Position numbers and translations under genes: made by a program
The notes under the pieces: generated by a model
Seen by the model: only the letters and a program-made list of their open reading frames with translations
The model's database searches: none
Told to the model about the DNA's origin: nothing
Part shown: in pieces, positions 1-61,945 of the stretch
Position numbering within the stretch: the first letter of the stretch is position 1
Layout: every line of letters begins with the position of its first letter
DNA from: a virus
Strand: one strand, 5' to 3'
DNA length: 61,945 nt
IMG/VR virus record: IMGVR_UViG_3300021440_000023
Span: 1 to 61,945 of that record

Positions 1-232
1 TAGGCGGAGTAGGTCGGCTTACCAGTGGCGTCCGTGTAACGGCAGCCGTCAAACACGCCAATGATGGCGTTGGAGCCGGTGGCGATGGAAACCACATCAG
101 TACCACCAGTCAGCTTGACCGGATCACCTTTATAGCAGGCCGAAGCGTTGATTGACTGAGGGAAGAAAGTCTCAGTACGAATCGTACCACTCGGATGAAA
201 CACGGCCTTGAGGCCGTAAGGAGCGTTAGTTG
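1..232. repeat. Left copy of the 232-base terminal overlap
   Basis: Bases 1-232 recur at 61714-61945 with one difference (A at 105, G at 61818). The mismatch falls in the third position of a glycine codon (GGT versus GGC on the minus strand, residue 45 of the gene crossing the junction), so it is silent. The overlap cuts a gene in two, which fits an assembled circular or circularly permuted molecule rather than a designed terminal repeat. True short direct terminal repeats cannot be excluded from sequence alone. Confidence 0.9.
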
Positions 233-239
233 CACTCAT
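1..239 (-). CDS. Capsid decoration/structural protein, N-terminal part (gene crosses the map junction)
   Basis: This is the first part of a 188-residue protein that continues at 61713 down to 61386 when the map is closed. The start is the ATG at 239, preceded by an AAAGGA ribosome site; the protein begins MSATNAPYGLKAVFHPSG. It is small, rich in G, A, T and S, has no signal peptide, and sits immediately upstream of the major capsid gene. That position is typical of head decoration or capsid-stabilising proteins. The function is inferred from position and composition; no catalytic motif is visible. Confidence 0.75.
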   Translation of the reverse strand, partial: MSATNAPYGLKAVFHPSGTIRTETFFPQSINASACYKGDPVKLTGGTDVVSIATGSNAIIGVFDGCRYTDATGKPTYSA

Positions 240-250
240 GTTTTAATCCT

Positions 251-820
251 TTACGAAATGAATGAAGGGTCGCGGTTTGCACCGCGTCCAAGATTTTGGA
301 AGTCACCTTCGATCTGCGCCAGCCTGCGACCATTGCTGTCTTCGTCCGCGCGACTATTGACGTTTTCACGAATAGACGCTTCCTGTTCCAACGGCATTTC
401 ATGGTGGTAAATCGTCATGAGATCGTTGTAGAGTTGTACCGGAATCTTGAAAAGCAGCATTTCGTTGCAGACCACGCAACCATCGAACTCCCCACCCTGC
501 GCGGTGAATTGAGAACCGAACCCCGGAACTTCGGATGCCTTGACCGGAATATAGCCGCGTTGAACTCGCTTATAGATAGGGTCAGTGCTGTTCGTGGTAC
601 TCAACCAGCAACAGTGGAACCCTTCCATCTTCGGAGGGGTCGGGAGGACTTCTTGCACCCACTCTTGTCGGAGCATACGACGACGCTCTTCCGCAGAGAG
701 GGCTGAACCATCATTGTGTACGCGATCAGAATCCGCGCCGTCACGGGAGCCGCGAACGGTGTCACCTGTGCTTTTCTTCAGGCGCTCATCACCCAAGGTG
801 TCTTTAACAGAGTTACTCAT
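251..820 (-). CDS. Hypothetical protein of the head gene block
   Basis: A 189-residue protein encoded between the putative scaffold and the capsid-decoration gene. The N-terminal third is charged (many D, R, K, E) and looks disordered. The middle (about residues 58-120) is more ordered, with C and W residues in GFHCCWLSTTN and a CVVCNE pair. The C-terminal third is again charged. I do not recognise a family. Its place between scaffold and capsid genes, co-directional and tightly spaced, suggests a head-assembly or virion role; this is inference only. Confidence 0.7.
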   Translation of the reverse strand: MSNSVKDTLGDERLKKSTGDTVRGSRDGADSDRVHNDGSALSAEERRRMLRQEWVQEVLPTPPKMEGFHCCWLSTTNSTDPIYKRVQRGYIPVKASEVPGFGSQFTAQGGEFDGCVVCNEMLLFKIPVQLYNDLMTIYHHEMPLEQEASIRENVNSRADEDSNGRRLAQIEGDFQNLGRGANRDPSFIS

Positions 821-838
821 AGTCGGTCTCCACTTAGA

Positions 839-1792
839 TTAAATTGAACGTTTGTCGTATTCTTGAAAGCGACGGATAGCATCCGCCCGTTTTACGGGGT
901 CGTCGTAAACCCCAGCTTCTTTCAAAGCCTGCACCCTTTCAGGAGAAAGCCGGTAAGCACCCTTGGGCGCAACACCTGAATCTCCACCTGAACCAGCCAC
1001 AGGAACACGCTTTACGTTAGATTCAATCTTCGGCTTATTATAGCTTGAATTGAAACGGTGAGGCAAATATTTTTTCACCCGTGCATCCAGTTCATCCCAA
1101 TACTCTTGAGTGGTCGGGTTCCAACCTTCTTTGACCATGCGGTCGTCCAGCTTCAGAACCATCTCGCTGTCCATGTCGGCACCAGACGGGTCGTACCATG
1201 CGTTGTTTTGCATCCAGTTTTCCGCGTGCTGTTTCAAACGAGGGTCGAGTGGGCGTGGAGTCTGCGTTTGTTGCGTCATGTTCCGCTTGGCGTTTTGGAG
1301 CATGTTGTAACGCTGCTGCGCCGCAAACATCTTCTCCTGAGCATCGACTGCGGCATTGCCGTCAGCCAACTCGATTGCCTTGCGATTGACTTCCTTGAAG
1401 TGGTTGTAATACTGCTCAGCTTCCTTGATGGCGTTGTCCACCTGAACCATTTGACTACCCTGACTCTGCCGTTCGACAGAAGCCACGCGGGTAGAGAGTT
1501 CATTGATGACCGCATCACGGGAAGCGAGTTCGCGCTTCAAGGACTCGATATAATTCTTACGAGCCTCCTTGTTCTGAGCACGACGTTCGCGGTTGCGCTG
1601 GCGACGGGCTTCAGCTTCTTCAGGAGTCTCTTCATCGTGACCATCTTCGTCACCATCGTTGTCCTCACTGGACTTAATGGGCGACTCTTCTTCGTGAGTT
1701 TCTTCCTCTTTCGGAGGCTCCTTCTCACCAATGGTCAAACTACCATCCTGCTCTTCCGTTACGGGAAGATCCTTTTCTACTTCTTCACTCAT
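839..1792 (-). CDS. Putative capsid scaffolding protein
   Basis: A 317-residue protein. The chosen start is the ATG at 1792, with AAAGGA nine bases upstream; the frame remains open further upstream but has no ribosome site there. The first 60 residues are very acidic (runs of E and D), followed by a long R/E/K-rich helical stretch (about residues 60-160) compatible with a coiled coil. The C-terminal part is basic and proline/glycine-containing. An acidic head, coiled-coil middle and basic tail, together with a place just upstream of the capsid genes, is the usual pattern of phage scaffolds. No protease is seen. The assignment rests on architecture and context rather than sequence homology. 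Confidence 0.7.
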   Translation of the reverse strand: MSEEVEKDLPVTEEQDGSLTIGEKEPPKEEETHEEESPIKSSEDNDGDEDGHDEETPEEAEARRQRNRERRAQNKEARKNYIESLKRELASRDAVINELSTRVASVERQSQGSQMVQVDNAIKEAEQYYNHFKEVNRKAIELADGNAAVDAQEKMFAAQQRYNMLQNAKRNMTQQTQTPRPLDPRLKQHAENWMQNNAWYDPSGADMDSEMVLKLDDRMVKEGWNPTTQEYWDELDARVKKYLPHRFNSSYNKPKIESNVKRVPVAGSGGDSGVAPKGAYRLSPERVQALKEAGVYDDPVKRADAIRRFQEYDKRSI

Positions 1793-1805
1793 TTTCTGTA
1801 TCCTT

Positions 1806-2210
1806 TCACAGAAGGGTGTCAAATTTATCGAAGTTGTCCTCGATCACCATCTTTACGTTGAAGTCTTCAAATACTGCGAAAATTGCTTTTTCGTCAGTAC
1901 CGTCGATTGGGATTTCGAACCGGAAACCACCCCAGCGCGGAATGATGACAATATCACCCACACTCGCCCAAGCACCCTCTTTCCAAGTTTCACCTGAATT
2001 CCGATCCTTGAAAGCAATTTGACCCACCTTGACAATGCGGGCCAATTGAGTGTTGCCGTTGTTGAAGTCCTTCGTTTCTTCCACGAGGACAATCCCACCT
2101 GACGTTTTCGACTGAACGGTGCGAAGTTGAACGAGAATCTGGTTCCCGCATGGCTTCGCTCCGGGTTCGACATCAGGAAAGTGCTTTGCTACGTAATCAG
2201 TTTTGTTCAC
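1806..2210 (-). CDS. GroES-like co-chaperonin
   Basis: A 134-residue protein with the Cpn10/GroES beta-barrel pattern: GNQILVQL near residue 22, a mobile-loop-like segment with SGGIVLVEE at about 37-45, then VGDIVIIPRWGG at about 84-95 and a closing VFEDFNVKMVIED strand. Phage GroES homologues such as T4 gp31 replace or supplement host GroES for folding the capsid protein. The gene sits four bases overlapped with the upstream small gene and just ahead of the putative scaffold, which fits a capsid-folding role. There is no GroEL gene in the window, so it would have to work with host GroEL. Confidence 0.75.
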   Translation of the reverse strand: MNKTDYVAKHFPDVEPGAKPCGNQILVQLRTVQSKTSGGIVLVEETKDFNNGNTQLARIVKVGQIAFKDRNSGETWKEGAWASVGDIVIIPRWGGFRFEIPIDGTDEKAIFAVFEDFNVKMVIEDNFDKFDTLL

Positions 2211-2407
2211 CGATTGTTCTCCGCTTCTAGGTTATCGCGCAACATGGTTTCAAGGATGTCCAGCGCGAGTTGGAGTCCTTGGTATCGCCCAACCTGAACC
2301 CCGTGATCAAAGGGTTCGGATTTGGGAAATAACATGGCGTCTTTGGCGGAAGTGGTTAATTCGCTCTTAACCTCGCCAATGAAACGCCCAATAGTAGGAT
2401 CACTCAT
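2207..2407 (-). CDS. Small hypothetical protein (66 residues)
   Basis: The start is taken at the ATG at 2407 (MSDPTIGRFIGEVKSEL); a longer open frame exists upstream but overlaps the previous gene. The stop overlaps the start of the GroES-like gene by four bases (ATGA), so translation is probably coupled. The product is helical and mostly hydrophilic, with LDILETMLRDNLE near the C-terminus. No family recognised. Its place between portal-distal virion genes and the co-chaperonin suggests a head or packaging accessory. Confidence 0.6.
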   Translation of the reverse strand: MSDPTIGRFIGEVKSELTTSAKDAMLFPKSEPFDHGVQVGRYQGLQLALDILETMLRDNLEAENNR

Positions 2408-2408
2408 G

Positions 2409-2615
2409 TTACTCAGCGTCCACCTTGGTTTTCTTCTTGACGGCAGGCTTCTCGGCAGGCTTCTCAGCAACTTCCTCGCCGACAATGACCACACCGTCCT
2501 TGGACATCTGTTCACGACCGCCAAGGAATTCAGCAGCGAACTCGTCGTTGGTCAGACCCGTTTGGAAAACGTGTTCGTTTTCGTCATTCGGGTACTTCAC
2601 TCGAATCACGTTCAT
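2409..2615 (-). CDS. Small hypothetical protein with lysine/alanine/proline-rich tail
   Basis: A 68-residue protein, starting MNVIRVKYPNDENEHVF. Residues about 48-68 form a charged K/E/A/P-rich tail reminiscent of disordered linkers. The start ATG overlaps the stop of the upstream 52-residue gene (ATGA), and the stop lies one base before the next start, so it belongs to a tightly coupled string of tiny genes in the virion operon. No function recognised. Confidence 0.6.
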   Translation of the reverse strand: MNVIRVKYPNDENEHVFQTGLTNDEFAAEFLGGREQMSKDGVVIVGEEVAEKPAEKPAVKKKTKVDAE

Positions 2616-2770
2616 TTCACCTTACCTCCGCACTTGAGTTCCTTAGCGGGAACACAATCACCCTTCTTTTTGGGAGCCTTGACCCTCATTTCCAGATCCT
2701 TGACTTTCCCACCCTTAGCGAACACTTTCGCGTCGCTCTTACCACTCAGTTGTTTCGCAAGACCGCTCAT
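2612..2770 (-). CDS. Tiny basic protein (52 residues)
   Basis: Reads MSGLAKQLSGKSDAKVFAKG at its N-terminus, with further KKK and CGGKVK segments. It is strongly basic, with two cysteines. The stop overlaps the next start by four bases. The frame is supported by the perfect tiling with its neighbours and by a purine-rich leader (GGGGAAAACA) before the ATG. Many podovirus head operons hold similar lysine-rich small proteins, but no function is assigned. Confidence 0.55.
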   Translation of the reverse strand: MSGLAKQLSGKSDAKVFAKGGKVKDLEMRVKAPKKKGDCVPAKELKCGGKVK

Positions 2771-2783
2771 TGTTTTCCCCTTG

Positions 2784-3263
2784 TTAAACGATTAAATACA
2801 ATAGCTCTGCAGCTTCTTCCTCTTCCTCTAATTTGCGAGATTTCTCCCGTTGAAACATTATAGCTTGAATTTCTAAAGATGAAAACATCCACGCTCTGAA
2901 TTCGTTAGATACGATTCTCAAGAATGGCGTTACATCAGGTTGTTCTACGGAATACGGTTCAGGTAGAAGCGGGCGCTCGTGGACTTCGGGAGGCGGCGGT
3001 TCTTTGACCACGGCCTTCTTCTGTTTCTTGACCTTCTTGATTGTCGGGGCAGACTCTTCGATAACCTCGACAACAGGAACGTCTTTTTCCTTCTCTTTCT
3101 GTTCCTTGTCTTTCTCAAGTGCTTGTTCTTGGAGCTGGGTATAGAAGAGGCGCCAGTACCCCGAGCGACCGTTGTTCTGTTGAGACAACCAATTGTTGCC
3201 CCAAAACACACTCCACCCTATGTCGGATTCACCACCGAAGGAAATAAGACGATTTTGTATCAT
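2784..3263 (-). CDS. Hypothetical charged virion-operon protein
   Basis: A 159-residue protein. The N-terminus is aromatic and W/N/Q-rich (IGWSVFWGNNWLSQQN), the middle is an E/K-rich low-complexity helix, then a proline-rich linker with PPPPE, and the C-terminus is acidic and helical with EEEEEAAELL. The start overlaps the stop of the repeat protein upstream by four bases. The mixed low-complexity build suggests a structural linker or assembly partner. I do not recognise the family. Confidence 0.6.
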   Translation of the reverse strand: MIQNRLISFGGESDIGWSVFWGNNWLSQQNNGRSGYWRLFYTQLQEQALEKDKEQKEKEKDVPVVEVIEESAPTIKKVKKQKKAVVKEPPPPEVHERPLLPEPYSVEQPDVTPFLRIVSNEFRAWMFSSLEIQAIMFQREKSRKLEEEEEAAELLYLIV

Positions 3264-4249
3264 CTGGAGATGGTTACACTATTTCCCACATATGTCACCG
3301 CCTGAGTCACTGTGCTTGCTGCCCGAGAGGTGTGAGTGGTCACAACAGGACCACTCAGTCCGTAAATCTCAGCAAGATCAGATATCCAGTTGTCCACGTT
3401 ACCCGATAAGATCGGAGCCGACGTTGTGGAGATCGTGATGCTTCCACCTACTTCAGTGATTGGTTGCGACAATACGCCAGCATTGCGAGAAGTAGGTGTA
3501 ACCGTCAGCGGATTCGCCGCATCCAACCCGTGCAGCAACGCCAGCCGGTAGATCATGTCGGCCTGCAAATTGGTAATCATCAGCGTGGAGGACGGCGCAA
3601 TCGTCCCACAGGCGCTTTGTGCTGACGCTCCGGTGAGGTACGCCGTACCATCGACACTACCCGATCCACCGAAGGCGGTAATGACCCCAACGGACGCCGT
3701 AGCCGGTGCGCCGATCAGAACCGAGACGCCATCCCCCGCGCCAGACAGCGCGCCAATACCGCTACTAGACGCAGCCCCTGTCAGGGTTATCGAGGCGTTG
3801 GCGTTCGCCACTAATGTACCCGCTGCGGAAGTAGCCGATACCCCTGTCAGATTGACGTTGGCTGACCCACCTGCCGTAGCAATGATGGTCCCGATACCAC
3901 TGGTCGAAGCTGCTCCGGTAAGAGTGACATTAGCATCACCGGATTCTGTCAGCGTACCGGCTGCGGAAGTCGAAGCAACCCCTGTTAAGGTAGCCCCCGC
4001 CGCTGCGTTGGGGACGATACTGCCGCCAGCAGAAGTTGATGCAACCCCAGTGAGGGGCGTGTTTGCCGCAGCATTGGGAGCAATTACCCCCTGATTCGAC
4101 GTTCCCGCTACACCGACGAGCGTAACCGCCGCTGCTCCCGTAGGGGAGAGCGAACCGACAGCAGCGGTCGCAGAAACGCCCGTGAGAGGGGCGTTCCCGT
4201 TCGTACCGCCACCGCCACCACCCTGATTAAAGAGTAGTAGCAGTGACAT
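3260..4249 (-). CDS. Tandem-repeat virion protein (fibre or decoration type)
   Basis: A 329-residue protein. Residues about 20-215 are made of roughly nine imperfect repeats of 22-24 residues with the core LTGVASTSAAGTL and variants (LTGAASTSGIGTI, LIGAPATASVGVI). A glycine run (GGGGGG) near the N-terminus acts as a linker, and the C-terminal 110 residues are non-repetitive and contain two copies of a segment ending in V-T-x-T-SRNAG/TSRAAS-type motifs. Small-residue beta repeats of this kind are usual in exposed phage virion proteins. The exact role (head fibre, tail fibre, decoration) is not resolved. Confidence 0.75.
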   Translation of the reverse strand: MSLLLLFNQGGGGGGTNGNAPLTGVSATAAVGSLSPTGAAAVTLVGVAGTSNQGVIAPNAAANTPLTGVASTSAGGSIVPNAAAGATLTGVASTSAAGTLTESGDANVTLTGAASTSGIGTIIATAGGSANVNLTGVSATSAAGTLVANANASITLTGAASSSGIGALSGAGDGVSVLIGAPATASVGVITAFGGSGSVDGTAYLTGASAQSACGTIAPSSTLMITNLQADMIYRLALLHGLDAANPLTVTPTSRNAGVLSQPITEVGGSITISTTSAPILSGNVDNWISDLAEIYGLSGPVVTTHTSRAASTVTQAVTYVGNSVTISR

Positions 4250-4252
4250 ACG

Positions 4253-4570
4253 TTAGCCTTGAACCAGAATCTGTTGCTTGCGGATCACGGCGAGCACATT
4301 CAACATCGCCATTTGCAAATTCGTGTCTTGCCCAAGATGTGAACCGTCGTCAGGATTAACCAGCGGGATGGGATCAGTAGCATGGGAGAAATCAAGGTTG
4401 AACTCGATCTTCGACATATCTTCAATCCTGCGCACCGAACCGTCCACCAAGCGAACCCCTAGGCTCTGCTCAATCGTTGCGGCAGGCACTCCGGTAGCAT
4501 CGGGCCAATCAATCGTGACGCGATGCGCACGAACATACGGAACGCCCACTTGCGAACCGTCGTAGTTCAT
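4253..4570 (-). CDS. Hypothetical structural protein (105 residues)
   Basis: The start is the ATG at 4570 (MNYDGSQVGVPYVRAHRVTI), which overlaps the upstream stop by four bases; an upstream extension overlaps coding sequence without benefit. It is a beta-rich small protein with a central GVRLVDGSVRRIEDM and a C-terminal helix, LQMAMLNVLAVIRKQQILV. It sits in a block of Ala/Thr/Gly-rich virion proteins and probably belongs to the same particle substructure. No family recognised. Confidence 0.65.
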   Translation of the reverse strand: MNYDGSQVGVPYVRAHRVTIDWPDATGVPAATIEQSLGVRLVDGSVRRIEDMSKIEFNLDFSHATDPIPLVNPDDGSHLGQDTNLQMAMLNVLAVIRKQQILVQG

Positions 4571-5232
4571 ACCGGCACCTCTTCCCACAGCAACATGGAA
4601 CCAACGCTTACGGTCGTCGTGCTGACCGTGTTCAGCAACGCCAGAACGCCACCGGGCGGAACGATCAGTGCGCCATCGACATCTTCCACAGGGTCGCCAG
4701 AGATGATCGGGGTGGCCGTAGCACCCTGAGCCGCCAACAGCGTACCGAACCCGGCGGCATGCTGAATCACGAGGTTGTTGGTCAGACCCGTCAGCGCCAC
4801 GGAGATATTGAATCCCTTGGCGACCGAACCGGAGTTCGAAAGCGTGAGGCGGTTCAAAGGAGCGCTACCCGTAGAGATCGCGGAGTTACCGACAGAAGTT
4901 GCCCACACGAACGCACCCGGAGCGACTGCGGAGTTACCTGCCACTGTAAGCTGACACTTGGCCTTCAGGATGACGAGGTTCTTGCCCGAGCCGGTCGGGT
5001 TCCACACGCCAATGATAGGAGTAGTGGTGGCTGTGAGGGTGATCGTGTTGGCTGACAGAGCGGTGCTGGTCATACCGAAGCTGAAAACGTTCCCGCGATA
5101 AGTCTGCTCGTAATACTTACCGTGGAGTTCTGACACGATGCCGTCACCAAGCTGTCCAGCGCGAGTAGCGACCGTCGTACCCGACGAGAGGGAGGTAGTG
5201 GAGGGTTGTCCAACAATATTTTGCGTAAACAT
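4567..5232 (-). CDS. Hypothetical beta-rich virion protein
   Basis: A 221-residue protein rich in T, S, G and V, starting MFTQNIVGQPSTTSLSSGTT. Hydrophobic beta strands alternate with small polar residues, as in capsid-decoration or fibre-attached proteins. No cysteine pairs, signal peptide or enzyme motif. It is co-transcribed with, and overlaps by four bases, the next downstream gene. The family is not recognised; the structural role comes from composition and place. Confidence 0.65.
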   Translation of the reverse strand: MFTQNIVGQPSTTSLSSGTTVATRAGQLGDGIVSELHGKYYEQTYRGNVFSFGMTSTALSANTITLTATTTPIIGVWNPTGSGKNLVILKAKCQLTVAGNSAVAPGAFVWATSVGNSAISTGSAPLNRLTLSNSGSVAKGFNISVALTGLTNNLVIQHAAGFGTLLAAQGATATPIISGDPVEDVDGALIVPPGGVLALLNTVSTTTVSVGSMLLWEEVPV

Positions 5233-5242
5233 GGGTTACTCC

Positions 5243-6970
5243 TTAGATATAAGCGGTGATGACTTTGACCTGAGCGGCAGCAACAGCCGTTGTGTCTGAG
5301 TCTGCTGCGAGGTTGGTGATTGCAAGTGCAATTCCGGTTGAGAATCGAATACCGAAATCAGTGGCCGGGATAGCAACGGTGCCGGAAGCCGGAACAGAAA
5401 CAGTGATGACCGGAACATCAGTCCCAACGGTCGGGGCTGATGCCTTGTTGTAATACTTGAGGTAAGCCGCCGCCGCGCCCGTATTACTCACCGTGACCGA
5501 ATACACCGTGCCAGCAGACGCCTTGACGCTTGTTGCATTGGTTGTGGCTGCGCTGGACAGCATATTGGTCGTCGGTGTGGCTAAGGCTGAGAGGGTCGAA
5601 ACCGTCGTCACCGTGCCGATGTTCCATGTGCCAACCTGTGCTGCACCGTTTGCGTACATCGCAGGATTCGGATTCGCTGCCAACTGAACGGTCATCACAG
5701 CAGTGCCAGATGTGTAAGCCGAACAACGGAACCGCACCCGTGACGCCCCCATCAGGTGATAGATGTACGGGGTGCCTGTCGGATTGACGATGGTGGTAGC
5801 GGCACCCGCGTTGGCAATGGTCGTGTTCATCGCCTGCCCGACGAGTTGCTGCCAACCATGGGCGTACATACCTTCAACGGAGGTTGTCAGCGTGCCACCA
5901 GACGGCATAACCGTCATAATGGTCATGTTGTCACAAGGCACATCAAGCGGTACATGGTTAAGAAACTGAACCGCACAGCGGTAGTTCTGCACGCCCTGAT
6001 TCGCCAACAGCACACCCGTTGCAGGGTCTTGCTGGATCTCACGCTGAGCCGAACCAATAACCCGAGTGTGGAGTTCGACACCCTCCGTGCGGTCGAGTGC
6101 GCGGGCAATGTTGGCGTGGGCGTAGTCAGCAATCGAACCGGACTTCAACATCCCTGAAGCGACCACCGTTCCAGACTGATAGCCGAACACCACGGCTTGC
6201 ACGAAGCGCCCGACAATCGGCACCAGAACAAGCCCGTTGCCTGCCGTAGCATCTGACGGGTTGAGCGTCTGTGCCACTGGGTAGCACGGCACATCCGTCC
6301 AGTTGTTCACACCATCGAAGCTGGTCTGGAATTTGACATTACCAAACCACGTCCCGCTGAGGGAGCAAACCAAGGTCGTGAAGGCACTGGCGTCAATCGA
6401 GAACAGTGTGCCGTTTGCCGATAGCGAACCGGAGGTCACAGCAGAGTCGGGCGTACCAACAGGTAAGTTTCCGTCACTAGCCGCAGGCGGCAACGTACCG
6501 TAAGCGGTATTCAGGTTCAGCGTCGTAGTCGTCGCCGTACCGTTGTTCGTCACCTTTACGCGGCAATAGTTGCCGTTCAGCGTAAAGGCCCGGTTGAACC
6601 CTGTACCCGCAGGAACGCTGAAGTTCATATCCGTGACGCGATAGGTTCCACCCACGTCAATAAACTGCTGCACCGTCAGCGTAACCGGCTGGTCACACGT
6701 CAGCATGATTGAGATACACGGTTGATTCAGCGCGGTTTCAATCGTACCCGTGAAAGTTGCAGCAGCCGCAAGCTGCGAGGTACTGCTGTTGTTCGTGGAG
6801 ATGATGAAGTTCGCAGCATTAACTGAGATCGGCAGTGCATTGGTCGGCGAGGCATCCGATGCAGAACCATCGTCACCGAACGCAACCTTGACCCGCTGAT
6901 ACTTGACGCCCCCAATGTCGTCGGTGGCGATGGACTCGCCTGTACCGGGGAGGATCGTATTGTCAGCCAT
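5243..6970 (-). CDS. Large virion protein, fibre/baseplate-type N-terminus
   Basis: A 575-residue protein. The N-terminus (DNTILPGTGESIATDDIGG then VKYQRVKVAFG) is a pattern I know from many phage virion proteins that anchor to the particle. The remainder is a long series of T/S/G/A-rich beta segments, including an Ig-like or fibronectin-like stretch near the C-terminus (SVTVSNTGAAAAYLKYYNKA). No transmembrane segment or enzyme motif. It may be a receptor-contacting or decoration protein. The structural assignment is firm; the exact part of the virion is not. Confidence 0.75.
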   Translation of the reverse strand: MADNTILPGTGESIATDDIGGVKYQRVKVAFGDDGSASDASPTNALPISVNAANFIISTNNSSTSQLAAAATFTGTIETALNQPCISIMLTCDQPVTLTVQQFIDVGGTYRVTDMNFSVPAGTGFNRAFTLNGNYCRVKVTNNGTATTTTLNLNTAYGTLPPAASDGNLPVGTPDSAVTSGSLSANGTLFSIDASAFTTLVCSLSGTWFGNVKFQTSFDGVNNWTDVPCYPVAQTLNPSDATAGNGLVLVPIVGRFVQAVVFGYQSGTVVASGMLKSGSIADYAHANIARALDRTEGVELHTRVIGSAQREIQQDPATGVLLANQGVQNYRCAVQFLNHVPLDVPCDNMTIMTVMPSGGTLTTSVEGMYAHGWQQLVGQAMNTTIANAGAATTIVNPTGTPYIYHLMGASRVRFRCSAYTSGTAVMTVQLAANPNPAMYANGAAQVGTWNIGTVTTVSTLSALATPTTNMLSSAATTNATSVKASAGTVYSVTVSNTGAAAAYLKYYNKASAPTVGTDVPVITVSVPASGTVAIPATDFGIRFSTGIALAITNLAADSDTTAVAAAQVKVITAYI

Positions 6971-6972
6971 GA

Positions 6973-7431
6973 TTAGGCAATCCGCAGCAGCGAGGTCGAG
7001 GCGCCGACAGCAGGCATGGTGGCAGTAAAGGTGCCGTTTGTGCTGGTGATCGTGCCACCGAAGTCAAAACAAGCAACCGCCTTACCGCTCTGCGTGGAGT
7101 TGTAAATCACCGCACCAATGGCACTGATGGTTGATGTCGCCCACGACGGGGACGAGAAATCCAGCACAGCCGTCGAGCCTTGCAGCGTCACCGAGAACCC
7201 GGAGAGCGTCGCGCCGCCAGAGGTGTAGCCCGTACCACTCGCCTCGTCCGTACCGACATTTGAAGTCGTCGGGGAGCCGCTGCCTGGTGTGCCGACGTTG
7301 GTAACGCTCGCACCGTAGGTGCCGGTAGCCCCCACTTTCAACAACAGACACTTGTAGGTATTGCCGGATGTATGCGTACCGGAGAACAGTTCCTGCTTGT
7401 AGCTGTTGCACATCGCTGTCGTGATAGCCAT
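6973..7431 (-). CDS. Small G/S/T-rich virion protein
   Basis: A 152-residue protein, starting MAITTAMCNSYKQELFSGTH. It carries a glycine/serine/threonine-rich middle and a closing hydrophobic segment, with no signal peptide. It lies three bases from the 575-residue virion gene and upstream of it in transcription, directly after the lysis-type genes. Similar small proteins are common in this position in environmental podoviruses, usually as structural proteins of unknown place. Function is inferred from context only. Confidence 0.65.
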   Translation of the reverse strand: MAITTAMCNSYKQELFSGTHTSGNTYKCLLLKVGATGTYGASVTNVGTPGSGSPTTSNVGTDEASGTGYTSGGATLSGFSVTLQGSTAVLDFSSPSWATSTISAIGAVIYNSTQSGKAVACFDFGGTITSTNGTFTATMPAVGASTSLLRIA

Positions 7432-7441
7432 TTCCTACTCC

Positions 7442-7975
7442 TTATTTAACCGGCGCAGCCTGCGCCAACAGTTGTGTCTTTTGGGTTGAGCCGTTGGTCG
7501 TACCGTACCAGTACGACAACACCAGCAGTGCCACACCATCAAGTAAGCCGAGGATGCGACCAACGATCATGTCGGGTAACTCTTTCGGAAGGCCGTGGAA
7601 CAGAATCCACACCTCGCTGCCGAGCGAAACGCTCAACAACAACAGCGACAGCCAGAACAGGTGCTTCTGCGTACCGCCTTCGACATTGGCCTTGCGGGCG
7701 CTGTCACGGTCGCGGAATTCGAGGTCTGCGTACTTGAAGCCGCGCTCAGCTTCCTCGTTCCGCAATTCCATTTCCTTCATCTTGATGGCGGTAATCTGGT
7801 CGCCGGTCAGGTTGCCATTCTGGAAAGCAGTGGCAATCTTGTCCTGTGTCGGCTCGCTAATCCCGAGCAAGTCGCCGAGAAAGGCCACAACCCCGCCAGC
7901 CAAGGGGCCGCCCAGCGCGGTGGCTACGGTCGGAGCGATTGCCCCGATGGTCTTTTTCCAATCGAAATCACTCAT
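7442..7975 (-). CDS. Holin-like membrane protein (three-TM phage holin type)
   Basis: A 177-residue protein from the ATG at 7975 (MSDFDWKKTIGAIAPTVATA). The N-terminal hydrophobic segment (residues about 8-38) is rich in A/G/P. A charged helical middle (KEMELRNEEAERGFKYADLE) follows, then two hydrophobic segments near the C-terminus (LFWLSLLLLSVSLGSEVWIL and ILGLLDGVALLVLSYWYG). This arrangement matches the holin family with three membrane segments found in phages and gene transfer agents. The neighbours are another tiny membrane protein and an endolysin-like DUF5675 protein, so a lysis cassette is plausible. Confidence 0.75.
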   Translation of the reverse strand: MSDFDWKKTIGAIAPTVATALGGPLAGGVVAFLGDLLGISEPTQDKIATAFQNGNLTGDQITAIKMKEMELRNEEAERGFKYADLEFRDRDSARKANVEGGTQKHLFWLSLLLLSVSLGSEVWILFHGLPKELPDMIVGRILGLLDGVALLVLSYWYGTTNGSTQKTQLLAQAAPVK

Positions 7976-8181
7976 ACGACCCCCATCAACAGCGCAATGG
8001 CGCCGTACATTCCAAAGAAAACAAGCGACGAAAACCCAAAGGTGCCGATGACGCCAAGGGCGCCCCACTTCATCGTGCTGGTCATCGTCTCTTCGTAGAA
8101 CAGGCAGAGCGTGCCGACCACCAGTGCGATGAAGCCCGAGACGCAGGCAAGGACAAAGAGGACGCTTAATGCAATGCTCAT
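7972..8181 (-). CDS. Small two-TM membrane protein
   Basis: A 69-residue protein made almost entirely of two hydrophobic helices (SVLFVLACVSGFIALVVGTL and GALGVIGTFGFSSLVFFGMY) joined by a short polar loop with EETMTSTMK. It overlaps the holin-like gene by four bases and the DUF5675 gene by four bases. Its size and place suggest an antiholin or second holin, but this is inference. Confidence 0.65.
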   Translation of the reverse strand: MSIALSVLFVLACVSGFIALVVGTLCLFYEETMTSTMKWGALGVIGTFGFSSLVFFGMYGAIALLMGVV

Positions 8182-8588
8182 ACGACCTCCAGCGTCACGC
8201 CTTCGCCACGCTCAAGGGCAGACTCCATCCGATCCATGAAGCTCTGCACCGCCATCCGTGAATTCCCCACCGTGTCATGCCCGCGAGAAGTGCCCAGCAG
8301 GATGCAGCCTTCGGTATCGGCAACCGTGTTTCCGGCGTGGATGCGCACACCCTCATAGCCCGGCACATCAAGCAGCAGCGGCAAAGGCTTCTGAAAGTGA
8401 TTACTGAAGGTGATGATGACCTTGTAGATCCCGCGAGGGATGGCGGTCTTGCCGTAAATCTTCTCGCCGCCATTCTCAAGATAACGGTCGGTATCTTCGA
8501 GCGTGTAGCAAAACATCCGGTCGTCAATGGTCATGCGCCCATGGGTGTATTCAGACGCCAGAACATCCCGCTCAACTTTAATCTTCAC
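8178..8588 (-). CDS. DUF5675-family protein, possible murein-acting lysis enzyme
   Basis: A 136-residue protein from a GTG start at 8588, with a GGGGGAA purine stretch immediately upstream; the ATG-initiated longer frame at 8648 has no support and overlaps a different small gene. Features are YGKTAIPRGIYKVIITFS and RIHAGNTVADTEGCILLG. The latter resembles the HxxN...S/D-x-GC core of L,D-transpeptidase-like folds, with H and C retained. DUF5675 proteins are frequent in phage lysis regions. No canonical lysozyme, amidase or transglycosylase is recognisable elsewhere, so this is the best candidate cell-wall enzyme, though its activity is unproven. Confidence 0.7.
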   Translation of the reverse strand: MKIKVERDVLASEYTHGRMTIDDRMFCYTLEDTDRYLENGGEKIYGKTAIPRGIYKVIITFSNHFQKPLPLLLDVPGYEGVRIHAGNTVADTEGCILLGTSRGHDTVGNSRMAVQSFMDRMESALERGEGVTLEVV

Positions 8589-8754
8589 GCTTCCCCCCTT
8601 CCCCGATAACCACGATGACCGGCTTGGCATCCCGGTCGATGAAATCAATGTGCTGCGTGCTAAAGCCCTGCATCCCGCGCTTGGTCATAATCATCAAGCG
8701 AGCGTCCTGCGGAAACGCCTTCAACAACTCACGAAACTCCCTGACCGAGTACAT
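8578..8754 (-). CDS. Tiny hypothetical protein (58 residues)
   Basis: Reads MYSVREFRELLKAFPQDARL and ends KPVIVVIGEGGKRED. The ATG overlaps the stop of the outer-membrane barrel gene (TGATG), and its end overlaps the GTG start of the DUF5675 gene, so translation is probably coupled. The pattern (helix, then AxxxIMTKRGMQGFSTQHID, then a hydrophobic strand) is reminiscent of small phage proteins of unknown role with an 'RFPDDA' motif. No function assigned. Confidence 0.6.
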   Translation of the reverse strand: MYSVREFRELLKAFPQDARLMIMTKRGMQGFSTQHIDFIDRDAKPVIVVIGEGGKRED

Positions 8755-9872
8755 CAGAACGTCCTCGTCACCGAGAAAATCAACAAGGTGTGCGCCTTCG
8801 GGTGGTCTTGTGCATACCGTTGAGGGAGCGCCGCCGTACCGCTCAGACGATGCAGGTCAGCCATGAATATCCAGTCGCCTTCGGTGTAGCGCGCCGCGAC
8901 CATCAGATCCTCTTGGAAAGCCTCAGAACCCACATCATCCCGACCCCGAGCGATGTACTTGCGGGTCATGTCGCCGTAGAACGCCCCCGCACCAGCAGAG
9001 AGGCGCAGCTTCTCAGTCGCCTGCCAGCGCACCACAAGGGAGGCGGCCTTGGGTTTCGGGCCGGTATATTTCGGCAGACCATCGACAAAATTGGTGTACC
9101 ACGACCAATCCGCAATCACATCAAGGTCGTCAGTCACCCGCTGCTTCACGCCAAGCAAGTGGGTCGTAATCCCCTGCTTGGCGTCGAGAAAAGGGAGCGG
9201 AAACCCCTCAGCCGTCTTGGTGTTCCACTGAAACCACGTCAGGTCATGTCGGTCATACCGCAAGCTGGTGCCGGTGGGTTCATACTCGCCTTGCAGCGAG
9301 ATACCCCGAACGCGCATATTGGTGCTGCGTGAGTCGAGGCGGTCGTAGCTGCCCCACTTGTAGTAGCTCTTGTTCAGGTCTGCCGGTGGATACTGGTTGT
9401 AACGCACCCACGAGAGGTCAGCGGCAAGGGAGAAGTCGCCTACGGTCTTCTGCCCGTATAACTGCACCCCGTCACCAGAACCGAAGGCGTAGCGCAGTTG
9501 ATCCCGATACCCACCCTGCGGCGGCATATTGAAGTCGCGGGCAGGAATCCAGTTGTACTGCTGCGTCCAATACCCCTGCACGTGCTCCACGCGACCAACA
9601 CGCACGCCGACACTCTTGCCAACCGGATGCATATCCAGCAGGCCAATCAGCAAACGCGGGTCGCCCGTCTCGTACTCAGTCGCCTGATACCCGGCAATCA
9701 TCCGGGCGTCGAGGTTCTCAGTCACTTCTTTCGAAGCCCCGAGCATAGCCTCAGCCCGCCCCTTGCCACCGTAGCTGATGGCAGAGACAGCGCCGCGCAC
9801 CTGCGCCTCTTCGGCGTTACTCGACGAGATAGACGCGGCCGCGATAATGCACAGCCAGATGTTTCTGAGCAT
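8754..9872 (-). CDS. Outer-membrane beta-barrel protein with signal peptide
   Basis: A 372-residue protein from the ATG at 9872, preceded by GGAG at a good distance; the frame is open upstream but lacks a ribosome site. The N-terminus MLRNIWLCIIAAASISSSNA is a Sec signal peptide with cleavage likely after SNA. The mature part alternates polar and aromatic/hydrophobic residues in short beta strands (e.g. SVGVRVGRVEHVQGYWTQQY, LRLSAGAGAFYGDM) and ends in SVTRTF. A terminal phenylalanine after alternating residues is the recognition signal for the outer-membrane assembly machinery. The likely location is the host outer membrane. The gene overlaps the binding-protein-like gene by 56 bases, so the two are coupled. 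An envelope-remodelling or superinfection-blocking role is inference. Confidence 0.8.
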   Translation of the reverse strand: MLRNIWLCIIAAASISSSNAEEAQVRGAVSAISYGGKGRAEAMLGASKEVTENLDARMIAGYQATEYETGDPRLLIGLLDMHPVGKSVGVRVGRVEHVQGYWTQQYNWIPARDFNMPPQGGYRDQLRYAFGSGDGVQLYGQKTVGDFSLAADLSWVRYNQYPPADLNKSYYKWGSYDRLDSRSTNMRVRGISLQGEYEPTGTSLRYDRHDLTWFQWNTKTAEGFPLPFLDAKQGITTHLLGVKQRVTDDLDVIADWSWYTNFVDGLPKYTGPKPKAASLVVRWQATEKLRLSAGAGAFYGDMTRKYIARGRDDVGSEAFQEDLMVAARYTEGDWIFMADLHRLSGTAALPQRYAQDHPKAHTLLIFSVTRTF

Positions 9873-10215
9873 AGCCAATAGCTCCGGGGGTTCTTGCAAC
9901 AATAGGAAGAAGTTCGCGCTCGTCATCGACCATGCGCAACAGGTTCAGGCGACCCGTAGAAAACGCCACGTCAGCGCGGGAATAGAACTTGTGCGGCGGA
10001 ATACCCAGATCGCGCAGAAAGTCGCGGGAGGTGTAATGCTCAGGAGGCAAGACCACCATACGAACGGGCGAGCCGTCAGCGTATTGGAATTCCTTGAGGT
10101 CGAAGATGTTTCGAACCTGCTCACGGGTCACACGAACGACAGAGACAGCGACCGACTCCGCGAAGCTGTAGGTCATGACCATCGACAGAACGAGGGCAAG
10201 GAAGAAGGCTCTCAT
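9817..10215 (-). CDS. Periplasmic phosphate-binding-protein-like protein with signal peptide
   Basis: A 132-residue protein. MRAFFLALVLSMVMTYSFAE is a clear Sec signal peptide with cleavage near SFA. The mature part has the pattern of short PstS-like/PBP-superfamily proteins: VTREQVRNIFDLKEFQYADG, then VRMVVLPPEHYTSRDFLRDL and a closing TPGAIGYAQKHL, the last a usual ending of this fold. It is much shorter than a full transporter-binding protein and no ABC transporter genes are present. In bacteria such short proteins are often coded beside porin-like or sensor genes. Here the partner is an outer-membrane barrel. The start overlaps the upstream gene by four bases. Confidence 0.75.
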   Translation of the reverse strand: MRAFFLALVLSMVMTYSFAESVAVSVVRVTREQVRNIFDLKEFQYADGSPVRMVVLPPEHYTSRDFLRDLGIPPHKFYSRADVAFSTGRLNLLRMVDDERELLPIVARTPGAIGYAQKHLAVHYRGRVYLVE

Positions 10216-10715
10216 CGCCGCCCTCCTCGCATGTCTTCGAGGTACATCATGCGCTTCTCGATGGACACCTGATTGGCTTCCATCTTCATCAATTGTGACT
10301 TCAGCGTGTCATTCATCACCGCCTGCAACTCATTGGCCCGTGAGAGTTTGTCGATAGTCGCTTTGGCTGATTCGCGGTCTTTGTCCAGTCCGTCATAGAG
10401 GTATTTCACGACCCCGCAACTCGCCATGATGATCAGGCTGATGGAGATCGCCACCATCTTGTAAGCACCTAGACCTTTGTTGATCCACTCATCTGCCTTT
10501 TTATCCACCTTACCCGCCAACTCGCTGGCCTCAAAGGTGCCTGTCTTCAGCACCTCCTTCTCTTTCTCAAGATGCTCGATCTTGTGCTGGAGTACGGTAA
10601 TCTCGGGGAGGATTTTGGCAACTTCATTGAAACGGCTCTCAAGCGCATCAAAGCGATTGAGAATGACCGTTACGAACGGGGGGTCATCCTGACGAGTCTG
10701 TCGCGGTGTAGACAT
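10212..10715 (-). CDS. Single-TM coiled-coil protein
   Basis: A 167-residue protein. The first 85 residues are soluble and largely helical with heptads (ITVLQHKIEHLEKEKEVLK). One membrane segment follows (MVAISISLIIMASCGVVKYL, about residues 86-105). The C-terminal 60 residues are again helical (LQAVMNDTLKSQLMKMEAN). A membrane helix flanked by coiled coils recalls spanin- or holin-accessory proteins, but there is no lipobox or signal peptide. It lies between the portal gene and the envelope module and is four bases overlapped with the latter. Function unresolved. Confidence 0.65.
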   Translation of the reverse strand: MSTPRQTRQDDPPFVTVILNRFDALESRFNEVAKILPEITVLQHKIEHLEKEKEVLKTGTFEASELAGKVDKKADEWINKGLGAYKMVAISISLIIMASCGVVKYLYDGLDKDRESAKATIDKLSRANELQAVMNDTLKSQLMKMEANQVSIEKRMMYLEDMRGGRR

Positions 10716-10717
10716 AT

Positions 10718-13456
10718 TTATTCACCCGTCTGAACAGCTTGAATCGACTGCACCTTACGCGCACCAACGGTTTTACCCGTCACCGGGTCTTTAATCAACT
10801 CGGTCGGTGCATTCATGTGCGACATCATCGTGTCCATCCCCCTCATAAGCGCGTCCAAGGACTCGTTGGTCTTGGCTTCCTTGATTTGCGAGAGCATGGT
10901 CTGCATCTCTTTGAACATCGGTTCGAATGACGACTCTTGCTGAACAGGCTGTGGAGTCTCGGAGAGTTTACCATGAATCTCCATCAGCGTCTTCCTGATA
11001 TCAGTCTCGTTATCATCACGGTTCTTCATCAGTTCTGTCATTTGATGTTGTCTGTTGTCGGCCTCATTCTTCTGCAACTCGATCATCGCATCGAAGCGCT
11101 GACGGTCATCTTCACGCATCATGCGTTCCAGTTCCAGCTTCGCATCGAACTCGCGCTTCATCTGCTCAATCATCGGCGCGGCAGCCAGTTCCTGTTGTTT
11201 CAGACCATGCTCTGCATCAAACTTGTACTTGTCCAGTGTAATGTTGTCCTGATCGCGTTTCGCCTGCTGTTGAAGCTGCGCCATCGCCACGTCCTTGGTC
11301 GCCTGTACGCCCGGATCAACCGGAGGTTGTGGTGTCTTGGCTTGAATCACTTGGTTCGCCTCATTCAGCAACGGCAGCAGCGCTTGAGCGTTCTGAGAGG
11401 TACGATCCTGCGCCAGCATCGCAGCCTGAAGCGCCAGATTGTCAGGATCAATCGGAGCACCCGTCATCATCGCCTGCTGCTTCACATACAACTGGGCCGC
11501 TTGACTGACGTGCTGGTAGTCCAACAGGATATGCTCATGCACATGGTCCATCATCTTGGCGAGTGCCGGCCCCACCATCGCGGAACCTTGAGCGATGATC
11601 GGCTGGAGGATGAACATCAAGTGTGCCTTGATGTGCGCTTGGTGGTCCTGAACAATGTCAGCCTGTACCACTTGACCACGCATGATCGCCACGTTCTCAC
11701 TCACAGGGTCGGCAGTGATCGGCTCAGGCGGCTTCGGCAGCAGTTCGTCAATACCCTCAACGCGCAGCGTTTCCAGCATCCGACGACGCAGTGCGAGTTT
11801 GTTCCAAGGTACGGACGGGTCTTGCACATCCGCCGTCGCAAGCTGCATGACAGCCTGCATCTGAGCGAACCGCTGTGACTCACTGAAAATGTTCGGATCA
11901 GATACGGGGGCGATGTCATCGCTGCTCAGGAAGTCAGCCGGGACGAGGTTGAAGCGTCCCAAGTCAGCCATGATGTGTTCCGGGTAGTCGGCAATCAGAC
12001 GACAGATGATCTTCAGCGCACGACGTTGAGACTCATGCAGGCGAGCATGGATGGAACTGAATACCTGCGAACCCTGTTCAATCAGAGCAAGCGCCGTACC
12101 CACAGGCATATTAGACCCGGCATCAGCGATACGCTCTTCTGCCGTAGCCACCACCCCCTTAGCTTGGTTGGTGAGCCAGTCCATGAGTTGAAATAGCACC
12201 GAACTCGGCGGGTTAAAGGGCATCGGCATGATAACCTTACGGATATCGTCTGTGCCCGCGGGGGCTTCAATCTCGGTGACACCCGTGATGTCAACGTTGA
12301 CGTTCTGACCGCTCGCACGCCCGCCCTTCAGCTTGATCGCAGTAGGAGCGTTGTTGATGTGTGCAGAGTCTAGCAGCGCACGCAGGCTACCAGTCAGAGC
12401 ACCCGCCAAGCCACCAATCAGGTGAGGGAAGCCTACACCGTACGCACCACGCCACGGGATGAACTTATTTTCAACCCACCAATCCAGCCGCTCGCGTGAC
12501 TCGTCAGACTCACGCCAGTTACGATACACCGCGCAGACCTTGCCGCTATGCTCGTCAATATGAACGACATAAGGAGCGACAGTCTCGTCTTCACCGATGG
12601 CGCGGTTACACGTCACTTCGTAGATCGTGCGCGTACCGTCTTCATTCTCACCGCTGGCAGTTTTACCTTCGACCTTAGAGGTCGCCTTCTCGGAAGAACT
12701 CTCTTCAACCTCGTTGGACGACAGACCGAACACGTCAGAATAGAACCCCGACGCGACCAGATCGTCAATCGTCTCCTTGATGATGTTCTTCTCATGTGTG
12801 ATGCGGTTAGCCGTATAGAACGAGTTCGCAGAGTACGGTAAGAACACCTTGTCGACCGGCACGAACTCCATGCGCACGCGCTGACCATCGAACCAATACT
12901 TCTCATACTGAGAGCCACCCAGCGGCAACTGAGTCAGCAGAATCTCTTTCTCAGCCCGATACTCGGGCATCTTCTCAATCAGGTAGTAGTTAAGGAAGTC
13001 ACGCTTACGACGCGCCTTCTCAAGTGAGTCAGGACCAGCCTCGCCGATGATCTTAGTACGGACAGGGCCGTTACTCGGGAATAGCTCCTTGATCGCCCGT
13101 GCAGAGAAGTCCACACACCCCTCAGCCATCGCCGGGTGCACCACACTCGCAGCACCATCAAACGTCGCACCACCGGGGGCATCGTCACCCAAACCTGTGC
13201 GACGGATACCCTCTTCCTGCTGCTTATCACGTTCTTCACGTGCCTCTTTGTCCTTCTCGATCAGTTCAAGAAGGTCAGATGCCAGTGCATTCAGTTCATA
13301 CGAGGACAAGTACTCGGCAAGGTTGTCATAGTGACCTTCGTCTGACGTGTCGGAGCCTTCTTCATCTAGGTCAAGCTCTACAATAGCGCCGCCGTCCGGT
13401 AGTTCCGTAACCCCGTCCATCGTATCCGTAGATAAAGCGTTAAACTCTTCAGTCAT
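10718..13456 (-). CDS. Portal protein
   Basis: A 912-residue protein, longer than usual portals. The start is the ATG at 13456; an in-frame TTG two codons upstream is less likely. After an acidic N-terminus, residues about 85-330 hold the portal-like core: GGATFDGAASVVHPAMAEGC (conserved in large podovirus portals), then FVPVDKVFLPYSANSFYTAN. The middle continues with a stem/wing region, and the C-terminal 280 residues are long, Q/K/E-rich helices (barrel/coiled-coil crown). It forms the dodecameric ring at the capsid vertex through which DNA is packaged. It lies downstream of terminase in the same operon, as expected. Confidence 0.9.
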   Translation of the reverse strand: MTEEFNALSTDTMDGVTELPDGGAIVELDLDEEGSDTSDEGHYDNLAEYLSSYELNALASDLLELIEKDKEAREERDKQQEEGIRRTGLGDDAPGGATFDGAASVVHPAMAEGCVDFSARAIKELFPSNGPVRTKIIGEAGPDSLEKARRKRDFLNYYLIEKMPEYRAEKEILLTQLPLGGSQYEKYWFDGQRVRMEFVPVDKVFLPYSANSFYTANRITHEKNIIKETIDDLVASGFYSDVFGLSSNEVEESSSEKATSKVEGKTASGENEDGTRTIYEVTCNRAIGEDETVAPYVVHIDEHSGKVCAVYRNWRESDESRERLDWWVENKFIPWRGAYGVGFPHLIGGLAGALTGSLRALLDSAHINNAPTAIKLKGGRASGQNVNVDITGVTEIEAPAGTDDIRKVIMPMPFNPPSSVLFQLMDWLTNQAKGVVATAEERIADAGSNMPVGTALALIEQGSQVFSSIHARLHESQRRALKIICRLIADYPEHIMADLGRFNLVPADFLSSDDIAPVSDPNIFSESQRFAQMQAVMQLATADVQDPSVPWNKLALRRRMLETLRVEGIDELLPKPPEPITADPVSENVAIMRGQVVQADIVQDHQAHIKAHLMFILQPIIAQGSAMVGPALAKMMDHVHEHILLDYQHVSQAAQLYVKQQAMMTGAPIDPDNLALQAAMLAQDRTSQNAQALLPLLNEANQVIQAKTPQPPVDPGVQATKDVAMAQLQQQAKRDQDNITLDKYKFDAEHGLKQQELAAAPMIEQMKREFDAKLELERMMREDDRQRFDAMIELQKNEADNRQHQMTELMKNRDDNETDIRKTLMEIHGKLSETPQPVQQESSFEPMFKEMQTMLSQIKEAKTNESLDALMRGMDTMMSHMNAPTELIKDPVTGKTVGARKVQSIQAVQTGE

Positions 13457-13466
13457 CGTCAAGCGC

Positions 13467-14285
13467 CTAAGACTTTAATTCAGCAATTATACCTTGCAAA
13501 TCTTGAATCGACAAACCATTATTTTCAATAGGTATATCGGACCTACCTCTAATACCGATAGTTATAGGCTTTTCTACATAGCCGCGTACTTGTCCGCCAT
13601 CTTTAAACTCAAACTGTTCGGAGTCTTCATCCAAGCGGGCTCCTAATTTTCGGTAAAAGTCTTTGGAAGTATCGGTGTAGTACCCGGTTACAGGAGCAGA
13701 ACCTCTCCGTATGTCTTTGATAGCCTGTGTACCGGCACCAGAGCGCGGAACCATAGACACCAAGGCGGACAACCAAGAACCTAGTTCACCGCTGGGTGTA
13801 ACTGTGGCGTAAGCGGAAGGCTCACCATTAGCGTTACGGTACAGTAGACCTTCAGCCGACACGCTGTTTTCTAGAGACCCCAAGCCGTGTTTCAGCACGT
13901 CTAACTGGTCTTTACCTAGAGATGTTGCCGGGGATAACAGGTCTGCTAACTCTTTCTTGAGAGCCGGTAGTTCACTAGACTTGTACTTGTCTACTAAGGT
14001 TAGCGGACCTCTACCGGCAACGGAAGAGCGTACTACACCCAACCCCCCACCAATACTACCCAAGGCTTGATCCAAACGAGAAGCCTCACACTCCTGCCTA
14101 GACAAATTTAAAGGTCCAGCGAACCCGTTACCGAAGACCACCTTCTTGCAGTTGGTACCGTTGTTCAGCGTTTCGGCCACGTCGCGAGCGTACCCGGAAG
14201 GGTCCGACACCATATCTTTAGCTCTACCCGCTATCAACCGTTTTCCATGGTCAATAGCAGCTAGGGCGTCTTGTAATGCGCCCAT
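13467..14285 (-). CDS. Hypothetical protein with possible GNAT-like C-terminal half
   Basis: A 272-residue protein from the ATG at 14285 (MGALQDALAAIDHGKRLIAG). The N-terminal half is unfamiliar, with a C-x-n-C pair (NCKKVVF...RQECEAS). Residues about 150-235 have features of an N-acetyltransferase fold: AYATVTPSGELGSWLSALVS, then PRSGAGTQAIKDI, where R-x-G-x-G-T is an acetyl-CoA pyrophosphate-loop-like motif, and TGYYTDTSKDFYRKLGARLD, which matches the usual 'A-x-x-FY-x-KLGF' GNAT ending. Encoded between terminase and portal. It could be an internal virion enzyme or a modification acetyltransferase. The GNAT call is tentative. Confidence 0.55.
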   Translation of the reverse strand: MGALQDALAAIDHGKRLIAGRAKDMVSDPSGYARDVAETLNNGTNCKKVVFGNGFAGPLNLSRQECEASRLDQALGSIGGGLGVVRSSVAGRGPLTLVDKYKSSELPALKKELADLLSPATSLGKDQLDVLKHGLGSLENSVSAEGLLYRNANGEPSAYATVTPSGELGSWLSALVSMVPRSGAGTQAIKDIRRGSAPVTGYYTDTSKDFYRKLGARLDEDSEQFEFKDGGQVRGYVEKPITIGIRGRSDIPIENNGLSIQDLQGIIAELKS

Positions 14286-14320
14286 ACTGGTCACCCGCGT
14301 TGAATGCTAGATTGGCAACC

Positions 14321-14349
14321 ATTATAAAGGTTTCAAGGGTAAAGGGCAA
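14321..14349 (-). promoter_or_regulatory. Sigma70-type promoter for the portal operon
   Basis: Read on the minus strand: TTGCCC (14349-14344), a 17-base spacer, then TATAAT (14326-14321). A perfect -10 with ideal spacing, 36 bases before the start at 14285. It lies in the 67-base gap between the 75-residue gene and the GNAT-like gene. Confidence 0.7.
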
Positions 14350-14352
14350 GCC

Positions 14353-14580
14353 TTACTCCATGGAGCGTCTTTTCTCCAGGGCTAGGTTAGCGATATTCAT
14401 AGCTTGATCGACTAAGTCCCCCGGACCTTCCATGTCCAGGTAAGACCAGGAAGCCGCCAACCCTGAGATAGCCGCCTTGAAGAACTCGTCCCTGACGGAC
14501 ATCTGAGTTTCTCGCAGATTCTTCTCCAAATACTGGATACGAATCTCTAGAGCCTGTACATCATCGTCACTATGCCACAT
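14353..14580 (-). CDS. Small helical hypothetical protein (75 residues)
   Basis: MWHSDDDVQALEIRIQYLEK starts a coiled-coil-like helix, followed by ISGLAASWSYLDMEGPGDLV and a basic end. A GTAAAGGTGATAAC leader supplies the ribosome site. It sits 44 bases downstream of the terminase large subunit in transcription order. Small helical proteins are common between terminase and portal genes but no family is recognised. Confidence 0.65.
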   Translation of the reverse strand: MWHSDDDVQALEIRIQYLEKNLRETQMSVRDEFFKAAISGLAASWSYLDMEGPGDLVDQAMNIANLALEKRRSME

Positions 14581-14624
14581 GTTATCACCTTTACAGTTAT
14601 GGTTAGAAATTAAAGTATAGCCTA

Positions 14625-16190
14625 CTAAGCCGCATACGGGTTCTTTTTCGCCTGCTTCTTGCCGTGGTAATCGTCTTCTTCCACCTCGTCGTAAGCGGCT
14701 CTATCTAGTTCGAACCATCCACCGTCGCGTAGATAAATGATACATTGAGTGAAAGCATCTACTTGGTCGTCGTGTGCGCCATTGGGGAACTTCTCCAGTT
14801 CAACCAGGAACGGCCTAGCCCATGTTACAGGTCGACCGGGTTCTTTGTTAGACTCCATTACATACAAACACTCCAACTCTAGGATGGGGGAGGCTTGGTG
14901 TGCCCGGTTGATTTTATCCGCAGAACCAGGGTTATAAGGAATAGCAGGAAGGTTAGCTTGACGCAAATCCTGTATCAAAGACAGACCTGACGCCTTAGCT
15001 TCAATCAATAAGCAGTCAGCCTTCTTACCCTTTAGATGTAGGGTCTTACCGTACACACTATGCCATTCATCAATCAACTTGGAGCGAAGGTCAGGGAAAG
15101 CTAAATGATCAGCCCAGCAATCCAACAACAGCGCCCCCCGCTTACCTGCGTAAGTAAACACACCCCAAGCTTGGAAGGCTGTTGGGTCATTAGTAGTTTG
15201 AGCGGTGTAGGCGGGATCAACAGACTGCACCACGTACTCAATAGCGGGTATACCTCTGTCCACTGGCCACAGTTGGAACTTGTCTGTTTTCAGGATACCA
15301 CCACCAGCTGGCGCGGGTCTCTGCTGCATCTGGCCAGCATAAGCCATCTCACCAAGAGTGCGCTGGTAGCTCCGTACAGTCTCTTTGCTAAACCGTTCCG
15401 GGAACAGTAGCTCTCCTTCCACTTTACGCGGATCTGAAAACCCGATACTAGTAACGCACCGGTTAGCCTTCTCGTACTCCATAGGTAGACACAAGTGCTC
15501 GTACCCTAAATTCTCACTCAAGATAATACCACTAGTGTCTTTTTCATGTAGGCGCTGCATAATCACTACGATAGCAGAGTCGTCGTTGTTGACACGAGTC
15601 GGTAAAGCTTCTCGGAACGTAGTCTCGGCAGCTTCCAGTGCCGGAGCAGAGTTAGCGTCATCAACACTCAAAGGGTCGTCTAGGATAACTCGGTCACCCC
15701 GTGAGCCTGTCATGGAAGTGAAAGCCATTGCTTCACGGAAACCCGTGCTGTCGTTTTCAAACTTAGTTTTAGCGTTCTGGTCGCTAGTCAGCTTTACGGG
15801 CCAGCGTGACTGGTACCATCCAGACTGGATCAAACGCCGACACTTTAGGTTATCCCGTACCGCTAGATCTTGTTTGTGGGCGGTAGACAAGTAACGCTTA
15901 CCCGGCATGTTCAATGGACCCCACTCCCAAGCTGGCCACAGAACCCCAGTCAACAGGCTTTTCATAGAGCCAGGAGGAACGTTCATCAGCAAACGCTTGA
16001 TATCCCCGTCGCTGACCGCCTGCAAGTGCAAGCAAATAGCGTCCAGGGCCCACCCCCATTTTAGCTCGGTAGACGGCTCTAACACATGCCAAGCTTGTCT
16101 AGCGAACTCCGCCAACGAAGCTTCCGCTTTCCGGATCTCTTTCTCTTTACGAATGCTATCCATCAAGACGATATGAGATACCTCACTCAT
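14625..16190 (-). CDS. terL: Terminase large subunit (packaging ATPase/nuclease)
   Basis: A 521-residue protein from the ATG at 16190, with GGAG seven bases upstream. The packaging ATPase domain has Walker A NVPPGSMKS at residues 70-78 and Walker B RVILDDP at about 167-173, with a coupling motif VVIMQRLHEKDTSG. The RNase-H-like nuclease domain shows VDPAYT near 311, LIEAKASG further on, and AHDDQVDAF near the C-terminus, which supply the metal-binding acidic residues. It pumps DNA through the portal and cuts the concatemer. The gene overlaps the small-subunit gene by eight bases. Confidence 0.95.
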   Translation of the reverse strand: MSEVSHIVLMDSIRKEKEIRKAEASLAEFARQAWHVLEPSTELKWGWALDAICLHLQAVSDGDIKRLLMNVPPGSMKSLLTGVLWPAWEWGPLNMPGKRYLSTAHKQDLAVRDNLKCRRLIQSGWYQSRWPVKLTSDQNAKTKFENDSTGFREAMAFTSMTGSRGDRVILDDPLSVDDANSAPALEAAETTFREALPTRVNNDDSAIVVIMQRLHEKDTSGIILSENLGYEHLCLPMEYEKANRCVTSIGFSDPRKVEGELLFPERFSKETVRSYQRTLGEMAYAGQMQQRPAPAGGGILKTDKFQLWPVDRGIPAIEYVVQSVDPAYTAQTTNDPTAFQAWGVFTYAGKRGALLLDCWADHLAFPDLRSKLIDEWHSVYGKTLHLKGKKADCLLIEAKASGLSLIQDLRQANLPAIPYNPGSADKINRAHQASPILELECLYVMESNKEPGRPVTWARPFLVELEKFPNGAHDDQVDAFTQCIIYLRDGGWFELDRAAYDEVEEDDYHGKKQAKKNPYAA

Positions 16191-16872
16191 CGGTTTCTCC
16201 AAGCTTTGACAGGATCTTCTCTAGGGTCTCCAGTTCCTTGTTGGTCAAACCCTTCAGCACCTTAGCGCTCAGCTTTGGTTTAGTGATGTCTTGGGTTTCA
16301 ACTTCCGTTTTGACAGGCACCTTCTTGTGGGCGTAATCCATTAGTGTCCTAGCTGCCGTGATACGGTCGCCCATTTTAGCGTCTTCGTTGCGGTACGTGC
16401 GGGCTAAGAACTCCAACGGCATCTCGCCGCTACTTTGCAACCACCTAACAGTCGCCTGTTGCGTGGGGTCTAAGTATTCCGCCTGGCTCGGAAAATCCAC
16501 AGAGCTGACATTCAACCCCATAGCTTCGTTCAGCATCCGTCTTTCTGTTTGCACGGAGTGGGCCATGGCGGTGACGACACTAATCAGCAAGATTTCGTCA
16601 TAGCGAGCGACCCAACGCTTGTAAGTCTCCCACTGGTCCAGCTGGGATTTACTCCAACCTTCCAACGGATCTACAGGATCAGCGGGCGGCTTGGGTTTTA
16701 CCCCTAGATCTTTTTCTACCATAGCGTAGATATCCGGGTTGTCTTTCCTTTGCGCATCCTTGCCCGATTTATATTCACAAAACTTATTATCTATTTTAAG
16801 TTTCAAATGCGGAGGTAAAATACTATACCATTTAATAGCATTATCTCCATTTACATTATCATAAAAGTCCAT
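16183..16872 (-). CDS. Terminase small subunit, putative
   Basis: A 229-residue protein directly upstream of and overlapping terL. It is helical and charged, with a central QAEYLDPTQQATVRWLQSSG segment, ARTYRNEDAKMGDRITAART and a C-terminal KLSAKVLKGLTNKELETLEK helix. No clear helix-turn-helix can be declared by eye, but size, gene order and the overlapping start of terL fit the DNA-recognition subunit. The start ATG at 16872 is followed upstream by the repeat-rich gap, so its own promoter may lie there. Confidence 0.7.
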   Translation of the reverse strand: MDFYDNVNGDNAIKWYSILPPHLKLKIDNKFCEYKSGKDAQRKDNPDIYAMVEKDLGVKPKPPADPVDPLEGWSKSQLDQWETYKRWVARYDEILLISVVTAMAHSVQTERRMLNEAMGLNVSSVDFPSQAEYLDPTQQATVRWLQSSGEMPLEFLARTYRNEDAKMGDRITAARTLMDYAHKKVPVKTEVETQDITKPKLSAKVLKGLTNKELETLEKILSKLGETDE

Positions 16873-16888
16873 AACTTTCTCCGAAACT

Positions 16889-17264
16889 ACAGTTTTTCAC
16901 CAAATTCTTACCTGAGGGGTACACAGGGGTACAAAACGCCATTTGAGGGGTACAACACGGTACACCCACTTTCTGACTGCCCCCATTTTGGGGGCAATTG
17001 GGGGCAATAGTTTTCTGAGGGGTACAACACGGTATAGAATAGATAGCTTGTTTCCAGAAATAAAAACGTCTCTCTCTGAGTCTTGTAATCTGTACCCCTC
17101 AACCATGGTTGTACCCCTCACTCTCGTTCCTCTGTTCTCAATGATCTCCAGGGTGGCTCTTCTAAACCCTATCTCTTAGGACTGAAGTTGTACCCCTGTT
17201 GTACCCCTCAAATTACCAGTTTTTCACCCATTTTTCACCATTTTCTCACATTTTGAGGGGTACA
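16889..17264. repeat. Repeat-rich intergenic region: nine GGGGTAC boxes, candidate origin or control region
   Basis: The only gap over 300 bases in the window (16873-17266). It holds nine copies of (G)AGGGGTACA. Five lie on the plus strand (starting 16914, 16925, 16945, 17017, 17255) and four on the minus strand (TGTACCCCTC/G at 17091, 17110, 17189, 17200). Two copies extend to GAGGGGTACAACACGGTA (16945 and 17017). A CAGTTTTTCACC repeat flanks the block at about 16890 and 17217. In the middle is GCCCCCAT (16979-16986), followed by two tandem TTGGGGGCAA units (16988-17007). Spacing is irregular, so it is not a CRISPR. It lies next to the primase-polymerase gene, as iteron origins often do. Confidence 0.7.
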
Positions 17265-17266
17265 AC

Positions 17267-19777
17267 TCAGTCGCACCTCTCGACCCAGTACATCGACCTT
17301 TTGTCCAGCATTTTTGACCGAATTCTGAAAATTCCCAGCTTTGTTTGAAATGGAAACTCTTTTACAGCAGATAAAGCATAACCCACTCTTTTATCCAGTG
17401 GATCAAATTTTCTGCGGGAAATAACATTTACCCAACCTTCTTGTTGGCTACCTTCTGCAATTTCCTGCGCAAGGGTATTGCCGCGCATATAATGTTTATA
17501 TTTAGTATCCCTTACTCCGCTTTCCCAGCGCTCCAAAACCCACTCCAGAAACTCATGTTTAACTTCTTCTACTGGATCCAATACACGGTCAGCGTCGTCA
17601 TTCGCAGGTGGGGAAACATCCACTCCAGCGGCTAGCATAAGGGTGCGGCGCACCAGGTAGTCCCATTGCTTAAATCTGTGAGAGGGTTGCCACTTACCGT
17701 CGGATTGTTGCAAAGCCCACTCAATAAGGGATATAGAAGCTGAAACAAGTTTGTCGCTGTTGTCTGCCGCCCAACCTACTAGGTCTAGATGTTTAAACTT
17801 GCGAGTGTTCCCCACGTCGGTGCGCGCTAAGCGAATCATGACAGACCGAGTTTGTATATCACCGGCCACCACCATGTTCACACCGTTAATCACAAACATG
17901 CTACGGTTGGGTACAGTGCGCACTTCTGATTTACCTAGAATGCGGAATTCAGGCATCACGGAAGTAAGAGTTTCCGTTAGGGCGGCGCTGCGGAATTCTC
18001 CGTCGTGGTTGTCGTACACGATTACGCGCTTGCCTTTGGCTAGGACGCTGGATATCTGTTTCTCTTGTTCTTCATCACTACCCCCGCGAGTAAGTGGGCT
18101 GTTGGGGCTGCCGCCTTCCATACCAACTGCGGCAGCAATAGCGTTGGACATTACGGATTTGCCGTCCGACCACTGCGAAGACGTGATAATGTACGCTGGG
18201 CAAATATCTAATGCAGGGCGTACCACCGCGCTCAAAACGGCAGAGATAGCAGCCGCGAAGTATCTACCGTACTTTTCTCCGTGTGCGGCTTCTTCGTCTT
18301 CTACCGTGTTGCCCAATGCGAAGGGAAAATCGCAGAACAGTTCTTTCAGCACCCCTAAAGCTTCGTCAGGGTGCATACGCTTAACCGCATGTCGGCAAGC
18401 GAAGAACATTTTTAGTTCTGAGTCATAACCCCAGTTGTCTTCTATGATTCTACCGTGTCGTGTGATTAGCGGCACGTTGGATATACCCATCAGTTGCGGC
18501 ATGTTACCCCGGAATGTATTGGGGTCAGCCAGTTCGGTAGCTACGGACGTAGGAGCCTTGATAAGTTGGTCTTTGTACTGCATGACCGTTTTATCTAGCA
18601 CGGACTGGATAAACTGCACTTCCCGAGTTAGCCACGCTCCCATAGAAGTAGAGGATGACAGAGGGGTGATGCGAGCCATTACTGTGTCGTCAACCGCAGA
18701 TTCTCTGTTGACTACTACGATTTGACCGCCCATGTTGTAGAACTTCTTGGTTTCTACCATGGCTTTCAACGTGTCGTCGAAAAGTTCGGTTTCTTTTGAT
18801 GCAACCACGCGGACTTGTGGACGACCGTCAGCTTCTACGCCCGCTTTGATACGTAAAGTGTTCTTGAGCCATGTAAGATGTTTGTCATCCCATTGAGACT
18901 CTCTAAGAACACTAATACCTGCTACGTTTTCACCGGCTTCGTGAGTTTCAAACGTGTCATCGACGCCGTTCAAACGCTCTTGGATGTCTTTTTGACCGGA
19001 ATGTTCAGCGATGTACGCTACCGATTTACGAGCATCTTCTCGGGAGTAACCCGCTTTGGCTAACAGGCCTGCCCAAGCTAGCATGTCGTCGTGGAACGAT
19101 CCCGGCTTAAATTGCGGTACGCTATAAACCGTAGCCGCTAACAGTCTAGCCGACTCCTTGAGCTTTTCAAATGTCGCCTCTGTAATTTGTTCCAGTGGCG
19201 GGGTTTGAGCCTTGGTGCCACCTTTCCAGCAAACCAAATCCAGTCGACGCTCTTTGTCCAAAATATAGGACGGCGGGAACACCGTTTGCTTACCTGCGCT
19301 GCGAATCTCAATAGCCATACCTTTACCGGAAGGGCGTTTGAGTTCAAAAGACTGGTCTCCGACACAGCGGTACAAGTAATGTGCAAGTTGCTGAGTGTCT
19401 TTGCCGTAGTATCGACCAAAACAGCCTCCGGTTTGCGGCAAGAAGATTGACGCAGCTTCTACTAATTCTAAGTCGTCGATGTCGACATCGGTAATACCAC
19501 CACTCATTTCCCCCAGCAGAATGCCGATATTGTTAAAGCCTTTGAAATCATCTTGACTGTATTTAACCTTCCCGGACGCCCAGTCTTTCTCGGTGATCTT
19601 CTTGGTGCCCGGTTGTAGCTTCAAAGGTTGCCAGCCGCGAGACACGTACTGGTTATAAAAACTACGAACGCTTTCTTGATGGTTTTCACTACTGCGAGAA
19701 GACTCCTCTAGTGCGGACAAGATTTCTTCTCGAGAAGGATCTTTGCGCGGCAGTTCCACTACGTTGGACTTCGTCAT
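17267..19777 (-). CDS. Primase-polymerase (AEP) fused to a helicase
   Basis: An 836-residue protein. The start is the ATG at 19777, which overlaps the stop of a 22-codon leader ORF. The N-terminal bifunctional primase-polymerase domain shows GWQPLKLQPGTKKITEKDW at about residues 48-66, the metal-binding D-x-D in GITDVDIDD (97-102), and a conserved histidine in LAHYLYRC at about 130. The C-terminal half has an ATPase core with SQWSDGKSVMSNAIAAAV as the nucleotide-binding loop and KRVIVYDNHDG as Walker-B-like, matching virus/plasmid replicative helicases. It would prime and unwind at the origin; the adjoining iteron-like region supports an initiator role. It works with the family B polymerase at 29.6 kb. 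Confidence 0.85.
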   Translation of the reverse strand: MTKSNVVELPRKDPSREEILSALEESSRSSENHQESVRSFYNQYVSRGWQPLKLQPGTKKITEKDWASGKVKYSQDDFKGFNNIGILLGEMSGGITDVDIDDLELVEAASIFLPQTGGCFGRYYGKDTQQLAHYLYRCVGDQSFELKRPSGKGMAIEIRSAGKQTVFPPSYILDKERRLDLVCWKGGTKAQTPPLEQITEATFEKLKESARLLAATVYSVPQFKPGSFHDDMLAWAGLLAKAGYSREDARKSVAYIAEHSGQKDIQERLNGVDDTFETHEAGENVAGISVLRESQWDDKHLTWLKNTLRIKAGVEADGRPQVRVVASKETELFDDTLKAMVETKKFYNMGGQIVVVNRESAVDDTVMARITPLSSSTSMGAWLTREVQFIQSVLDKTVMQYKDQLIKAPTSVATELADPNTFRGNMPQLMGISNVPLITRHGRIIEDNWGYDSELKMFFACRHAVKRMHPDEALGVLKELFCDFPFALGNTVEDEEAAHGEKYGRYFAAAISAVLSAVVRPALDICPAYIITSSQWSDGKSVMSNAIAAAVGMEGGSPNSPLTRGGSDEEQEKQISSVLAKGKRVIVYDNHDGEFRSAALTETLTSVMPEFRILGKSEVRTVPNRSMFVINGVNMVVAGDIQTRSVMIRLARTDVGNTRKFKHLDLVGWAADNSDKLVSASISLIEWALQQSDGKWQPSHRFKQWDYLVRRTLMLAAGVDVSPPANDDADRVLDPVEEVKHEFLEWVLERWESGVRDTKYKHYMRGNTLAQEIAEGSQQEGWVNVISRRKFDPLDKRVGYALSAVKEFPFQTKLGIFRIRSKMLDKRSMYWVERCD

Positions 19778-19845
19778 CACCGTACCCCACTTACTTGGGG
19801 GTTGATACTACGTTGAAAAACCTTCTCTAACTTAAATGACGCCAT
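19777..19845 (-). CDS. 22-residue leader peptide of the primase-polymerase gene
   Basis: Reads MASFKLEKVFQRSINPQVSG and two more residues. A GGAG site lies nine bases upstream of the ATG at 19845, and the stop TGA overlaps the start ATG of the primase-polymerase (TGATG). The primase gene itself has no better ribosome site, so its translation is probably coupled to this short frame. It may be a real micro-gene or a regulatory upstream ORF. Evidence is limited to signals. Confidence 0.5.
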   Translation of the reverse strand: MASFKLEKVFQRSINPQVSGVR

Positions 19846-19924
19846 GTGTTATTCTCCAGCATACAGTTATGCGGTGTGTTTTGTTCAGATTGCGAAGGTT
19901 CGACAATCCGATTGAAACTCTTAC

Positions 19925-19953
19925 ATTATACGCCCGCCGTTCAGCGCGGGCAA
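19925..19953 (-). promoter_or_regulatory. Sigma70-type promoter with palindromic spacer
   Basis: Minus strand: TTGCCC (19953-19948), a 17-base spacer, TATAAT (19930-19925), 80 bases before the leader ORF. The spacer holds an inverted repeat, GCCCGC at 19951-19946 and GCGGGC at 19937-19932 (minus-strand reading), suggesting an operator. It serves the primase-polymerase gene and possibly the terminase genes beyond. Confidence 0.75.
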
Positions 19954-19959
19954 CACTGT

Positions 19960-21474
19960 TCAAAACTCTTCGGCTACCAGGTTGAGGTATTTCCCAGACT
20001 TACGAGCCTTGATTTTACGAGGGGTTGGTAATCCGAAAGCTTTTATGCGAGCATGTTCGGCTTCTTTGGGTACAGAAGCGTGACCTCGTTTTTGAAACCA
20101 TTTAACAGCTTCGTTGAAGGCAAACCCGGAATACTCGCAGCAAACAAACTCATTAACCCCTACAACTACCCCTGAATCGGTGGCCGCCCTATAGTTAACC
20201 ATTAGAATCTTTTTACCGGGCTGGGTACGGCTTCCAATCACTGTGTACTTTACGTCTCTTACAGATAACCATATACCACCTGGAGAAGCTAACATGGGGT
20301 CAATGTCGGTAAGCTTTTCTCCCTTCTTAGCTTCCCGCGACACAGTTCTCGGCTTAGGGGCGGCTGACACTTTTACGGTTTCTCCACCTTTTTTGTCGTA
20401 CACTTCTTCCATACCCGCGCAGATACCGCCATGTATTTCCAAGTTACCTGAGAAGTCGATAACTAGGCAGTTCTCCTTACCTTCCGCCTTGCGGGTGCCG
20501 CGACCTAGCATCTGCCTCCATAGCTCTTGAGATTCAGTAGGTCGCAGACATATAATGCAATCTAGCGCGGGGAAGTTGAACCCTGTGTGTAAAGTGGACA
20601 CCGAACACATCACCGGAAACTCTCCGTTCTTCCACCGTTCCAGCTTACCTGTACGGTCTTCTGTGTCAGCAACTACGAAGTCCGCCTGTAAACCTGTAGA
20701 TGTAAAACACCTAGCCGCAAGATCAGCTACTGCTACAGAAGGGGCGAACACTGCGATGTGTTTGCGATGCTTGGCGATATCTTTAGTGATTTTAGCCACC
20801 ATGTTCAACCACTTAACATCTTCTTGTTTTTCTACTGACTTCACATCAAACTCACCCGCTACGTGAGTCAGTTTTTCTACCTCCAAAGAATGTTCTGTTT
20901 TAACCCCAATCAACGGGCTAAGGAAACCTTCTTTGACGAGTTCTAAGACAGAAACCTCGTGGCATTTGTCGCTAAACCATTTATCCTGACCGTAAACAGG
21001 TGCTCCTCCGCGAGAAGGTGTGGCAGAAAGACCGCAGCGTTGGGCGTCGGGGAAAGCATTGAAGAATGTAGGGTAAAACTTGGCGTCGCTGTCCGGGTCA
21101 GCGCACAAGTGGGCTTCGTCGATAAGTAGCAGGTTGGGCGTAGGTATCTGCTTATTTAAAATAGGACGGTAAAGACTCTGTACACTGGCGAACAATACCG
21201 GGTGGTCTTTGTCACTACGTTCCAAACCGGCACACAACACGCCTGGTTCGATACCTGTCAAGCGTTGAAACTCTTCAGCGTTATTTTTCACTAGCTCTTG
21301 TACGTGAGTCGCTACGATGACGCGGCCACCTTTCTCTAAAACCCGACGAGACAACTCCGCAACAACTAGAGACTTACCTGCGCCGGTTGGTAGCTCTACA
21401 AGCGGATGGCCGCCGGATTTTAAACACTCCCAAGCTTTGTCGCAGCTTTCCTGCTGGTAATATCGCAACTTCAT
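19960..21474 (-). CDS. SF2 DNA helicase (DEAH type)
   Basis: A 504-residue protein from the ATG at 21474. Superfamily 2 motifs appear in order: Q-like N-terminus LRYYQQESCDKAWE, motif I PTGAGKS (29-35), motif II LLIDEAHLC at about 117-125, motif III LSATPSRGG, and the C-terminal RecA-like domain with motif V STLHTGFNFPALDCIICLRP and motif VI QMLGRGTRKAEGK. The C-terminal 110 residues after VIDFSGNLEIHGG are an extra domain of unknown role. Phage SF2 helicases of this type assist replication, recombination or branch migration. It is transcribed divergently from the early plus-strand genes and upstream of the primase-polymerase. Confidence 0.9.
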   Translation of the reverse strand: MKLRYYQQESCDKAWECLKSGGHPLVELPTGAGKSLVVAELSRRVLEKGGRVIVATHVQELVKNNAEEFQRLTGIEPGVLCAGLERSDKDHPVLFASVQSLYRPILNKQIPTPNLLLIDEAHLCADPDSDAKFYPTFFNAFPDAQRCGLSATPSRGGAPVYGQDKWFSDKCHEVSVLELVKEGFLSPLIGVKTEHSLEVEKLTHVAGEFDVKSVEKQEDVKWLNMVAKITKDIAKHRKHIAVFAPSVAVADLAARCFTSTGLQADFVVADTEDRTGKLERWKNGEFPVMCSVSTLHTGFNFPALDCIICLRPTESQELWRQMLGRGTRKAEGKENCLVIDFSGNLEIHGGICAGMEEVYDKKGGETVKVSAAPKPRTVSREAKKGEKLTDIDPMLASPGGIWLSVRDVKYTVIGSRTQPGKKILMVNYRAATDSGVVVGVNEFVCCEYSGFAFNEAVKWFQKRGHASVPKEAEHARIKAFGLPTPRKIKARKSGKYLNLVAEEF

Positions 21475-21506
21475 ACATGTTCTCGCTATGTGTTATAGGG
21501 GTGCTC

Positions 21507-21535
21507 AGTATAGCGTAATCTGCGTTTTACGGCAA
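21507..21535 (-). promoter_or_regulatory. Sigma70-type promoter for the helicase/primase/terminase operon
   Basis: Minus strand: TTGCCG (21535-21530), a 17-base spacer, TATACT (21512-21507), 33 bases before the helicase start. A second, weaker candidate (TTGGCT, 18-base spacer with ATGGGGGC, TATACT at about 21542-21537) lies just upstream. The region is divergent with the early plus-strand promoter at 21572. Confidence 0.65.
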
Positions 21536-21550
21536 GTATAAAAATATTTT

Positions 21551-21600
21551 GCCCCCATAGCCAAAAAGGGGTTTACTTTTATGCCCCCATGAACTATACT
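21551..21600 (+). promoter_or_regulatory. Early promoter 1 with GCCCCCAT operator boxes
   Basis: Plus strand: TTTACT (21572-21577), a 17-base spacer, TATACT (21595-21600). The spacer ends with the box GCCCCCAT (21583-21590) followed by GAAC; another GCCCCCAT lies at 21551-21558. The same TTTACT-spacer-box-GAAC-TATA arrangement recurs at 22442 and 34462, so one regulator probably controls all three. It drives the first early gene at 21656. Confidence 0.8.
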
Positions 21601-21655
21601 TGTTTTCAAGGTTGACCACCTTGAACCGATAACTGATAACTTGGAAGGATCAAAC

Positions 21656-22324
21656 ATGAAAACCTACGCTACTCGCACCCAAGCTCTCCGCGCCCTCCGC
21701 AATATTGGAGACGAGGCTCTTAAGAACGCTAAGAAGCTGATTGTTGAGACGGAAGACGGAACATTCTCTTTTGATGAAGACTTGGCTGAGCTGGCTCAGT
21801 ACGAAGGTGTTGTGGGTATTGAAGAGTCTGAAGAGGTCTTACCGACTGCTAAAATCGCCCCTATTGGTAAAGAAGTTGAAGGTGATCCGCATGACTACCA
21901 GTGCCCGCATTGCGGTATTGACCTGATGAACGGTGTTGGCGGCCACGGAGACGATTACACTGACGGCAAGGGACGGGTTCGCTACATTAAACATGACAAG
22001 TTCGAATATCGGTGTTTAGCATGTGAAGGTGAATTCGGAACCTCTATACATAAAACAATTAAAACCAAAGAGGGTTCAAACCGGGCTAAGAGTGAAACCC
22101 AATCCAACACTATGCGTTCTTCCATCAAACTGAATCGCACTATCGCTTGTATCGACACAGGGGGAACCTGGAAGAACGCTCACCAAATGTACAAAAACAA
22201 TCCGTCATGGATGTCTTCCGGTCAACAAGACCGTCTGACTGCGGCTCTCTACGCTGCAGCTAAGAAGGGTGAGAAAATTACTGTTGAAGTAAATTCACGC
22301 AGGTTTCAACTGGTGGAGGTCTAA
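21656..22324 (+). CDS. Early hypothetical protein with zinc-ribbon-like cysteines
   Basis: A 222-residue protein. The start is the ATG at 21656 after GGAAGGA (a TTG five codons upstream coincides with that site and is rejected). The N-terminal 40 residues form a helix (TQALRALRNIGDEALKNAKK), and residues about 75-125 carry CPHCGIDLMNG and YRCLACEGEFG, a four-cysteine zinc ribbon. The C-terminal 60 residues (SGQQDRLTAALYAAAKKGEK) look like a small DNA- or RNA-binding module. As the first gene behind the strongest early promoter, it may be a host-takeover or regulatory factor. Family not recognised. Confidence 0.75.
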   Translation: MKTYATRTQALRALRNIGDEALKNAKKLIVETEDGTFSFDEDLAELAQYEGVVGIEESEEVLPTAKIAPIGKEVEGDPHDYQCPHCGIDLMNGVGGHGDDYTDGKGRVRYIKHDKFEYRCLACEGEFGTSIHKTIKTKEGSNRAKSETQSNTMRSSIKLNRTIACIDTGGTWKNAHQMYKNNPSWMSSGQQDRLTAALYAAAKKGEKITVEVNSRRFQLVEV

Positions 22325-22325
22325 T

Positions 22326-22433
22326 ATGTGTTTCAACCGAGAGTATCTGAAAATGGTGTTGGTTCAAGAAGCAGGTGATGCCGAGTTTATAGATGTTTTG
22401 ATGGCGTGCTGCGGCAGAGGGATGGAAATTTAA
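22326..22433 (+). CDS. 35-residue micro-protein
   Basis: MCFNREYLKMVLVQEAGDAE followed by FIDVLMACCGRGMEI. A strong GGAGGT site lies six bases before the ATG. The stop coincides with the beginning of the duplicated promoter block. It is short but has good signals and is co-transcribed with the preceding gene. It contains three cysteines (one near the N-terminus, two adjacent). No function. Confidence 0.5.
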   Translation: MCFNREYLKMVLVQEAGDAEFIDVLMACCGRGMEI

Positions 22434-22498
22434 AATAACGCTTTACTTCTTTGCCCCCATGAACTATAATGGGGGCATGTATAACAAATAACGTGAAA
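22432..22498 (+). promoter_or_regulatory. Early promoter 2: 67-base block duplicated at 34452, with inverted-repeat operator
   Basis: Identical over 67 bases to 34452-34518. It contains TTTACT (22442-22447), a 17-base spacer, consensus TATAAT (22465-22470), and a perfect inverted repeat GCCCCCAT (22453-22460) / ATGGGGGC (22469-22476) with an eight-base centre covering the -10. This is a promoter whose -10 is enclosed by an operator palindrome. It drives the small genes at 22509 onwards. Confidence 0.85.
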
Positions 22499-22508
22499 GG
22501 TGATCCAG

Positions 22509-22802
22509 ATGCAACTCTCTGCCAACTCTTACAAAAAGCGCAATCGTAAACAAAAGACTTGTTATTGCAAGGCTTACGCTTTCCCCCACCGCGAAGAAAG
22601 CGGTAAGTGTTACGCTGTAGAATCTGGTCCGTTTTGCGGAGAATGCGGTAAGCCGTGCGACGTATACACCGAAGACACAGGTATTGGGTCTTATGAATAC
22701 TGGGGAGCGACCGGTGTGCACACTCGCATCGACTACTCTTCTAGCTGCTGCAATGCGCAACTTTACAGCGATGCATCTCTTAATAACGAGTGGGAGGTAT
22801 GA
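22509..22802 (+). CDS. Cysteine-rich hypothetical protein
   Basis: A 97-residue protein from the ATG at 22509, after AAAGGTGATC. It carries CYCKAYAFPHREESGKC (about 19-35), CGECGKPC (about 44-51) and a late SSCCNAQ, which suggests two metal sites (eight or more cysteines). Acidic residues and aromatics dominate the C-terminal half. It is the first gene after early promoter 2. No family recognised; possibly a zinc-binding regulator. Confidence 0.65.
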   Translation: MQLSANSYKKRNRKQKTCYCKAYAFPHREESGKCYAVESGPFCGECGKPCDVYTEDTGIGSYEYWGATGVHTRIDYSSSCCNAQLYSDASLNNEWEV

Positions 22803-22804
22803 CC

Positions 22805-23077
22805 ATGAGCAACGCACAACACGCGCCGAGGCCGTGGCAAGTGCACCCGGCGTCGTTTGGTATCTATCCAAGCAACACGCTGGACGTTTCGAAGCGCATC
22901 GCCACCGTGGATACATGCGCCTGCATCGAGCAGGAAAAAGCAAATGCCCGCTTGATCGCCGCAGCTCCAGAATTGCTGGAAGCTCTGGAAATGGTCATGG
23001 CGAAATACAGCAAGCACCTTGATAATTTTGCTTTCGAACAATGCCATTCCGTCATCGCCAAAGCAAAGGGGGAGTAA
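22805..23077 (+). CDS. Small phage protein with ANARLIAAAPELLEAL motif
   Basis: A 90-residue protein; the start ATG at 22805 lies seven bases after GGGAGG, while the ATG at 22799 is too close to that site. The motif ANARLIAAAPELLEALEMVM in the C-terminal half is very common in small phage and prophage proteins of unknown function. The N-terminus holds APRPWQVHPASFGIY. It overlaps nothing and is followed within two bases by the next gene. Base composition is more GC-rich than its neighbours, hinting at a separate origin. Confidence 0.7.
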   Translation: MSNAQHAPRPWQVHPASFGIYPSNTLDVSKRIATVDTCACIEQEKANARLIAAAPELLEALEMVMAKYSKHLDNFAFEQCHSVIAKAKGE

Positions 23078-23079
23078 CC

Positions 23080-23394
23080 GTGAACAAAATTCGCAGAACA
23101 GAACTGGCTAAACTGATGGACAGGTTGCAAGACATTCAACCGACTCTTTCAAATTTAAAGTCAGAGGTCGACGCTATTAGGGATGAAATTGAACGAATCT
23201 GTCAAGAAGAACAAGATAGTTACGATAACTTGACAGAAACGCTACAGGAATCAGAACGGGGTATCACCATGTACGAAAACGTGTCTACCCTAGAAGAAGT
23301 TTCTAGCACATTAGAAAGCTTTTACTCTAGTATCGAAGATTTTGACATAGATGACATTCTGAGTAGGATAGATGACGCAAGGGGTCAACCTTGA
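23080..23394 (+). CDS. Coiled-coil acidic small protein
   Basis: A 104-residue protein from a GTG at 23080 with GGGGGAG eight bases upstream. Heptad pattern through LAKLMDRLQDIQPTLSNLKS and beyond, followed by an acidic tail (FDIDDILSRIDDARG). The stop overlaps a TTG start of the next frame. Function unknown; likely an early accessory factor. Confidence 0.65.
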   Translation: MNKIRRTELAKLMDRLQDIQPTLSNLKSEVDAIRDEIERICQEEQDSYDNLTETLQESERGITMYENVSTLEEVSSTLESFYSSIEDFDIDDILSRIDDARGQP

Positions 23395-23495
23395 ACACTA
23401 ACAAAGTAAAGCTGGCGGTAACTGTAGCTTCAGCTGTTTTACCCGGAGGGTTTGTGCTGCTAACCGTGTACTATTTGCTCAGGAGAAAGAAGTGA
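23391..23495 (+). CDS. 34-residue single-TM micro-protein
   Basis: Starts at TTG 23391, overlapping the previous stop (TTGA), with AAGGGG upstream. The sequence is a lysine-flanked membrane helix (VASAVLPGGFVLLTVYYLL) ending RRKK. The next gene starts within its stop codon. A membrane micro-protein is likely; the TTG start makes it less certain. Confidence 0.5.
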   Translation: MNTNKVKLAVTVASAVLPGGFVLLTVYYLLRRKK

Positions 23496-23671
23496 ACGAC
23501 AGAGAAGCTGTACGTGAACTGATAAACACCTTGATTGAAATAAGAACTTTGTGTCCAAACCTGTTTCAGCCGATCAGTATTAGACACGCTAAGTGGGGTA
23601 GGACTCTGAATCGATACATAGAGCGCGAAAACTGTATTCGTGAACATTTAGAAAAAGAGGGTAACACATGA
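23492..23671 (+). CDS. 59-residue hypothetical protein
   Basis: Starts at GTG 23492, five bases after AGGAGA, and overlaps the previous stop by four bases (GTGA) and the next start (ATGA). Helical, with ELINTLIEIRTLCPNLFQPI and a basic middle (RHAKWGRTLNRYIER). Tight tiling supports it as real. Function unknown. Confidence 0.6.
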   Translation: MNDREAVRELINTLIEIRTLCPNLFQPISIRHAKWGRTLNRYIERENCIREHLEKEGNT

Positions 23672-23952
23672 AAAACGCAGATATCAAAAAGCTGGTCGAA
23701 GAATACATCCGAGTTGATGAAGAAGTAAAACGTTTGGAGCGTAATAAGAACAAGCTAAAAGAGAGTATCATCAGCTTGGGTGAAGGTGTGCACTGTTGCA
23801 ATCTGGGACATGTTAGCGTTACTTGTTCTAGCTCTAAACGCATCAGTTCAGAACTTTTAAAAGAGAAGTTTGGAGAAGATCAGCTCCAGGACTGTTATAG
23901 CGAATCACAAACTGTGACTGTCCGTATTTCATTGAAAAAAGAGGATCAATAA
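23668..23952 (+). CDS. Coiled-coil hypothetical protein (94 residues)
   Basis: KKLVEEYIRVDEEVKRLERN opens a long helix, then GEGVHCCNLGHVSVT and ISSELLKEKFGEDQLQDCYS. The shape (helical hairpin then a small beta/alpha part) recalls small phage nuclease-inhibitor-type proteins, but that is a weak analogy. It shares its last base with the first base of the next gene (TAATG). It is placed directly before the hypermodification cluster and may be co-expressed with it. Confidence 0.6.
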   Translation: MKNADIKKLVEEYIRVDEEVKRLERNKNKLKESIISLGEGVHCCNLGHVSVTCSSSKRISSELLKEKFGEDQLQDCYSESQTVTVRISLKKEDQ

Positions 23953-24920
23953 TGTCTAAGTCTATTTTCCCAACGTATTCTCTGTCCCGTAACGATATTA
24001 AATGGGAGAAATACTTAGACGCAATGACTCCTTGGGAAAATCACGAAGGTGTTTGGTTCAAACGGGATGACCTGTTTCAGCCTCTAGGTCCTGGGGGTCC
24101 AGGTGGGTCTAAATGTCGTCAGTTGATTCACCTGATTAGTTCTCAGCGAGGGGGTAAAACCCACATTTTATCTGGGGCTAGTGTGCAGTCTCCGCAGTTA
24201 CTAATGTCAACGATTATTGGAGCGCATTACGGCTTGCCTTCTAGGCTGGTTGTTTACAGTAAGCCTGAAACGGTGCTTCGGCATTCTTCTCCGCGTATCT
24301 CTGCGGGTTTCGGAGCCACTTTCGAATACGCCAGCGGTCCGTACAACCCTATTATCCAACGTAAGGTTCACGAGCTGACTAAGGACACTTCTCTAGTTGT
24401 ACCATACGGTATCACGGTGGATCACTTAACGAGACCAGCGGAAGAAGTGTTAGCGTTTCATGAGGTGGGAGCGCGACAGGTAAGTAATCTACCAGAAGAC
24501 GTCGTTCGTCTAGTCATGCCTGCAGGTTCGTGTAATTCTCTGGTTAGCGTGCTGCTAGGGTTGTCCAGAGACTCTAAGAATCTGAAGCAGCTGTTCACTA
24601 TCGGCATCGGCCCTGATAAGATGGACTGGGTGAAATCTCGTTGTCAGGTTATGGGGATTGATCTAAACCGGTTCCAGTTCGAGTGGCGTCATCACAGTCT
24701 ACATGACACGGGGTTCTCTTCTTACAGCGAACATATGAAAGAAAGTTTTGACGGTATTGACTTCCACCCTGTGTACGAAGGTAAAATGTGGCGCTGGCTG
24801 AAAAACAATGAGCCTATTACGGGTAACGGTAAAACCGGGTTTTGGATCGTAGGGTCTGAACCTAGTCCGTCGGCTATGGAGAAATTTTTCACCCATGCAG
24901 AAAATTTGGAGTATGTATGA
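23952..24920 (+). CDS. PLP-dependent enzyme, fold type II (ACC deaminase / D-cysteine desulfhydrase-like)
   Basis: A 322-residue protein. VWFKRDDLFQP (34-44) and GGPGGSKCRQL (48-58) match the N-terminal signature of the ACC deaminase/D-cysteine desulfhydrase group, with Lys54 as the predicted PLP Schiff-base lysine. SGASVQSPQ (74-82) replaces the usual Q-SNH segment, so the substrate side is altered. PAGSCNSLVSVLLGL (about 190-205) is the phosphate-binding loop. It lies at the head of a cluster for thymine hypermodification in DNA. By analogy with Pseudomonas phage M6 and Salmonella phage ViI, where PLP enzymes rework amino acids attached to thymine, it probably acts on the base-linked amino acid. 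The precise reaction is unknown. Confidence 0.8.
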   Translation: MSKSIFPTYSLSRNDIKWEKYLDAMTPWENHEGVWFKRDDLFQPLGPGGPGGSKCRQLIHLISSQRGGKTHILSGASVQSPQLLMSTIIGAHYGLPSRLVVYSKPETVLRHSSPRISAGFGATFEYASGPYNPIIQRKVHELTKDTSLVVPYGITVDHLTRPAEEVLAFHEVGARQVSNLPEDVVRLVMPAGSCNSLVSVLLGLSRDSKNLKQLFTIGIGPDKMDWVKSRCQVMGIDLNRFQFEWRHHSLHDTGFSSYSEHMKESFDGIDFHPVYEGKMWRWLKNNEPITGNGKTGFWIVGSEPSPSAMEKFFTHAENLEYV

Positions 24921-25135
24921 TTTACGAGTTACATATCCGTAGAGGGGTATTAGTAAACACTGACCCGCAGCGGCGATGTTATGACGGTTGCCACTTTTCC
25001 AGCCGGGTCGATTGGTCAGATTGGGAGCGCTGGATGGATTACCCTAGTTTAGAAAAAGCGGAACACGCCGCTAAGCTTTTTGCTAGGGAAGACCAGCAGT
25101 TCAAAATTGTAACCAAAGAAGAGGAGTTAGCTTGA
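24917..25135 (+). CDS. Small protein of the hypermodification cluster
   Basis: A 72-residue protein, overlapping both neighbours (four bases each side). It has the motif RRCYDGCHFSSRVDWSDWERW in its middle, with two cysteines and several tryptophans; the end is charged. I believe similar short proteins occur in phages with hypermodification genes but cannot confirm. Coupled translation with the PLP enzyme and the transferase suggests a partner or binding subunit. Confidence 0.6.
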   Translation: MIYELHIRRGVLVNTDPQRRCYDGCHFSSRVDWSDWERWMDYPSLEKAEHAAKLFAREDQQFKIVTKEEELA

Positions 25136-26136
25136 AAGACTATCGCGCAAAAGAAAACCGGGTAGAATACTTTACCGATCTGTACCGTATGAACTTGCAG
25201 CACGGAGTGATGCCGGGTCTAGTTTATTTGTATATGCCTAAATTAGCCGAACGTTATGGCTGGGATGCGGAGCAAAAGTTGTGGTTTGCGTTTTTGAATG
25301 GTAACACTCAGAACCCTATCACCTCTTTGCGTATCATGCAAGAGTTCCCTACGCCTGTTACTAGTGACAAAGATCTAAAGAAGTTCACGGATTGGTTCAA
25401 CGCTAACTGGGAAACTTTGTCTTTTGATACCGATCGCCGTTACCAGAAAAAAGAACTACCTCTTTCGGTTCAGTTTTATGGGGGTCTGGTGGAGCTGTAC
25501 GGTTCTCAAGAAAAGTTGCTAACTGGTTCGTTCTCAGAACTGTGGGACAGGGTTATTTCTAAGTTCCATAGCTTCGGAAGGTTGGCGACTTTCTCATATC
25601 TTGAATACGTCAAGATCATGGGTTTCGGAGCAGAATGTGACAATCTGTTTCTGGAGGACAAATCGGGTAGCAAGTCTCATCGTAACGGGTTACTGTTTCT
25701 GCTAGGTTTGGACCACTTGGTTTGGGATAAACGTATGGGAGAGGCTTCACACGACGGTAAGTATGGAAATTTTCACCGTATGTGTGAATGGCTCACTAAT
25801 AACGCGATGTCTTATTTGCAAAATTGCGAAATTGAACACAAAGACGCAGGCTTTTTCACGTTAGAGTCGCAATGTTGCCAATTCAAAAACGGGTTTTTCC
25901 GTCGACGCTACCCCGGAGTGTATGCTGACATGGCGTGGGACCGTATTAAATGGTATGAAGACAGAGACATGGGGGATCTGACGAAAGTGTTCCGACAGAT
26001 TAGAGAAGACAATCTACCAGAATGGCTAAGGATGGAATGCGAAGACAATGCTTTTAAGTACCTTAACCACGTAAACAAACGCGCTTCAAAGTTCGCAGAC
26101 ACGGGTGTTCCGTTCCGCGCTGAATATTTCATGTAA
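25132..26136 (+). CDS. Putative amino acid:DNA transferase (aGPT-Pplase/ADDT type)
   Basis: A 334-residue protein from a TTG at 25132 with GAGGAG upstream; it overlaps the previous stop by four bases. Features: YFTDLYRMNLQHGVMPGLVY, FAFLNGNTQNPITSLRIMQE, then FHSFGRLATFSYLEYVKIMG and DHLVWDKRMG. The helical, aromatic-rich build and the LNGNTQNP segment fit the DNA-glycosylase-like transferases that replace pyrophosphate on activated 5-hydroxymethyluracil with an amino acid. The role is supported by its place between the PLP enzyme and the DNA kinase. It is one of two such proteins here. Substrate amino acid unknown. Confidence 0.7.
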   Translation: MKDYRAKENRVEYFTDLYRMNLQHGVMPGLVYLYMPKLAERYGWDAEQKLWFAFLNGNTQNPITSLRIMQEFPTPVTSDKDLKKFTDWFNANWETLSFDTDRRYQKKELPLSVQFYGGLVELYGSQEKLLTGSFSELWDRVISKFHSFGRLATFSYLEYVKIMGFGAECDNLFLEDKSGSKSHRNGLLFLLGLDHLVWDKRMGEASHDGKYGNFHRMCEWLTNNAMSYLQNCEIEHKDAGFFTLESQCCQFKNGFFRRRYPGVYADMAWDRIKWYEDRDMGDLTKVFRQIREDNLPEWLRMECEDNAFKYLNHVNKRASKFADTGVPFRAEYFM

Positions 26137-26146
26137 GGATAAATAA

Positions 26147-26737
26147 ATGTCTAACACTAAAATCGTAAACCTGCGAGGAACTTCTGGGTCCGGTAAATCT
26201 ACTGTAGTGTTTACCCTAATGAAGAACTTCGAAACTCAACCTTTGTCTGGGAAAGACGGTAAGATCAAAGGGTATGTTGTAGATGCATCGGAGGTCGGTA
26301 TCACTAAACCTATCTACGTTATCGGGCGGTACACCACCGCCTGCGGAGGTCTGGACACGGTGCCGACCCAAGTAGACGCCGCTGAACGAGCGGTGGCGGC
26401 TTATAATCTAGGCGGTCACGTGCTGTGTGAAGGGTTGCTGTGTTCTGCCGCCGGACCTAAGGGTGCTCTAACTATTGCTCTGCAGAATACAGGGGCTGCA
26501 GTTTTCGCCATCATGGACACACCTCTAGAAAAATGTATTGAACGTGTGCAAGAGCGTCGCAAAATTCGCGGAGATGAGCGCCCGCTAAATACTAAGAACA
26601 CCCGTGACAAATGGACGCAGACTATGAGCACGGCCAAGTCTCTGTCGGCTTTGGGGTACAATGTGGTAAGTGTTAATCACGAGAACGCTTACGAGGACGT
26701 GTTGAACATTTTTCGCCAAGCGGAAGCACGATCATGA
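26147..26737 (+). CDS. P-loop 5-hydroxymethyluracil DNA kinase, putative
   Basis: A 196-residue protein with Walker A GTSGSGKST at 11-19 and a zeta-toxin/nucleotide-kinase-like core (VLCEGLLCSAAGPKGALTIA as the strand before the acidic site, then MDTPLEKCIERVQERRKIRG as the LID region). Phage P-loop kinases of this type (HMUDK) phosphorylate 5-hydroxymethyl-dU in DNA and so activate it for amino-acid attachment. RBS AAGGAT. The stop overlaps the start of the second transferase by four bases. The assignment comes from motif plus cluster. Confidence 0.8.
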   Translation: MSNTKIVNLRGTSGSGKSTVVFTLMKNFETQPLSGKDGKIKGYVVDASEVGITKPIYVIGRYTTACGGLDTVPTQVDAAERAVAAYNLGGHVLCEGLLCSAAGPKGALTIALQNTGAAVFAIMDTPLEKCIERVQERRKIRGDERPLNTKNTRDKWTQTMSTAKSLSALGYNVVSVNHENAYEDVLNIFRQAEARS

Positions 26738-27624
26738 CTCATTTCAACCGCCCGTCTCCGGGTCGCCCGTCGGTGGAGGACGTATGCTACTGGGTGTATG
26801 AAAGAGAAGTTATACGTATCCAAAAAGAACGAGGATTACCAGCGCCCTGGACAGAAGACCCAGTGTTACGTGATTACCGTTTTTGCAACGTAAAGCGTCG
26901 TGACGATAAGGTCAGCCGCTGGTTGATCGACAACGTGTATAGCAAATACCTAGAAGGCGATTTGTGGTTTATCGCGGCGATTGCTAGGTATGTTAATTGG
27001 CCGCCGACCATCCTACGTCTATTAGAGGAAAGAGTGTTACCCGAGCAGGCAGAAAAATTTGACCCTGAAAAGATGTCAGACACTATTAAAAGTATGGCCG
27101 CCGACGGGGTTAAAGTTTGGGGTTCAGCTTACATGATTTACCCCGGTCGCGACAAAGGAGTAAGCAAAGCAGACACGATCGCTTCCAAGTTTCTGCTACC
27201 TTTAGCCCGAGACGCCGAAACGATTCGATCAGCAGTCAGGAAAAACAGCGTGGAGGCAGTGACCAACTGCTTAACTGGTTATCACGGTTGGAACACTTTC
27301 TTGTCGGGTCAAGTTAGCGCTGATCTAACTTACTTTGAACCCTTTAACGCTGCGTCTGATATCAATACTTGGGCACCTGTTGGTCCAGGATCTACCGAAG
27401 GGTTGAATATCCTGTTTGGTCGCCCTAAAACCTCAGCCTGGAAGCAAGAAGAGTTCAATAAGCGGCTTCAGTGGGTTAAGTCGACATTGGAAGACAATAT
27501 CGCGCTGAAAGGGTTGACCTTACATGACGTGCAGAATGTTATGTGTGAAATGTCTAAGTACTGGAAGGCTATCCAATCAGAAGCCAAACCTAAGCGTTTG
27601 TACCAACCTGAAACTAACTTTTGA
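26734..27624 (+). CDS. Alpha-glutamyl/putrescinyl thymine pyrophosphorylase-type (aGPT-Pplase) protein
   Basis: A 296-residue protein. The N-terminal block VCYWVYEREVIRIQKERGLP, then PWTEDPVLRDYRFCNVKRRD at about residues 37-57, is the hallmark of the aGPT-Pplase family: W-x3-R-x2-I, then PWT-x-DP-x-L-x-x-YRFCNV. The rest is helical, with GYHGWNTFLSGQVSADLTYF and a proposed helix-hairpin region, and ends basic. The family is a DNA-glycosylase relative that installs amines or amino acids on activated thymine methyl groups. It overlaps the kinase gene and is followed by the hydroxymethylase gene. Confidence 0.85.
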   Translation: MTHFNRPSPGRPSVEDVCYWVYEREVIRIQKERGLPAPWTEDPVLRDYRFCNVKRRDDKVSRWLIDNVYSKYLEGDLWFIAAIARYVNWPPTILRLLEERVLPEQAEKFDPEKMSDTIKSMAADGVKVWGSAYMIYPGRDKGVSKADTIASKFLLPLARDAETIRSAVRKNSVEAVTNCLTGYHGWNTFLSGQVSADLTYFEPFNAASDINTWAPVGPGSTEGLNILFGRPKTSAWKQEEFNKRLQWVKSTLEDNIALKGLTLHDVQNVMCEMSKYWKAIQSEAKPKRLYQPETNF

Positions 27625-27632
27625 AAGAACAT

Positions 27633-28622
27633 ATGGAAATAACTGCAACTAACGCCAATTCTATGTTTTCAGACATGTTCTGGAAGCTTCACATTTACGG
27701 AGTTAAGGCTGACTCTCGTAATGGGCCTGTGGTTCGTATTATGGAACCCGTATTAACCACAGTGTTAAATCCTAGGGAGAGGGTGCTTTTTCACAAGGGT
27801 CGAGACGCCAATCCGGTGTTCCATTTGATGGAAAGTGTTTGGATGCTGGCTGGTAGGAACGATGTTGCTTTCCCTGAGCTGTTTAACTCTCGTATCGGGC
27901 AATATTCAGACAATGGTGAAACCTTCAATGCTGCATACGGATACCGGTGGCGTCACCATTTCGGGTTCGACCAGTTGACGGCGGTGATCACCCAATTGCG
28001 AGCCAGCCCGTCTACCCGTCAGGGCGTTGTGCAGATGTGGGAAAGCTCAGATCTAGTCAAGGAAACCAAGGACAAAGCGTGTAATACGCAGTTGATCTTT
28101 GAGGTATCTAATGAGAAGCTGAATATGACTGTCATTAATCGTTCCAACGATGCGTGGTACGGTTACGCAGGGGCTAATATTGTGCATTTTACGGTGCTAC
28201 AGGAATTTGTAGCTAACGCTGTTGGTGTCGATGTCGGACTGTATCGTACTTTTAGCACCAATTTACATCTGTACACTGAAATGTACGGGGCGACTAAATA
28301 TTTAGAAACTCCACCGCTATCAGAAGACTACGACATGTATCGTTACGGTGAAGTTGAACCTTACCCGTTGGTAGAAAACAATGAATGGGTTCAATGGTTG
28401 CGAGATGCTGAAAAATTTTGCGAAAACCCATTCGCCGAACCAGACTATAATTGCCGGTTTTTTACAGAAGTGGCGTATCCTGTGGCAATGGTTAGCAAGG
28501 TTCGCAAAGAAAAAACCGGAAACGGTATGGAGTGGGTCAATCGCATTGTCGCTTCTGATTGGAAGATGGCTGTCGCTGACTGGGTCGAGCGTCGTGAAAA
28601 CGCTAAGAGGGGTGAAAAGTGA
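27633..28622 (+). CDS. Thymidylate-synthase-like dUMP hydroxymethyltransferase
   Basis: A 329-residue protein from the ATG at 27633 (MEITATNANSMFSDMFWKLH); an in-frame TTG at 27621 has no ribosome site. Thymidylate synthase signatures: AYGYRWRHHF (101-110), catalytic Cys150 in DKACNTQLIFEV, R170-SNDAWYG, and GANIVHF (180-186) in place of the usual PFN segment. TS family members in phages SPO1, ViI and M6 make 5-hydroxymethyl-dUMP. The alternative, a plain thymidylate synthase, cannot be excluded from sequence, but the kinase and two transferase genes alongside favour hydroxymethylation. It supplies hmdUTP (after phosphorylation) for replication. Confidence 0.8.
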   Translation: MEITATNANSMFSDMFWKLHIYGVKADSRNGPVVRIMEPVLTTVLNPRERVLFHKGRDANPVFHLMESVWMLAGRNDVAFPELFNSRIGQYSDNGETFNAAYGYRWRHHFGFDQLTAVITQLRASPSTRQGVVQMWESSDLVKETKDKACNTQLIFEVSNEKLNMTVINRSNDAWYGYAGANIVHFTVLQEFVANAVGVDVGLYRTFSTNLHLYTEMYGATKYLETPPLSEDYDMYRYGEVEPYPLVENNEWVQWLRDAEKFCENPFAEPDYNCRFFTEVAYPVAMVSKVRKEKTGNGMEWVNRIVASDWKMAVADWVERRENAKRGEK

Positions 28623-29107
28623 AAGATCAGTTGGGATTTCTAGTTGACGGAGCCAATGTCAGACGCTACCACACTATACCTACACTAATTCCGGAAACCG
28701 TCGGGCATCATTCCCACATGGTAGCGTTGTTAGTTTTTATGTTGGTGGAAAATCCTTCAAAAAATTTAATCTTCGCGGCTCTCGTACATGACCTAGCAGA
28801 ACATCAAACAGGAGATATCCCGTCACCTAGTAAACGTCGTTTTGGCATAGGTGAGCAGGTTAATGAGGTAGAAAGTATCCTGCTTGAGGAGTCCGGTTGG
28901 GGGTATGAGGAGCTTACGAACGCCGAGTGTCGCGCTCTAAAAATAGCTGACTTAGCTCAAGGGGCTATGTATTCGGCGGAAGAAATTCTGAGGGGTAACT
29001 CAAGAATGAAATCGGTTTTTGACCGATACATTAGCTACGCGGAAGACTTGATGCTGTGCGGGGCGGAAACAGAACTTTTTAACCAAATCAAGGATATGCT
29101 AAAATGA
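28619..29107 (+). CDS. HD-domain nucleotidase, YfbR-like
   Basis: A 162-residue protein from a GTG at 28619 (overlap with the previous stop). RYHT (16-19), GHHSHMVALL (29-38), ALVHDLAEHQ with the HD pair at 57-58, and TGDIPSPSK (64-72), which is close to the TGDLPTPVK signature of YfbR deoxynucleotidases. A later metal ligand is in IADLAQG. Such enzymes dephosphorylate deoxynucleoside monophosphates. In a phage that replaces thymine, an attractive role is removal of dTMP so that hmdU is used instead. Substrate choice is inference. It follows the hydroxymethylase gene directly. Confidence 0.8.
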   Translation: MKDQLGFLVDGANVRRYHTIPTLIPETVGHHSHMVALLVFMLVENPSKNLIFAALVHDLAEHQTGDIPSPSKRRFGIGEQVNEVESILLEESGWGYEELTNAECRALKIADLAQGAMYSAEEILRGNSRMKSVFDRYISYAEDLMLCGAETELFNQIKDMLK

Positions 29108-29568
29108 GTATTGAAAATAAAGTTGAACAGGTTGACGGGGATCACTATCAGGCGGGGTCCGGCGGGGTGCAACACTGGGATTATTGCGTTGGCGCCAACG
29201 TAGGTTATCTAGAAGGTTGCGCTACAAAGTATCTATGTCGGTGGCGTAAGAAAAACGGCTTGACGGATCTAAAAAAGGCTCGGCATTTCGTTAAGAAGCG
29301 TATCGATAGCGTGCAACAGGGTACAGGGGCTGTGAAAGGTGTAAACATTAAAGACGGCATGTTCAACAGGTTCATTTCAGATAACGGTATCCCGGCCAAA
29401 GAGAGGGGGCTGATCAATGTTATTATGCATTGGAAAAGGCTGGATCAACTCATAGAGACTTACTACGGGTTAAACTCTATGATCCATGAGATCGAGTTAG
29501 AAAAAGCCCGTGGTATTGAAGATAAAGAAGGTGAGCCAACTTCAGCCTACGTAAACCAAGATGCCTAA
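29104..29568 (+). CDS. DUF3310-family protein
   Basis: A 154-residue protein. DHYQAGSGGVQHWDYCVGANV (about 12-30) and LEGCATKYLCRWRKKNGLTD with a following LKKARHFVKK are the DUF3310 pattern (DHY-x-x-W, KY--R---K-G--DL-KA). The family is widespread in phages and is often annotated as nucleotide-kinase-like without proof. The C-terminal 70 residues are charged and specific to this phage. It overlaps the DNA polymerase gene by eight bases. Confidence 0.8.
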   Translation: MSIENKVEQVDGDHYQAGSGGVQHWDYCVGANVGYLEGCATKYLCRWRKKNGLTDLKKARHFVKKRIDSVQQGTGAVKGVNIKDGMFNRFISDNGIPAKERGLINVIMHWKRLDQLIETYYGLNSMIHEIELEKARGIEDKEGEPTSAYVNQDA

Positions 29569-31432
29569 TACTATTGTTTTTGACACTGAGATTCTAGGTG
29601 GACGCTTCCTGTTCAAAGGTAGAGTACTAGAGAACCGCAACCTTATAAGTATATGGAGCAATGAGGATGGGTGTATCTCTAAGTTGAGAGATGTCATGAA
29701 TTCTGGGTGCCTGTTTGTGTCTTTCAACGGTATAAAGTTTGACATACCTATTATTTCGGCCGTGATGTGCGGTAAAGATATCAAGACGGTAAAAATGATA
29801 GCTGACAGTATCATTAAGCAAGAGATGCAGCCTTGGGAAGCGGAAAGAAGATTCGGTCTACCGCCTCTAAAAGTAGACCATATAGATCTAATAGAGGTGG
29901 CTCCTTCTTTCGTAGGGCTAAAAACTTACATGGCTCGCATGCATTCTACGTGGTTGAGAGACTTACCGTTCCCCCATGACGTAGAATCGCTAACGGAAGA
30001 AGAGTTCCAGCTTATAGGTCGTTATTGCGAGAATGACTTAGACGGCACGGAAGAACTGTTCAAACATCTAGAGGACCAATTACTACTTCGCTTGGAAATG
30101 TCTAAAATGTACAACGTTGATTTGCGAAGCAAGTCAGACACCCAAATGGCGGAAACGTCATTTATTCAAAAGCTGAACATCAAACGTGTTAAAAAATCAG
30201 TACCGTACACTATCAACTACAAGATGCCTGACTATGTAAACTTTGAAGCTGAACACCTTCAGGAATTAGCTTGTAAAATGCAGAACCACGAGTATTTGAT
30301 GAATATGGCTACCGGGCACGTTATTCTACCTGACTTTTTAAAGGACAAAGTATCTTTGAATAAAGGGTTGTACCAGCTTGGTGTCGGCGGTATACATTCT
30401 ACGCATGATAAAAAGGTTTGTCACGTATCAACAGATGACTGGGTTGTCACTGATATTGACGCGGCTTCGTATTACCCCACTATCTGGGTAAAATGGGGTA
30501 GCAAGTTGGAAAATACAGATCAAGCCTTGACTGAAGAATATAGTAAAGTGTACCACCGTCGTCTAGAAGCCAAAAAACAAAAAGATAAAAAGCTTGCTGA
30601 AAACTTGAAAGTGCCTATCAACGGTACTTTCGGTAAACTGCTGAGCCGGTACTCACCTTTGTACAATCCTGAACTCGGACTCTTCATAACTTTGACCGGC
30701 CAGCTGACGTTGTTGAACCTGATAGAAAAGTTAGAGAAAATAGGCGCGACAGCTTTGTCAGCCAATACCGACGGTATAGCTATGGCTTACCCTAAACATC
30801 TAACGTCTAAAGTAGAAGACGTTGTTTCGGAGTTTTCAAAGCTAACAGGGTACGATTTCGAATACACTCCGTACAGAGTATTAGCCATGAAAGACGTTAA
30901 CAATTATTTAGCGGTTAAAGCGGATCGCACGGTAAAAGCTAAAGGTATTTACGCGGACGCATACGCCGAAACATCCATCGAGAAGCTAAAGAAAAACCCG
31001 ACTTCTAAAGTTTGCGCTTATGCTGTTGGGCAATGGCTTGCTCATGGTACGCTGTTCGGGGACACTATACGTGACGCCCCCTTTACCGATTTCATATCGG
31101 CTCGGAACGTCACAGGGGGCGGGGTACAAGGTGAAGAATACCTGGGTAAAGTTGTCAGATGGTATCAAACCACGGACAAAACGTTACCGGGTATAACCTA
31201 TGGACCTGGTAAAAAAGAAGGTGACAGGGTTGCAAAGACAGAAGGAGCTAGGTCTTGTATGGTCTTAAAAAATAAACAAGCCCATCCGGCAGATTTGGAC
31301 TATACTTGGTACCTTAAAGAAGCCATATCTATAGCAATTAACGTCGGATGTTCAGCTTACCTTTCTCCAGAAGAGCTGGCTTTAGTGGAGAAACCGGCTA
31401 AGGTGAAACGCCAAAGAAAGGTGAACCAGTGA
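29561..31432 (+). CDS. Family B DNA polymerase with 3'-5' exonuclease
   Basis: A 623-residue protein, start ATG 29561. Exonuclease motifs: Exo I FDTEIL (D8, E10), Exo II FNGIKFDIPI at about 52-61 and Exo III YCENDLDGT (Y-x3-D). Polymerase motifs: A DIDAASYYPT at about 298, B VPINGTFGKLLSRYSP, C SANTDGIAM with D404. It is compact, without the large insertions seen in cellular B polymerases. A thumb-like C-terminus carries KKTVKAKGIY-type and basic segments. It copies the phage genome, presumably accepting hydroxymethyl-dUTP, primed by the primase-polymerase. Start overlaps DUF3310; the weak ribosome site implies coupled translation. Confidence 0.9.
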   Translation: MPNTIVFDTEILGGRFLFKGRVLENRNLISIWSNEDGCISKLRDVMNSGCLFVSFNGIKFDIPIISAVMCGKDIKTVKMIADSIIKQEMQPWEAERRFGLPPLKVDHIDLIEVAPSFVGLKTYMARMHSTWLRDLPFPHDVESLTEEEFQLIGRYCENDLDGTEELFKHLEDQLLLRLEMSKMYNVDLRSKSDTQMAETSFIQKLNIKRVKKSVPYTINYKMPDYVNFEAEHLQELACKMQNHEYLMNMATGHVILPDFLKDKVSLNKGLYQLGVGGIHSTHDKKVCHVSTDDWVVTDIDAASYYPTIWVKWGSKLENTDQALTEEYSKVYHRRLEAKKQKDKKLAENLKVPINGTFGKLLSRYSPLYNPELGLFITLTGQLTLLNLIEKLEKIGATALSANTDGIAMAYPKHLTSKVEDVVSEFSKLTGYDFEYTPYRVLAMKDVNNYLAVKADRTVKAKGIYADAYAETSIEKLKKNPTSKVCAYAVGQWLAHGTLFGDTIRDAPFTDFISARNVTGGGVQGEEYLGKVVRWYQTTDKTLPGITYGPGKKEGDRVAKTEGARSCMVLKNKQAHPADLDYTWYLKEAISIAINVGCSAYLSPEELALVEKPAKVKRQRKVNQ

Positions 31433-31734
31433 ATAGATCAACCGTATGGGTCGTATACAACGATTCTCGTAAGAACATGTCTGCCGCTGAAAAGTTTGGC
31501 AACCTGAAAGACGTGTTTTCTTCTGTCGGTAAAATTTACAACGGGGACAAGCTGATAAGTCACGCTAGAAACACGTTGAAAGATTGGAAACATGGGGACC
31601 ACTTGCTTATGGTGGGTGATCCGACTCTTTGCGGTATTTGTGTAGCTATTGTGTCTGAAATGGAAGGAGAATTGAACATTCTACGCTGGGACCGTATAAA
31701 TTTCGACTACACCCCGCTAAAGCTAGTATTTTAA
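31429..31734 (+). CDS. Hypothetical protein downstream of DNA polymerase
   Basis: A 101-residue protein from a GTG at 31429 overlapping the polymerase stop by four bases. NRSTVWVVYNDSRKNMSAAE, HARNTLKDWKHGDHLLMVGD and CGICVAIVSEMEG form an alternating alpha/beta pattern. No enzyme motif recognised. Position suggests a replication accessory protein. Confidence 0.65.
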   Translation: MNRSTVWVVYNDSRKNMSAAEKFGNLKDVFSSVGKIYNGDKLISHARNTLKDWKHGDHLLMVGDPTLCGICVAIVSEMEGELNILRWDRINFDYTPLKLVF

Positions 31735-31751
31735 AGTTTTACACAGCACCA

Positions 31752-31778
31752 CTGACACGGTATCGCACCGTGTATAAC
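31752..31778 (+). promoter_or_regulatory. Promoter/operator with perfect inverted repeat before the recombination operon
   Basis: A 7-base inverted repeat ACACGGT (31755-31761) / ACCGTGT (31767-31773) with a five-base centre overlaps a promoter-like pair CTGACA (31752-31757) and TATAAC (31773-31778; 15-base spacer, shorter than ideal). GGAG at 31783 then precedes the Sak4-like gene. There is no T-run, so it is not a terminator. The half-site ACACGGTA also occurs twice in the 16.9-17.0 kb repeat region. Confidence 0.6.
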
Positions 31779-31791
31779 TATAGGAGTAATC

Positions 31792-32532
31792 ATGAGTAAC
31801 TGGAAATCCAACCTTGTTGTTGGTAAGCAAGAGCTTCCCCCTCGTATCTGTTTGTACGGAACCCATGGTATCGGTAAAAGCACGGTAGCTAGCATGTTCC
31901 CTAACCCGATCTTCATTTCCACAGAAGACGGTATTGACGGCTTGGATGTTACGAGTTTTCCTCGCGCTAAGCACGTTAACGATGTCGTAGAAAACATCAA
32001 AGTTTTGATCAAAGAAGAACACGATTTCAAGACAGTCGTCCTGGACACCGTGGACTGGCTGGTTGAACCTTTGATTATTGACGACGTAGAAGCCTCTCAT
32101 GAAGCTAAAGAGTTGGCTTACGGTAAAGGTCAAGTTCTAGTCGCAGAAAGCTTTCGAGAAATTCTACAGGGTATGGACACTCTCCGGCGCAAGCGTAACA
32201 TGAACGTGGTTCTTCTGGCTCACGCTAACGTGGTTAAGTTCGAGTCCCCGATGACAGAACCGTACGATCGCTACCAGCCTAAGCTGCCTAATCGATGCAA
32301 TGCCTTGTTGCAAGAATGGGTTGATGTGCTAGGTTTTGCCGCATTCAAAGTGGTTATCAAAAAGTCAGACGCAGGTTTTAACAAGGAAGTTACTCGCGGG
32401 GTGTCTACTGGTGAGCGACTGTTACACTTGGTTGAAAACCCGGCCTTTCTGGCTAAGAACCGCTATGCGTGTCCCGACAATATCGAGTTGTCGTACGAAG
32501 AAATCATCAAAGTAATCCCTGTTAAAGTTTAA
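31792..32532 (+). CDS. Sak4-like RecA-superfamily ATPase (single-strand annealing recombinase)
   Basis: A 246-residue protein. Walker A YGTHGIGKST (about 23-32), Walker B FKTVVLDTVDWL, and VVLLAHANVVKF as the sensor strand are those of the AAA_24/Sak4 group. These short RecA-like proteins bind ssDNA and promote annealing, often beside an SSB-like protein. The downstream DUF669 gene supports this. GGAG site, strong start. Confidence 0.85.
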   Translation: MSNWKSNLVVGKQELPPRICLYGTHGIGKSTVASMFPNPIFISTEDGIDGLDVTSFPRAKHVNDVVENIKVLIKEEHDFKTVVLDTVDWLVEPLIIDDVEASHEAKELAYGKGQVLVAESFREILQGMDTLRRKRNMNVVLLAHANVVKFESPMTEPYDRYQPKLPNRCNALLQEWVDVLGFAAFKVVIKKSDAGFNKEVTRGVSTGERLLHLVENPAFLAKNRYACPDNIELSYEEIIKVIPVKV

Positions 32533-32544
32533 GGAGAAGTAATC

Positions 32545-33051
32545 ATGGCAAAATTTGGATTTGATGTTACTGAAGTTGAAGTTTCTGAGCGTGGTGATTT
32601 TGAAGTTATGCCAGAAGGTGAGTACACTTTGAAGGCTACCGAAGCTGAGATGAAAAACACTAAGGCTGGTGATGGTAAATACCTAGCGGTCACTTTTGAA
32701 GTAGTTAAAGGCGAACACGCAGGGCGTAAAGTTTGGCAAAATTTCAATATCTTTAACCCTAACGACAAGGCTGAAAAAATCGGTCGAGAACAGGTTGCAG
32801 GGTGGGCTCGAGCTTGTGGTAAACCTAATGCGTCGGATTCTGACACTTTGTTGGAGCGTTCGTTTCAGTGCGTGTTGAAGGTTGAAAAGGGTTCGGGTGG
32901 TTATTCGGACAAGAACCAGATTAAATCTTTCTTGACCAGTGGTAACGATGCCGGAACAGAAAAACCCGCATCTAAGAAAGCTTCGGAAAAAGCAGAAGTC
33001 GAAAAAGATGACTCACCTGCGCCGTCGGCTAAGAAGAATCCCTGGGATTAA
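32545..33051 (+). CDS. DUF669-type single-stranded DNA-binding protein
   Basis: A 168-residue protein. The OB-fold-like N-terminal part holds MPEGEYTLKATEAEMKNTKA, YLAVTFEVVKGEHAGRKVWQ, then QNFNIFNP. An acidic/basic low-complexity tail follows, ending PSAKKNPWD, resembling the protein-docking tails of SSBs. DUF669 proteins are SSB substitutes in many phages. It lies between the Sak4-like ATPase and the nuclease. Confidence 0.85.
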   Translation: MAKFGFDVTEVEVSERGDFEVMPEGEYTLKATEAEMKNTKAGDGKYLAVTFEVVKGEHAGRKVWQNFNIFNPNDKAEKIGREQVAGWARACGKPNASDSDTLLERSFQCVLKVEKGSGGYSDKNQIKSFLTSGNDAGTEKPASKKASEKAEVEKDDSPAPSAKKNPWD

Positions 33052-33128
33052 CTAATTAGCTGCGCATGCCGGCTCTGCGCATTACAAGTCCCCGGACGAT
33101 ACGATAACGTCTAACTAAAGGTTAACAC

Positions 33129-33974
33129 ATGGTGGCTATACCTAAACCTGAAACATCCATCGCAGATTCCATTTATGAAGCTATTGAAAAACGAGAAGAA
33201 AAAGAGTTACGTCTTTCTCGCATAGGGGCTTCCGGTATTGGTGGGTCATGCTTGCGAGAAATATGGTATTCTTGGCGGGTCTACGACGATAAGAAATTTG
33301 ATGGCCGCATGTTACGCCTGTTCCAAACCGGACACTTACAAGAAGATCGTATCCTGTCTGATTTAAAGCTTGCTGGATACACTGTTTGGGACAGAGACGA
33401 CAACGGTGAGCAGCCTACTTTTACAGATGAAACAGGGCATTTTGTAGCAAAGCTGGATGGGGTTATCAAAGGTGTTCCAGGTTCAGAAAAAACCCCGCAC
33501 GATCTGGAAATAAAGACACACAGCCTCAAAAGTTTCGATGACGTAGTAAAGAAAGGTGTAGAGGTGTCTAAACCTTTACACTACGCACAGATGCAGGCGG
33601 GTATGATGCTGTCAGATGGATCCCTAAAAAGGGCTTTGTACGTGGCGTTATGTAAAAACGACGAAAGATACCACGTGGAGAGAATCAGAGAAGATCTTCC
33701 CGCCCAAGACGTTATACGTAAAAAAGTTATCAAGCTGGTGGAAGCCACTATACCACCTGTTGGTATCTCTGCCGATGGTAAATCCTTTGAATGTAAATGG
33801 TGCGACATGAAGGCTGTGTGCTTGGGAGAAAAAGAACCGATCGTAACTTGTCGTTCTTGCCGGTTTTCTGTAGTGGGTAAAACCAACGGTGAATGGTTGT
33901 GCGGTAACACTGGGGCTGTTCTAACTAATTCTGAGCAGCTCAAAGCGTGCGAAAGTTACGAGGTTCTGTCATGA
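33129..33974 (+). CDS. PD-(D/E)XK nuclease, Cas4/exonuclease-like
   Basis: A 281-residue protein. GASGIGGSCLREIWYSWR at the N-terminus, FVAKLDGVIKGV (motif II Asp) and HDLEIKTHS (E-x-K) mark the PD-(D/E)XK core, with HYAQMQAGMM as the downstream QxxxY-like helix. Cysteines in CKWCDMKAVC and CRSCRF could bind iron-sulphur or zinc, as in Cas4-like proteins. It probably resects DNA ends for the Sak4-like system. The 77 bases before it (33052-33128) contain an inverted repeat around TGCGCA (at about 33061 and 33078) of unknown role. Confidence 0.85.
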   Translation: MVAIPKPETSIADSIYEAIEKREEKELRLSRIGASGIGGSCLREIWYSWRVYDDKKFDGRMLRLFQTGHLQEDRILSDLKLAGYTVWDRDDNGEQPTFTDETGHFVAKLDGVIKGVPGSEKTPHDLEIKTHSLKSFDDVVKKGVEVSKPLHYAQMQAGMMLSDGSLKRALYVALCKNDERYHVERIREDLPAQDVIRKKVIKLVEATIPPVGISADGKSFECKWCDMKAVCLGEKEPIVTCRSCRFSVVGKTNGEWLCGNTGAVLTNSEQLKACESYEVLS

Positions 33975-34447
33975 TAGTTATAGGTGTTGATCCAGGGTTG
34001 AGCGGGGCGGTTGGCGTATTGAAAGATGGGCGGTACGTATCTGTTGCCGATATACCAGTTATGCACAAAGGGTACGGTACAGTTAAAACAGAAGTAGATG
34101 CGGCAGGTTTGTACCGGCTAATTCAATCTACAGTTGATTCGAAAGAAGCCTGCGAGATAGCCCTAGAAAGAGTTTCGGCCATGCCGGGTCAGGGATCTTC
34201 TAGTATATTCAGCTTTGGTGACACTTACGGAGTCTGTCGCGCTGTGGCTGCGGTTTCAGGATTACCCTTAAAGTTAGTGACACCAGCTTCTTGGAAAAAG
34301 CATTTCACACTCACTTCTAACAAAGAAGAGTCTAGATCTAAGGCTATCCGCTTGTTTCCAGGTGCGCCGTTAGAACTAAGGAAGCATGCCGACAGAGCCG
34401 AAGCGCTGTTAATAGCCCGCTATGTTTGGGAAACAGAGTACGCTTGA
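33971..34447 (+). CDS. RuvC-like Holliday-junction resolvase
   Basis: A 158-residue protein, start ATG 33971 overlapping the nuclease stop (ATGA). MIVIGVDPGLSGAVGVL has the first catalytic Asp (D7). IALERVSAMPGQGSSS carries the Glu, and HADRAEALLIARYV the final Asp pair, as in RuvC-type resolvases of phages. It resolves recombination or replication junctions before packaging. It ends the recombination operon; early promoter 3 follows immediately. Confidence 0.9.
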   Translation: MIVIGVDPGLSGAVGVLKDGRYVSVADIPVMHKGYGTVKTEVDAAGLYRLIQSTVDSKEACEIALERVSAMPGQGSSSIFSFGDTYGVCRAVAAVSGLPLKLVTPASWKKHFTLTSNKEESRSKAIRLFPGAPLELRKHADRAEALLIARYVWETEYA

Positions 34448-34451
34448 ACTA

Positions 34452-34518
34452 AAAATAACGCTTTACTTCTTTGCCCCCATGAACTATAATGGGGGCATGT
34501 ATAACAAATAACGTGAAA
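34452..34518 (+). promoter_or_regulatory. Early promoter 3: exact copy of the block at 22432
   Basis: 67 bases identical to 22432-22498, including TTTACT (34462-34467), the 17-base spacer, TATAAT (34485-34490) and the operator palindrome GCCCCCAT (34473-34480) / ATGGGGGC (34489-34496). It drives the small genes at 34535 onwards and the cassette array behind them. Confidence 0.85.
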
Positions 34519-34534
34519 CAGAAAGGAATTAATC

Positions 34535-34774
34535 ATGGACTGGTTATTCTGGCAAGCGCTTATCTGGACATGTACGGACGACCCGTGCATCAGTTTCAAG
34601 AAGCGCGAGGTGGTGCCGATGTGTGTTCGACATGAGGTTAAGTTGACCTGCGAAGAGGCTGATGCGTTCGACAAAGACGAGCGCCCGCTCGAAGAGAAGC
34701 GTGCCGTGCTGCGCACCCGTCTGGACCCGAAAGCACCATGGATGTATCACGAACGATTCGAGGTGCAGAAATGA
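34535..34774 (+). CDS. Hypothetical early protein (79 residues)
   Basis: ATG 34535 after GAAAGGAATTAATC. The N-terminus is hydrophobic (MDWLFWQALIWTCTDDPC), the rest charged (EEADAFDKDERPLEEKRAVL). First gene behind early promoter 3. Shares four bases with the next gene. No family recognised. Confidence 0.6.
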   Translation: MDWLFWQALIWTCTDDPCISFKKREVVPMCVRHEVKLTCEEADAFDKDERPLEEKRAVLRTRLDPKAPWMYHERFEVQK

Positions 34775-34914
34775 AAAAGAAGATATGGATCGCTGTGGGT
34801 GTCGTTGTATGGACACTACTCGTGGGGTTCGTCAGTTACTCCTACGGAAGCTATGAGCAACGGTATCTGGAAGTTCAGGAATGTCATGCAGGAGATGATC
34901 GTGGTCGTATTTGA
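34771..34914 (+). CDS. 47-residue membrane micro-protein
   Basis: MKKKIWIAVGVVVWTLLVGF starts a single lysine-anchored membrane helix; the soluble end contains EQRYLEVQECHAGDD. Start overlaps the preceding stop by four bases. A larger gene overlaps its 3' end in another frame, so boundaries are dense here. Function unknown. Confidence 0.55.
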   Translation: MKKKIWIAVGVVVWTLLVGFVSYSYGSYEQRYLEVQECHAGDDRGRI

Positions 34915-35233
34915 GAGGATTTCCACAGCGATGGAAAATTACAAGTATCTGAAGAGTCGGAACCAGTCCGAGGCGTTCAGCCGGTCGGGTCTTGATGTGG
35001 TACTGAAATCGTTCGTTAAGCTGGTCACGTACCTTCTGACGATTGTTGTCGGTATCTGGTGGTTGTCCGACCAAGCGAATGCGCTGGAAGTGAAGGTGTT
35101 GAGTTCGCAGGAAAAGTACGTCAAGGAACTCGAAGGAGTACTGGCGACGTGCTTAGGTGAGCGAGAGGGTGTCATCACCATTGGAGATGACGTATATTTT
35201 TGTAAAGCTGTTGCAATCGGGGTGAAGAAATGA
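34886..35233 (+). CDS. Single-TM hypothetical protein
   Basis: The start is uncertain: ATG 34886 is preceded by CAGGA and gives 115 residues; an in-frame ATG at 34853 gives 126. One membrane segment lies in VKLVTYLLTIVVGIWWL, followed by QANALEVKVLSSQEKYVKEL (helical) and two cysteines (ATCLGERE, FCKAVAIG). Could be a membrane-bound early protein of unknown role. Confidence 0.6.
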   Translation: MQEMIVVVFERISTAMENYKYLKSRNQSEAFSRSGLDVVLKSFVKLVTYLLTIVVGIWWLSDQANALEVKVLSSQEKYVKELEGVLATCLGEREGVITIGDDVYFCKAVAIGVKK

Positions 35234-35460
35234 CTAAGGTGACGATCAGTGATGCCGCCAAAGCCTTGTGCGCCCTTGAGGAAGAACGCAAGAAGTTGTG
35301 GGAAGAGGCACAAGAAGTCAGTCACGCTCAGTGCAAATTGATGGCGGATACGTCGTGCGAGATGCTTCGATTGTCGGGTAAACATGCCGTGATTCTTGAC
35401 CGGATGATGAAACTGGATGACGTATCTGTCGAGATTCGTAAGAAGTTGGTGAGTCTATGA
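35230..35460 (+). CDS. Helical hypothetical protein (76 residues)
   Basis: ATG 35230 overlaps the previous stop (ATGA). ALCALEEERKKLWEEAQEVS is a charged helix; the remainder is also helical. Overlaps the next start by four bases. No family recognised. Confidence 0.6.
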   Translation: MTKVTISDAAKALCALEEERKKLWEEAQEVSHAQCKLMADTSCEMLRLSGKHAVILDRMMKLDDVSVEIRKKLVSL

Positions 35461-35768
35461 AATTACATAAGATTGATAACTACACTGTGACTACGACCGT
35501 AGGCGAAATGGTTGCAGAATTGATGAAGTTCGACCAATCAGCCTATGTGTTCACTGAAGGGTGTGATTGTACGGGCAACGTGGTCAGCGTCATGCTTTGT
35601 TCCGACGGGACTGTTCTCATTGAGCGCGATGGGTGGGTAGTTAAGCAGGCCGGGATATTTGAATGGCCCGCTGATGATAAAACCATGGATGCTGACTGGC
35701 AGGAGGTTGCATTCATAAAGTCGTGGGCAAGAGAAGGTTCTAACGCCGAATTAAAGGGCGGGCTTTAG
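35457..35768 (+). CDS. Hypothetical protein ending inside the first attC site
   Basis: A 103-residue protein. VTTTVGEMVAELMKFDQSAY resembles small phage proteins with an 'L-x-x-L-x-x-FDxDAxV' pattern; CDCTGNVVSVMLCSDGTVLI follows. The frame reads through the start of attC1 and stops in its stem (TAG at 35766-35768), so the last nine or so residues are coded by the recombination site. No matching cassette start (expected GTTAGAACC) is seen upstream, so the left boundary of the array is lost or this gene was the ancestral insertion target. Confidence 0.65.
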   Translation: MKLHKIDNYTVTTTVGEMVAELMKFDQSAYVFTEGCDCTGNVVSVMLCSDGTVLIERDGWVVKQAGIFEWPADDKTMDADWQEVAFIKSWAREGSNAELKGGL

Positions 35769-35796
35769 CCCGTCCGCTTTGAATGTGGAGTTAGAA
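35738..35796 (+). other. attC site 1 (integron cassette recombination site)
   Basis: A 59-base element bounded by TTCTAAC (R'', 35738-35744) and GTTAGAA (R', 35790-35796), which are perfect reverse complements. In between are imperfectly paired arms (AATTAAAGGGCGGGC, loop TTTA, GCCCGTCCGCTTTGAAT). It matches the attC architecture; the cut is expected after the G of GTTAGAA. Confidence 0.85.
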
Positions 35797-35800
35797 GGCA

Positions 35801-36037
35801 ATGAATAGACCTGAGCGAATTTACAACGTGAGCCAGACGCAATTGAGCGTTGCGAAGTTTTACGGTGGATGCAAATTCAACGGTGCGGATTACCACTATG
35901 ACGCCGAAAGCGACACGCTGACGAGGATGGACATTTGGAAAGCGCGTATTGCAAGCAGCAAGGAAGATGCCGCGAAAGCCGCAAAGGCCGAACGCGAAAA
36001 ATGGATGAAGGCGCAGCAGAGTTTTGCTGCCTTCTAA
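35801..36037 (+). CDS. Cassette 1 protein
   Basis: A 78-residue protein. MNRPERIYNVSQTQLSVAKF then YGGCKFNGADYHYDAESDTL, and a basic alanine/lysine-rich C-terminal helix (AKAAKAEREKWMKAQQ). GGAGTTAGAAGGCA before the ATG supplies a ribosome site that overlaps attC1. The stop TAA is part of the R'' box of attC2, the compact arrangement usual in integron cassettes. Family not recognised. Confidence 0.75.
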   Translation: MNRPERIYNVSQTQLSVAKFYGGCKFNGADYHYDAESDTLTRMDIWKARIASSKEDAAKAAKAEREKWMKAQQSFAAF

Positions 36038-36088
36038 CGCTTGAATTAACCGGCGCCGGTAGGCGTCCGGTTGAATGAACTGTTAGAA
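36032..36088 (+). other. attC site 2
   Basis: 57 bases, TTCTAAC (36032-36038) to GTTAGAA (36082-36088); with the flanks the pairing extends to GCCTTCTAAC/GTTAGAAGGC. It is strikingly close in outline to the aadA-type attC (TAACGCTTGA-TTAA ... GGTTGAA-GAA-TGTTAG). The start of cassette 1 (TTAGAAGG) is the complement of the R'' here. Confidence 0.9.
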
Positions 36089-36111
36089 GGCCGGCTGATA
36101 AGGAGATTTGA

Positions 36112-36243
36112 ATGTACTCAAGAATCAACAACAACGTATTTTTCCTGCTGCCGGCAATTGCGGTAGGAGTCGATACAGACGGGCAGTATTTTGTAGAGGT
36201 TGCGTTTTTTAACATTGCAATTGGCTTTGGGAGGACTGAGTAA
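36112..36243 (+). CDS. Cassette 2, first protein (43 residues)
   Basis: MYSRINNNVFFLLPAIAVGV then DTDGQYFVEVAFFNIAIGFG. AAGGAG lies six bases before the ATG. It ends TAATG, sharing bases with the start of the second cassette gene, so the two are coupled. A short beta-rich or membrane-touching protein; unknown function. Confidence 0.6.
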   Translation: MYSRINNNVFFLLPAIAVGVDTDGQYFVEVAFFNIAIGFGRTE

Positions 36244-36449
36244 TGTGTGATTACCAAGGCCATGAATTTGGAGCGATCTACCCTGACAGCGTGTGCATTG
36301 ACGGGTTTTTGTGGGATGCCGACAGCGGTGACGCTTGCGGCGACGGATGGTGCTACACGAATGGCGGCGAAATACCCTGCCCGCAGTGCAACGCGGATGC
36401 CTATGCCGAGCATGTTCGCAGTGATGACGACTTGCCTTCTAACGCTTAG
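36243..36449 (+). CDS. Cassette 2, second protein, cysteine-rich
   Basis: A 68-residue protein: MCDYQGHEFGAIYPDSVCID, then DACGDGWCYTNGGEIPCPQC, ending SDDDLPSNA. Six or more cysteines, including C-x2-C pairs, suggest a zinc site. Acidic overall. The stop TAG lies just inside attC3. Confidence 0.65.
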   Translation: MCDYQGHEFGAIYPDSVCIDGFLWDADSGDACGDGWCYTNGGEIPCPQCNADAYAEHVRSDDDLPSNA

Positions 36450-36499
36450 GTGATGGGCGCGAGGCTTGCCGAGCGTCATCATCGACCGGAGTGTTATCG
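36437..36499 (+). other. attC site 3
   Basis: 63 bases, R'' TTCTAAC (36437-36443; extended GCCTTCTAAC) and R' GTTATCG (36493-36499). R'' is complementary to the start of cassette 2 (TTAGAAGGC), whereas R' opens cassette 3 (TTATCGA). The two ends of this site do not match each other, as expected when different cassettes were joined by recombination. Confidence 0.9.
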
Positions 36500-36522
36500 A
36501 CCAAACTACGAAAGGAAAAAGA

Positions 36523-36714
36523 ATGTTACGACTTTTGAAGCGAACCGCCGAGACAGCAGTAAAGCTGCCGTTCGCAGCGGCATGGGATTTTATTTCGCTC
36601 GGCAACATGGGCGAAGGCACCAGCACAGGCAAAGTGCTGCGCGAACACGAAGCGAAGAAGCAGCTTGATGATATTGCAGAGATCATTGATCGGGTGCGCG
36701 AGATTGGGCGATAA
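36523..36714 (+). CDS. Cassette 3 protein
   Basis: A 63-residue protein from the ATG at 36523 after GAAAGGA. RTAETAVKLPFAAAWDFISL, then GEGTSTGKVLREHEAKKQLD and a C-terminal helix. Helical with a short hydrophobic part; similar proteins occur in phages. The stop TAA is contained in the R'' of attC4. Confidence 0.7.
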   Translation: MLRLLKRTAETAVKLPFAAAWDFISLGNMGEGTSTGKVLREHEAKKQLDDIAEIIDRVREIGR

Positions 36715-36769
36715 CGCTTAGGTAAAGGGCGCTTGCTTGCAAGCGTCCGCTTTGACCGGAGTGTTATGC
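36709..36769 (+). other. attC site 4
   Basis: 61 bases, R'' CGATAAC (36709-36715) and R' GTTATGC (36763-36769). R'' is the reverse complement of the start of cassette 3 (GTTATCG in attC3). Its arms (GGTAAAGGGCGCTTGC ... AAGCGTCCGCTTTGACC) differ from attC6 by one base. Confidence 0.9.
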
Positions 36770-36788
36770 GAATTTACTGGAGAACGAT

Positions 36789-37037
36789 ATGACGAAGTAC
36801 AGAAAAAAGCCCGTAGTGATCGACGCTATTCAATGGACAGGAGCTAACCGCCAAGATGTTGCTGATTTTTGTGGCGATGATGTTTTGACGCCGATTGAGG
36901 CATTCAAGCCGTTTCAGGTTGGTACGCTTGAAGGGTTACACACAGCCAGCGTAGGCGACTGGATTATTCGTGGCGTGAAGGGGGAACACTACCCGTGCAA
37001 GCCTGACATCTTTGAGGCGACGTATGAAGTCGCATAA
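36789..37037 (+). CDS. Cassette 4 protein, phage-type 'KYRKKPVVIDAIQW' family
   Basis: An 82-residue protein: MTKYRKKPVVIDAIQWTGAN, then GLHTASVGDWIIRGVKGEHY and PCKPDIFEATYEVA. This is a very common small protein of phages and prophages, of unknown function. GGAGAACGAT before the ATG. The stop TAA lies inside the R'' of attC5. Confidence 0.85.
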   Translation: MTKYRKKPVVIDAIQWTGANRQDVADFCGDDVLTPIEAFKPFQVGTLEGLHTASVGDWIIRGVKGEHYPCKPDIFEATYEVA

Positions 37038-37065
37038 CGCTTAGGTAAAGGGCGCTTGCTTGCGC
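37032..37065 (+). other. attC site 5, truncated
   Basis: R'' GCATAAC (37032-37038) complements the start of cassette 4 (GTTATGC in attC4). The left arm matches attC4 and attC6 through GGGCGCTTGCTTGC, then the sequence changes to GCGGCGCATTT, with no R' (GTT) end. A deletion has removed the right arm and the start of the next cassette. Confidence 0.8.
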
Positions 37066-37086
37066 GGCGCATTTAAGGAGAGTCAC

Positions 37087-37344
37087 ATGGGATGCTTTAT
37101 TAAAGTGCCACTGGAAGAAGTGCAAACGTATAAAAACGGTTTTGTTTGCATGACTAATAAGTGGTGGTTAGTTGAGGACGGGTGCGTGCTTGGGTACAAG
37201 ATATACGGCGAGAAAAGTAAGCTACGCCCAAGCCCACAGTGCAACCCAGACAAACGATTGATTGAGATGGTGCTGAAACGTAACCCGGAACAGACGGCGG
37301 TATTTTTAGACGTTGCATACTGGTGGCCGGATAGTGACGCCTAA
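37087..37344 (+). CDS. Cassette 5 protein
   Basis: An 85-residue protein from the ATG at 37087 after AAGGAG. MGCFIKVPLEEVQTYKNGFV, WWLVEDGCVLGYKIYGEKSK, VLKRNPEQTAVFLDVAYWW. Beta-rich with aromatics. Its cassette start is lost by the deletion in attC5, but the 3' attC6 is intact. Family unknown. Confidence 0.7.
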   Translation: MGCFIKVPLEEVQTYKNGFVCMTNKWWLVEDGCVLGYKIYGEKSKLRPSPQCNPDKRLIEMVLKRNPEQTAVFLDVAYWWPDSDA

Positions 37345-37399
37345 CGCTTAGGTAAAGGGCGCTTGCTTGCAAGCGCCCGCTTTGACCGGAGTGTTATAC
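37339..37399 (+). other. attC site 6
   Basis: 61 bases, R'' GCCTAAC (37339-37345), R' GTTATAC (37393-37399). Almost identical to attC4 in its arms (AAGCGCCCGC here, AAGCGTCCGC there). R' opens cassette 6 (TTATACCC). Confidence 0.9.
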
Positions 37400-37422
37400 C
37401 CGGCGCAACTACGGAGAAAGAC

Positions 37423-37935
37423 ATGGAGCGACTGCAATACCCAATGAACCACGAGTGGCATGTAGCCATAAACCGGCACCACGACGGCAAGATTGGCTCG
37501 CCGGACTGGAAGCGCTGGATGTACGAAGCGAAAACGATGGCCGATGAAGTGCCGCGCATGGTGCTGTTGTTTGGAAAGGAGCGGCGTGGAGAACTGGCGA
37601 CAACGCACAAGCAATGCTCGATGCAGCCAGCGGTGCCCGTGGAAAACAACCACCTTAAATGCTGCCTTGGCGTGAAGTGCGCGGAATGCCCGCAGCTTCT
37701 GGCGCTGGAGAAGATGGAGCGCGTAACGCCAGAAGAAATTGACACGGCGAAAGCATGGACATGTACGGCGCACATTGCTTCCGAAGGCGGCGACATGATG
37801 GGCGAAGGCTATTTGCTCGATGTGACCGACCGCATGTTTTGGGACAACGTTTGCGAGAGCCTGAGCCAAAGTGACGAAGGGTATAACGCAAAAATCATCG
37901 GTGAGCGTAGCGAGTCCGATGGATTGACGGGTTAG
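37423..37935 (+). CDS. Cassette 6 protein
   Basis: A 170-residue protein from the ATG at 37423 with GGAGAAAGAC upstream. MERLQYPMNHEWHVAINRHH, MTKADEVPRM-like helix (KTMADEVPRMVLLFGKERRG), then CCLGVKCAECPQLLALEKME with C-C and C-x2-C pairs. The frame runs through attC7 and stops in its R' box, so the last 18 or so residues are coded by the recombination site. Family unknown. Confidence 0.7.
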   Translation: MERLQYPMNHEWHVAINRHHDGKIGSPDWKRWMYEAKTMADEVPRMVLLFGKERRGELATTHKQCSMQPAVPVENNHLKCCLGVKCAECPQLLALEKMERVTPEEIDTAKAWTCTAHIASEGGDMMGEGYLLDVTDRMFWDNVCESLSQSDEGYNAKIIGERSESDGLTG

Positions 37936-37937
37936 CC
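37881..37937 (+). other. attC site 7
   Basis: 57 bases, R'' GTATAAC (37881-37887; with flank GGGTATAAC) and R' GTTAGCC (37931-37937). R'' is the complement of the start of cassette 6 (GTTATACCC), nine bases in all. The arms (AATCATCGGTGAGC ... CGAGTCCGATGGATTG) are unlike those of sites 4 and 6, so the site has a separate origin. Confidence 0.85.
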
Positions 37938-37978
37938 GTGCGCCCGATGAAAGCACGGAAACGGAAAAGGACATGAAC

Positions 37979-38416
37979 ATGCAAAAAACGACGATTGACA
38001 AGATGGTTGATAAATTCCTTGGCTGGAAATTGCCAAAGGACTTTGGGCCGGATGCGGGCATTTCGTTTAAGCCTACAAAACCTTACGAGGGTGATGAACT
38101 TGGGAATTCTTGGTGGCCGGTTGGAACGAACCTTCTGACCGCAGACCAAGCGCGGCAGATGTTTGAGCACTGTATGGACGAAGAACCATGCACCAGCCAA
38201 CAGCCTGGCCCGCACGCGGCGCTGCCACCGCACCAGCAGCGCGTATTGGCCGAGAAGACAGAGCTTGACGAAAAAGCTACCGCGCTCAGCAACTTCATTG
38301 GGCACAGCGCAATATTTGAAACGCTCGACGCAGCAGAGCAGGAGAGACTGAAAGAGCAGAACGACGTGATGTGGCAATACTCAGAGATTCTCGGGAAGCG
38401 CATCGCGGCATTCTGA
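37979..38416 (+). CDS. Cassette 7 protein, phage-type conserved
   Basis: A 145-residue protein. The ATG at 37979 has AAGGA at the right distance; the ATG at 37973 is too close. KTTIDKMVDKFLGWKLPKDF, then GPDAGISFKPTKPY and WPVGTNLLTADQARQMFEHC form a well-known conserved small phage protein of unknown function. The C-terminal half is helical (AVLAEKTELDEKATALSNFI-like). Cassette start TTAGCCGT. Confidence 0.8.
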   Translation: MQKTTIDKMVDKFLGWKLPKDFGPDAGISFKPTKPYEGDELGNSWWPVGTNLLTADQARQMFEHCMDEEPCTSQQPGPHAALPPHQQRVLAEKTELDEKATALSNFIGHSAIFETLDAAEQERLKEQNDVMWQYSEILGKRIAAF

Positions 38417-38446
38417 TTCGGGGGCCGTCATCGGTTCAGGCTGGTG

Positions 38447-38499
38447 ACGGCTAACACATAGTAGACGACACCTGTCCGGTTTGACCCTGAAACCGGACA
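38447..38499 (+). other. attC-like remnant 8 and hairpin
   Basis: ACGGCTAAC (38447-38455) is the complement of the start of cassette 7 (GTTAGCCGT in attC7), so it is the R'' of an eighth site. No R' end follows. A 10-base perfect inverted repeat, TGTCCGGTTT (38473-38482) / AAACCGGACA (38490-38499), with a 7-base loop comes next and has no T-run. This is the right edge of the array. Confidence 0.65.
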
Positions 38500-38512
38500 C
38501 GAAAGGATGACG

Positions 38513-38746
38513 ATGGATAAGAAAACAATCGAGCGACTGGCTGTGGAGTCTGGTTTTCCAGAAGCGTGGATTACGTACACAGGTACGTTTTCGTGGGAAA
38601 TGTTTTACAAATTCGCCGAGGCTATTGAAGAAAACGTAAAGCAGGCTGGCGGGAATGGTAAAGCGGAGCCAGCATCACACCAGAAAACGGATGATGCGGC
38701 GAAGTGGTACGAACAGGAAGGAGGGTTAGAGGATGGACATTGTTGA
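38513..38746 (+). CDS. Hypothetical protein right of the array
   Basis: A 77-residue protein from the ATG at 38513 (GAAAGG six bases before). DKKTIERLAVESGFPEAWIT, WEMFYKFAEAIEENVKQAGG, then an acidic end. It overlaps the next gene by 14 bases. The pattern 'IERLAVESGF' is common in small phage proteins. Function unknown. Confidence 0.7.
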   Translation: MDKKTIERLAVESGFPEAWITYTGTFSWEMFYKFAEAIEENVKQAGGNGKAEPASHQKTDDAAKWYEQEGGLEDGHC

Positions 38747-38891
38747 AAGCCTATTTGACGAAGCGCAAGACAATCCTGATTCGTTGTATTGGAAAGCAGC
38801 CGAAACCATCGAACAGCTACGCCAGCAACTCGCCGAGCGCGACCGGGCTGTGAGTTTGCCATCGCCCTCCGCGCAAAAGCAAAGGAACTGA
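38733..38891 (+). CDS. 52-residue hypothetical protein
   Basis: MDIVESLFDEAQDNPDSLYW, then KAAETIEQLRQQLAERDRAV and a serine/proline-rich end. AGGAGGG lies eight bases before the ATG at 38733. Coiled-coil-like middle typical of small phage proteins ('A-x-x-IExLRxQLAERD'). Confidence 0.65.
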   Translation: MDIVESLFDEAQDNPDSLYWKAAETIEQLRQQLAERDRAVSLPSPSAQKQRN

Positions 38892-38895
38892 AACC

Positions 38896-39093
38896 GTGAG
38901 CAGCCCAAAACATTGCAAGTGCGGCGCTCGCGGTCGATGTACCGACAGCCGAGAAGAGCAAAATCTTTTTTACCGTCGGCGGTATGAATGCAAGTCGTGT
39001 AACGCACGGTGGAAAACCTACGAACTCCGCATTGATGTGTTCAATGGCGAAACGATTTATGACTCTCTGCGTCGATGGCTTGGCGCTATTTAG
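38896..39093 (+). CDS. Zinc-ribbon protein, NrdR-N-terminal-like
   Basis: A 65-residue protein from a GTG at 38896. CKCGARGRCTDSREEQNLFY and RRRYECKSCNARWKTYELRI give C-x-C ... C-x2-C with the D-S-R and RRR-Y-x-C features of the NrdR zinc ribbon, but without the ATP-cone. It could be a small DNA-binding regulator. 112 bases of non-coding sequence with a promoter follow. Confidence 0.7.
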   Translation: MSSPKHCKCGARGRCTDSREEQNLFYRRRYECKSCNARWKTYELRIDVFNGETIYDSLRRWLGAI

Positions 39094-39148
39094 GATTCCA
39101 TGAAAGTCACGGCATGTTGAATTATTGTCCTTGGGGAAAAGATGACGC

Positions 39149-39176
39149 TTGACGTTTGTGAAACAAGTGTTATACT
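39149..39176 (+). promoter_or_regulatory. Sigma70-type promoter before the MazG-like gene
   Basis: TTGACG (39149-39154), a 16-base spacer, TATACT (39171-39176). The best -35 in the window. It lacks the GCCCCCAT box of the other plus-strand promoters, so this block is probably expressed independently of that regulator. Confidence 0.75.
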
Positions 39177-39205
39177 GATTGAACTATAAACGTTAGAGGA
39201 AACAA

Positions 39206-39502
39206 ATGAACACTTTCCAATTCATCCGCCAATGGGCGGAAGACCGTAATCTGATCAAAGGTTCCAACTCCCGCGCTCAAATGCTCAAGTTGATGGAAGA
39301 GATGGGTGAACTGGCTACCGGGATCAATAAGAACAATCCCACTGAGATTGAGGACGGTATTGGTGACTGCGTGGTCGTCTTGACGATTCTCGCCGCACAG
39401 AATGGTCTGACCATCGAAGACTGCATCATGACCGCGTACCACGAAATCAAAGACCGCAAGGGTCGAATGGTGGACGGTGTCTTTGTCAAGGAGGCCGTGT
39501 GA
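39206..39502 (+). CDS. MazG-like nucleotide pyrophosphohydrolase
   Basis: A 98-residue protein, AGAGGA before the ATG. LKLMEEMGELATGINKNNPT has the E-E-x2-E helix and EDGIGDCVVVLTILAAQNGL the E-x-x-D helix of the MazG/all-alpha NTP pyrophosphatase fold. Phage MazG-like enzymes degrade non-canonical or signalling nucleotides. In this phage it could clean dUTP or dTTP pools. Start overlap with the next gene (GTGA). Confidence 0.85.
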   Translation: MNTFQFIRQWAEDRNLIKGSNSRAQMLKLMEEMGELATGINKNNPTEIEDGIGDCVVVLTILAAQNGLTIEDCIMTAYHEIKDRKGRMVDGVFVKEAV

Positions 39503-39900
39503 AGCGACTCTATCACTCCGAGGTCTTGCGGAAGGACGTAAAGTCTCAATTCGGCGGGGCAGATCGCTACTTCGCCAACATGTTGTTCGGACCTGTGAAT
39601 CCCCTGATTCGTCGTAAGCATGATGACGTTCCTGCACTTCCTATCAACATTCCTCATGAGGCATGTGTTCTCGGGAATAAGACGAGTGCCGACAATCGAC
39701 GGAAGAACGCCAATATCCGAATGATGGCACTGGTGGATAAGAAGGGTGTCGTTACCTCCACCGATGTCTGCGATGCGAAGTTGTATGTCTCGATTGTGGG
39801 TGCCCTTGTCGTCCTGAAGCGCATGGAGTGCGATGGGCTACTGGTACGTGTCGGTACGGACGAAGACGGTCGTATTCTGTTCGCAAGGAAGCCGAAATGA
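39499..39900 (+). CDS. Hypothetical protein with winged-helix-like C-terminal half
   Basis: A 133-residue protein from a GTG at 39499 overlapping the MazG stop. The first 70 residues are basic. MMALVDKKGVVTSTDVCDAK, LYVSIVGALVVLKRMECDGL, LVRVGTDEDGRILFARKP recall a helix-turn-helix plus beta wing. A DNA-binding role is plausible but not certain. Confidence 0.6.
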   Translation: MKRLYHSEVLRKDVKSQFGGADRYFANMLFGPVNPLIRRKHDDVPALPINIPHEACVLGNKTSADNRRKNANIRMMALVDKKGVVTSTDVCDAKLYVSIVGALVVLKRMECDGLLVRVGTDEDGRILFARKPK

Positions 39901-40217
39901 GCGAGTTCGACCCCAACACCACATGGGCTGGTCGCATCATCGACACCTACGTCCAAGAGGACATTGTGGAACAGATCAGTGTCAAGGCTCGGGAGCTACT
40001 GAAGACGCGATATTCAATCAAGTCACCCGACACCATCGCACTCGTATTTGCTCGGATGGCTGGCGACAAGAAGATTTGCCTTGAGATCGCACAGTCCGTG
40101 ACCTTTGATGCCCCATTGACATGCGGGATGCGTGTTCATGAGTATGTGCGTCGCTACGTGTTTGAACGAGCAATGAAGGAAGCGACCGAGATGTTCGAAA
40201 ATGGTGAGGTCATATAA
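39897..40217 (+). CDS. Hypothetical protein (106 residues)
   Basis: ATG 39897 overlaps the previous stop. MSEFDPNTTWAGRIIDTYVQ, IKSPDTIALVFARMAGDKKI, RVHEYVRRYVFERAMKEATE. Helical, soluble. No family recognised. Ends TAATG with the start of a tiny frame. Confidence 0.6.
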   Translation: MSEFDPNTTWAGRIIDTYVQEDIVEQISVKARELLKTRYSIKSPDTIALVFARMAGDKKICLEIAQSVTFDAPLTCGMRVHEYVRRYVFERAMKEATEMFENGEVI

Positions 40218-40291
40218 TGTCTTGCGAATGTTCAGCTTATCGGTTTCCCCATCGTGTCACCGCGCAATCGTGGGGTGTATGTGCCGGTTGA
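40217..40291 (+). CDS. 24-residue micro-protein
   Basis: MSCECSAYRFPHRVTAQSWG and four more residues. Short cysteine-containing peptides of the form MSC-x-C-x2-YRFPHR are often seen in phages. It starts in the stop of the previous gene (TAATG). It overlaps the next frame, so the evidence is modest. Confidence 0.45.
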   Translation: MSCECSAYRFPHRVTAQSWGVCAG

Positions 40292-40556
40292 AGATCACCC
40301 TACTCACAGTCTCACCCGTGTCGCCTTTGACAAGCCTTATGGGTGTAGTAATACTGTTCGATCTGGCGGCTATTGGGCACCCGAACGGCGGTACTTCCCG
40401 GACGGGCGCTTCGATATTACGAATGTCTGGATCGAGAACCGTATGAGTAAAGAGTGTCGTTATGACTTGTCTGAATCAGATAGTCGCTGTGGCACCTGTG
40501 TCCGCAGAGGGCAAGGTGCTTCTTATAATCAAAAACTTAGGAGCAATAATGGCTGA
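40254..40556 (+). CDS. Hypothetical protein with C-terminal cysteines
   Basis: A 100-residue frame from GTG 40254 (MSPRNRGVYVPVEDHPTHSL). AFDKPYGCSNTVRSGGYWAP, then DGRFDITNVWIENRMSKECR and SRCGTCVRRGQG. Either the whole frame or only the part from ATG 40443 is expressed; no strong ribosome site marks either start. Moderate confidence only. Confidence 0.45.
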   Translation: MSPRNRGVYVPVEDHPTHSLTRVAFDKPYGCSNTVRSGGYWAPERRYFPDGRFDITNVWIENRMSKECRYDLSESDSRCGTCVRRGQGASYNQKLRSNNG

Positions 40557-40743
40557 TCTTGCAGATATTTCTGGAGAACGCATGGAAGTAGAAGAGGAAA
40601 TGCGGAGGCGTCGTATCACCCCGCCACCTCTTCCCGCAATAGGTGTTTGTTACTACTGTGACACGTCTGTCCCAACGGGTCACAGGTTCTGCGATGCTGA
40701 TTATCGGGACGGTTATGACTACGAACAGAAACGGAGGAAGTGA
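40549..40743 (+). CDS. Small zinc-finger-like protein, DksA/TraR-type end
   Basis: A 64-residue protein with AGGAG before ATG 40549. An acidic N-terminal helix (ISGERMEVEEEMRRRRITPP) and CYYCDTSVPTGHRFCDADYR recall the short C4/C-H finger seen in DksA/TraR-like and related phage proteins, here with C-x2-C, H and C. It may touch RNA polymerase, but the fold is not certain. Confidence 0.65.
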   Translation: MADLADISGERMEVEEEMRRRRITPPPLPAIGVCYYCDTSVPTGHRFCDADYRDGYDYEQKRRK

Positions 40744-40817
40744 TGAATTGGGAACAACTGGAATTCGACTTCAATGAACCCGCTGAACCCGAAGAGGTGG
40801 TAAATGAGTCGGAATGA
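40743..40817 (+). CDS. 24-residue acidic micro-protein
   Basis: MNWEQLEFDFNEPAEPEEVV and four more residues. It starts in the stop of the preceding gene (TGATG) and overlaps the next frame. Very acidic. Small phages often have such peptides ('EFDFNEP'). Evidence is limited to tiling. Confidence 0.45.
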   Translation: MNWEQLEFDFNEPAEPEEVVNESE

Positions 40818-40980
40818 TGTGACAGGTGACGAGATTCGCTCCAAGGGTTCTACGGAGAGGTATCGTAAGGGGTGGGATGCTATCTTCGCGGAGCCATCTA
40901 AAGAACCCGTGGTTGTTGAAGATATTATTACAGCTAACGTTGTATTTCCCGATAACGGAGAAAAAGAGAACAGTAAATGA
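40804..40980 (+). CDS. 58-residue hypothetical protein
   Basis: MSRNDVTGDEIRSKGSTERY, then RKGWDAIFAEPSKEPVVVED and an acidic end. 'S-T-E-x-Y-RxGWD-x-IF' is a familiar small phage protein pattern. GAGGTGGTAA upstream serves as ribosome site. Overlaps the following start (ATGA). Confidence 0.65.
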   Translation: MSRNDVTGDEIRSKGSTERYRKGWDAIFAEPSKEPVVVEDIITANVVFPDNGEKENSK

Positions 40981-41411
40981 AAGAAGAAGAACGCGATCGC
41001 CTATTAGATATACTGAAATCAGCACCAGATGAAGTGCTAATTAACGCGGTGTTAGAGATGAAAGCTACTCGTCAAAGGTTAAAAGAAGACCTGGACCTAG
41101 CGTTCAAATATTTCGGCAACGGTAAACCTAAAGACTCTGTTCCGCCGGTTATAATGGTCTCTAAGGTGGAACAGAATATTCAGAACTCTATTTCTACGTC
41201 CTCTAATAACATTAAGCCTCCGGGCGATGCTGCCGCTCGAATCGGATCTGAAACCGAAAACCTAGTAACCAGATACCTGAAAGATGGACCCAAAGATGTA
41301 GACAAGTTAGCGTTAGTTTTAGCTAGACCTATAAAACTTACTGAAAGCCTTCTAGCTCGCTTATGGGATAAAAAAGTAGTAAAATACGACGGAGAAAAAT
41401 ATTATATTTAA
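40977..41411 (+). CDS. Hypothetical protein, possible winged helix; last plus-strand gene
   Basis: A 144-residue protein. N-terminal helices (DRLLDILKSAPDEVLINAVL), a polar linker rich in S and N (SISTSSNNIKP), and a C-terminal LVTRYLKDGPKDVDKLALVL, then LARLWDKKVVKYDGEKYYI, which looks like a winged-helix domain. It may be a DNA-binding regulator of late genes, a role suggested only by position. Followed by a strong terminator. Confidence 0.65.
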   Translation: MKEEERDRLLDILKSAPDEVLINAVLEMKATRQRLKEDLDLAFKYFGNGKPKDSVPPVIMVSKVEQNIQNSISTSSNNIKPPGDAAARIGSETENLVTRYLKDGPKDVDKLALVLARPIKLTESLLARLWDKKVVKYDGEKYYI

Positions 41412-41417
41412 AGACGC

Positions 41418-41445
41418 AACCAGGGGTTAACACCCCTGGTTTTTG
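41418..41445 (+). terminator. Rho-independent terminator between convergent operons
   Basis: Ten-base perfect stem AACCAGGGGT (41418-41427) / ACCCCTGGTT (41432-41441) with loop TAAC, followed by TTTT on the plus strand. It ends the early plus-strand operon. The minus-strand copy lacks a T-run directly after the stem, so it acts mainly one way. Confidence 0.85.
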
Positions 41446-41450
41446 CGAGC

Positions 41451-43124
41451 TTATTTTCTTTTCTGGTTGGTCGCAGATGTTGCCGCGGTTACAACGGGTA
41501 CGTGACTTAACGGGCCGGCATACCTAGCCAGTTGACCCAAACCCTTAGCCACCTCACCCACCACTCTAGGGGACTGTGAGGCCGCGATAGTTGCACCTAG
41601 AGCCGGATTTACTAAGTACCCACCAATAGCCCCGGCACCACCTAGTGCCCCCCCTAATCCTCTAGGTGACCAAGAACTTAAAGCTTGACCTGCCAGAGAA
41701 GGCATTAGCTGGTTAGCCCCAGAAGATTCCAAATTCTGAGCTAGCTTCATTCGTTGCCCGTAATTAGTGTTAGCGTTGTTACGCATAATGGATTGCAATT
41801 TGCGTAACGCAGTGTCAGAAGAAACTCGACTACCTAGAGATAACCCTTTTTCTATTTCTGAAATCAGACTAGAAGCGTCGCTGTAATCTTTCATAACCTT
41901 AGAATACGTTGGTGCTTGATTTACTATTTCGTCCTTGACCGCGTTGTATAAATCTCGCCCAACTTTTAAAGCGGTTTTTTCTTCGAACGGTATACCTTCT
42001 AAGATAGCCCCCACGCGTTGCTTTAGGGCGTCTAACCCTTCTGGAGTGTGAAACTCCTTAGGGTCCAAAGACTTCCACTTGCCGATTTCATCAGCTACGT
42101 CTTGGTATACTTTGGCCGCTCTTTCATTTTTAACTTGACCCTTGTAGGATATAATGTCTTTGGCTCGACTTAGAGCCTCATCTACCCCTGTAAAACCTAG
42201 TATGCTCTTGTCGCTAGAAATATCAGCTATACCGGAGCGATATAGTTCTGACTTTTTGCGACCCATGTCGGCTACGTTTTTACGCGCCATATCTAAAACA
42301 TCTTCTACGTTAGCTTTACCTCTCATGTTTTCGGTAAATTGCTCCAAAGCTTTACCACCTTGGTAGCCAGCCTTTGCAGCTTGCACGATAGGTTCTGCGC
42401 CCGTGTGTGTGCCCCAAGCGCTAACTAAATTTGGTAAAACCTTAGTAACCGCACCCTTTATAGCTGCGCCAACAAACGGTAAACCTAAACCCAAAGCGCT
42501 GTCTACGGCTACGCTTTTAACTTTGTCCGTCCAGTAGTCGTCTGACGTTTCAGGTTTAGATAAACCTGATAGTGAACCCAAAGCTAACCCTTGAGCCATC
42601 CCAGAAGAGGCTAAGGTAGGAAGATTTAAAGCCTTGGGTAACAGGTTTGCGGCTTTCGGTAATCTAGACACCGCCATCACGTTGGTTGGTGCAATCAGGT
42701 TGCCACCAAGGCGAGACCAATCGAAACCCTCACCACCTTGCAGTTTGCGGTTCGCTTGATATTCTGCTTCCTTGTCTTTGACGAACTGATTAACGCTGTC
42801 ACCCTGTCCGATAAGGTTAGCTCCGAGTTGAGTGAGGCCGATTGACGGATCTGCCGCACCCTGTGCAACACCGCGCATCTGACGATTACCTGTCAGTAGC
42901 CAATCCGGTAACTTTGCGAGACCTTTATCGATCAGAGAAGGTTCTTCGACCTTGGCGAACCGCTTCATTACTTCCTCACGGGTCGCGGGCTGTGGTACTG
43001 CTTCTGGTGTAACAGGCTTAGTGCGAGCGGTGCGATAGGCTTCCGCCACGGTCTCGAACTCAGGCGTACCCTGCTTGTCTTGGTTATCGACAATCCACTG
43101 TGCGTATTCTTCGGGAGTCGCCAT
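41451..43124 (-). CDS. Internal virion/DNA-ejection protein 1, putative
   Basis: A 557-residue protein, last of the minus operon. MATPEEYAQWIVDNQDKQGT opens a motif seen in internal virion proteins, followed by AEAYRTARTKPVTPEAVP. The middle is A/G/L-rich and helical, with hydrophobic patches (IAPTNVMAVSRLPKAANLLP). The last 60 residues are again hydrophobic (GGALGGAGAIGGYLVNPALG). Such proteins travel with the DNA and form the ejection channel. CTAG tetranucleotides are frequent from 41451 to about 42670 and absent from about 42700 to the start, so the gene looks mosaic. Confidence 0.65.
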   Translation of the reverse strand: MATPEEYAQWIVDNQDKQGTPEFETVAEAYRTARTKPVTPEAVPQPATREEVMKRFAKVEEPSLIDKGLAKLPDWLLTGNRQMRGVAQGAADPSIGLTQLGANLIGQGDSVNQFVKDKEAEYQANRKLQGGEGFDWSRLGGNLIAPTNVMAVSRLPKAANLLPKALNLPTLASSGMAQGLALGSLSGLSKPETSDDYWTDKVKSVAVDSALGLGLPFVGAAIKGAVTKVLPNLVSAWGTHTGAEPIVQAAKAGYQGGKALEQFTENMRGKANVEDVLDMARKNVADMGRKKSELYRSGIADISSDKSILGFTGVDEALSRAKDIISYKGQVKNERAAKVYQDVADEIGKWKSLDPKEFHTPEGLDALKQRVGAILEGIPFEEKTALKVGRDLYNAVKDEIVNQAPTYSKVMKDYSDASSLISEIEKGLSLGSRVSSDTALRKLQSIMRNNANTNYGQRMKLAQNLESSGANQLMPSLAGQALSSWSPRGLGGALGGAGAIGGYLVNPALGATIAASQSPRVVGEVAKGLGQLARYAGPLSHVPVVTAATSATNQKRK

Positions 43125-44617
43125 TATTTCTTCCCCTTGCTCAGAATTGCATCTGCTCGTGAATGAATATCTTCAGCCGGAGCAGAAGACTTAGGTTTTT
43201 CTCTTTGTTTTTCCTGCTCATAGATAGAAAAATCTAGCGGCTCTTTACCGTAATTTTTACGCAGGAGATTAACATTAGCCTTTCTCTTTTCCGAAGCTGT
43301 TTCGTTTAGCTTCATGATGGTTTCTAACCTAGACTTAACTACTTCCGGGTCATTAACGTTAGCGAACAACTCGTTCCAGGCTCTCTGGGCGTCACCTTCG
43401 GTCTGAACACCCTTGTTTAGTCTAAGAGAGTCGTTTCTCATTTTTTCTAACGTGGACATCATATTTGCGTATTTCTGGCTTCCCTCGTCGCTGAATCCGG
43501 TCCAGTTTTTACCTTTAGAAACCAGGTTAGAAACAGGTCCTAAATCGAGCTTCTTTTCTTTCAAATCTGACAAAATATTAGTCAGTTGATCGTTAATAGA
43601 AGAAGTTAGACCGATAGATTCTAATTCTTCCTGTTGCATTTTAAGAGCGGTCGCTGGAATAGGTTCTGCCTCGCTAATAGCCTTGGCTTTTTTAGCAGCC
43701 TCAGCAGCTTTGTCTAACGGGGCGGGCTCGACAATATTACTAGTTTTTACCGAGTACTTGTCTAAAATGTTCTGCAAGGTTCTACCATCATTAGACGCAC
43801 TATTCGGATTAGAAGCAATACGGTTCAGTAGGCGAACGGCGGTAGCCTTGTCTTCTACGCTTAAAGTGTCCAACTGCTTCTTCAAAGAATCTGTGACACT
43901 AGCCTCTAGCTTTTCTTCTGGTTTTACCTCGTTAGGTGCGGGAGCGGGCGGGTTAGGTGTCACGACCCCGTAAGAAGCCCCTGAATCTAACAGGTAATTT
44001 TTACGGTATTCGTCAACGGCTTTTTTGGCGTGTTGTTCTATCCACTCTGAACGCTGCTGTGCGCTGTTCCACTGATAATCCTTAGCTATTTGAGCGGCTT
44101 CGTTACGAGCAGAAGAATACACCGTGCGAAGCTGTTCCGGCGTCAAAGCCTTATTACTGACACCTATTGCCTTCAACATCTGAGCGTTTTGGTCCTTGCT
44201 CTCCAGCGCACGCACCTCAGCCTGACGCAGTTTGGTCAATTCGGCCTGATTGCGCAGGTTGTTGGCATTCTCTTGAGCAACACTGTCACCGTAAGCGCCA
44301 CCAACATGTGCCAAGAGTGAACCTAGCGTCCCCTGATTCGGGATAGCTAGTGCAGCGGCCTTCGCCATGCTGCCCCACATTTGGGCTTCGTTATAACCCG
44401 GCTGCTGAGAGTTCTGTACCATCTGAGCGTACTTGTTCAGATCGGTGTTGTAGGCTTCTTGCCGTTGGGTCAGATAGTCCTGTTTCTTAGCACCCTGATC
44501 CATCATCTGCTGGAACAGTTGCTGTTGAAGAGGATTACCACCCGCAGCCGTAGCAGCCATCGCAGACGGCTCAGTACGCGCTTGAGTCAGAGCACCGAAT
44601 TGTTGATCTTCAGGCAT
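43124..44617 (-). CDS. Internal virion/DNA-ejection protein 2, putative
   Basis: A 497-residue protein. The N-terminus MPEDQQFGALTQARTEPSAM is Q/A-rich; residues about 35-80 read QMMDQGAKKQDYLTQRQEAY and NKYAQMVQNSQQPGYN, then an A/G-rich part (KAAALAIPNQGTLGSLLAHV) and long charged helices (TLEKMRNDSLRLNKGV). It resembles the middle ejection proteins of podoviruses. The overlap (TAATG) with the next gene implies coupling. Base composition changes near 44210, again suggesting recombination inside the gene. Confidence 0.6.
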   Translation of the reverse strand: MPEDQQFGALTQARTEPSAMAATAAGGNPLQQQLFQQMMDQGAKKQDYLTQRQEAYNTDLNKYAQMVQNSQQPGYNEAQMWGSMAKAAALAIPNQGTLGSLLAHVGGAYGDSVAQENANNLRNQAELTKLRQAEVRALESKDQNAQMLKAIGVSNKALTPEQLRTVYSSARNEAAQIAKDYQWNSAQQRSEWIEQHAKKAVDEYRKNYLLDSGASYGVVTPNPPAPAPNEVKPEEKLEASVTDSLKKQLDTLSVEDKATAVRLLNRIASNPNSASNDGRTLQNILDKYSVKTSNIVEPAPLDKAAEAAKKAKAISEAEPIPATALKMQQEELESIGLTSSINDQLTNILSDLKEKKLDLGPVSNLVSKGKNWTGFSDEGSQKYANMMSTLEKMRNDSLRLNKGVQTEGDAQRAWNELFANVNDPEVVKSRLETIMKLNETASEKRKANVNLLRKNYGKEPLDFSIYEQEKQREKPKSSAPAEDIHSRADAILSKGKK

Positions 44618-44626
44618 AGTTGCTCC

Positions 44627-45535
44627 TTACTTCTGACCAGTAGTTGCTTGCTGTGTCGGTGAGGATACTGTGGATCTCGTACCAAGGAACCCTTGCGCGG
44701 CAGCAGCCAATGGAGAGATGGTGTTCATACCCGTACCCGGATTGGTCAGGGCTTGGAAGCCCGTGGTACTAACCGGGTTGCCGCGAATCACATCCGACAA
44801 GAATGACAAGTTCGTCTTGTTGTAGTCTCGTTGTTGGGCGAAGTCTTGATAAGCCAAGTCCATGTTCCGTTGCTGCTGCTGTTGCTGCTGTTGACCAATG
44901 GTGTCCAACTGACCCGTATCAACAATCCCTTGTTGCTGTACCTGCTGACCCAAGTTGGCCTGACGCTGGAGGTCTTGCAGGGTCATGTTCTGAGCCTGAG
45001 TGAATCCGCTTTGGAGAGCATTCGCTTGCTGACCCAAGATGGACTCGTTCGTGTCACGCAGGGCGCGATTGGTGAAGTCAGCGTTGCGAGTAGAACCGAA
45101 CTGACCTGCACCAGCAAAGGTGCTATTGACCTGCGGGAGCAGGTTTTCCGTCAGGTTACGCTGTCCCAACTGAGCGATTCGATTGACCACTGAATCGGTG
45201 TAGGGGGACATATAGTTGCTGACAGCCTGCGGAACAGTCTGACTAGCTCGCTGAAGGTACGGCTGATAGTTCCCTTGGTTCGCCAGCACCTGAGACTGCG
45301 CTTGCAGTTGGGGTGCGCTAAACCCTGCAATACGGTCTGCGTCAGTACCGTAGGTCGTCGCATTAGTGGGCGAGTTGTACGGGGCGTAGTCCTGCCCCGC
45401 GACCGCAGTAGCCTGACCTGCCAAACCACGGGTGTACTCCTGCAACCATGCAGGTAGTGACGACGCGGTATCGGTTAGCGTGTTGGTAGTAGACGCAGGA
45501 GGATTGTTACCAAACAGAAGAGAAGTATCGGCCAT
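44627..45535 (-). CDS. Glutamine-rich internal virion protein, putative ejection protein
   Basis: A 302-residue protein. SLPAWLQEYTRGLAGQATAV with PYNSPTN and RIAGFSAPQLQAQSQVLANQ is a familiar pattern of podovirus internal proteins ('LPAWxQExxxGLA'). A run of eight glutamines (QQQQQQQQR) at about residues 218-225 is coded by a TTG/CTG-type triplet repeat near 44870-44895 (minus-strand CAA/CAG). The C-terminus is small and polar. Shares an overlapping start/stop with its neighbours. Confidence 0.7.
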   Translation of the reverse strand: MADTSLLFGNNPPASTTNTLTDTASSLPAWLQEYTRGLAGQATAVAGQDYAPYNSPTNATTYGTDADRIAGFSAPQLQAQSQVLANQGNYQPYLQRASQTVPQAVSNYMSPYTDSVVNRIAQLGQRNLTENLLPQVNSTFAGAGQFGSTRNADFTNRALRDTNESILGQQANALQSGFTQAQNMTLQDLQRQANLGQQVQQQGIVDTGQLDTIGQQQQQQQQRNMDLAYQDFAQQRDYNKTNLSFLSDVIRGNPVSTTGFQALTNPGTGMNTISPLAAAAQGFLGTRSTVSSPTQQATTGQK

Positions 45536-46629
45536 TATTTAACCCCTTTCTTCATATACGCGAGCGGTGACTTGGCTTTCGGTGGAATCTGATCGGACGG
45601 GGCGCTACGCTTGTGGGAGCGTACAGACTGACGCATCTGATCCAACTTCTTGGCACCAGCGTCGTTGTTGCCGTCACCAAGGGCGGATACCACATCCGCG
45701 TCCATCACATACTCGCCGGGAGAGAGGCGAGCAGGAACATCGTCGGCCTGACCAGCAGAACCACCCTTCACTTGGCGTAGGCCGCCGATGCCGCCACCTT
45801 CAGCCTTCATTCGAACTGGTGAGGTTGGGGGAGGTGTGACATCCTGACCTGCTTCCTGCATGGCTTGACGCTCACGGCGAGCAATCGGGCTATTGTACTG
45901 ACGCATTGCTGAGTCGTATTCCTTTTGCTCACGGACTTCACTGGGAAGCATATGACCGTTGAACATATATCGAAGCATGTTCATCGCACCCATCTTGTCT
46001 TCTTTGGGGTCGTAGACCTGACCACCTTCCGCGAAGTACGACGGAAGACGATTATTAGAGAAGAACTGAGACTCACCTCGACGGGCTACCGGGGCGGCTG
46101 CTTGACGGACAGCTTGTAAACGAAGGGGTTCGTTGAAACGCATCGCTTCTGCTCGGCGTTGTGCGAGCATCGCTGCTTGCTTGGCAGCGATCTTCTTCTG
46201 TTGGCGGTTTGCACGCGATTGGTCATAAGCGGCCAATGCTGCTCCGGGCAGTGACATGAGTGTCTTGCCGAGCGGAGTACCCATCTCGTCTTGCGCAGAC
46301 TGAAGGAGTCCATTCAATCTGGAAAGAGCACCCTGCTGTGGAGTATCTGAACCACCGTATGAGACAGACGGTGTAGACCATGCTTGACCGTTGCTGTTGT
46401 AGAGCGGATCGACCGCCGTGTCTTGCTCACGCAAAGGACCAGTAAAGATGCTGAAGTCGATACCGGGATTGTAGGGAGCACTGTTCGGAGAGTATGACGC
46501 TGACGGCGTATATGTGTAATTGCTCCCGCTGTCGCCCCAGCTACCGCCAGAGTAGTCGGAGAAATCATTGCCACCAGACCAGTTTACGGGGGACTCATAA
46601 GTGTAGTCGTAGTCATAATCATTGCTCAT
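45535..46629 (-). CDS. Hypothetical virion protein with disordered N-terminus
   Basis: A 364-residue protein. The first 90 residues are Y/S/D/G/N-rich (DYDYDYTYESPVNWSGGNDF), likely disordered. A helical, basic middle (KKIAAKQAAMLAQRRAEAMR) follows, then EGGGIGGLRQVKGGSAGQAD and the motif VPARLSPGEYVMDADVVSAL, which is common in phage internal or tail proteins ('ARLSPGEYV'). Position among ejection proteins supports a virion role. Confidence 0.7.
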   Translation of the reverse strand: MSNDYDYDYTYESPVNWSGGNDFSDYSGGSWGDSGSNYTYTPSASYSPNSAPYNPGIDFSIFTGPLREQDTAVDPLYNSNGQAWSTPSVSYGGSDTPQQGALSRLNGLLQSAQDEMGTPLGKTLMSLPGAALAAYDQSRANRQQKKIAAKQAAMLAQRRAEAMRFNEPLRLQAVRQAAAPVARRGESQFFSNNRLPSYFAEGGQVYDPKEDKMGAMNMLRYMFNGHMLPSEVREQKEYDSAMRQYNSPIARRERQAMQEAGQDVTPPPTSPVRMKAEGGGIGGLRQVKGGSAGQADDVPARLSPGEYVMDADVVSALGDGNNDAGAKKLDQMRQSVRSHKRSAPSDQIPPKAKSPLAYMKKGVK

Positions 46630-46640
46630 TTCAGTACCTC

Positions 46641-48419
46641 TTAAGATCTATTGTCGCCGGGTTCAGTATGAATTATAACCTTTCCAGCCTCATAAAAACC
46701 GTTCAATACGTTGCTTTCGAATCGCAACAGAATATGACGGCGCTGCTCACGGGTGTCAATTTTACCCGTGGTTGGTGAAAAAGTGTAGGTAACTTCAACG
46801 TTCTCTGGCGTCTGTGCGAACTCGTGCCCGATGACGGTCATCGTCATATCCCCGAGTTGAATGAAGTCAGGTTCCACGCGGGTTAAGCGGGTCCAACGGT
46901 TCGACCCTTGAGGTTGATCGCCGACACCACCAGTAGGAAGGCCGAAGTTCTGAGTGGTGTAGAAGCTGCGAATCGCCAATTCAGTGTCACCTACCACCGC
47001 ATTCTTGCCGATCTCGTGTTGGTACAACCCGTAGGTCTGATTGATTCGGTCAAACGTGAGCGTACCTGATGTTGAACCTGCAGCGTTACAGGCGAAGGAG
47101 AAGTTATCCGCATCGATAACCGTGATCGTCTTGGTTCCTGTAGTTACCGCAGTAAGATCAGACGATACGGAAACATTGATGTTGGTACCGTTTGCCAACC
47201 CGTGACCAATACGATTCACTGTTGCAGTTGCACCCGAACGGGTCCAAGGTTGCAACGGGTTGTCGATGGGGGTGTCAATCTCCACATCGGAATTCACCCA
47301 TACCGGATAGTGACGAATCTGCGAGTAGAAGCCAGCAGATCGCCCGAGTTCAATATCGTACCAAGTCTTCAGGCGAATGTTGTAAATGATTGCATGGGAG
47401 CATTCGGTATTCGTACCGCGGGGGTAGAACCACCAGATTTCACCGTAGCGGGGAACCTTAGTCGCCCACACCTTCTGTCTGTGATCGAAGTTTAGATTGT
47501 CGAAGAACCAGTTCTGGTTCATGTCGTTCTGGAGTTCTTTCACGCTGCTGTCAAAGTACAGGAAACGATCCACGCCGATCCAGAAGTAGATCCCGTCGTA
47601 CTCGATGACGCTATTCTGCGCGAGGATGCTGGATTGTGTACTGACTGTGGAAAAGCGCCAGATCGCCTGACCGCCAACGTAATCCATGCGAATCACCGAG
47701 TCCAGCGACCAGAGCAAACCCGCCAACTGACCCGAGCGAATCGGCAGACCCGCTACAATCTTGGCACCCGTTACTCGATCAGAACCGGCGTCGCCCGGCA
47801 CGGTGCTGGTATCCCACACTTGAGGTTGATTGGCGTCCGACCACGCCACGTACCCGTCAGAGCCGTAAGCGATGGTGTACGGGGCGATGCAAAACACGCC
47901 ACCTGAGACAGCAGGGGCGTCAGTGATTGTCTGGAATGCTGACGAAGACGAGGATGCCAACGCCCAATAGGGCTTACTGGCGCGGTCGTCATCAATGTTA
48001 GAGAGCGACTGACTACAGTGCGCAACGAAAATCGTTTCAGTTGTACCCACGGCGTCGTCGTATTGCGTATCAACAGACCAGATGTTGTCAGTGTTTGTAG
48101 CGAAGCCTGACGGGGTGCGATTGGCGATATAGTTACCAATCATGTTGTTGTCGACCAACAGTGTCTCGATGCCTGACGACGAGAATGCTGTACAGGAGTT
48201 GAGATACTTGCGCGACCAGAGAATGAACTTGCGAATTGGGCCAGTCAGACCCGCCGTAATGCGTTTGTACCCGCCGATCTTCTTGGCCTTGCCCCGCTGG
48301 AAGCGTACCCACTGCCCGTCGGAACAGTTCTCACCTTCGAGTTCCGTACCGTCACGCTTGATCCCCGGCTGGGGGATTATCGTAAACACAATCTCGTCGG
48401 AGTTCTGCGATTCAGCCAT
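46641..48419 (-). CDS. Tail/stopper-type structural protein (beta-propeller-like)
   Basis: A 592-residue protein. FTIIPQPGIKRDGTELEGEN and DGQWVRFQRGKAKKIGGYKR form the 'PGixRDGT ... gqWVRF--G--rKigGY' pattern of a widespread podovirus tail protein related in role to P22 gp10 or T7 gp12. Repeated aromatic beta strands (IYFWIGVDRFLYFDSSV, GEIWWFYPRGTNTE) suggest a beta-propeller. A short Big-like insert is likely near residues 430-470. It probably forms the tail nozzle. Confidence 0.8.
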   Translation of the reverse strand: MAESQNSDEIVFTIIPQPGIKRDGTELEGENCSDGQWVRFQRGKAKKIGGYKRITAGLTGPIRKFILWSRKYLNSCTAFSSSGIETLLVDNNMIGNYIANRTPSGFATNTDNIWSVDTQYDDAVGTTETIFVAHCSQSLSNIDDDRASKPYWALASSSSSAFQTITDAPAVSGGVFCIAPYTIAYGSDGYVAWSDANQPQVWDTSTVPGDAGSDRVTGAKIVAGLPIRSGQLAGLLWSLDSVIRMDYVGGQAIWRFSTVSTQSSILAQNSVIEYDGIYFWIGVDRFLYFDSSVKELQNDMNQNWFFDNLNFDHRQKVWATKVPRYGEIWWFYPRGTNTECSHAIIYNIRLKTWYDIELGRSAGFYSQIRHYPVWVNSDVEIDTPIDNPLQPWTRSGATATVNRIGHGLANGTNINVSVSSDLTAVTTGTKTITVIDADNFSFACNAAGSTSGTLTFDRINQTYGLYQHEIGKNAVVGDTELAIRSFYTTQNFGLPTGGVGDQPQGSNRWTRLTRVEPDFIQLGDMTMTVIGHEFAQTPENVEVTYTFSPTTGKIDTREQRRHILLRFESNVLNGFYEAGKVIIHTEPGDNRS

Positions 48420-48428
48420 AACAACTCC

Positions 48429-49706
48429 TTAGATTAGTTTTTCGTGCCAGTTCATCGCAGGCGCAATGGTGCTGGTGGCGGAGAATGAGGTGCAAACAAT
48501 GCTGATGACCGTTTGAATCTCAGTCAGTGAGTCGATCTTGTTCAGTACGAGGGGGTTACGAATGTCCACAGTGATGTCACCCACCTGTGCAGACGAACCC
48601 GATCCTGAGATAGCGAACCCACTCTTCAGAACCAATCCTCCCGAGATTGCGGTAGCGCTGGTGTCGTACTCGGCAATGGAATTCGTGCCCGCTGACGTAA
48701 ACGCAGCACCTGTCAGCGTACCGCCGACTACGATCTCATATAGGGCGTCGTTGCCCGTGGCACGAATCGCGCATTCAATCTCGTCAATGTGGGCGCGATT
48801 GACAACCCCGTTGAACGTAGATTTCGGGCGAAGCGAAAGCACCGGGCGACGGGTTGTAACACTAACCGTAGTAGTGGAGACAGGTGCCGTTCTCAGTGAC
48901 CCACGCATCTGGTCAATGGTGTCAGCTTGAGCGGAACAGGTGAAGAACTGGATCGTACCACCCTTGGTCGTCCGGGTAGTCTTCAGGAACACACCATTGG
49001 CTGAATCAAAGTAACCGACACGGAATGACGTAGATGACGGACCTGTTCTCCCTTCCATACGAATCGGAAGGTTGAAGGTCTGCATGGTGGGAGAACTCAG
49101 AGTGTTGGAGGCATTGAAGTAGTGCGCCCAATAGACTGTACCACCTATGTCAAAGCCAACACGCACTCGACCAGCGTAGAGCATCTGAGCATCAACAAAG
49201 AGCGCTTGAGACTTGGTGAAGTCGAGAGTGATCCCACTGACACCCGTACCATCAAACTTGTCCACATTCCATGACGATTGAACAATTTCTGTGTCTACAA
49301 CCGACCCCGTTGTGGAACTTCTGGAACAGATTGAAACGGTTGCACCAGAACCTGCCGCGAAGACGCCCGTAATGTAAAGGCTGTGCGAGTTCCCCGGCAG
49401 ACAACGGAGATATTGAATCGACTGGAGAACAGAGTAGTGAGTATCTGTCGTACTGACAGTGATAGGTGTGGCGCGGGTATTGGTGTCCATTGGACCCACC
49501 GCGTTACTGCCATTAGTCACCGAGGCGTTGGTGGACAGTGCTGCGATGGTGCCGTTGGCAGTGGCTGTCCAGAGCGTAGTGGTATCGAGTCCGTAGTCTT
49601 GTTGTGAGTCGAACAGACTGTAACTCGTAGCTACACGCAGTTTACCCTGAGCACTCAGTTGAGGACTGTCTTTGAAGCTGAGTTCTTCTAAATTGATAAA
49701 ACTCAT
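48429..49706 (-). CDS. Conserved phage tail/structural protein
   Basis: A 425-residue protein. The start is the ATG at 49706 (MSFINLEELSFKDSPQLSAQ), then GKLRVATSYSLFDSQQDYGL. The pattern 'MSFI-LEEL-FKDSP-L-A-G-LRVS-P--LFDSkq' is widespread among environmental phages' structural proteins. It overlaps the upstream gene by four bases. Beta-rich with an extended T/S-rich second half. Likely part of the tail or head fibre complex. Confidence 0.8.
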   Translation of the reverse strand: MSFINLEELSFKDSPQLSAQGKLRVATSYSLFDSQQDYGLDTTTLWTATANGTIAALSTNASVTNGSNAVGPMDTNTRATPITVSTTDTHYSVLQSIQYLRCLPGNSHSLYITGVFAAGSGATVSICSRSSTTGSVVDTEIVQSSWNVDKFDGTGVSGITLDFTKSQALFVDAQMLYAGRVRVGFDIGGTVYWAHYFNASNTLSSPTMQTFNLPIRMEGRTGPSSTSFRVGYFDSANGVFLKTTRTTKGGTIQFFTCSAQADTIDQMRGSLRTAPVSTTTVSVTTRRPVLSLRPKSTFNGVVNRAHIDEIECAIRATGNDALYEIVVGGTLTGAAFTSAGTNSIAEYDTSATAISGGLVLKSGFAISGSGSSAQVGDITVDIRNPLVLNKIDSLTEIQTVISIVCTSFSATSTIAPAMNWHEKLI

Positions 49707-50086
49707 ACGATGACCCACCCTCCGGTAATCGCCTTCAGTCTGACCGAGTTCCACTGCGAGAACAGGCGCACTTCTGTTGCACCAGTGATTGTGTCGGAAC
49801 CTGTCGGCACGATACTCACATAATGAGGTGCTGCGAACTTGGTCACTTCAATCTCTCGACCGTTGCCTGCCAGCGGAAGGGTCACAGTGATATTCGCAGA
49901 GGTCGTATCTGCGACAACATAATCCCAGCGGTCATCACAGGCAAAGCTGGACGTGATCTCTTTGACGGGAGACAGTTCCTGAATCGCTAAGACCTTCGGA
50001 CGATCAACGACGCGATCCTCCAAATGGTAATGCTCGAAGCAGTTGCCGTAGGAGGTGAGGTTGGATTCTTGGAGTTCGGTCAGCAT
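49703..50086 (-). CDS. Structural protein (127 residues)
   Basis: MLTELQESNLTSYGNCFEHY, then ITSSFACDDRWDYVVADTTS, ANITVTLPLAGNGREIEVTK and a closing WNSVRLKAITGGWVIV. The last pattern (TLPxA--GxxIxixK ... GSDTI-G ... Sv-l-a--ggW) is that of short beta-helical or baseplate-type virion proteins. Short and soluble. Overlaps its downstream partner. Confidence 0.75.
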   Translation of the reverse strand: MLTELQESNLTSYGNCFEHYHLEDRVVDRPKVLAIQELSPVKEITSSFACDDRWDYVVADTTSANITVTLPLAGNGREIEVTKFAAPHYVSIVPTGSDTITGATEVRLFSQWNSVRLKAITGGWVIV

Positions 50087-51981
50087 CAGCTACTGGCACC
50101 CATGAATGGATTACTTGCAAAACTACTGCTGCTGAAACTACTACCATAGTCGGTCGGAGTGTACATATATGAAGACGATGGCGTAGAGAACGAAGACGTT
50201 GGAGTATTCATCCAAGAGTATGAGTCCGTCGTCGGAGTATTGAACGAACTAGACCACGCTGGGGCGTTCCAATCGTAACTATAAGACGGCATGCTGAAAT
50301 TAGATGTACCGAACGAGCCACCGAAGTTACCACCGTCCCAATTGACACCGCTGTCGAAAGCGTATTGTGCAGACGGAACAGTGTATAGCATCGGGAAGGG
50401 ATCATTCCCAACACCGTTTAGATATCCATAGGCGAGATCATTACCGTAGTCGTAACCCGGAACCCCTTGACCATACGAGTTCGTCGGGAAGTCGTAGGAA
50501 TATGACGGGGACTCATAGGAATAACTTGGCGCATCATATGCCGAATCGCTGACAGGACTGAAATCCATACCACTGTCGTAACTCATGAACGGGTTCGCTT
50601 GGAAGTCGTAAGAACCCCCACCATAATCACTCAGAGCACCATGGAAATTGGACAGACCTGCTGACGGACCATTGCCCGCGCCAGATATACCCCACTGAGC
50701 GTAATTGATCGGAGTAACCCAATCGGGCATGGACTCCCACTGATCGTGTGCGGTGTTGTACTGGTTCGTAAGTTCTTGATTGTGTGCGTCTACTTGGTTG
50801 TTGTAATTGTTCACGCCGTTGACGTAGTTGTTGTAACCCGTCTGACGCTTAAAATAATCTTGACCAAGGAAGCTGTTGACTGCGGTGCGTGCCAATTGCT
50901 CCTGACCGTTACTAATCAACCATCCGATGAACTCTTGAGTCCCCTGATGCGGTTGCAGTGTCGGGGCAGTCGGTGCCTCGCCTCGATTGGTAGCATAACG
51001 CTCACCGATATTGTCTCCCCACACGCCCGACTCAGCATAGTCTTCGGGATTAACCCCTTCGCCCGAGAAACTGAACTGTGACGGCAACCAACCTGCGGGG
51101 CTGTTATGGTCGACAGTATCACCCAATGACAGACTCTCAATGGGGGTGACGTTGTGCAGACTGTCAGTGTTCAGATTCTCCAAGCCCATTGTCGGCATGT
51201 CACCGGGGGCATAGCGCCACGTTTGGAGAAGATCAGGATTGTTGTAGACAGCAAGAGCATCTTCCCCACCCATCTGACGAATCATCTCGGGGTCTGTGCC
51301 CATAGGGAACGTGGGGGGTTCGTAGTGGGCAGGCAGTCCCGATTTAATCAACTTCATGGGATCAAGACCCGCCATACTCGCTATGGCGAGCAGAGGTCCA
51401 ATACCGGGAATAGCACTCTTCAGACCGAAGTTGATTAGAGAGTTACCCACGCTGTTGACGATCTTGTCTTCGCTGTCACCACTGACCAGACCTGACGCTA
51501 GAGCGCCGAGTGGTCCAGAAAGACCGGACAGGGTTTTCGGCAATACTTGAGATGCAAGCATCCCGACACCCGTACCCGTTGCAGACCGAATCGCACCTTC
51601 TTCATTACCGTTAATCGCTGCCACCAGAGCAGGGATGAAACCGGACGCCTTCGGGTCAAGTTCCCCTGACTTCGCCAGTTGTGAGATAACGCTCGCCACC
51701 GCCTTCTCGGCAGCAGGAGAAATCATCTGACCTTCTTTGACGTTGGAACCCTGACCACCCGTAAGTAGTTCGTAGATTGCAGGGGCTGCGTTAATCAGAT
51801 TACTGTAGTCGGCAGGACTGTGTGACTGCTGCGCTTGATGCGCGACTTGAGCAGAGGACGGACCTTGAGGAATATTGGGATTACCATAAGACTGAGGTGC
51901 GTTACTAGACGGCGGCGGGGTGTAAGTTGGAGCAGGCGTACCCCAGTTTGTACCCGCATTAAAATGACCGAATGTAGCCAT
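50086..51981 (-). CDS. Large low-complexity virion protein
   Basis: A 631-residue protein. The N-terminal half holds helical A/G/L-rich segments (AVASVISQLAKSGELDPKAS, GMLASQVLPKTLSGLSGPLG) as in internal virion or tail-associated proteins. From about residue 440 the sequence is extremely Y/S/F/D/N-rich (SYDFQANPFMSYDSGMDFSP, SYSYDFPTNSYGQG), a disordered Y/S repeat region. A promoter precedes it. It may be an internal tail protein or an adhesion-type surface protein. Function unknown. Confidence 0.65.
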   Translation of the reverse strand: MATFGHFNAGTNWGTPAPTYTPPPSSNAPQSYGNPNIPQGPSSAQVAHQAQQSHSPADYSNLINAAPAIYELLTGGQGSNVKEGQMISPAAEKAVASVISQLAKSGELDPKASGFIPALVAAINGNEEGAIRSATGTGVGMLASQVLPKTLSGLSGPLGALASGLVSGDSEDKIVNSVGNSLINFGLKSAIPGIGPLLAIASMAGLDPMKLIKSGLPAHYEPPTFPMGTDPEMIRQMGGEDALAVYNNPDLLQTWRYAPGDMPTMGLENLNTDSLHNVTPIESLSLGDTVDHNSPAGWLPSQFSFSGEGVNPEDYAESGVWGDNIGERYATNRGEAPTAPTLQPHQGTQEFIGWLISNGQEQLARTAVNSFLGQDYFKRQTGYNNYVNGVNNYNNQVDAHNQELTNQYNTAHDQWESMPDWVTPINYAQWGISGAGNGPSAGLSNFHGALSDYGGGSYDFQANPFMSYDSGMDFSPVSDSAYDAPSYSYESPSYSYDFPTNSYGQGVPGYDYGNDLAYGYLNGVGNDPFPMLYTVPSAQYAFDSGVNWDGGNFGGSFGTSNFSMPSYSYDWNAPAWSSSFNTPTTDSYSWMNTPTSSFSTPSSSYMYTPTDYGSSFSSSSFASNPFMGASS

Positions 51982-52009
51982 ACTTCACCCCTAGAGCGCA
52001 ATTCGTTAA

Positions 52010-52037
52010 ATTATACCGTTGAAACAAGGACTCGCAA
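52010..52037 (-). promoter_or_regulatory. Sigma70-type promoter for the tail/ejection genes
   Basis: Minus strand: TTGCGA (52037-52032), a 16-base spacer, TATAAT (52015-52010), 29 bases before the start at 51981. It can express the genes from 51981 down to 41451. Confidence 0.7.
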
Positions 52038-52041
52038 AAGG

Positions 52042-52467
52042 TTATTTCCCTTTACGGATACTCAGCAAGAACATACCCTTCAACCCGCCATCCAGATACC
52101 CGATACGAAAACGCAAACCAATGGCGCGGAACTCTTTCATGAATCCTTCGTCGCTTGAGCCGATGCCCAAATAAACTGCGAATCCGTAGGCCGGGTTACG
52201 CCAAAGCCACTTGACCATTCCCCAATAGGTGTCGAATTCAGGACAGTGCTTGGTCTGCCAACCCTTGTCACCCCAGAGAGAGTTGTCTTGAGTCATGAAC
52301 CAGTTCAGGTTCCAAGGTAGGCGAGGCTCCACGCCGTAAGCGTTATTGTTGTCAACGGGACCGTAGAACGTCACTCGAAATAGCGGCAGCACGGGGGCTG
52401 CGACCATCGCCAGAATCAGGAACGGGACGTAGAGGAAACAGGAGGCGAACCAGCGCAGGTAGATCAT
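52042..52467 (-). CDS. Membrane protein, DUF7338-like
   Basis: A 141-residue protein. One N-terminal membrane segment (WFASCFLYVPFLILAMVAAP), then LPWNLNWFMTQDNSLWGDKG and WGMVKWLWRNPAYGFAVYLG, a conserved pattern found in many phages next to lysis or tail genes ('WLWRNPAYGF'). The C-terminus is basic, GLKGMFLLSIRKGK. Function unknown; membrane location likely. Confidence 0.75.
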   Translation of the reverse strand: MIYLRWFASCFLYVPFLILAMVAAPVLPLFRVTFYGPVDNNNAYGVEPRLPWNLNWFMTQDNSLWGDKGWQTKHCPEFDTYWGMVKWLWRNPAYGFAVYLGIGSSDEGFMKEFRAIGLRFRIGYLDGGLKGMFLLSIRKGK

Positions 52468-52682
52468 CGCATCTCCGGTGGTAATTGCGACCGGCTGCGC
52501 TCGCTGTAGAAGCTGCGGCGGCAGTGATCGGGGTCGAAGAACATCAGGAGGTCAATCACCTTCGCCAGCGGCTTGCATGAGCGGTGGGCGTGGCTTGATA
52601 GCGTTTCGTCACACCACCCGCCAAGCAGAGCATTGACAAGCTGGTCGATGGCAATCAGGACGTTCTTGATCCACCACATCAC
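52464..52682 (-). CDS. Small conserved phage protein
   Basis: A 72-residue protein. WWIKNVLIAIDQLVNALLGG, CDETLSSHAHRS, then DPDHCRRSFYSERSRSQLPP. This 'NVLIAxDQLxNAllGG-xDETLSsRA' pattern recurs in phages beside lysis or tail fibre genes. It has an amphipathic or membrane-touching N-terminus. Function unknown. Overlaps both neighbours by four bases. Confidence 0.75.
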   Translation of the reverse strand: MMWWIKNVLIAIDQLVNALLGGWCDETLSSHAHRSCKPLAKVIDLLMFFDPDHCRRSFYSERSRSQLPPEMR

Positions 52683-53182
52683 GCTTGCTCGTAGGGTGCT
52701 GACCAGATTGTTGCCTGCGCTGCACCGGCTAGAGCAAGGGCTTCGGTAAGCTCTGCGACTGTGACCAGCGTGGGCGTGTTGTCAGCGAGAACCCACTTCA
52801 CACTAGGCGTGCTGGTCGCTTGCAGAGCGAGTACAGCGCGAGCCATGCGGGTCTGACTAACCTCGTCGCCGTCGAACTCTTTGCCAGAGTGTGTCGTCAC
52901 CTTGATCGCATCGACAGCAGCAGCACGGGCGACCTTGGCCTTAGCGACCTTGACCTGTTCCAGTTGCTCTGGTGACTTCTTGGTATAGACAACATAAGGC
53001 GCCTCGTCTTGCTCTGTCCGGTAGTACGTTCCCTCGCTGTAATCAGAGGGCGGTACGGGATCAGGGAGTTCAACGACACCGAGGCGAGTACGCAGATCCG
53101 AGTCAAGCAGGTTCGGGTATTGCACGTCATCAAGGACGAGCGGTGCGTGGATGTTGATGCGCTTGGAGTTGAGTGTGAACAT
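52679..53182 (-). CDS. DUF4376-type tail fibre assembly-like protein
   Basis: A 167-residue protein. The N-terminal part is beta-rich (RINIHAPLVLDDVQYPNLLD), the middle has KVAKAKVARAAAVDAIKVTT, and the C-terminal DUF4376-like part reads GDEVSQTRMARAVLALQATS then VKWVLADNTPTLVTVAELTE. DUF4376 domains occur at the end of tail fibre chaperones. It is placed just downstream of the large receptor-binding candidate, as expected for its chaperone or cap. Confidence 0.75.
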   Translation of the reverse strand: MFTLNSKRINIHAPLVLDDVQYPNLLDSDLRTRLGVVELPDPVPPSDYSEGTYYRTEQDEAPYVVYTKKSPEQLEQVKVAKAKVARAAAVDAIKVTTHSGKEFDGDEVSQTRMARAVLALQATSTPSVKWVLADNTPTLVTVAELTEALALAGAAQATIWSAPYEQA

Positions 53183-53190
53183 GGTAGTCC

Positions 53191-55455
53191 TCAGAAGGCG
53201 GTGGCGTATTTGAAGGAGGATTCGGCGAATGCGATGAAAATGTAGGTTTCGCTGGACGTATTGAAGTTTGTCGAACGTAGTTTGAACCCGTTGCTCGTCA
53301 CATCGAACAAAGTCGTTCCCGTAGTTTCCGCACTGTTCAAGTTGGGGTTGAGATAGGTTTCCAGCACGTTGAACGTGCGACGTACCGTATCAACAATGAT
53401 CCAGTTCCCCCCTGCACCGGACGACTGTTTCGCCAGTATGTACGCAGGCTTGAACCCACACCACACAAATGGGCCATCGGTGGAACCGTTGCCGGTGTAG
53501 CTGCTGATTCTGGAGAATCCGGGGACTTCGGCGAAACACCACGCGACATAAGTAGCAGAGGATTGATTGACTGCTGTACCAGTCCCCAAACTGAACACCG
53601 TCGAAGTGGGGGATGTGTTATTCCATACCGCACTTGATGCCGACCAAGCGGAGGTAAGGTTGAGTTGAATATCGCCCGTGTTCCCTTGGGGTGCTACGTA
53701 GACGCGGAAATCGAACGTAGTTCCTCGTCCCTTGACAATAATCATGCTCGGAGCAACGCCCAATCCGTGACCCACCGTGGCATTCGCACCCGTGCCGGTA
53801 TAAGTCACAACCGAGAATCCGGCAGTCGTATTCGCGCTGACCTGTGACGAAATTGAACCGGAGTTGTTGGTGACTGCTGTGCCGCCACCCTTCCAACCCC
53901 ACGCGACACAGTTGTCCCCCGAAGTCGGTGCAGTGTAGGTCGTTTCAGCCGCCGTGCTGTTCGACACCAGAACCGCTGTGCTCCCGCGAACGGTATCAAC
54001 TAGCTGGTGATTGTTCGCAGCCGCACGGTCTTTACCCCATGCAAAGTCGGCAGTGAAGTTAGTGAATTGTGCAAGCAGATTGGCGCCGGTATTCACCGCA
54101 GAACCAAGATGGGTCTTGGCTTCGAAGTGCAACTTCGGATTCGGAATCGCAGGCGTCGCCAAGTTCGTCGTGTTGAGTGCGACGTAACCGGAGGGTGGGG
54201 TGTAGGTGAAAGGTTGCTGACCGAAATTGACCGTGAAGGTATCCGTCCCCGGCGTACCACCACTGGTGCAGACGGCGATGTAATCTGCCGCTGACCAAGT
54301 GTAAGAGATTGAGCCTTGGGTCGTGTTGTTCTTGTAGAACGTGATTGTGTTACCGCCGAAATCGACAGCGACACCGATTACATCACTCGTCGTCCAAGTG
54401 GCGCCGTAGGCTGTACCCGTACCATCGACCACCTTGGTGCCGTCATTGGCGTAACGCACTCCGGTACCAATACCAGATTGCCGACCAAAACCCACGTACT
54501 TGGCAGTCGAACCGATAGCTGTGAATACGATCTCAAAATACCACTTGCCGACATTCCCTCCCACATTGCTCTTGAATCCACCGTTACTTGCGGAGATTTT
54601 CAGGTTTCCGTCTGACGGGGTGCCGACGTAAATATCAATTGGTGACATCACCGGGTAGTTATTCGTCGGCGTGTCAGTCATCCAGTCGTAGGTCGCACCA
54701 GCAGTGATACTGCAATTGGTTAGTGTCCAATTATTACCGTTACCCGAGCGGTCAAGGCCTAAGTTGGTCAAGCTGGAACCGTCGTTGAACTTTAGATACG
54801 AGCCGGTCGTACCATAGGTGCCGCTGTACTGGATCGGAACCCACTGACTCGACGTGCCGCTCACCTGACCAAAGCTAGAGGGTGCGAGCGCCTGACCGTC
54901 GATGATGTTGTATTCAGCGTATAGTTGATCGCTGTAGGCGAAACCTATAGCTGAGTTTCGACCAATATTGTGGGCATAACTTGACGAGCAGAATTGCGTA
55001 TTGGCGCTTGCCCCCGGATAGGTCGAAGTCGAGAACGAGGTGATCTGCGTACCGTTGACGTACAGCTTCACTCGATTGCTCGAAGTACCCTGAGTTGTGT
55101 CGATTGCGACAACGACGTGATACCAAGCAGACGGGTCGCGGAACACGGCATTGGTCGTCAGTCGCCATTGCAGAATATCATTGTCCGTCTGCAAAATGTC
55201 GAGTCGGTCTGAGGTATCGAACCGAATCAGGTTCTGATAAGCACCAGTACCGACTTCATTACCTGCTGACAGGATGTAGCCTTCGTTGCCCGTCGCCCCC
55301 AACATCCCACGCTTGACCCAAGCGCTGACAGTCAGCGTGGTTCTGTTACCTGTACTCGCGGGCGTGCGGCGCAGGTAAGCGCTATTGTTGAGCCGTAAGC
55401 GCAACGAGTTGGCAATCTGGTAAGTCGCTGCACCACCACACGGGGGAATGAACAT
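53191..55455 (-). CDS. Receptor-binding/tail fibre candidate with LamG and SPRY domains
   Basis: A 754-residue protein. Residues about 15-220 form a LamG/concanavalin-like domain (TLTVSAWVKRGMLGA, AWYHVVVAIDTTQGTSSNRV, VKLYVNGTQITSF). Residues about 295-400 form a SPRY-like domain (WYFEIVFTAIGSTAKYVGFG, VIGVAVDFGGNTITFYKNNT). The last 300 residues contain a repeated pattern, FSVVTYTGTGANATVGHGLG then PGFSRISSYTGNGSTDGPFV with APSMIIVKGRG / PAYILAKQSSG. Carbohydrate-binding-type domains strongly suggest host surface recognition. Confidence 0.8.
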   Translation of the reverse strand: MFIPPCGGAATYQIANSLRLRLNNSAYLRRTPASTGNRTTLTVSAWVKRGMLGATGNEGYILSAGNEVGTGAYQNLIRFDTSDRLDILQTDNDILQWRLTTNAVFRDPSAWYHVVVAIDTTQGTSSNRVKLYVNGTQITSFSTSTYPGASANTQFCSSSYAHNIGRNSAIGFAYSDQLYAEYNIIDGQALAPSSFGQVSGTSSQWVPIQYSGTYGTTGSYLKFNDGSSLTNLGLDRSGNGNNWTLTNCSITAGATYDWMTDTPTNNYPVMSPIDIYVGTPSDGNLKISASNGGFKSNVGGNVGKWYFEIVFTAIGSTAKYVGFGRQSGIGTGVRYANDGTKVVDGTGTAYGATWTTSDVIGVAVDFGGNTITFYKNNTTQGSISYTWSAADYIAVCTSGGTPGTDTFTVNFGQQPFTYTPPSGYVALNTTNLATPAIPNPKLHFEAKTHLGSAVNTGANLLAQFTNFTADFAWGKDRAAANNHQLVDTVRGSTAVLVSNSTAAETTYTAPTSGDNCVAWGWKGGGTAVTNNSGSISSQVSANTTAGFSVVTYTGTGANATVGHGLGVAPSMIIVKGRGTTFDFRVYVAPQGNTGDIQLNLTSAWSASSAVWNNTSPTSTVFSLGTGTAVNQSSATYVAWCFAEVPGFSRISSYTGNGSTDGPFVWCGFKPAYILAKQSSGAGGNWIIVDTVRRTFNVLETYLNPNLNSAETTGTTLFDVTSNGFKLRSTNFNTSSETYIFIAFAESSFKYATAF

Positions 55456-55465
55456 CGCTTTCCCC

Positions 55466-57475
55466 TTAGACCGCGTTCAACCGGGAGCCGAGGTGTTCGA
55501 GAGTGTTCCCCGAACCGCCTACGAACCAGAGCCAATCGACCTTGGACGCCGTAGTCGTCAGCGTCGGTGCGCCCGTACCGCCGAACTTGTAGGCCGTATT
55601 CCAAGACAGTGTGCGGCTACCCGTACCGTCCTGCGTTACGCGCATCAGGTAGAGGGCATTCTGTTGGATGTTGGTCGGTGCGTTCATCGTACGATTGCCT
55701 GCCAGCGTGACCGATACCACCTGCCCGTTCGAGTCGCCGTTCCAGTCAATGTTCGCGCCGTCCGTCAGCGTGCCGTTCATGGGGGTCTGCTGAGCGGTGA
55801 AGGTTTGCTTGACACTCAGACCGGCAATGGTTGTGCTGGCGTCAGGAACGGTCAGCGTGCGCGTCGTGGCAGTCGTGATCCCTGACAACTGAAGTACCAG
55901 CTTCTTGGTGGTATCGGCGTCATCGGTCACTTCGAACTTATTATCACGGAAAGTCTGAGTGCCTGTCCAAGTGTTGTTCCCTGCCAAATTCACCAGAGTA
56001 ATGTCAGCATCCGGGATCGTAATGGTGCGGGTAGTGGCAGTCGTGATACTCGAGGCTTGGAACACGAACTTCTTGGTTGTGTCACCGTCATCCGTGATTT
56101 CAAACTTGTTGTCGCGGAAGGTCTGCGTGCCCGTCCAGACATTATTACCGGCAACGACCGTATAGAGCGTGTCGAAGTAGGTCTTCAGTGTCGCCTTGAT
56201 ATTCGCCCACGTCACCTTGGTGGCTGTGGTCGTTGCAGCGGAGTCATACAGCGTCACCGAATCCGCATCAACCGGAGTAGCCTTACTCGTGTAGGTGTTC
56301 GTCAGGATACTGTTGTTGCTCCACGTCGGGCTACCCGTACCACCGGAGATCAGTACCTGATTGGTCGTGCCCGCAGCAGAGAACCCAGTAGTGCTGACGT
56401 TGGACTGATAAACGATGCTACCTGCGACACCGCCCGCCAGAGCAACAGCGGGAACGGCTGAGGTCTGCGCCAATACCACATCGGTGCCGTCACAATAGAC
56501 AATAGAGCGGTCAGTGTTACCCATGACCACCGACAAGCCCGCAGCCGTCTTGATCGTGGCGGTGTAAGCGCCAGTATAGGACGACTGAAGGTAATACACC
56601 GCCACCACAGTTGGCACAATGACAGTGAAGTTCCCCGGCGCGATCCCGATGAACTGAATCAACTTGTTCTGCGCTTGAGCGCTCGTCAGGGTGAACGTAC
56701 CACCGGCTGAGATGTCCAAGACCAGCTTGGTAAACTGATATTGTGTGCTGCGACCGTAACCGACCGAGTACCAGTTGTAACCATCACACACCAACGTTGC
56801 CGATTCACCCGGCGCCAAGTCCTTGGTACTCGCACCGTCCACCATTTCAGTGGTACTCGGGTCGATTGTCAGCGCACCCGTACCTTGGTTGGTCACATTG
56901 ATGAAGAACCCATCGCCCGCAGCAGACGCTGCCAGCAGATTACACGTCACTGCACCCGTTGAGGTGTAGATGAAGGTCTTGGCGCGGTCAGCGGCGACAA
57001 TGTTATTGCTCGCAGCAGTAGTGTTGGTCGGGTACTCTTGTGAGAGTGTGGTTGACGTAACCGTCAGACCGTAACCGTCCAGCGATGCGGGATTGACCGT
57101 AGAGGCCACCGCACCAAAAGAGAACTCATGCCACGTACCCGCAGCGGTTGAGTTACCCGTGAGATACACACACTTGGAGATCCCCGACGCCAGCGTACCG
57201 AGTACGTTACCTGCTGCGTCTTTGTAGGTGAAAGTGTTTGAACCTGAGTTGCTCAGCGTGATCGCACGCCCAACAGACACCAACGTAGCGTCCGGGAGAG
57301 TAATCGCCAAACTGCCCACCGAAGCATTGATTTCGGTGATGTCAGCCAGAACATTGCTTCCCACGGCGTTCTCGGGCCAATAGAACGTAGTATTTGCCGA
57401 AATGGTAAATGTCGCATAGGCGTTCTCTGAAGGTGGGACAGTCTCATTCCCGAATACGCTGGTGTAAGTCGTCAT
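55466..57475 (-). CDS. Tail fibre/structural protein with duplicated segments
   Basis: A 669-residue protein. N-terminal beta domain (MTTYTSVFGNETVPPSENAY, FTISANTTFYWPEN). Two tandem copies of a unit of about 54 residues lie at about residues 435-545, sharing NxTWTGTQTFRDNKFE, TDDxDTTKK and TTATTRTxTxPDA. A final MNGTLTDGANIDWNGDSNGQ, RTMNAPTNIQQNALYLMRVT part resembles the C-termini of other fibre-like proteins. It lies next to the LamG/SPRY gene; together they may form the adhesin set. Confidence 0.8.
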   Translation of the reverse strand: MTTYTSVFGNETVPPSENAYATFTISANTTFYWPENAVGSNVLADITEINASVGSLAITLPDATLVSVGRAITLSNSGSNTFTYKDAAGNVLGTLASGISKCVYLTGNSTAAGTWHEFSFGAVASTVNPASLDGYGLTVTSTTLSQEYPTNTTAASNNIVAADRAKTFIYTSTGAVTCNLLAASAAGDGFFINVTNQGTGALTIDPSTTEMVDGASTKDLAPGESATLVCDGYNWYSVGYGRSTQYQFTKLVLDISAGGTFTLTSAQAQNKLIQFIGIAPGNFTVIVPTVVAVYYLQSSYTGAYTATIKTAAGLSVVMGNTDRSIVYCDGTDVVLAQTSAVPAVALAGGVAGSIVYQSNVSTTGFSAAGTTNQVLISGGTGSPTWSNNSILTNTYTSKATPVDADSVTLYDSAATTTATKVTWANIKATLKTYFDTLYTVVAGNNVWTGTQTFRDNKFEITDDGDTTKKFVFQASSITTATTRTITIPDADITLVNLAGNNTWTGTQTFRDNKFEVTDDADTTKKLVLQLSGITTATTRTLTVPDASTTIAGLSVKQTFTAQQTPMNGTLTDGANIDWNGDSNGQVVSVTLAGNRTMNAPTNIQQNALYLMRVTQDGTGSRTLSWNTAYKFGGTGAPTLTTTASKVDWLWFVGGSGNTLEHLGSRLNAV

Positions 57476-57478
57476 ACC

Positions 57479-58108
57479 TTATTCCCCTACGCGGGACGTG
57501 GAAGCACGATCCCCGCTGATTCGACGTGATGATTCTTGAGAGATACCCTGCAATGCGCGGTCATACAGTGCTTGGAACTCGGCGATACGCTCCGGGCGCT
57601 TCAGGAACGGCTGAGCCTCCAACAATGAGGCGTATAGTAGCAGTTGTGGGGCATACTGAGTAGTCCAGTTGGTCTGAACCGCAGTATTCAACGGCACCGG
57701 GCGCTGATAGTAAGCAATCTCGAAGGGATAGTTGCTCGTTGGCGTCGGTGCAAAGAAATAATGCTCGTACTCATAGTCGGCATAGTAACGCGGCACGCCC
57801 GTCACCGTTGCGTCAGGAGAGTACGTGCGGCAGTAGTCGTAGGTGCGTGGTTGCAGGAACACGCGGTCAGTACCGTTGATCAGATGTACACTAATTGTCT
57901 CCCGCCACCGTTCGGGTTTGGGGAGAACGTTGCCGTTCAGCACACCCGTCACATACTTCTGGAACCCTAGCCCGCGCACCTCAGAGGCCAAGCGGTTCTC
58001 CGCCATCATGATAAAACGGGGGATCTGCTGGGTAAACGGATCATCGTCGCGTTCGCAGTAGGTGGCAATATCAGTCACCAGACTGTCATAAGTCATCGCC
58101 TCACTCAT
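57479..58108 (-). CDS. Head-tail adaptor (tail tube A-like)
   Basis: A 209-residue protein. TYDSLVTDIATYCERDDDPF then IPRFIMMAENRLASEVRGLG is the helical core of podovirus adaptor proteins (T7 gp11-like/P22 gp4-type role), followed by GTDRVFLQPRTYDYCRTYSP, ADYEYEHYFFAPTPTSNYPF and LLLYASLLEAQPFLKRPERI. It attaches the portal to the tail. Gene order (portal end, capsid, adaptor, fibres) fits. Confidence 0.8.
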   Translation of the reverse strand: MSEAMTYDSLVTDIATYCERDDDPFTQQIPRFIMMAENRLASEVRGLGFQKYVTGVLNGNVLPKPERWRETISVHLINGTDRVFLQPRTYDYCRTYSPDATVTGVPRYYADYEYEHYFFAPTPTSNYPFEIAYYQRPVPLNTAVQTNWTTQYAPQLLLYASLLEAQPFLKRPERIAEFQALYDRALQGISQESSRRISGDRASTSRVGE

Positions 58109-58332
58109 TACGAACTCCCTAAATCTACATCCGGTCTAGGATGACTCAACGAAATGTCTTCTACTGTGCGAGCAGGAAGTCTCCACGGGTCGTACTCGTC
58201 TACACACTTCTCGCAGTAATAGTTCCCGTTGTTCGGGTCTTTCACCAGTGCATCGTATTGGATCTTGACCTGACAGCGCATACAAACCGCGATAGCACAA
58301 GAACTCTTGCCGAGAGGAAGATATAAACTCAC
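58108..58332 (-). CDS. Small zinc-ribbon protein
   Basis: A 74-residue protein. CAIAVCMRCQVKIQYDALVK and NNGNYYCEKCVDEYDPWRLP carry two C-x2-C pairs and a WRLP end. Similar short zinc-ribbon proteins lie between adaptor genes in podoviruses. It shares start/stop bases with its neighbours. Virion or assembly role likely. Confidence 0.7.
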   Translation of the reverse strand: MSLYLPLGKSSCAIAVCMRCQVKIQYDALVKDPNNGNYYCEKCVDEYDPWRLPARTVEDISLSHPRPDVDLGSS

Positions 58333-59312
58333 CGCGAATAGACCCGAATATTCGGCATCAGGAAGATCGGCGCACCATCGGACTCAGCGCCTTCCGCCTC
58401 AAATACCTGTTGTTGTGCCATTTGGCTGACCATCTGAACAGTATTCCCGTCTACATTCGGCAACTCGTAACATAGGCGTGATGCCAGTAACCAGATCACT
58501 CCGTCCAACCATCGTTGGGGGATTTCTAGTTGCTGAGTCAGCGAGCCTACGTCTTGAGGCTGACGGTGAACATACACCGTCAGATGGTCATCGTTGTTGT
58601 TCGGGACAGGCCACACGGTCAACGTTGGCGAAATCTTCTTCTCGAAGAAGTAGCTGGTTGACGGGCGCCCGACTTGCGCCTTATTGTTGATCGCTGCGTA
58701 AGTGTCCCGGTTCCACTGAGTACAGGGGAGATCATAGGACGCCGATGCACACTTGATCGCGCTGACCACCGGATACGGGGTCGCAGCAGATTCAACTTTG
58801 AAATAGGTCGCCGTAGTCGTCACAGGCAAGTCTGCCCAATAGAACTGACCCGGCGAGTAACCGCTAATCGGCAACGTAGTCAGAGTTGTATAGCTCACAT
58901 CGTCAGCAGACGACGAGATCACCAGAGCACCACTGTATACACTACTGACACTAAACCCTACTCGCTTGATGTTAGCCGACGTGATCTGCGCCTTACCACC
59001 CGCAGCAGTCGTGGAGAATGTGACTGCCTCCAACGTTGGCTGCGTATAGAGGACGTTGAGAACATCCAGCGTACCAGTGGGGGTGTCATAAGTAGCTTGA
59101 CCCGAATTGACACCAATAAACCGACGCTCGACTGCCCACAGGTTCAAACCTCGATTACTGAGGTTCAACATGAGCATGTAGAGATTCTCCTTGGCGATCA
59201 GCACCATTTCCGGTGTCTGTGCCGAAGGAAGAATCTTACACCGCCTCAGAGCATGTTCAATGACCGAGGAAGTGTCGATAGTCGTCGCGCCGATAGTCCC
59301 ACTGGTCGCCAT
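58329..59312 (-). CDS. Virion structural/tail protein
   Basis: A 327-residue protein. The N-terminal helical part, VIEHALRRCKILPSAQTPEM then LNLSNRGLNLWAVERRFIGV, is typical of phage adaptor/tail proteins ('AlRRcGil... L--L-n-WS-rG-nLW'). A beta-rich insert (about 95-190) follows, then a C-terminal helix bundle (PQRWLDGVIWLLASRLCYEL). The insert looks like a carbohydrate- or protein-binding module. It joins head and tail. Confidence 0.75.
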   Translation of the reverse strand: MATSGTIGATTIDTSSVIEHALRRCKILPSAQTPEMVLIAKENLYMLMLNLSNRGLNLWAVERRFIGVNSGQATYDTPTGTLDVLNVLYTQPTLEAVTFSTTAAGGKAQITSANIKRVGFSVSSVYSGALVISSSADDVSYTTLTTLPISGYSPGQFYWADLPVTTTATYFKVESAATPYPVVSAIKCASASYDLPCTQWNRDTYAAINNKAQVGRPSTSYFFEKKISPTLTVWPVPNNNDDHLTVYVHRQPQDVGSLTQQLEIPQRWLDGVIWLLASRLCYELPNVDGNTVQMVSQMAQQQVFEAEGAESDGAPIFLMPNIRVYSR

Positions 59313-59323
59313 GAACTACTCCG

Positions 59324-59587
59324 TCAGGTGTAGCAAATAACAGCAGTGCCCGTGATGGACACATACAGACCATTCTTCGCCGCGATACCCAAACCACCCC
59401 AATGGATCACATCACCGACAGCAAGGGTCTTGGTGAACAGGATCGTACCGGAAGCAGCAGTATTGTCGTACACGGTGATCGCACCACCCGTGACAGTAGA
59501 GGTAATACTGAACAGACCAGCAGGGCCGGTCTTAATCAGCGTACCCGTGTTGACGCTCTGATAACTTAACTTGGTTGCCGTAGACAT
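59324..59587 (-). CDS. Small structural protein (87 residues)
   Basis: ATG 59587, AAGGAGG seven bases upstream. MSTATKLSYQSVNTGTLIKT, FSITSTVTGGAITVYDNTAA, VGDVIHWGGLGIAAKNGLYV. A small beta-barrel-like protein, common in podovirus tail regions. Exact role unknown. Confidence 0.7.
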   Translation of the reverse strand: MSTATKLSYQSVNTGTLIKTGPAGLFSITSTVTGGAITVYDNTAASGTILFTKTLAVGDVIHWGGLGIAAKNGLYVSITGTAVICYT

Positions 59588-59628
59588 ACGACCTCCTTCA
59601 AAACAGAGGGGTCGAAGCCCCTCGGTCA

Positions 59629-60354
59629 TTAGGCTTGAGTGACACCCAAGGCGCCAGCACGAGTGGCAGACGGCCCACAAGCGATACCCGGCATGGCGAT
59701 GGTAGCGACCAGACGCTTCACACCGTCAGCGGCAGACGCCAGAGTCACCGTACCACGGACATCACCAGTAGAAGCAGTGGCGGTGTTGGTGTCGGCAACG
59801 GTCACAGCGGCCAGCAGACCCACGGTGGCGTTGTAGTTGAAGGTGATGTAGTCACGAGACAACACGCGATACGGCAGACCCAGTGTGTCGTTAAAGCCGA
59901 CCGTCAAACCATTGGTACCAGCAGTAGCGTTGGCATTGGTGACGCTGATGATCGACTTGAACGCCTTGGTCGTAGCAACCGTGGAGGTGCTAGGAGCAGC
60001 GATGGTCTGGGTCATACGCTGACCGTACTGGTCGTAACCAGTGATCGTGTAGGTAGCGGTGTTAGCACCAGTGGCGGTCACGGTGACGCAGCGCGGGGTG
60101 TCCAGCACATAACGAGTGGTCCCAGAGGAATCAACCGTGGTAGTGACACCAGTGCCAGCAGTCAGGGTGAAGGAAGCACCAGAGCCGGGGTTTTGAGAAG
60201 AGGCAAGGCCAGCGGCTTGCAGGGTGACAGGAACCACATCGAAGATGTAGACGCGACCCATCGGGCCAACGCCCAACTCCATCGGGGAAGGACCAGTAGT
60301 ATTGGAGACACCGGAGACAACCGGACCCAACATCAGATCATCGGAAATTTGCAT
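59629..60354 (-). CDS. Structural protein downstream of capsid
   Basis: A 241-residue protein. MQISDDLMLGPVVSGVSNTT, PMGRVYIFDVVPVTLQAAGL, then T/A/G-rich beta strands (TVTATGANTATYTITGYDQY). It lies directly downstream of the major capsid gene. Likely a decoration or head-completion protein. Confidence 0.75.
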   Translation of the reverse strand: MQISDDLMLGPVVSGVSNTTGPSPMELGVGPMGRVYIFDVVPVTLQAAGLASSQNPGSGASFTLTAGTGVTTTVDSSGTTRYVLDTPRCVTVTATGANTATYTITGYDQYGQRMTQTIAAPSTSTVATTKAFKSIISVTNANATAGTNGLTVGFNDTLGLPYRVLSRDYITFNYNATVGLLAAVTVADTNTATASTGDVRGTVTLASAADGVKRLVATIAMPGIACGPSATRAGALGVTQA

Positions 60355-60404
60355 GACATACTCCCTGTGGCTTGAACCACTCAGAAGGTTTAAAAATTAG
60401 TTGG

Positions 60405-60430
60405 CGGGGGTTATATAAGCGGAACCCCCG
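60405..60430 (-). terminator. Possible attenuating hairpin after the capsid gene
   Basis: CGGGGGTT (60405-60412) / AACCCCCG (60423-60430) with a ten-base loop, in the 89-base gap after the major capsid gene. On the minus strand an A/T-rich stretch with TTTTT follows 14 bases later, so it may reduce read-through and keep capsid mRNA abundant. Not a textbook terminator. Confidence 0.5.
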
Positions 60431-60443
60431 ACCGCTCGGCCTT

Positions 60444-61373
60444 TTAGGTCCCAGGGGTACCGTATACAGCACGCCAATCAGTCCAACCGCTGCCGAAACG
60501 CATGGTTGCCTTGTAGCGAACGCTATCAGTCTCGAAGTCACCTTCCATCGACTTCTCGATCTTCCGACGCCACTTGACCTGCATGCCATTGTCAGCATCG
60601 GTCTGCACGAACCAAGCGGTCGCGGAGGTCAGACGAGACAGAACGACAGCATCAGACAGCATACCCATCGACTTGACCGGGTTGAGGTCGTTATTGTTCG
60701 TCCCAGCCCGCAGAACAGACTTCAACAGAACCTCGGCAGTCAGCATGTTGCCCGGAGCAACGACCAGCTTCTTCGGGGTCAGACGGATCTTCTTGCCACG
60801 CGGATCAGCGGCTTGACGGATCTGAATGAGCATCTGTTCCAGAGAGGTCTGGGACAGGGCTGCGGAAGTTGCCAGCAGGTTGGAAGCAGATGCGTCACCA
60901 GCAGCCACGTTCAGGGCAGCAGCATGGTTATTGACGCACAGTGCGGAACCGTCACCGCCAGTGTAGGAGCCGTTGAATGCGCGATTCAGATGATTCGCAC
61001 ACACGGTTTCCAGAGTCTCGGTCATGGACTGGGCCAAGTGCTTGGAGAAGGTGGAACCAATACGAATATGGTCGCCGTCCTCAACAAGAACCTTGGTCAG
61101 TGCATAGGCGAGGCCGTACACGTCATAGTTGTAACGCTTGACGAACAGTTGACCGCCTGCATCATACGTGACGGGATTGGCGTCAGGCATGACCGGGGCA
61201 GACGACATGCCGTACAGCATCGGCTCTTCATGATAGGCGCGGGGGATACCCGTTTCTTCCTTGAAGACCTGCTTGTACTCGTCGGCACGTTGATCGTAGA
61301 CGCCATCGAAAGCCTGATTGAGAATCGGCTCGACAATAGCACGGAAGTCACTACTGCGCATGGGAGTTGCCAT
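60444..61373 (-). CDS. Major capsid protein
   Basis: A 309-residue protein. AAGGAGAATAGACT before the ATG. AIVEPILNQAFDGVYDQRAD, YGMSSAPVMPDANPVTYDAG, VLVEDGDHIRIGSTFSKHLA, then ADPRGKKIRLTPKKLVVAPG (a typical HK97-fold capsid motif: 'l-p-LvVpp-l---a--ll') and VQTDADNGMQVKWRRKIEKS. Length and pattern fit HK97-like capsid proteins. It is preceded by the scaffold and decoration genes across the map junction. Folding is perhaps assisted by the phage GroES-like protein. Confidence 0.9.
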   Translation of the reverse strand: MATPMRSSDFRAIVEPILNQAFDGVYDQRADEYKQVFKEETGIPRAYHEEPMLYGMSSAPVMPDANPVTYDAGGQLFVKRYNYDVYGLAYALTKVLVEDGDHIRIGSTFSKHLAQSMTETLETVCANHLNRAFNGSYTGGDGSALCVNNHAAALNVAAGDASASNLLATSAALSQTSLEQMLIQIRQAADPRGKKIRLTPKKLVVAPGNMLTAEVLLKSVLRAGTNNNDLNPVKSMGMLSDAVVLSRLTSATAWFVQTDADNGMQVKWRRKIEKSMEGDFETDSVRYKATMRFGSGWTDWRAVYGTPGT

Positions 61374-61385
61374 AGTCTATTCTCC

Positions 61386-61945
61386 TTAGATGGCGTTAGT
61401 TTCGGTGAAGCGCTGGCTCTGACCGATGGTGACGCGAACGTTGGTGTAGGTGTCACCCCAAGCGTTGTCGGTAGCACCACCCAGACCCATGATACGCCAC
61501 TGTTTGACAGTCGCAGCACCAGACAGGGAGCCGGTAGCCAGATAGGAACCAGAAATACCCGTGTTGGCGTTACCTGTAGCGATGGTCAAGTCAGCAGAAT
61601 CACCAACGGCAGTAGCTGCGACAGAACCGGCGCCTTGCACTTCGAACACAGTCATCGGGTCGGTAATCACGTACCATTCGATGTTGGTCACACCAGACAG
61701 GGAGGCGGGCCAGTAGGCGGAGTAGGTCGGCTTACCAGTGGCGTCCGTGTAACGGCAGCCGTCAAACACGCCAATGATGGCGTTGGAGCCGGTGGCGATG
61801 GAAACCACATCAGTACCGCCAGTCAGCTTGACCGGATCACCTTTATAGCAGGCCGAAGCGTTGATTGACTGAGGGAAGAAAGTCTCAGTACGAATCGTAC
61901 CACTCGGATGAAACACGGCCTTGAGGCCGTAAGGAGCGTTAGTTG
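61386..61945 (-). CDS. Capsid decoration/structural protein, C-terminal part (continues at 1-239)
   Basis: The main part of the 188-residue protein whose start lies at 239. TETFFPQSINASACYKGDPV, KLTGGTDVVSIATGSNAIIG, VFDGCRYTDATGKPTYSAYW, then SADLTIATGNANTGISGSYL. Beta-rich, small residues; resembles capsid-associated decoration proteins. Only twelve bases separate it from the capsid gene. Confidence 0.75.
   Translation of the reverse strand, partial: TNAPYGLKAVFHPSGTIRTETFFPQSINASACYKGDPVKLTGGTDVVSIATGSNAIIGVFDGCRYTDATGKPTYSAYWPASLSGVTNIEWYVITDPMTVFEVQGAGSVAATAVGDSADLTIATGNANTGISGSYLATGSLSGAATVKQWRIMGLGGATDNAWGDTYTNVRVTIGQSQRFTETNAI
61714..61945. repeat. Right copy of the 232-base terminal overlap
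   Basis: Second copy of the sequence at 1-232. Joining the two ends restores one uninterrupted minus-strand reading frame from the start codon at 239 through the junction to the stop at 61386. This supports circular closure of the map. Confidence 0.9.

What the first reader, a model, noticed from the sequence alone, without database searches (positions are those of the whole stretch)
35738..38499. Integron-type gene cassette array inside a phage genome
At least seven attC-like sites (35738, 36032, 36437, 36709, 37032, 37339, 37881) plus a remnant at 38447 separate small genes, all in the same direction, over 2.8 kb. The sites are 57-63 bases, begin with a xxxTAAC box and end with a GTTAxxx box, and have paired arms. 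attC2 closely follows the outline of the aadA-type site. Gene stops commonly fall in the first box of the site, as in known cassettes. In integron biology such arrays sit in bacterial chromosomes, plasmids or transposons. An array in a complete lytic-looking phage would be an unusual route for cassette traffic.
Basis: partly seen in the sequence, partly recalled or inferred. Interest (0 to 1): 0.97.

Follow-up and report, generated by a model that had tools for sequence, protein, structure and literature searches.

The report
Phage integron with back-to-front gene cassettes
This virus of bacteria carries a row of swappable gene cassettes like those that spread antibiotic resistance in bacteria, but every gene points backwards relative to its recombination site; many other phages share this layout, often with their own integron integrase, and comparisons show that they swap such cassettes with one another.

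Summary
The array is real. A covariance model built only from bacterial attC sites, with the phage's own subtype excluded, finds six of the seven named sites to the base. The site at 37032 is half-destroyed. The "remnant" at 38447 best fits a decayed attI.

All six sites lie on the minus strand and all genes on the plus strand, so every ORF is inverted relative to its attC, the reverse of bacterial cassettes. The layout is general:
- In IMG/VR, 86 of 95 attC locus clusters are inverted (6 sense); 13 of 14 bacterial loci are sense.
- At least 229 viral stretches encode IntI relatives. In 58 of 60 analysable loci the ORFs run toward intI; bacterial controls 1 of 27.
- Most viral IntIs form one clade and share an attI motif.

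Movement is visible. Phages identical for kilobases around one intI carry different first cassettes, switching exactly at RYYYAA|C. Homology blocks between unrelated phages end at the R' cut. The window's cassette 36443-36714 recurs in a phage that has intI.

The window is an integrase-less array of this phage integron type. Phage-borne attC sites were known (PMC9892861); I found no account of the inverted polarity or of a phage IntI/attI lineage.

The parts
35738..35796 (-). attC1 (canonical polarity on minus strand); predicted cut 35743/35744
   Evidence: R1 22.1 bits; boxes 7/7 complementary; fold z -5.2
35801..36037 (+). cassette gene A (78 aa, unknown function); stop TAA is the TAA|C of attC2's R' box
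   Evidence: 82% identical over full length to cassette genes of L136/L138/L145/L178, which also lie between two attC sites
36032..36088 (-). attC2, closest to the aadA1 attC; cut 36037/36038
   Evidence: R1 24.3 bits; 78% identity to aadA1 attC in class 1 integrons; fold z -5.5
36112..36243 (+). cassette gene B1 (43 aa)
   Evidence: 61% match over 38 aa ending beside an attC in L220
36243..36449 (+). cassette gene B2 (68 aa), phage family phrog_20542; stop TAG lies inside attC3
36437..36499 (-). attC3 (weaker); cut 36442/36443
   Evidence: R1 17.0 bits; fold z -2.6
36523..36714 (+). cassette gene C (63 aa)
   Evidence: cassette shared at 81% over 225 bp with IMGVR_UViG_3300044990_001033 (L132/L239/L233), homology ending at the R' cut in both; that phage encodes IntI
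36709..36769 (-). attC4, best site; cut 36714/36715
   Evidence: R1 34.0 bits, E 3e-6; fold z -4.1
36789..37037 (+). cassette gene D (82 aa), phage families phrog_419/phrog_1810
   Evidence: homolog ending at an attC in L124
37032..37086 (-). degenerate attC5: R' box and one arm kept, other arm lost
   Evidence: sequence; fold z +0.5; not found by R1
37087..37344 (+). cassette gene E (85 aa), weak phrog_13902 match
37339..37399 (-). attC6; cut 37344/37345
   Evidence: R1 29.5 bits; fold z -4.3
37423..37935 (+). cassette gene F (170 aa), reads through attC7; a 44% homolog lies upstream of intI in L276
37881..37937 (-). attC7, weak/decayed; cut 37886/37887
   Evidence: R1 15.7 bits; fold z -0.8
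37979..38416 (+). cassette gene G (145 aa), crAss001_48-related; attI-proximal
   Evidence: 58% N-terminal homolog is the attI-proximal cassette gene of intI-bearing phage L239/L233
38449..38480 (-). putative decayed attI (reads GGCTAAC...GACGACACCTG on the + strand); no intI follows
   Evidence: 11/11 match of GACGACACCTG at the right spacing to the L239 attI; best attI-matrix position in the whole window, but weak: 7.5 bits against a median of 31.7 for real sites; intI absent

Best explanation
The window holds the cassette array of a phage-type integron that has lost its integrase gene. Shown: each unit, read along the phage's plus-strand early operon, is attC - ribosome binding site - small gene - stop codon, mostly at the integrase cut (TAA|C); attC polarity is opposite to the genes; the same arrangement is common in phages, often beside an intact intI with a conserved attI motif; and cassettes differ between near-identical phages exactly at those cut points. 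Inferred: an integron integrase supplied in trans (by a co-infecting phage of this type, or by a host integron) recognises the folded bottom strand of attC, here the coding strand, and inserts cassettes at attI or swaps them between attC sites. Because the genes are inverted they need no Pc promoter: they join the phage's own transcription unit, with intI, where present, downstream in the same direction. The pool lets phages exchange small accessory genes; those with known function beside phage intI include DNA-modification and anti-restriction genes.
For: attC model hits. Polarity: window 6/6 sites antisense; viral loci 92 antisense, 6 sense, 6 mixed of 104 (86/6/3 of 95 clusters); bacterial loci 13 of 14 sense. 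IntI loci: viral 58 inverted to 2, bacterial 1 inverted to 26; 39 of 41 attC hits in viral IntI loci on the strand opposite to intI. Near-identical phages L239/L242/L243 with the same intI but different first cassettes, switching exactly at RYYYAA|C, with the left breakpoint also at an attC cut. Block ends within 10 bp of predicted cuts: 40 of 193 against 2.05 expected (max 7 in 500 trials); R' 44 to R'' 3, 17 to 1 by independent locus pairs. Stop codon exactly at TAA|C in 71 of 146. Window cassette genes found as cassettes in other phages. Genes beside phage intI include Mom, N6/N4 methylase, PTPS, Lar, Dam.
Against: No intI in the window or in 13 related phages, so present mobility of this array is inferred. 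attC5 is broken and attC7 weak; the attI match is weak and alone does not exceed chance (phages without arrays reach up to 11.0 bits). No recombination was measured. R1 and the gene caller are homemade; viral status was checked by hallmark genes only for the window and three intI contigs.
Confidence: 0.82

Rival explanations
1. An ordinary bacterial cassette array (CALIN) was captured by chance by a phage, as in the Vibrio, P1 and Shewanella phages of PMC9892861, and has no link to a phage system.
For: attC sites of the same subtype occur in Marinobacter and other bacterial arrays; sites 5 and 7 are decaying; no intI.
Against: A bacterial array stays sense however it is inserted; here every gene is antisense to attC. 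Window cassette genes have homologs in phage cassettes, none in the bacterial arrays fetched; several belong to phage protein families.
Confidence: 0.07
2. The hairpins are phage RNA or DNA elements (terminators, processing or 5' UTR structures between genes of an operon) that only look like attC and do not recombine.
For: They lie between co-directional genes, close to stop and start codons, and 4 of 7 fold strongly.
Against: They match a model of bacterial attC on one strand only, with the unpaired bases of attC in place. Homology blocks between phages end at the R' edge, not at R''. attI cassette swaps stop at the cut. In the isolate PH101, whose array is also inverted, attC sites were shown to recombine by IntI1 (PMC9892861).
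Confidence: 0.05
3. The repeats are attC descendants, but genes are exchanged by homologous recombination between repeats, not by IntI.
For: attC4, 5 and 6 are nearly identical repeats; phages often recombine at short homologies; there is no intI in the window.
Against: Crossovers between repeats would fall anywhere in the 60 bp; block ends cluster at the R' cut, 17 locus pairs to 1. In L239/L242/L243 the breakpoint is in attI, where the variants share only the core AAC and what follows.
Confidence: 0.1
4. Assembly chimera or contaminating bacterial DNA in a metagenomic contig.
For: The sequence is metagenomic; the record is unreviewed.
Against: Array genes continue one co-directional plus-strand block from 21656 to 41411, the genes on either side of the block are phage genes, and the same layout recurs in many contigs from many samples and in the isolate PH101.
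Confidence: 0.03

Closest known systems
attC clusters lacking an integrase (CALINs) in virulent phages, e.g. Pseudoalteromonas phage PH101, Tetrasphaera phage TJE1, Polaribacter phage P12002L (PMC9892861)
   Same: attC sites between small co-directional genes in a lytic phage, no intI; attC sites shown there to recombine with attI1 by IntI1. PH101 shares the inverted polarity: attC on +, annotated genes on -.
   Different: Inverted polarity is not remarked on in the parts of that paper I read; TJE1 is sense. No link to a phage IntI/attI type or to cassette exchange between phages was drawn.
Bacterial mobile and chromosomal integrons (class 1 IntI1; Marinobacter-type arrays)
   Same: IntI family TIGR02249, attI beside intI, attC polarity relative to intI, cut in the R' box, attC2 close to aadA1 attC.
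   Different: Bacterial cassette genes run away from intI, from Pc; phage ones run toward intI, in the same direction as it.
Integrons carried by temperate phages (V. anguillarum phages, P1, Shewanella M16-3; PMC9892861)
   Same: intI and attC in a phage genome.
   Different: Their IntIs are under 60% identical to the phage-type IntI found here; described there as fragments or copies of bacterial integrons.

Membership tests
integron cassette array (CALIN) | two or more attC sites within a few kb, detected by a covariance model | tested here: met
   six R1 hits in 2.2 kb, four of them at E<0.01; homemade model, not IntegronFinder's
integron cassette array (CALIN) | extrahelical bases giving strand polarity, all sites in the same polarity | tested here: met
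   all on minus, no opposite-strand hit to any of the sites
integron cassette array (CALIN) | genes in the same sense as attC, as in classical cassettes | tested here: not met
   all genes antisense; this departs from the classical layout and is why it is called a variant
integron cassette array (CALIN) | recombination at R' by IntI | tested here: inconclusive
   strong comparative evidence in related phage arrays; not measured for these sites
complete integron | intI gene | tested here: not met
   no TIGR02249 match in the window, though the model rings on other recombinases in all 14 control genomes
complete integron | attI | tested here: inconclusive
   best matrix position in the window at the expected place and strand, but a weak score
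phage-type (inverted) integron | ORFs run toward attI/intI while attC has the opposite polarity | tested here: inconclusive
   met for ORF and attC polarity and for the putative attI end; intI itself is missing in the window

The most novel reading that the evidence does not exclude
Phages possess their own integron lineage: a mainly viral IntI clade, a conserved attI motif, and a pool of inverted cassettes that are expressed from phage operons and exchanged between unrelated phages largely apart from bacterial cassette traffic, carrying counter-defence genes among others. The window is an integrase-less user of that pool.
Probability: 0.7. Interest if true: 0.95.

Novelty: new variant of a known kind. 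Interest (0 to 1): 0.9.

Why it matters
Integrons are treated as bacterial devices whose cassettes face away from the integrase and are read from Pc. A phage form with the genes turned round would be a site-specific gene-swapping system of viruses, offering a concrete mechanism for modular exchange in phage accessory regions and for collecting anti-restriction genes (Mom, methylases, QueD-like PTPS, Lar). The swaps seen at one attI in near-identical phages make it testable at once. It also matters for reading cassette genes in phages, and raises the question whether such phages feed bacterial integrons; class 1 IntI1 fell inside the viral clade in a quick tree, on a long branch, which needs a proper test.

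Tried and rejected
Rfam (4227 families) found nothing at gathering thresholds. A regex plus folding search alone was useless: hundreds of chance hairpins, hence the covariance model. A greedy longest-ORF caller mislabelled the window as mixed because of long antisense shadow ORFs and was replaced by a codon-model caller that gives three clean strand blocks. Search for TAACGCTTAGGTNANNGGCGC in viral contigs found nothing, so two looser attC patterns were used. Megablast to isolate phages found no relative. The attI matrix match in the window is too weak to stand alone. No search of metagenome reads for excised circles was possible. Structure prediction was not needed.

Full report
WHAT IS THERE. 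The window is a virus record of 61,945 bp with a 232-bp terminal direct repeat differing at one base. Gene calls give three strand blocks: minus 3-21474, plus 21656-41411, minus 41451-61916, with terminase, helicase, DNA polymerase, thymidylate synthase and head genes. The array lies in the plus block, among small genes.

ATTC SITES. I collected attC sites from bacterial arrays (mainly Marinobacter, Halomonas and Providencia genomes plus the class 1 aadA1 site), left out those of the phage's own subtype, and built covariance model R1 from 21 of them. The bacterial arrays themselves scored 18-54 bits, so the phage sites (15.7-34 bits) fall in the lower half of the normal range. 37032 is a broken site. 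On the minus strand the sites show the canonical attC order TAACA...C-bulge...A-bulge...GCGTTA.

POLARITY. In bacterial arrays genes have the same sense as attC. In the window all genes are plus and all attC minus. Two loose attC patterns fetched 116 viral loci, and R1 confirmed sites in most of them. Of 104 loci analysed, 92 are antisense, 6 sense and 6 mixed, against 13 of 14 bacterial loci sense; after merging near-identical loci 86/6/3 of 95. Four of the six sense loci (L119, L148, L193, L221) carry record names that look like isolate genomes, so they may be bacterial integrons in or beside prophages (inference from the names). The stop codon ends exactly at TAA|C in 71 of 146 cases, and the next start lies a median of 22 nt after attC.

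PHAGE INTEGRONS WITH INTEGRASE. Three of 50 array contigs encode full-length IntI (450-466 bits, cut-off 265), in contigs with terminase and, in two of them, other virion genes. An IntI alignment found at least 229 viral stretches with IntI relatives, of which the best 80 were fetched. In 58 of 60 loci with upstream sequence the ORFs run toward intI; in bacterial controls 1 of 27. 39 of 41 attC hits in these loci are on the strand opposite to intI (one, in L269, lies downstream of it), as in bacterial integrons, so the platform is canonical and only the ORFs are turned. A quick tree puts 58 viral IntIs in one clade with a single bacterial row, IntI1, which is joined there by a viral contig carrying an almost identical gene; a few viral IntIs lie elsewhere. 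An attI motif, consensus GCCTAACTTAAATTCGACGACACC on the gene strand, was aligned from 44 loci.

MOVEMENT. L239, L242 and L243 share intI and its surroundings at 99.9-100% over 1.3 to 7 kb. Upstream of intI they carry, respectively, a crAss001_48-like cassette gene within a 2.7-kb array, a 355-bp segment, and a PTPS (QueD-like) gene. The sequences become identical exactly at the core AAC of attI; the left breakpoint between L239 and L242 is also at a TAA|C. Between unrelated viral loci, homologous blocks end within 10 bp of a predicted cut 40 times of 193 (2.05 expected), at R' rather than R'' (44 to 3; 17 locus pairs to 1).

THE WINDOW IN THIS PICTURE. Its cassette 36443-36714 is 81% identical over 225 bp to a cassette of the intI-bearing phage IMGVR_UViG_3300044990_001033, the homology stopping at the R' cut in both. 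Gene 35801-36037 is 82% identical to cassette genes of four other contigs (probably one phage population), again between attC sites. Gene 37979-38416 resembles the attI-proximal gene of that intI-bearing phage, and 37423-37935 resembles a gene upstream of intI in L276. By contrast, the flanking genes 33129-34447 have homologs in dozens of DNA-polymerase relatives of this phage, while 13 related genomes show no attC and no IntI. After 38416 comes GGCTAACACATAGTAGACGACACCTG, the best attI-like position in the genome and at the expected end and strand, but weak. I read the window as an array that has lost intI and whose attI is decaying.

WHAT WAS KNOWN. PMC9892861 reported 17 attC clusters and four integrase-bearing cases among 21 phages, with five of six tested phage attC sites recombining by IntI1. 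I found no paper describing inverted polarity or a phage IntI/attI lineage; the library lacks most subscription papers and preprints. In the isolate PH101 from that paper, R1 finds four attC sites (32-43 bits) on plus while the annotated genes are on minus, an independent confirmation in a cultured virulent phage. TJE1 is sense. By eye, P12002L looks inverted at 30005-30059, but R1 did not call it.

LIMITS. The model, gene caller and tree are quick constructions; E-values are rough; most contigs were not checked for viral origin one by one; the search patterns cover two attC subtypes, so the counts are lower bounds and not a census. That the window's array is still mobile, and which integrase serves it, is inference.

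Noticed in passing
L318, L304, L292 (IntI tree): Class 1 IntI1 falls inside the viral IntI clade in a quick tree, next to viral L292, on a long branch (0.64). L304 is a viral contig with an almost identical IntI1.
   Followed up: no
L242:9580-9934: A 355-bp segment in the first cassette position begins with an attC-like site and contains a long inverted repeat (AAGTAAGCGGTGTCGCTT...AAGCGACACCGCTTACTT) but no clear gene; perhaps a non-coding cassette.
   Followed up: no
L243:136-486; L255:63-749 and 1231-1875; L263:3742-4479; L273:8112-8864: Genes shortly upstream of phage intI include a QueD-like PTPS, a DNA methylase, Mom and PAPS-reductase-like proteins, suggesting counter-restriction cargo.
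   Followed up: partly
L269, L121, L125, L137, L150 (sample 3300020045): The sample that yields the window phage's closest relatives also holds a phage-type IntI (L269) and several attC-bearing viral contigs; a possible source of integrase in trans.
   Followed up: no
L362:27919-29987 (Pseudoalteromonas phage PH101, record 75919-77987): In a cultured virulent phage the attC cluster is inverted relative to the annotated genes.
   Followed up: yes
window 11307-11355: A lone attC-like match (18.5 bits, minus strand) inside a large late-region gene; probably chance.
   Followed up: no
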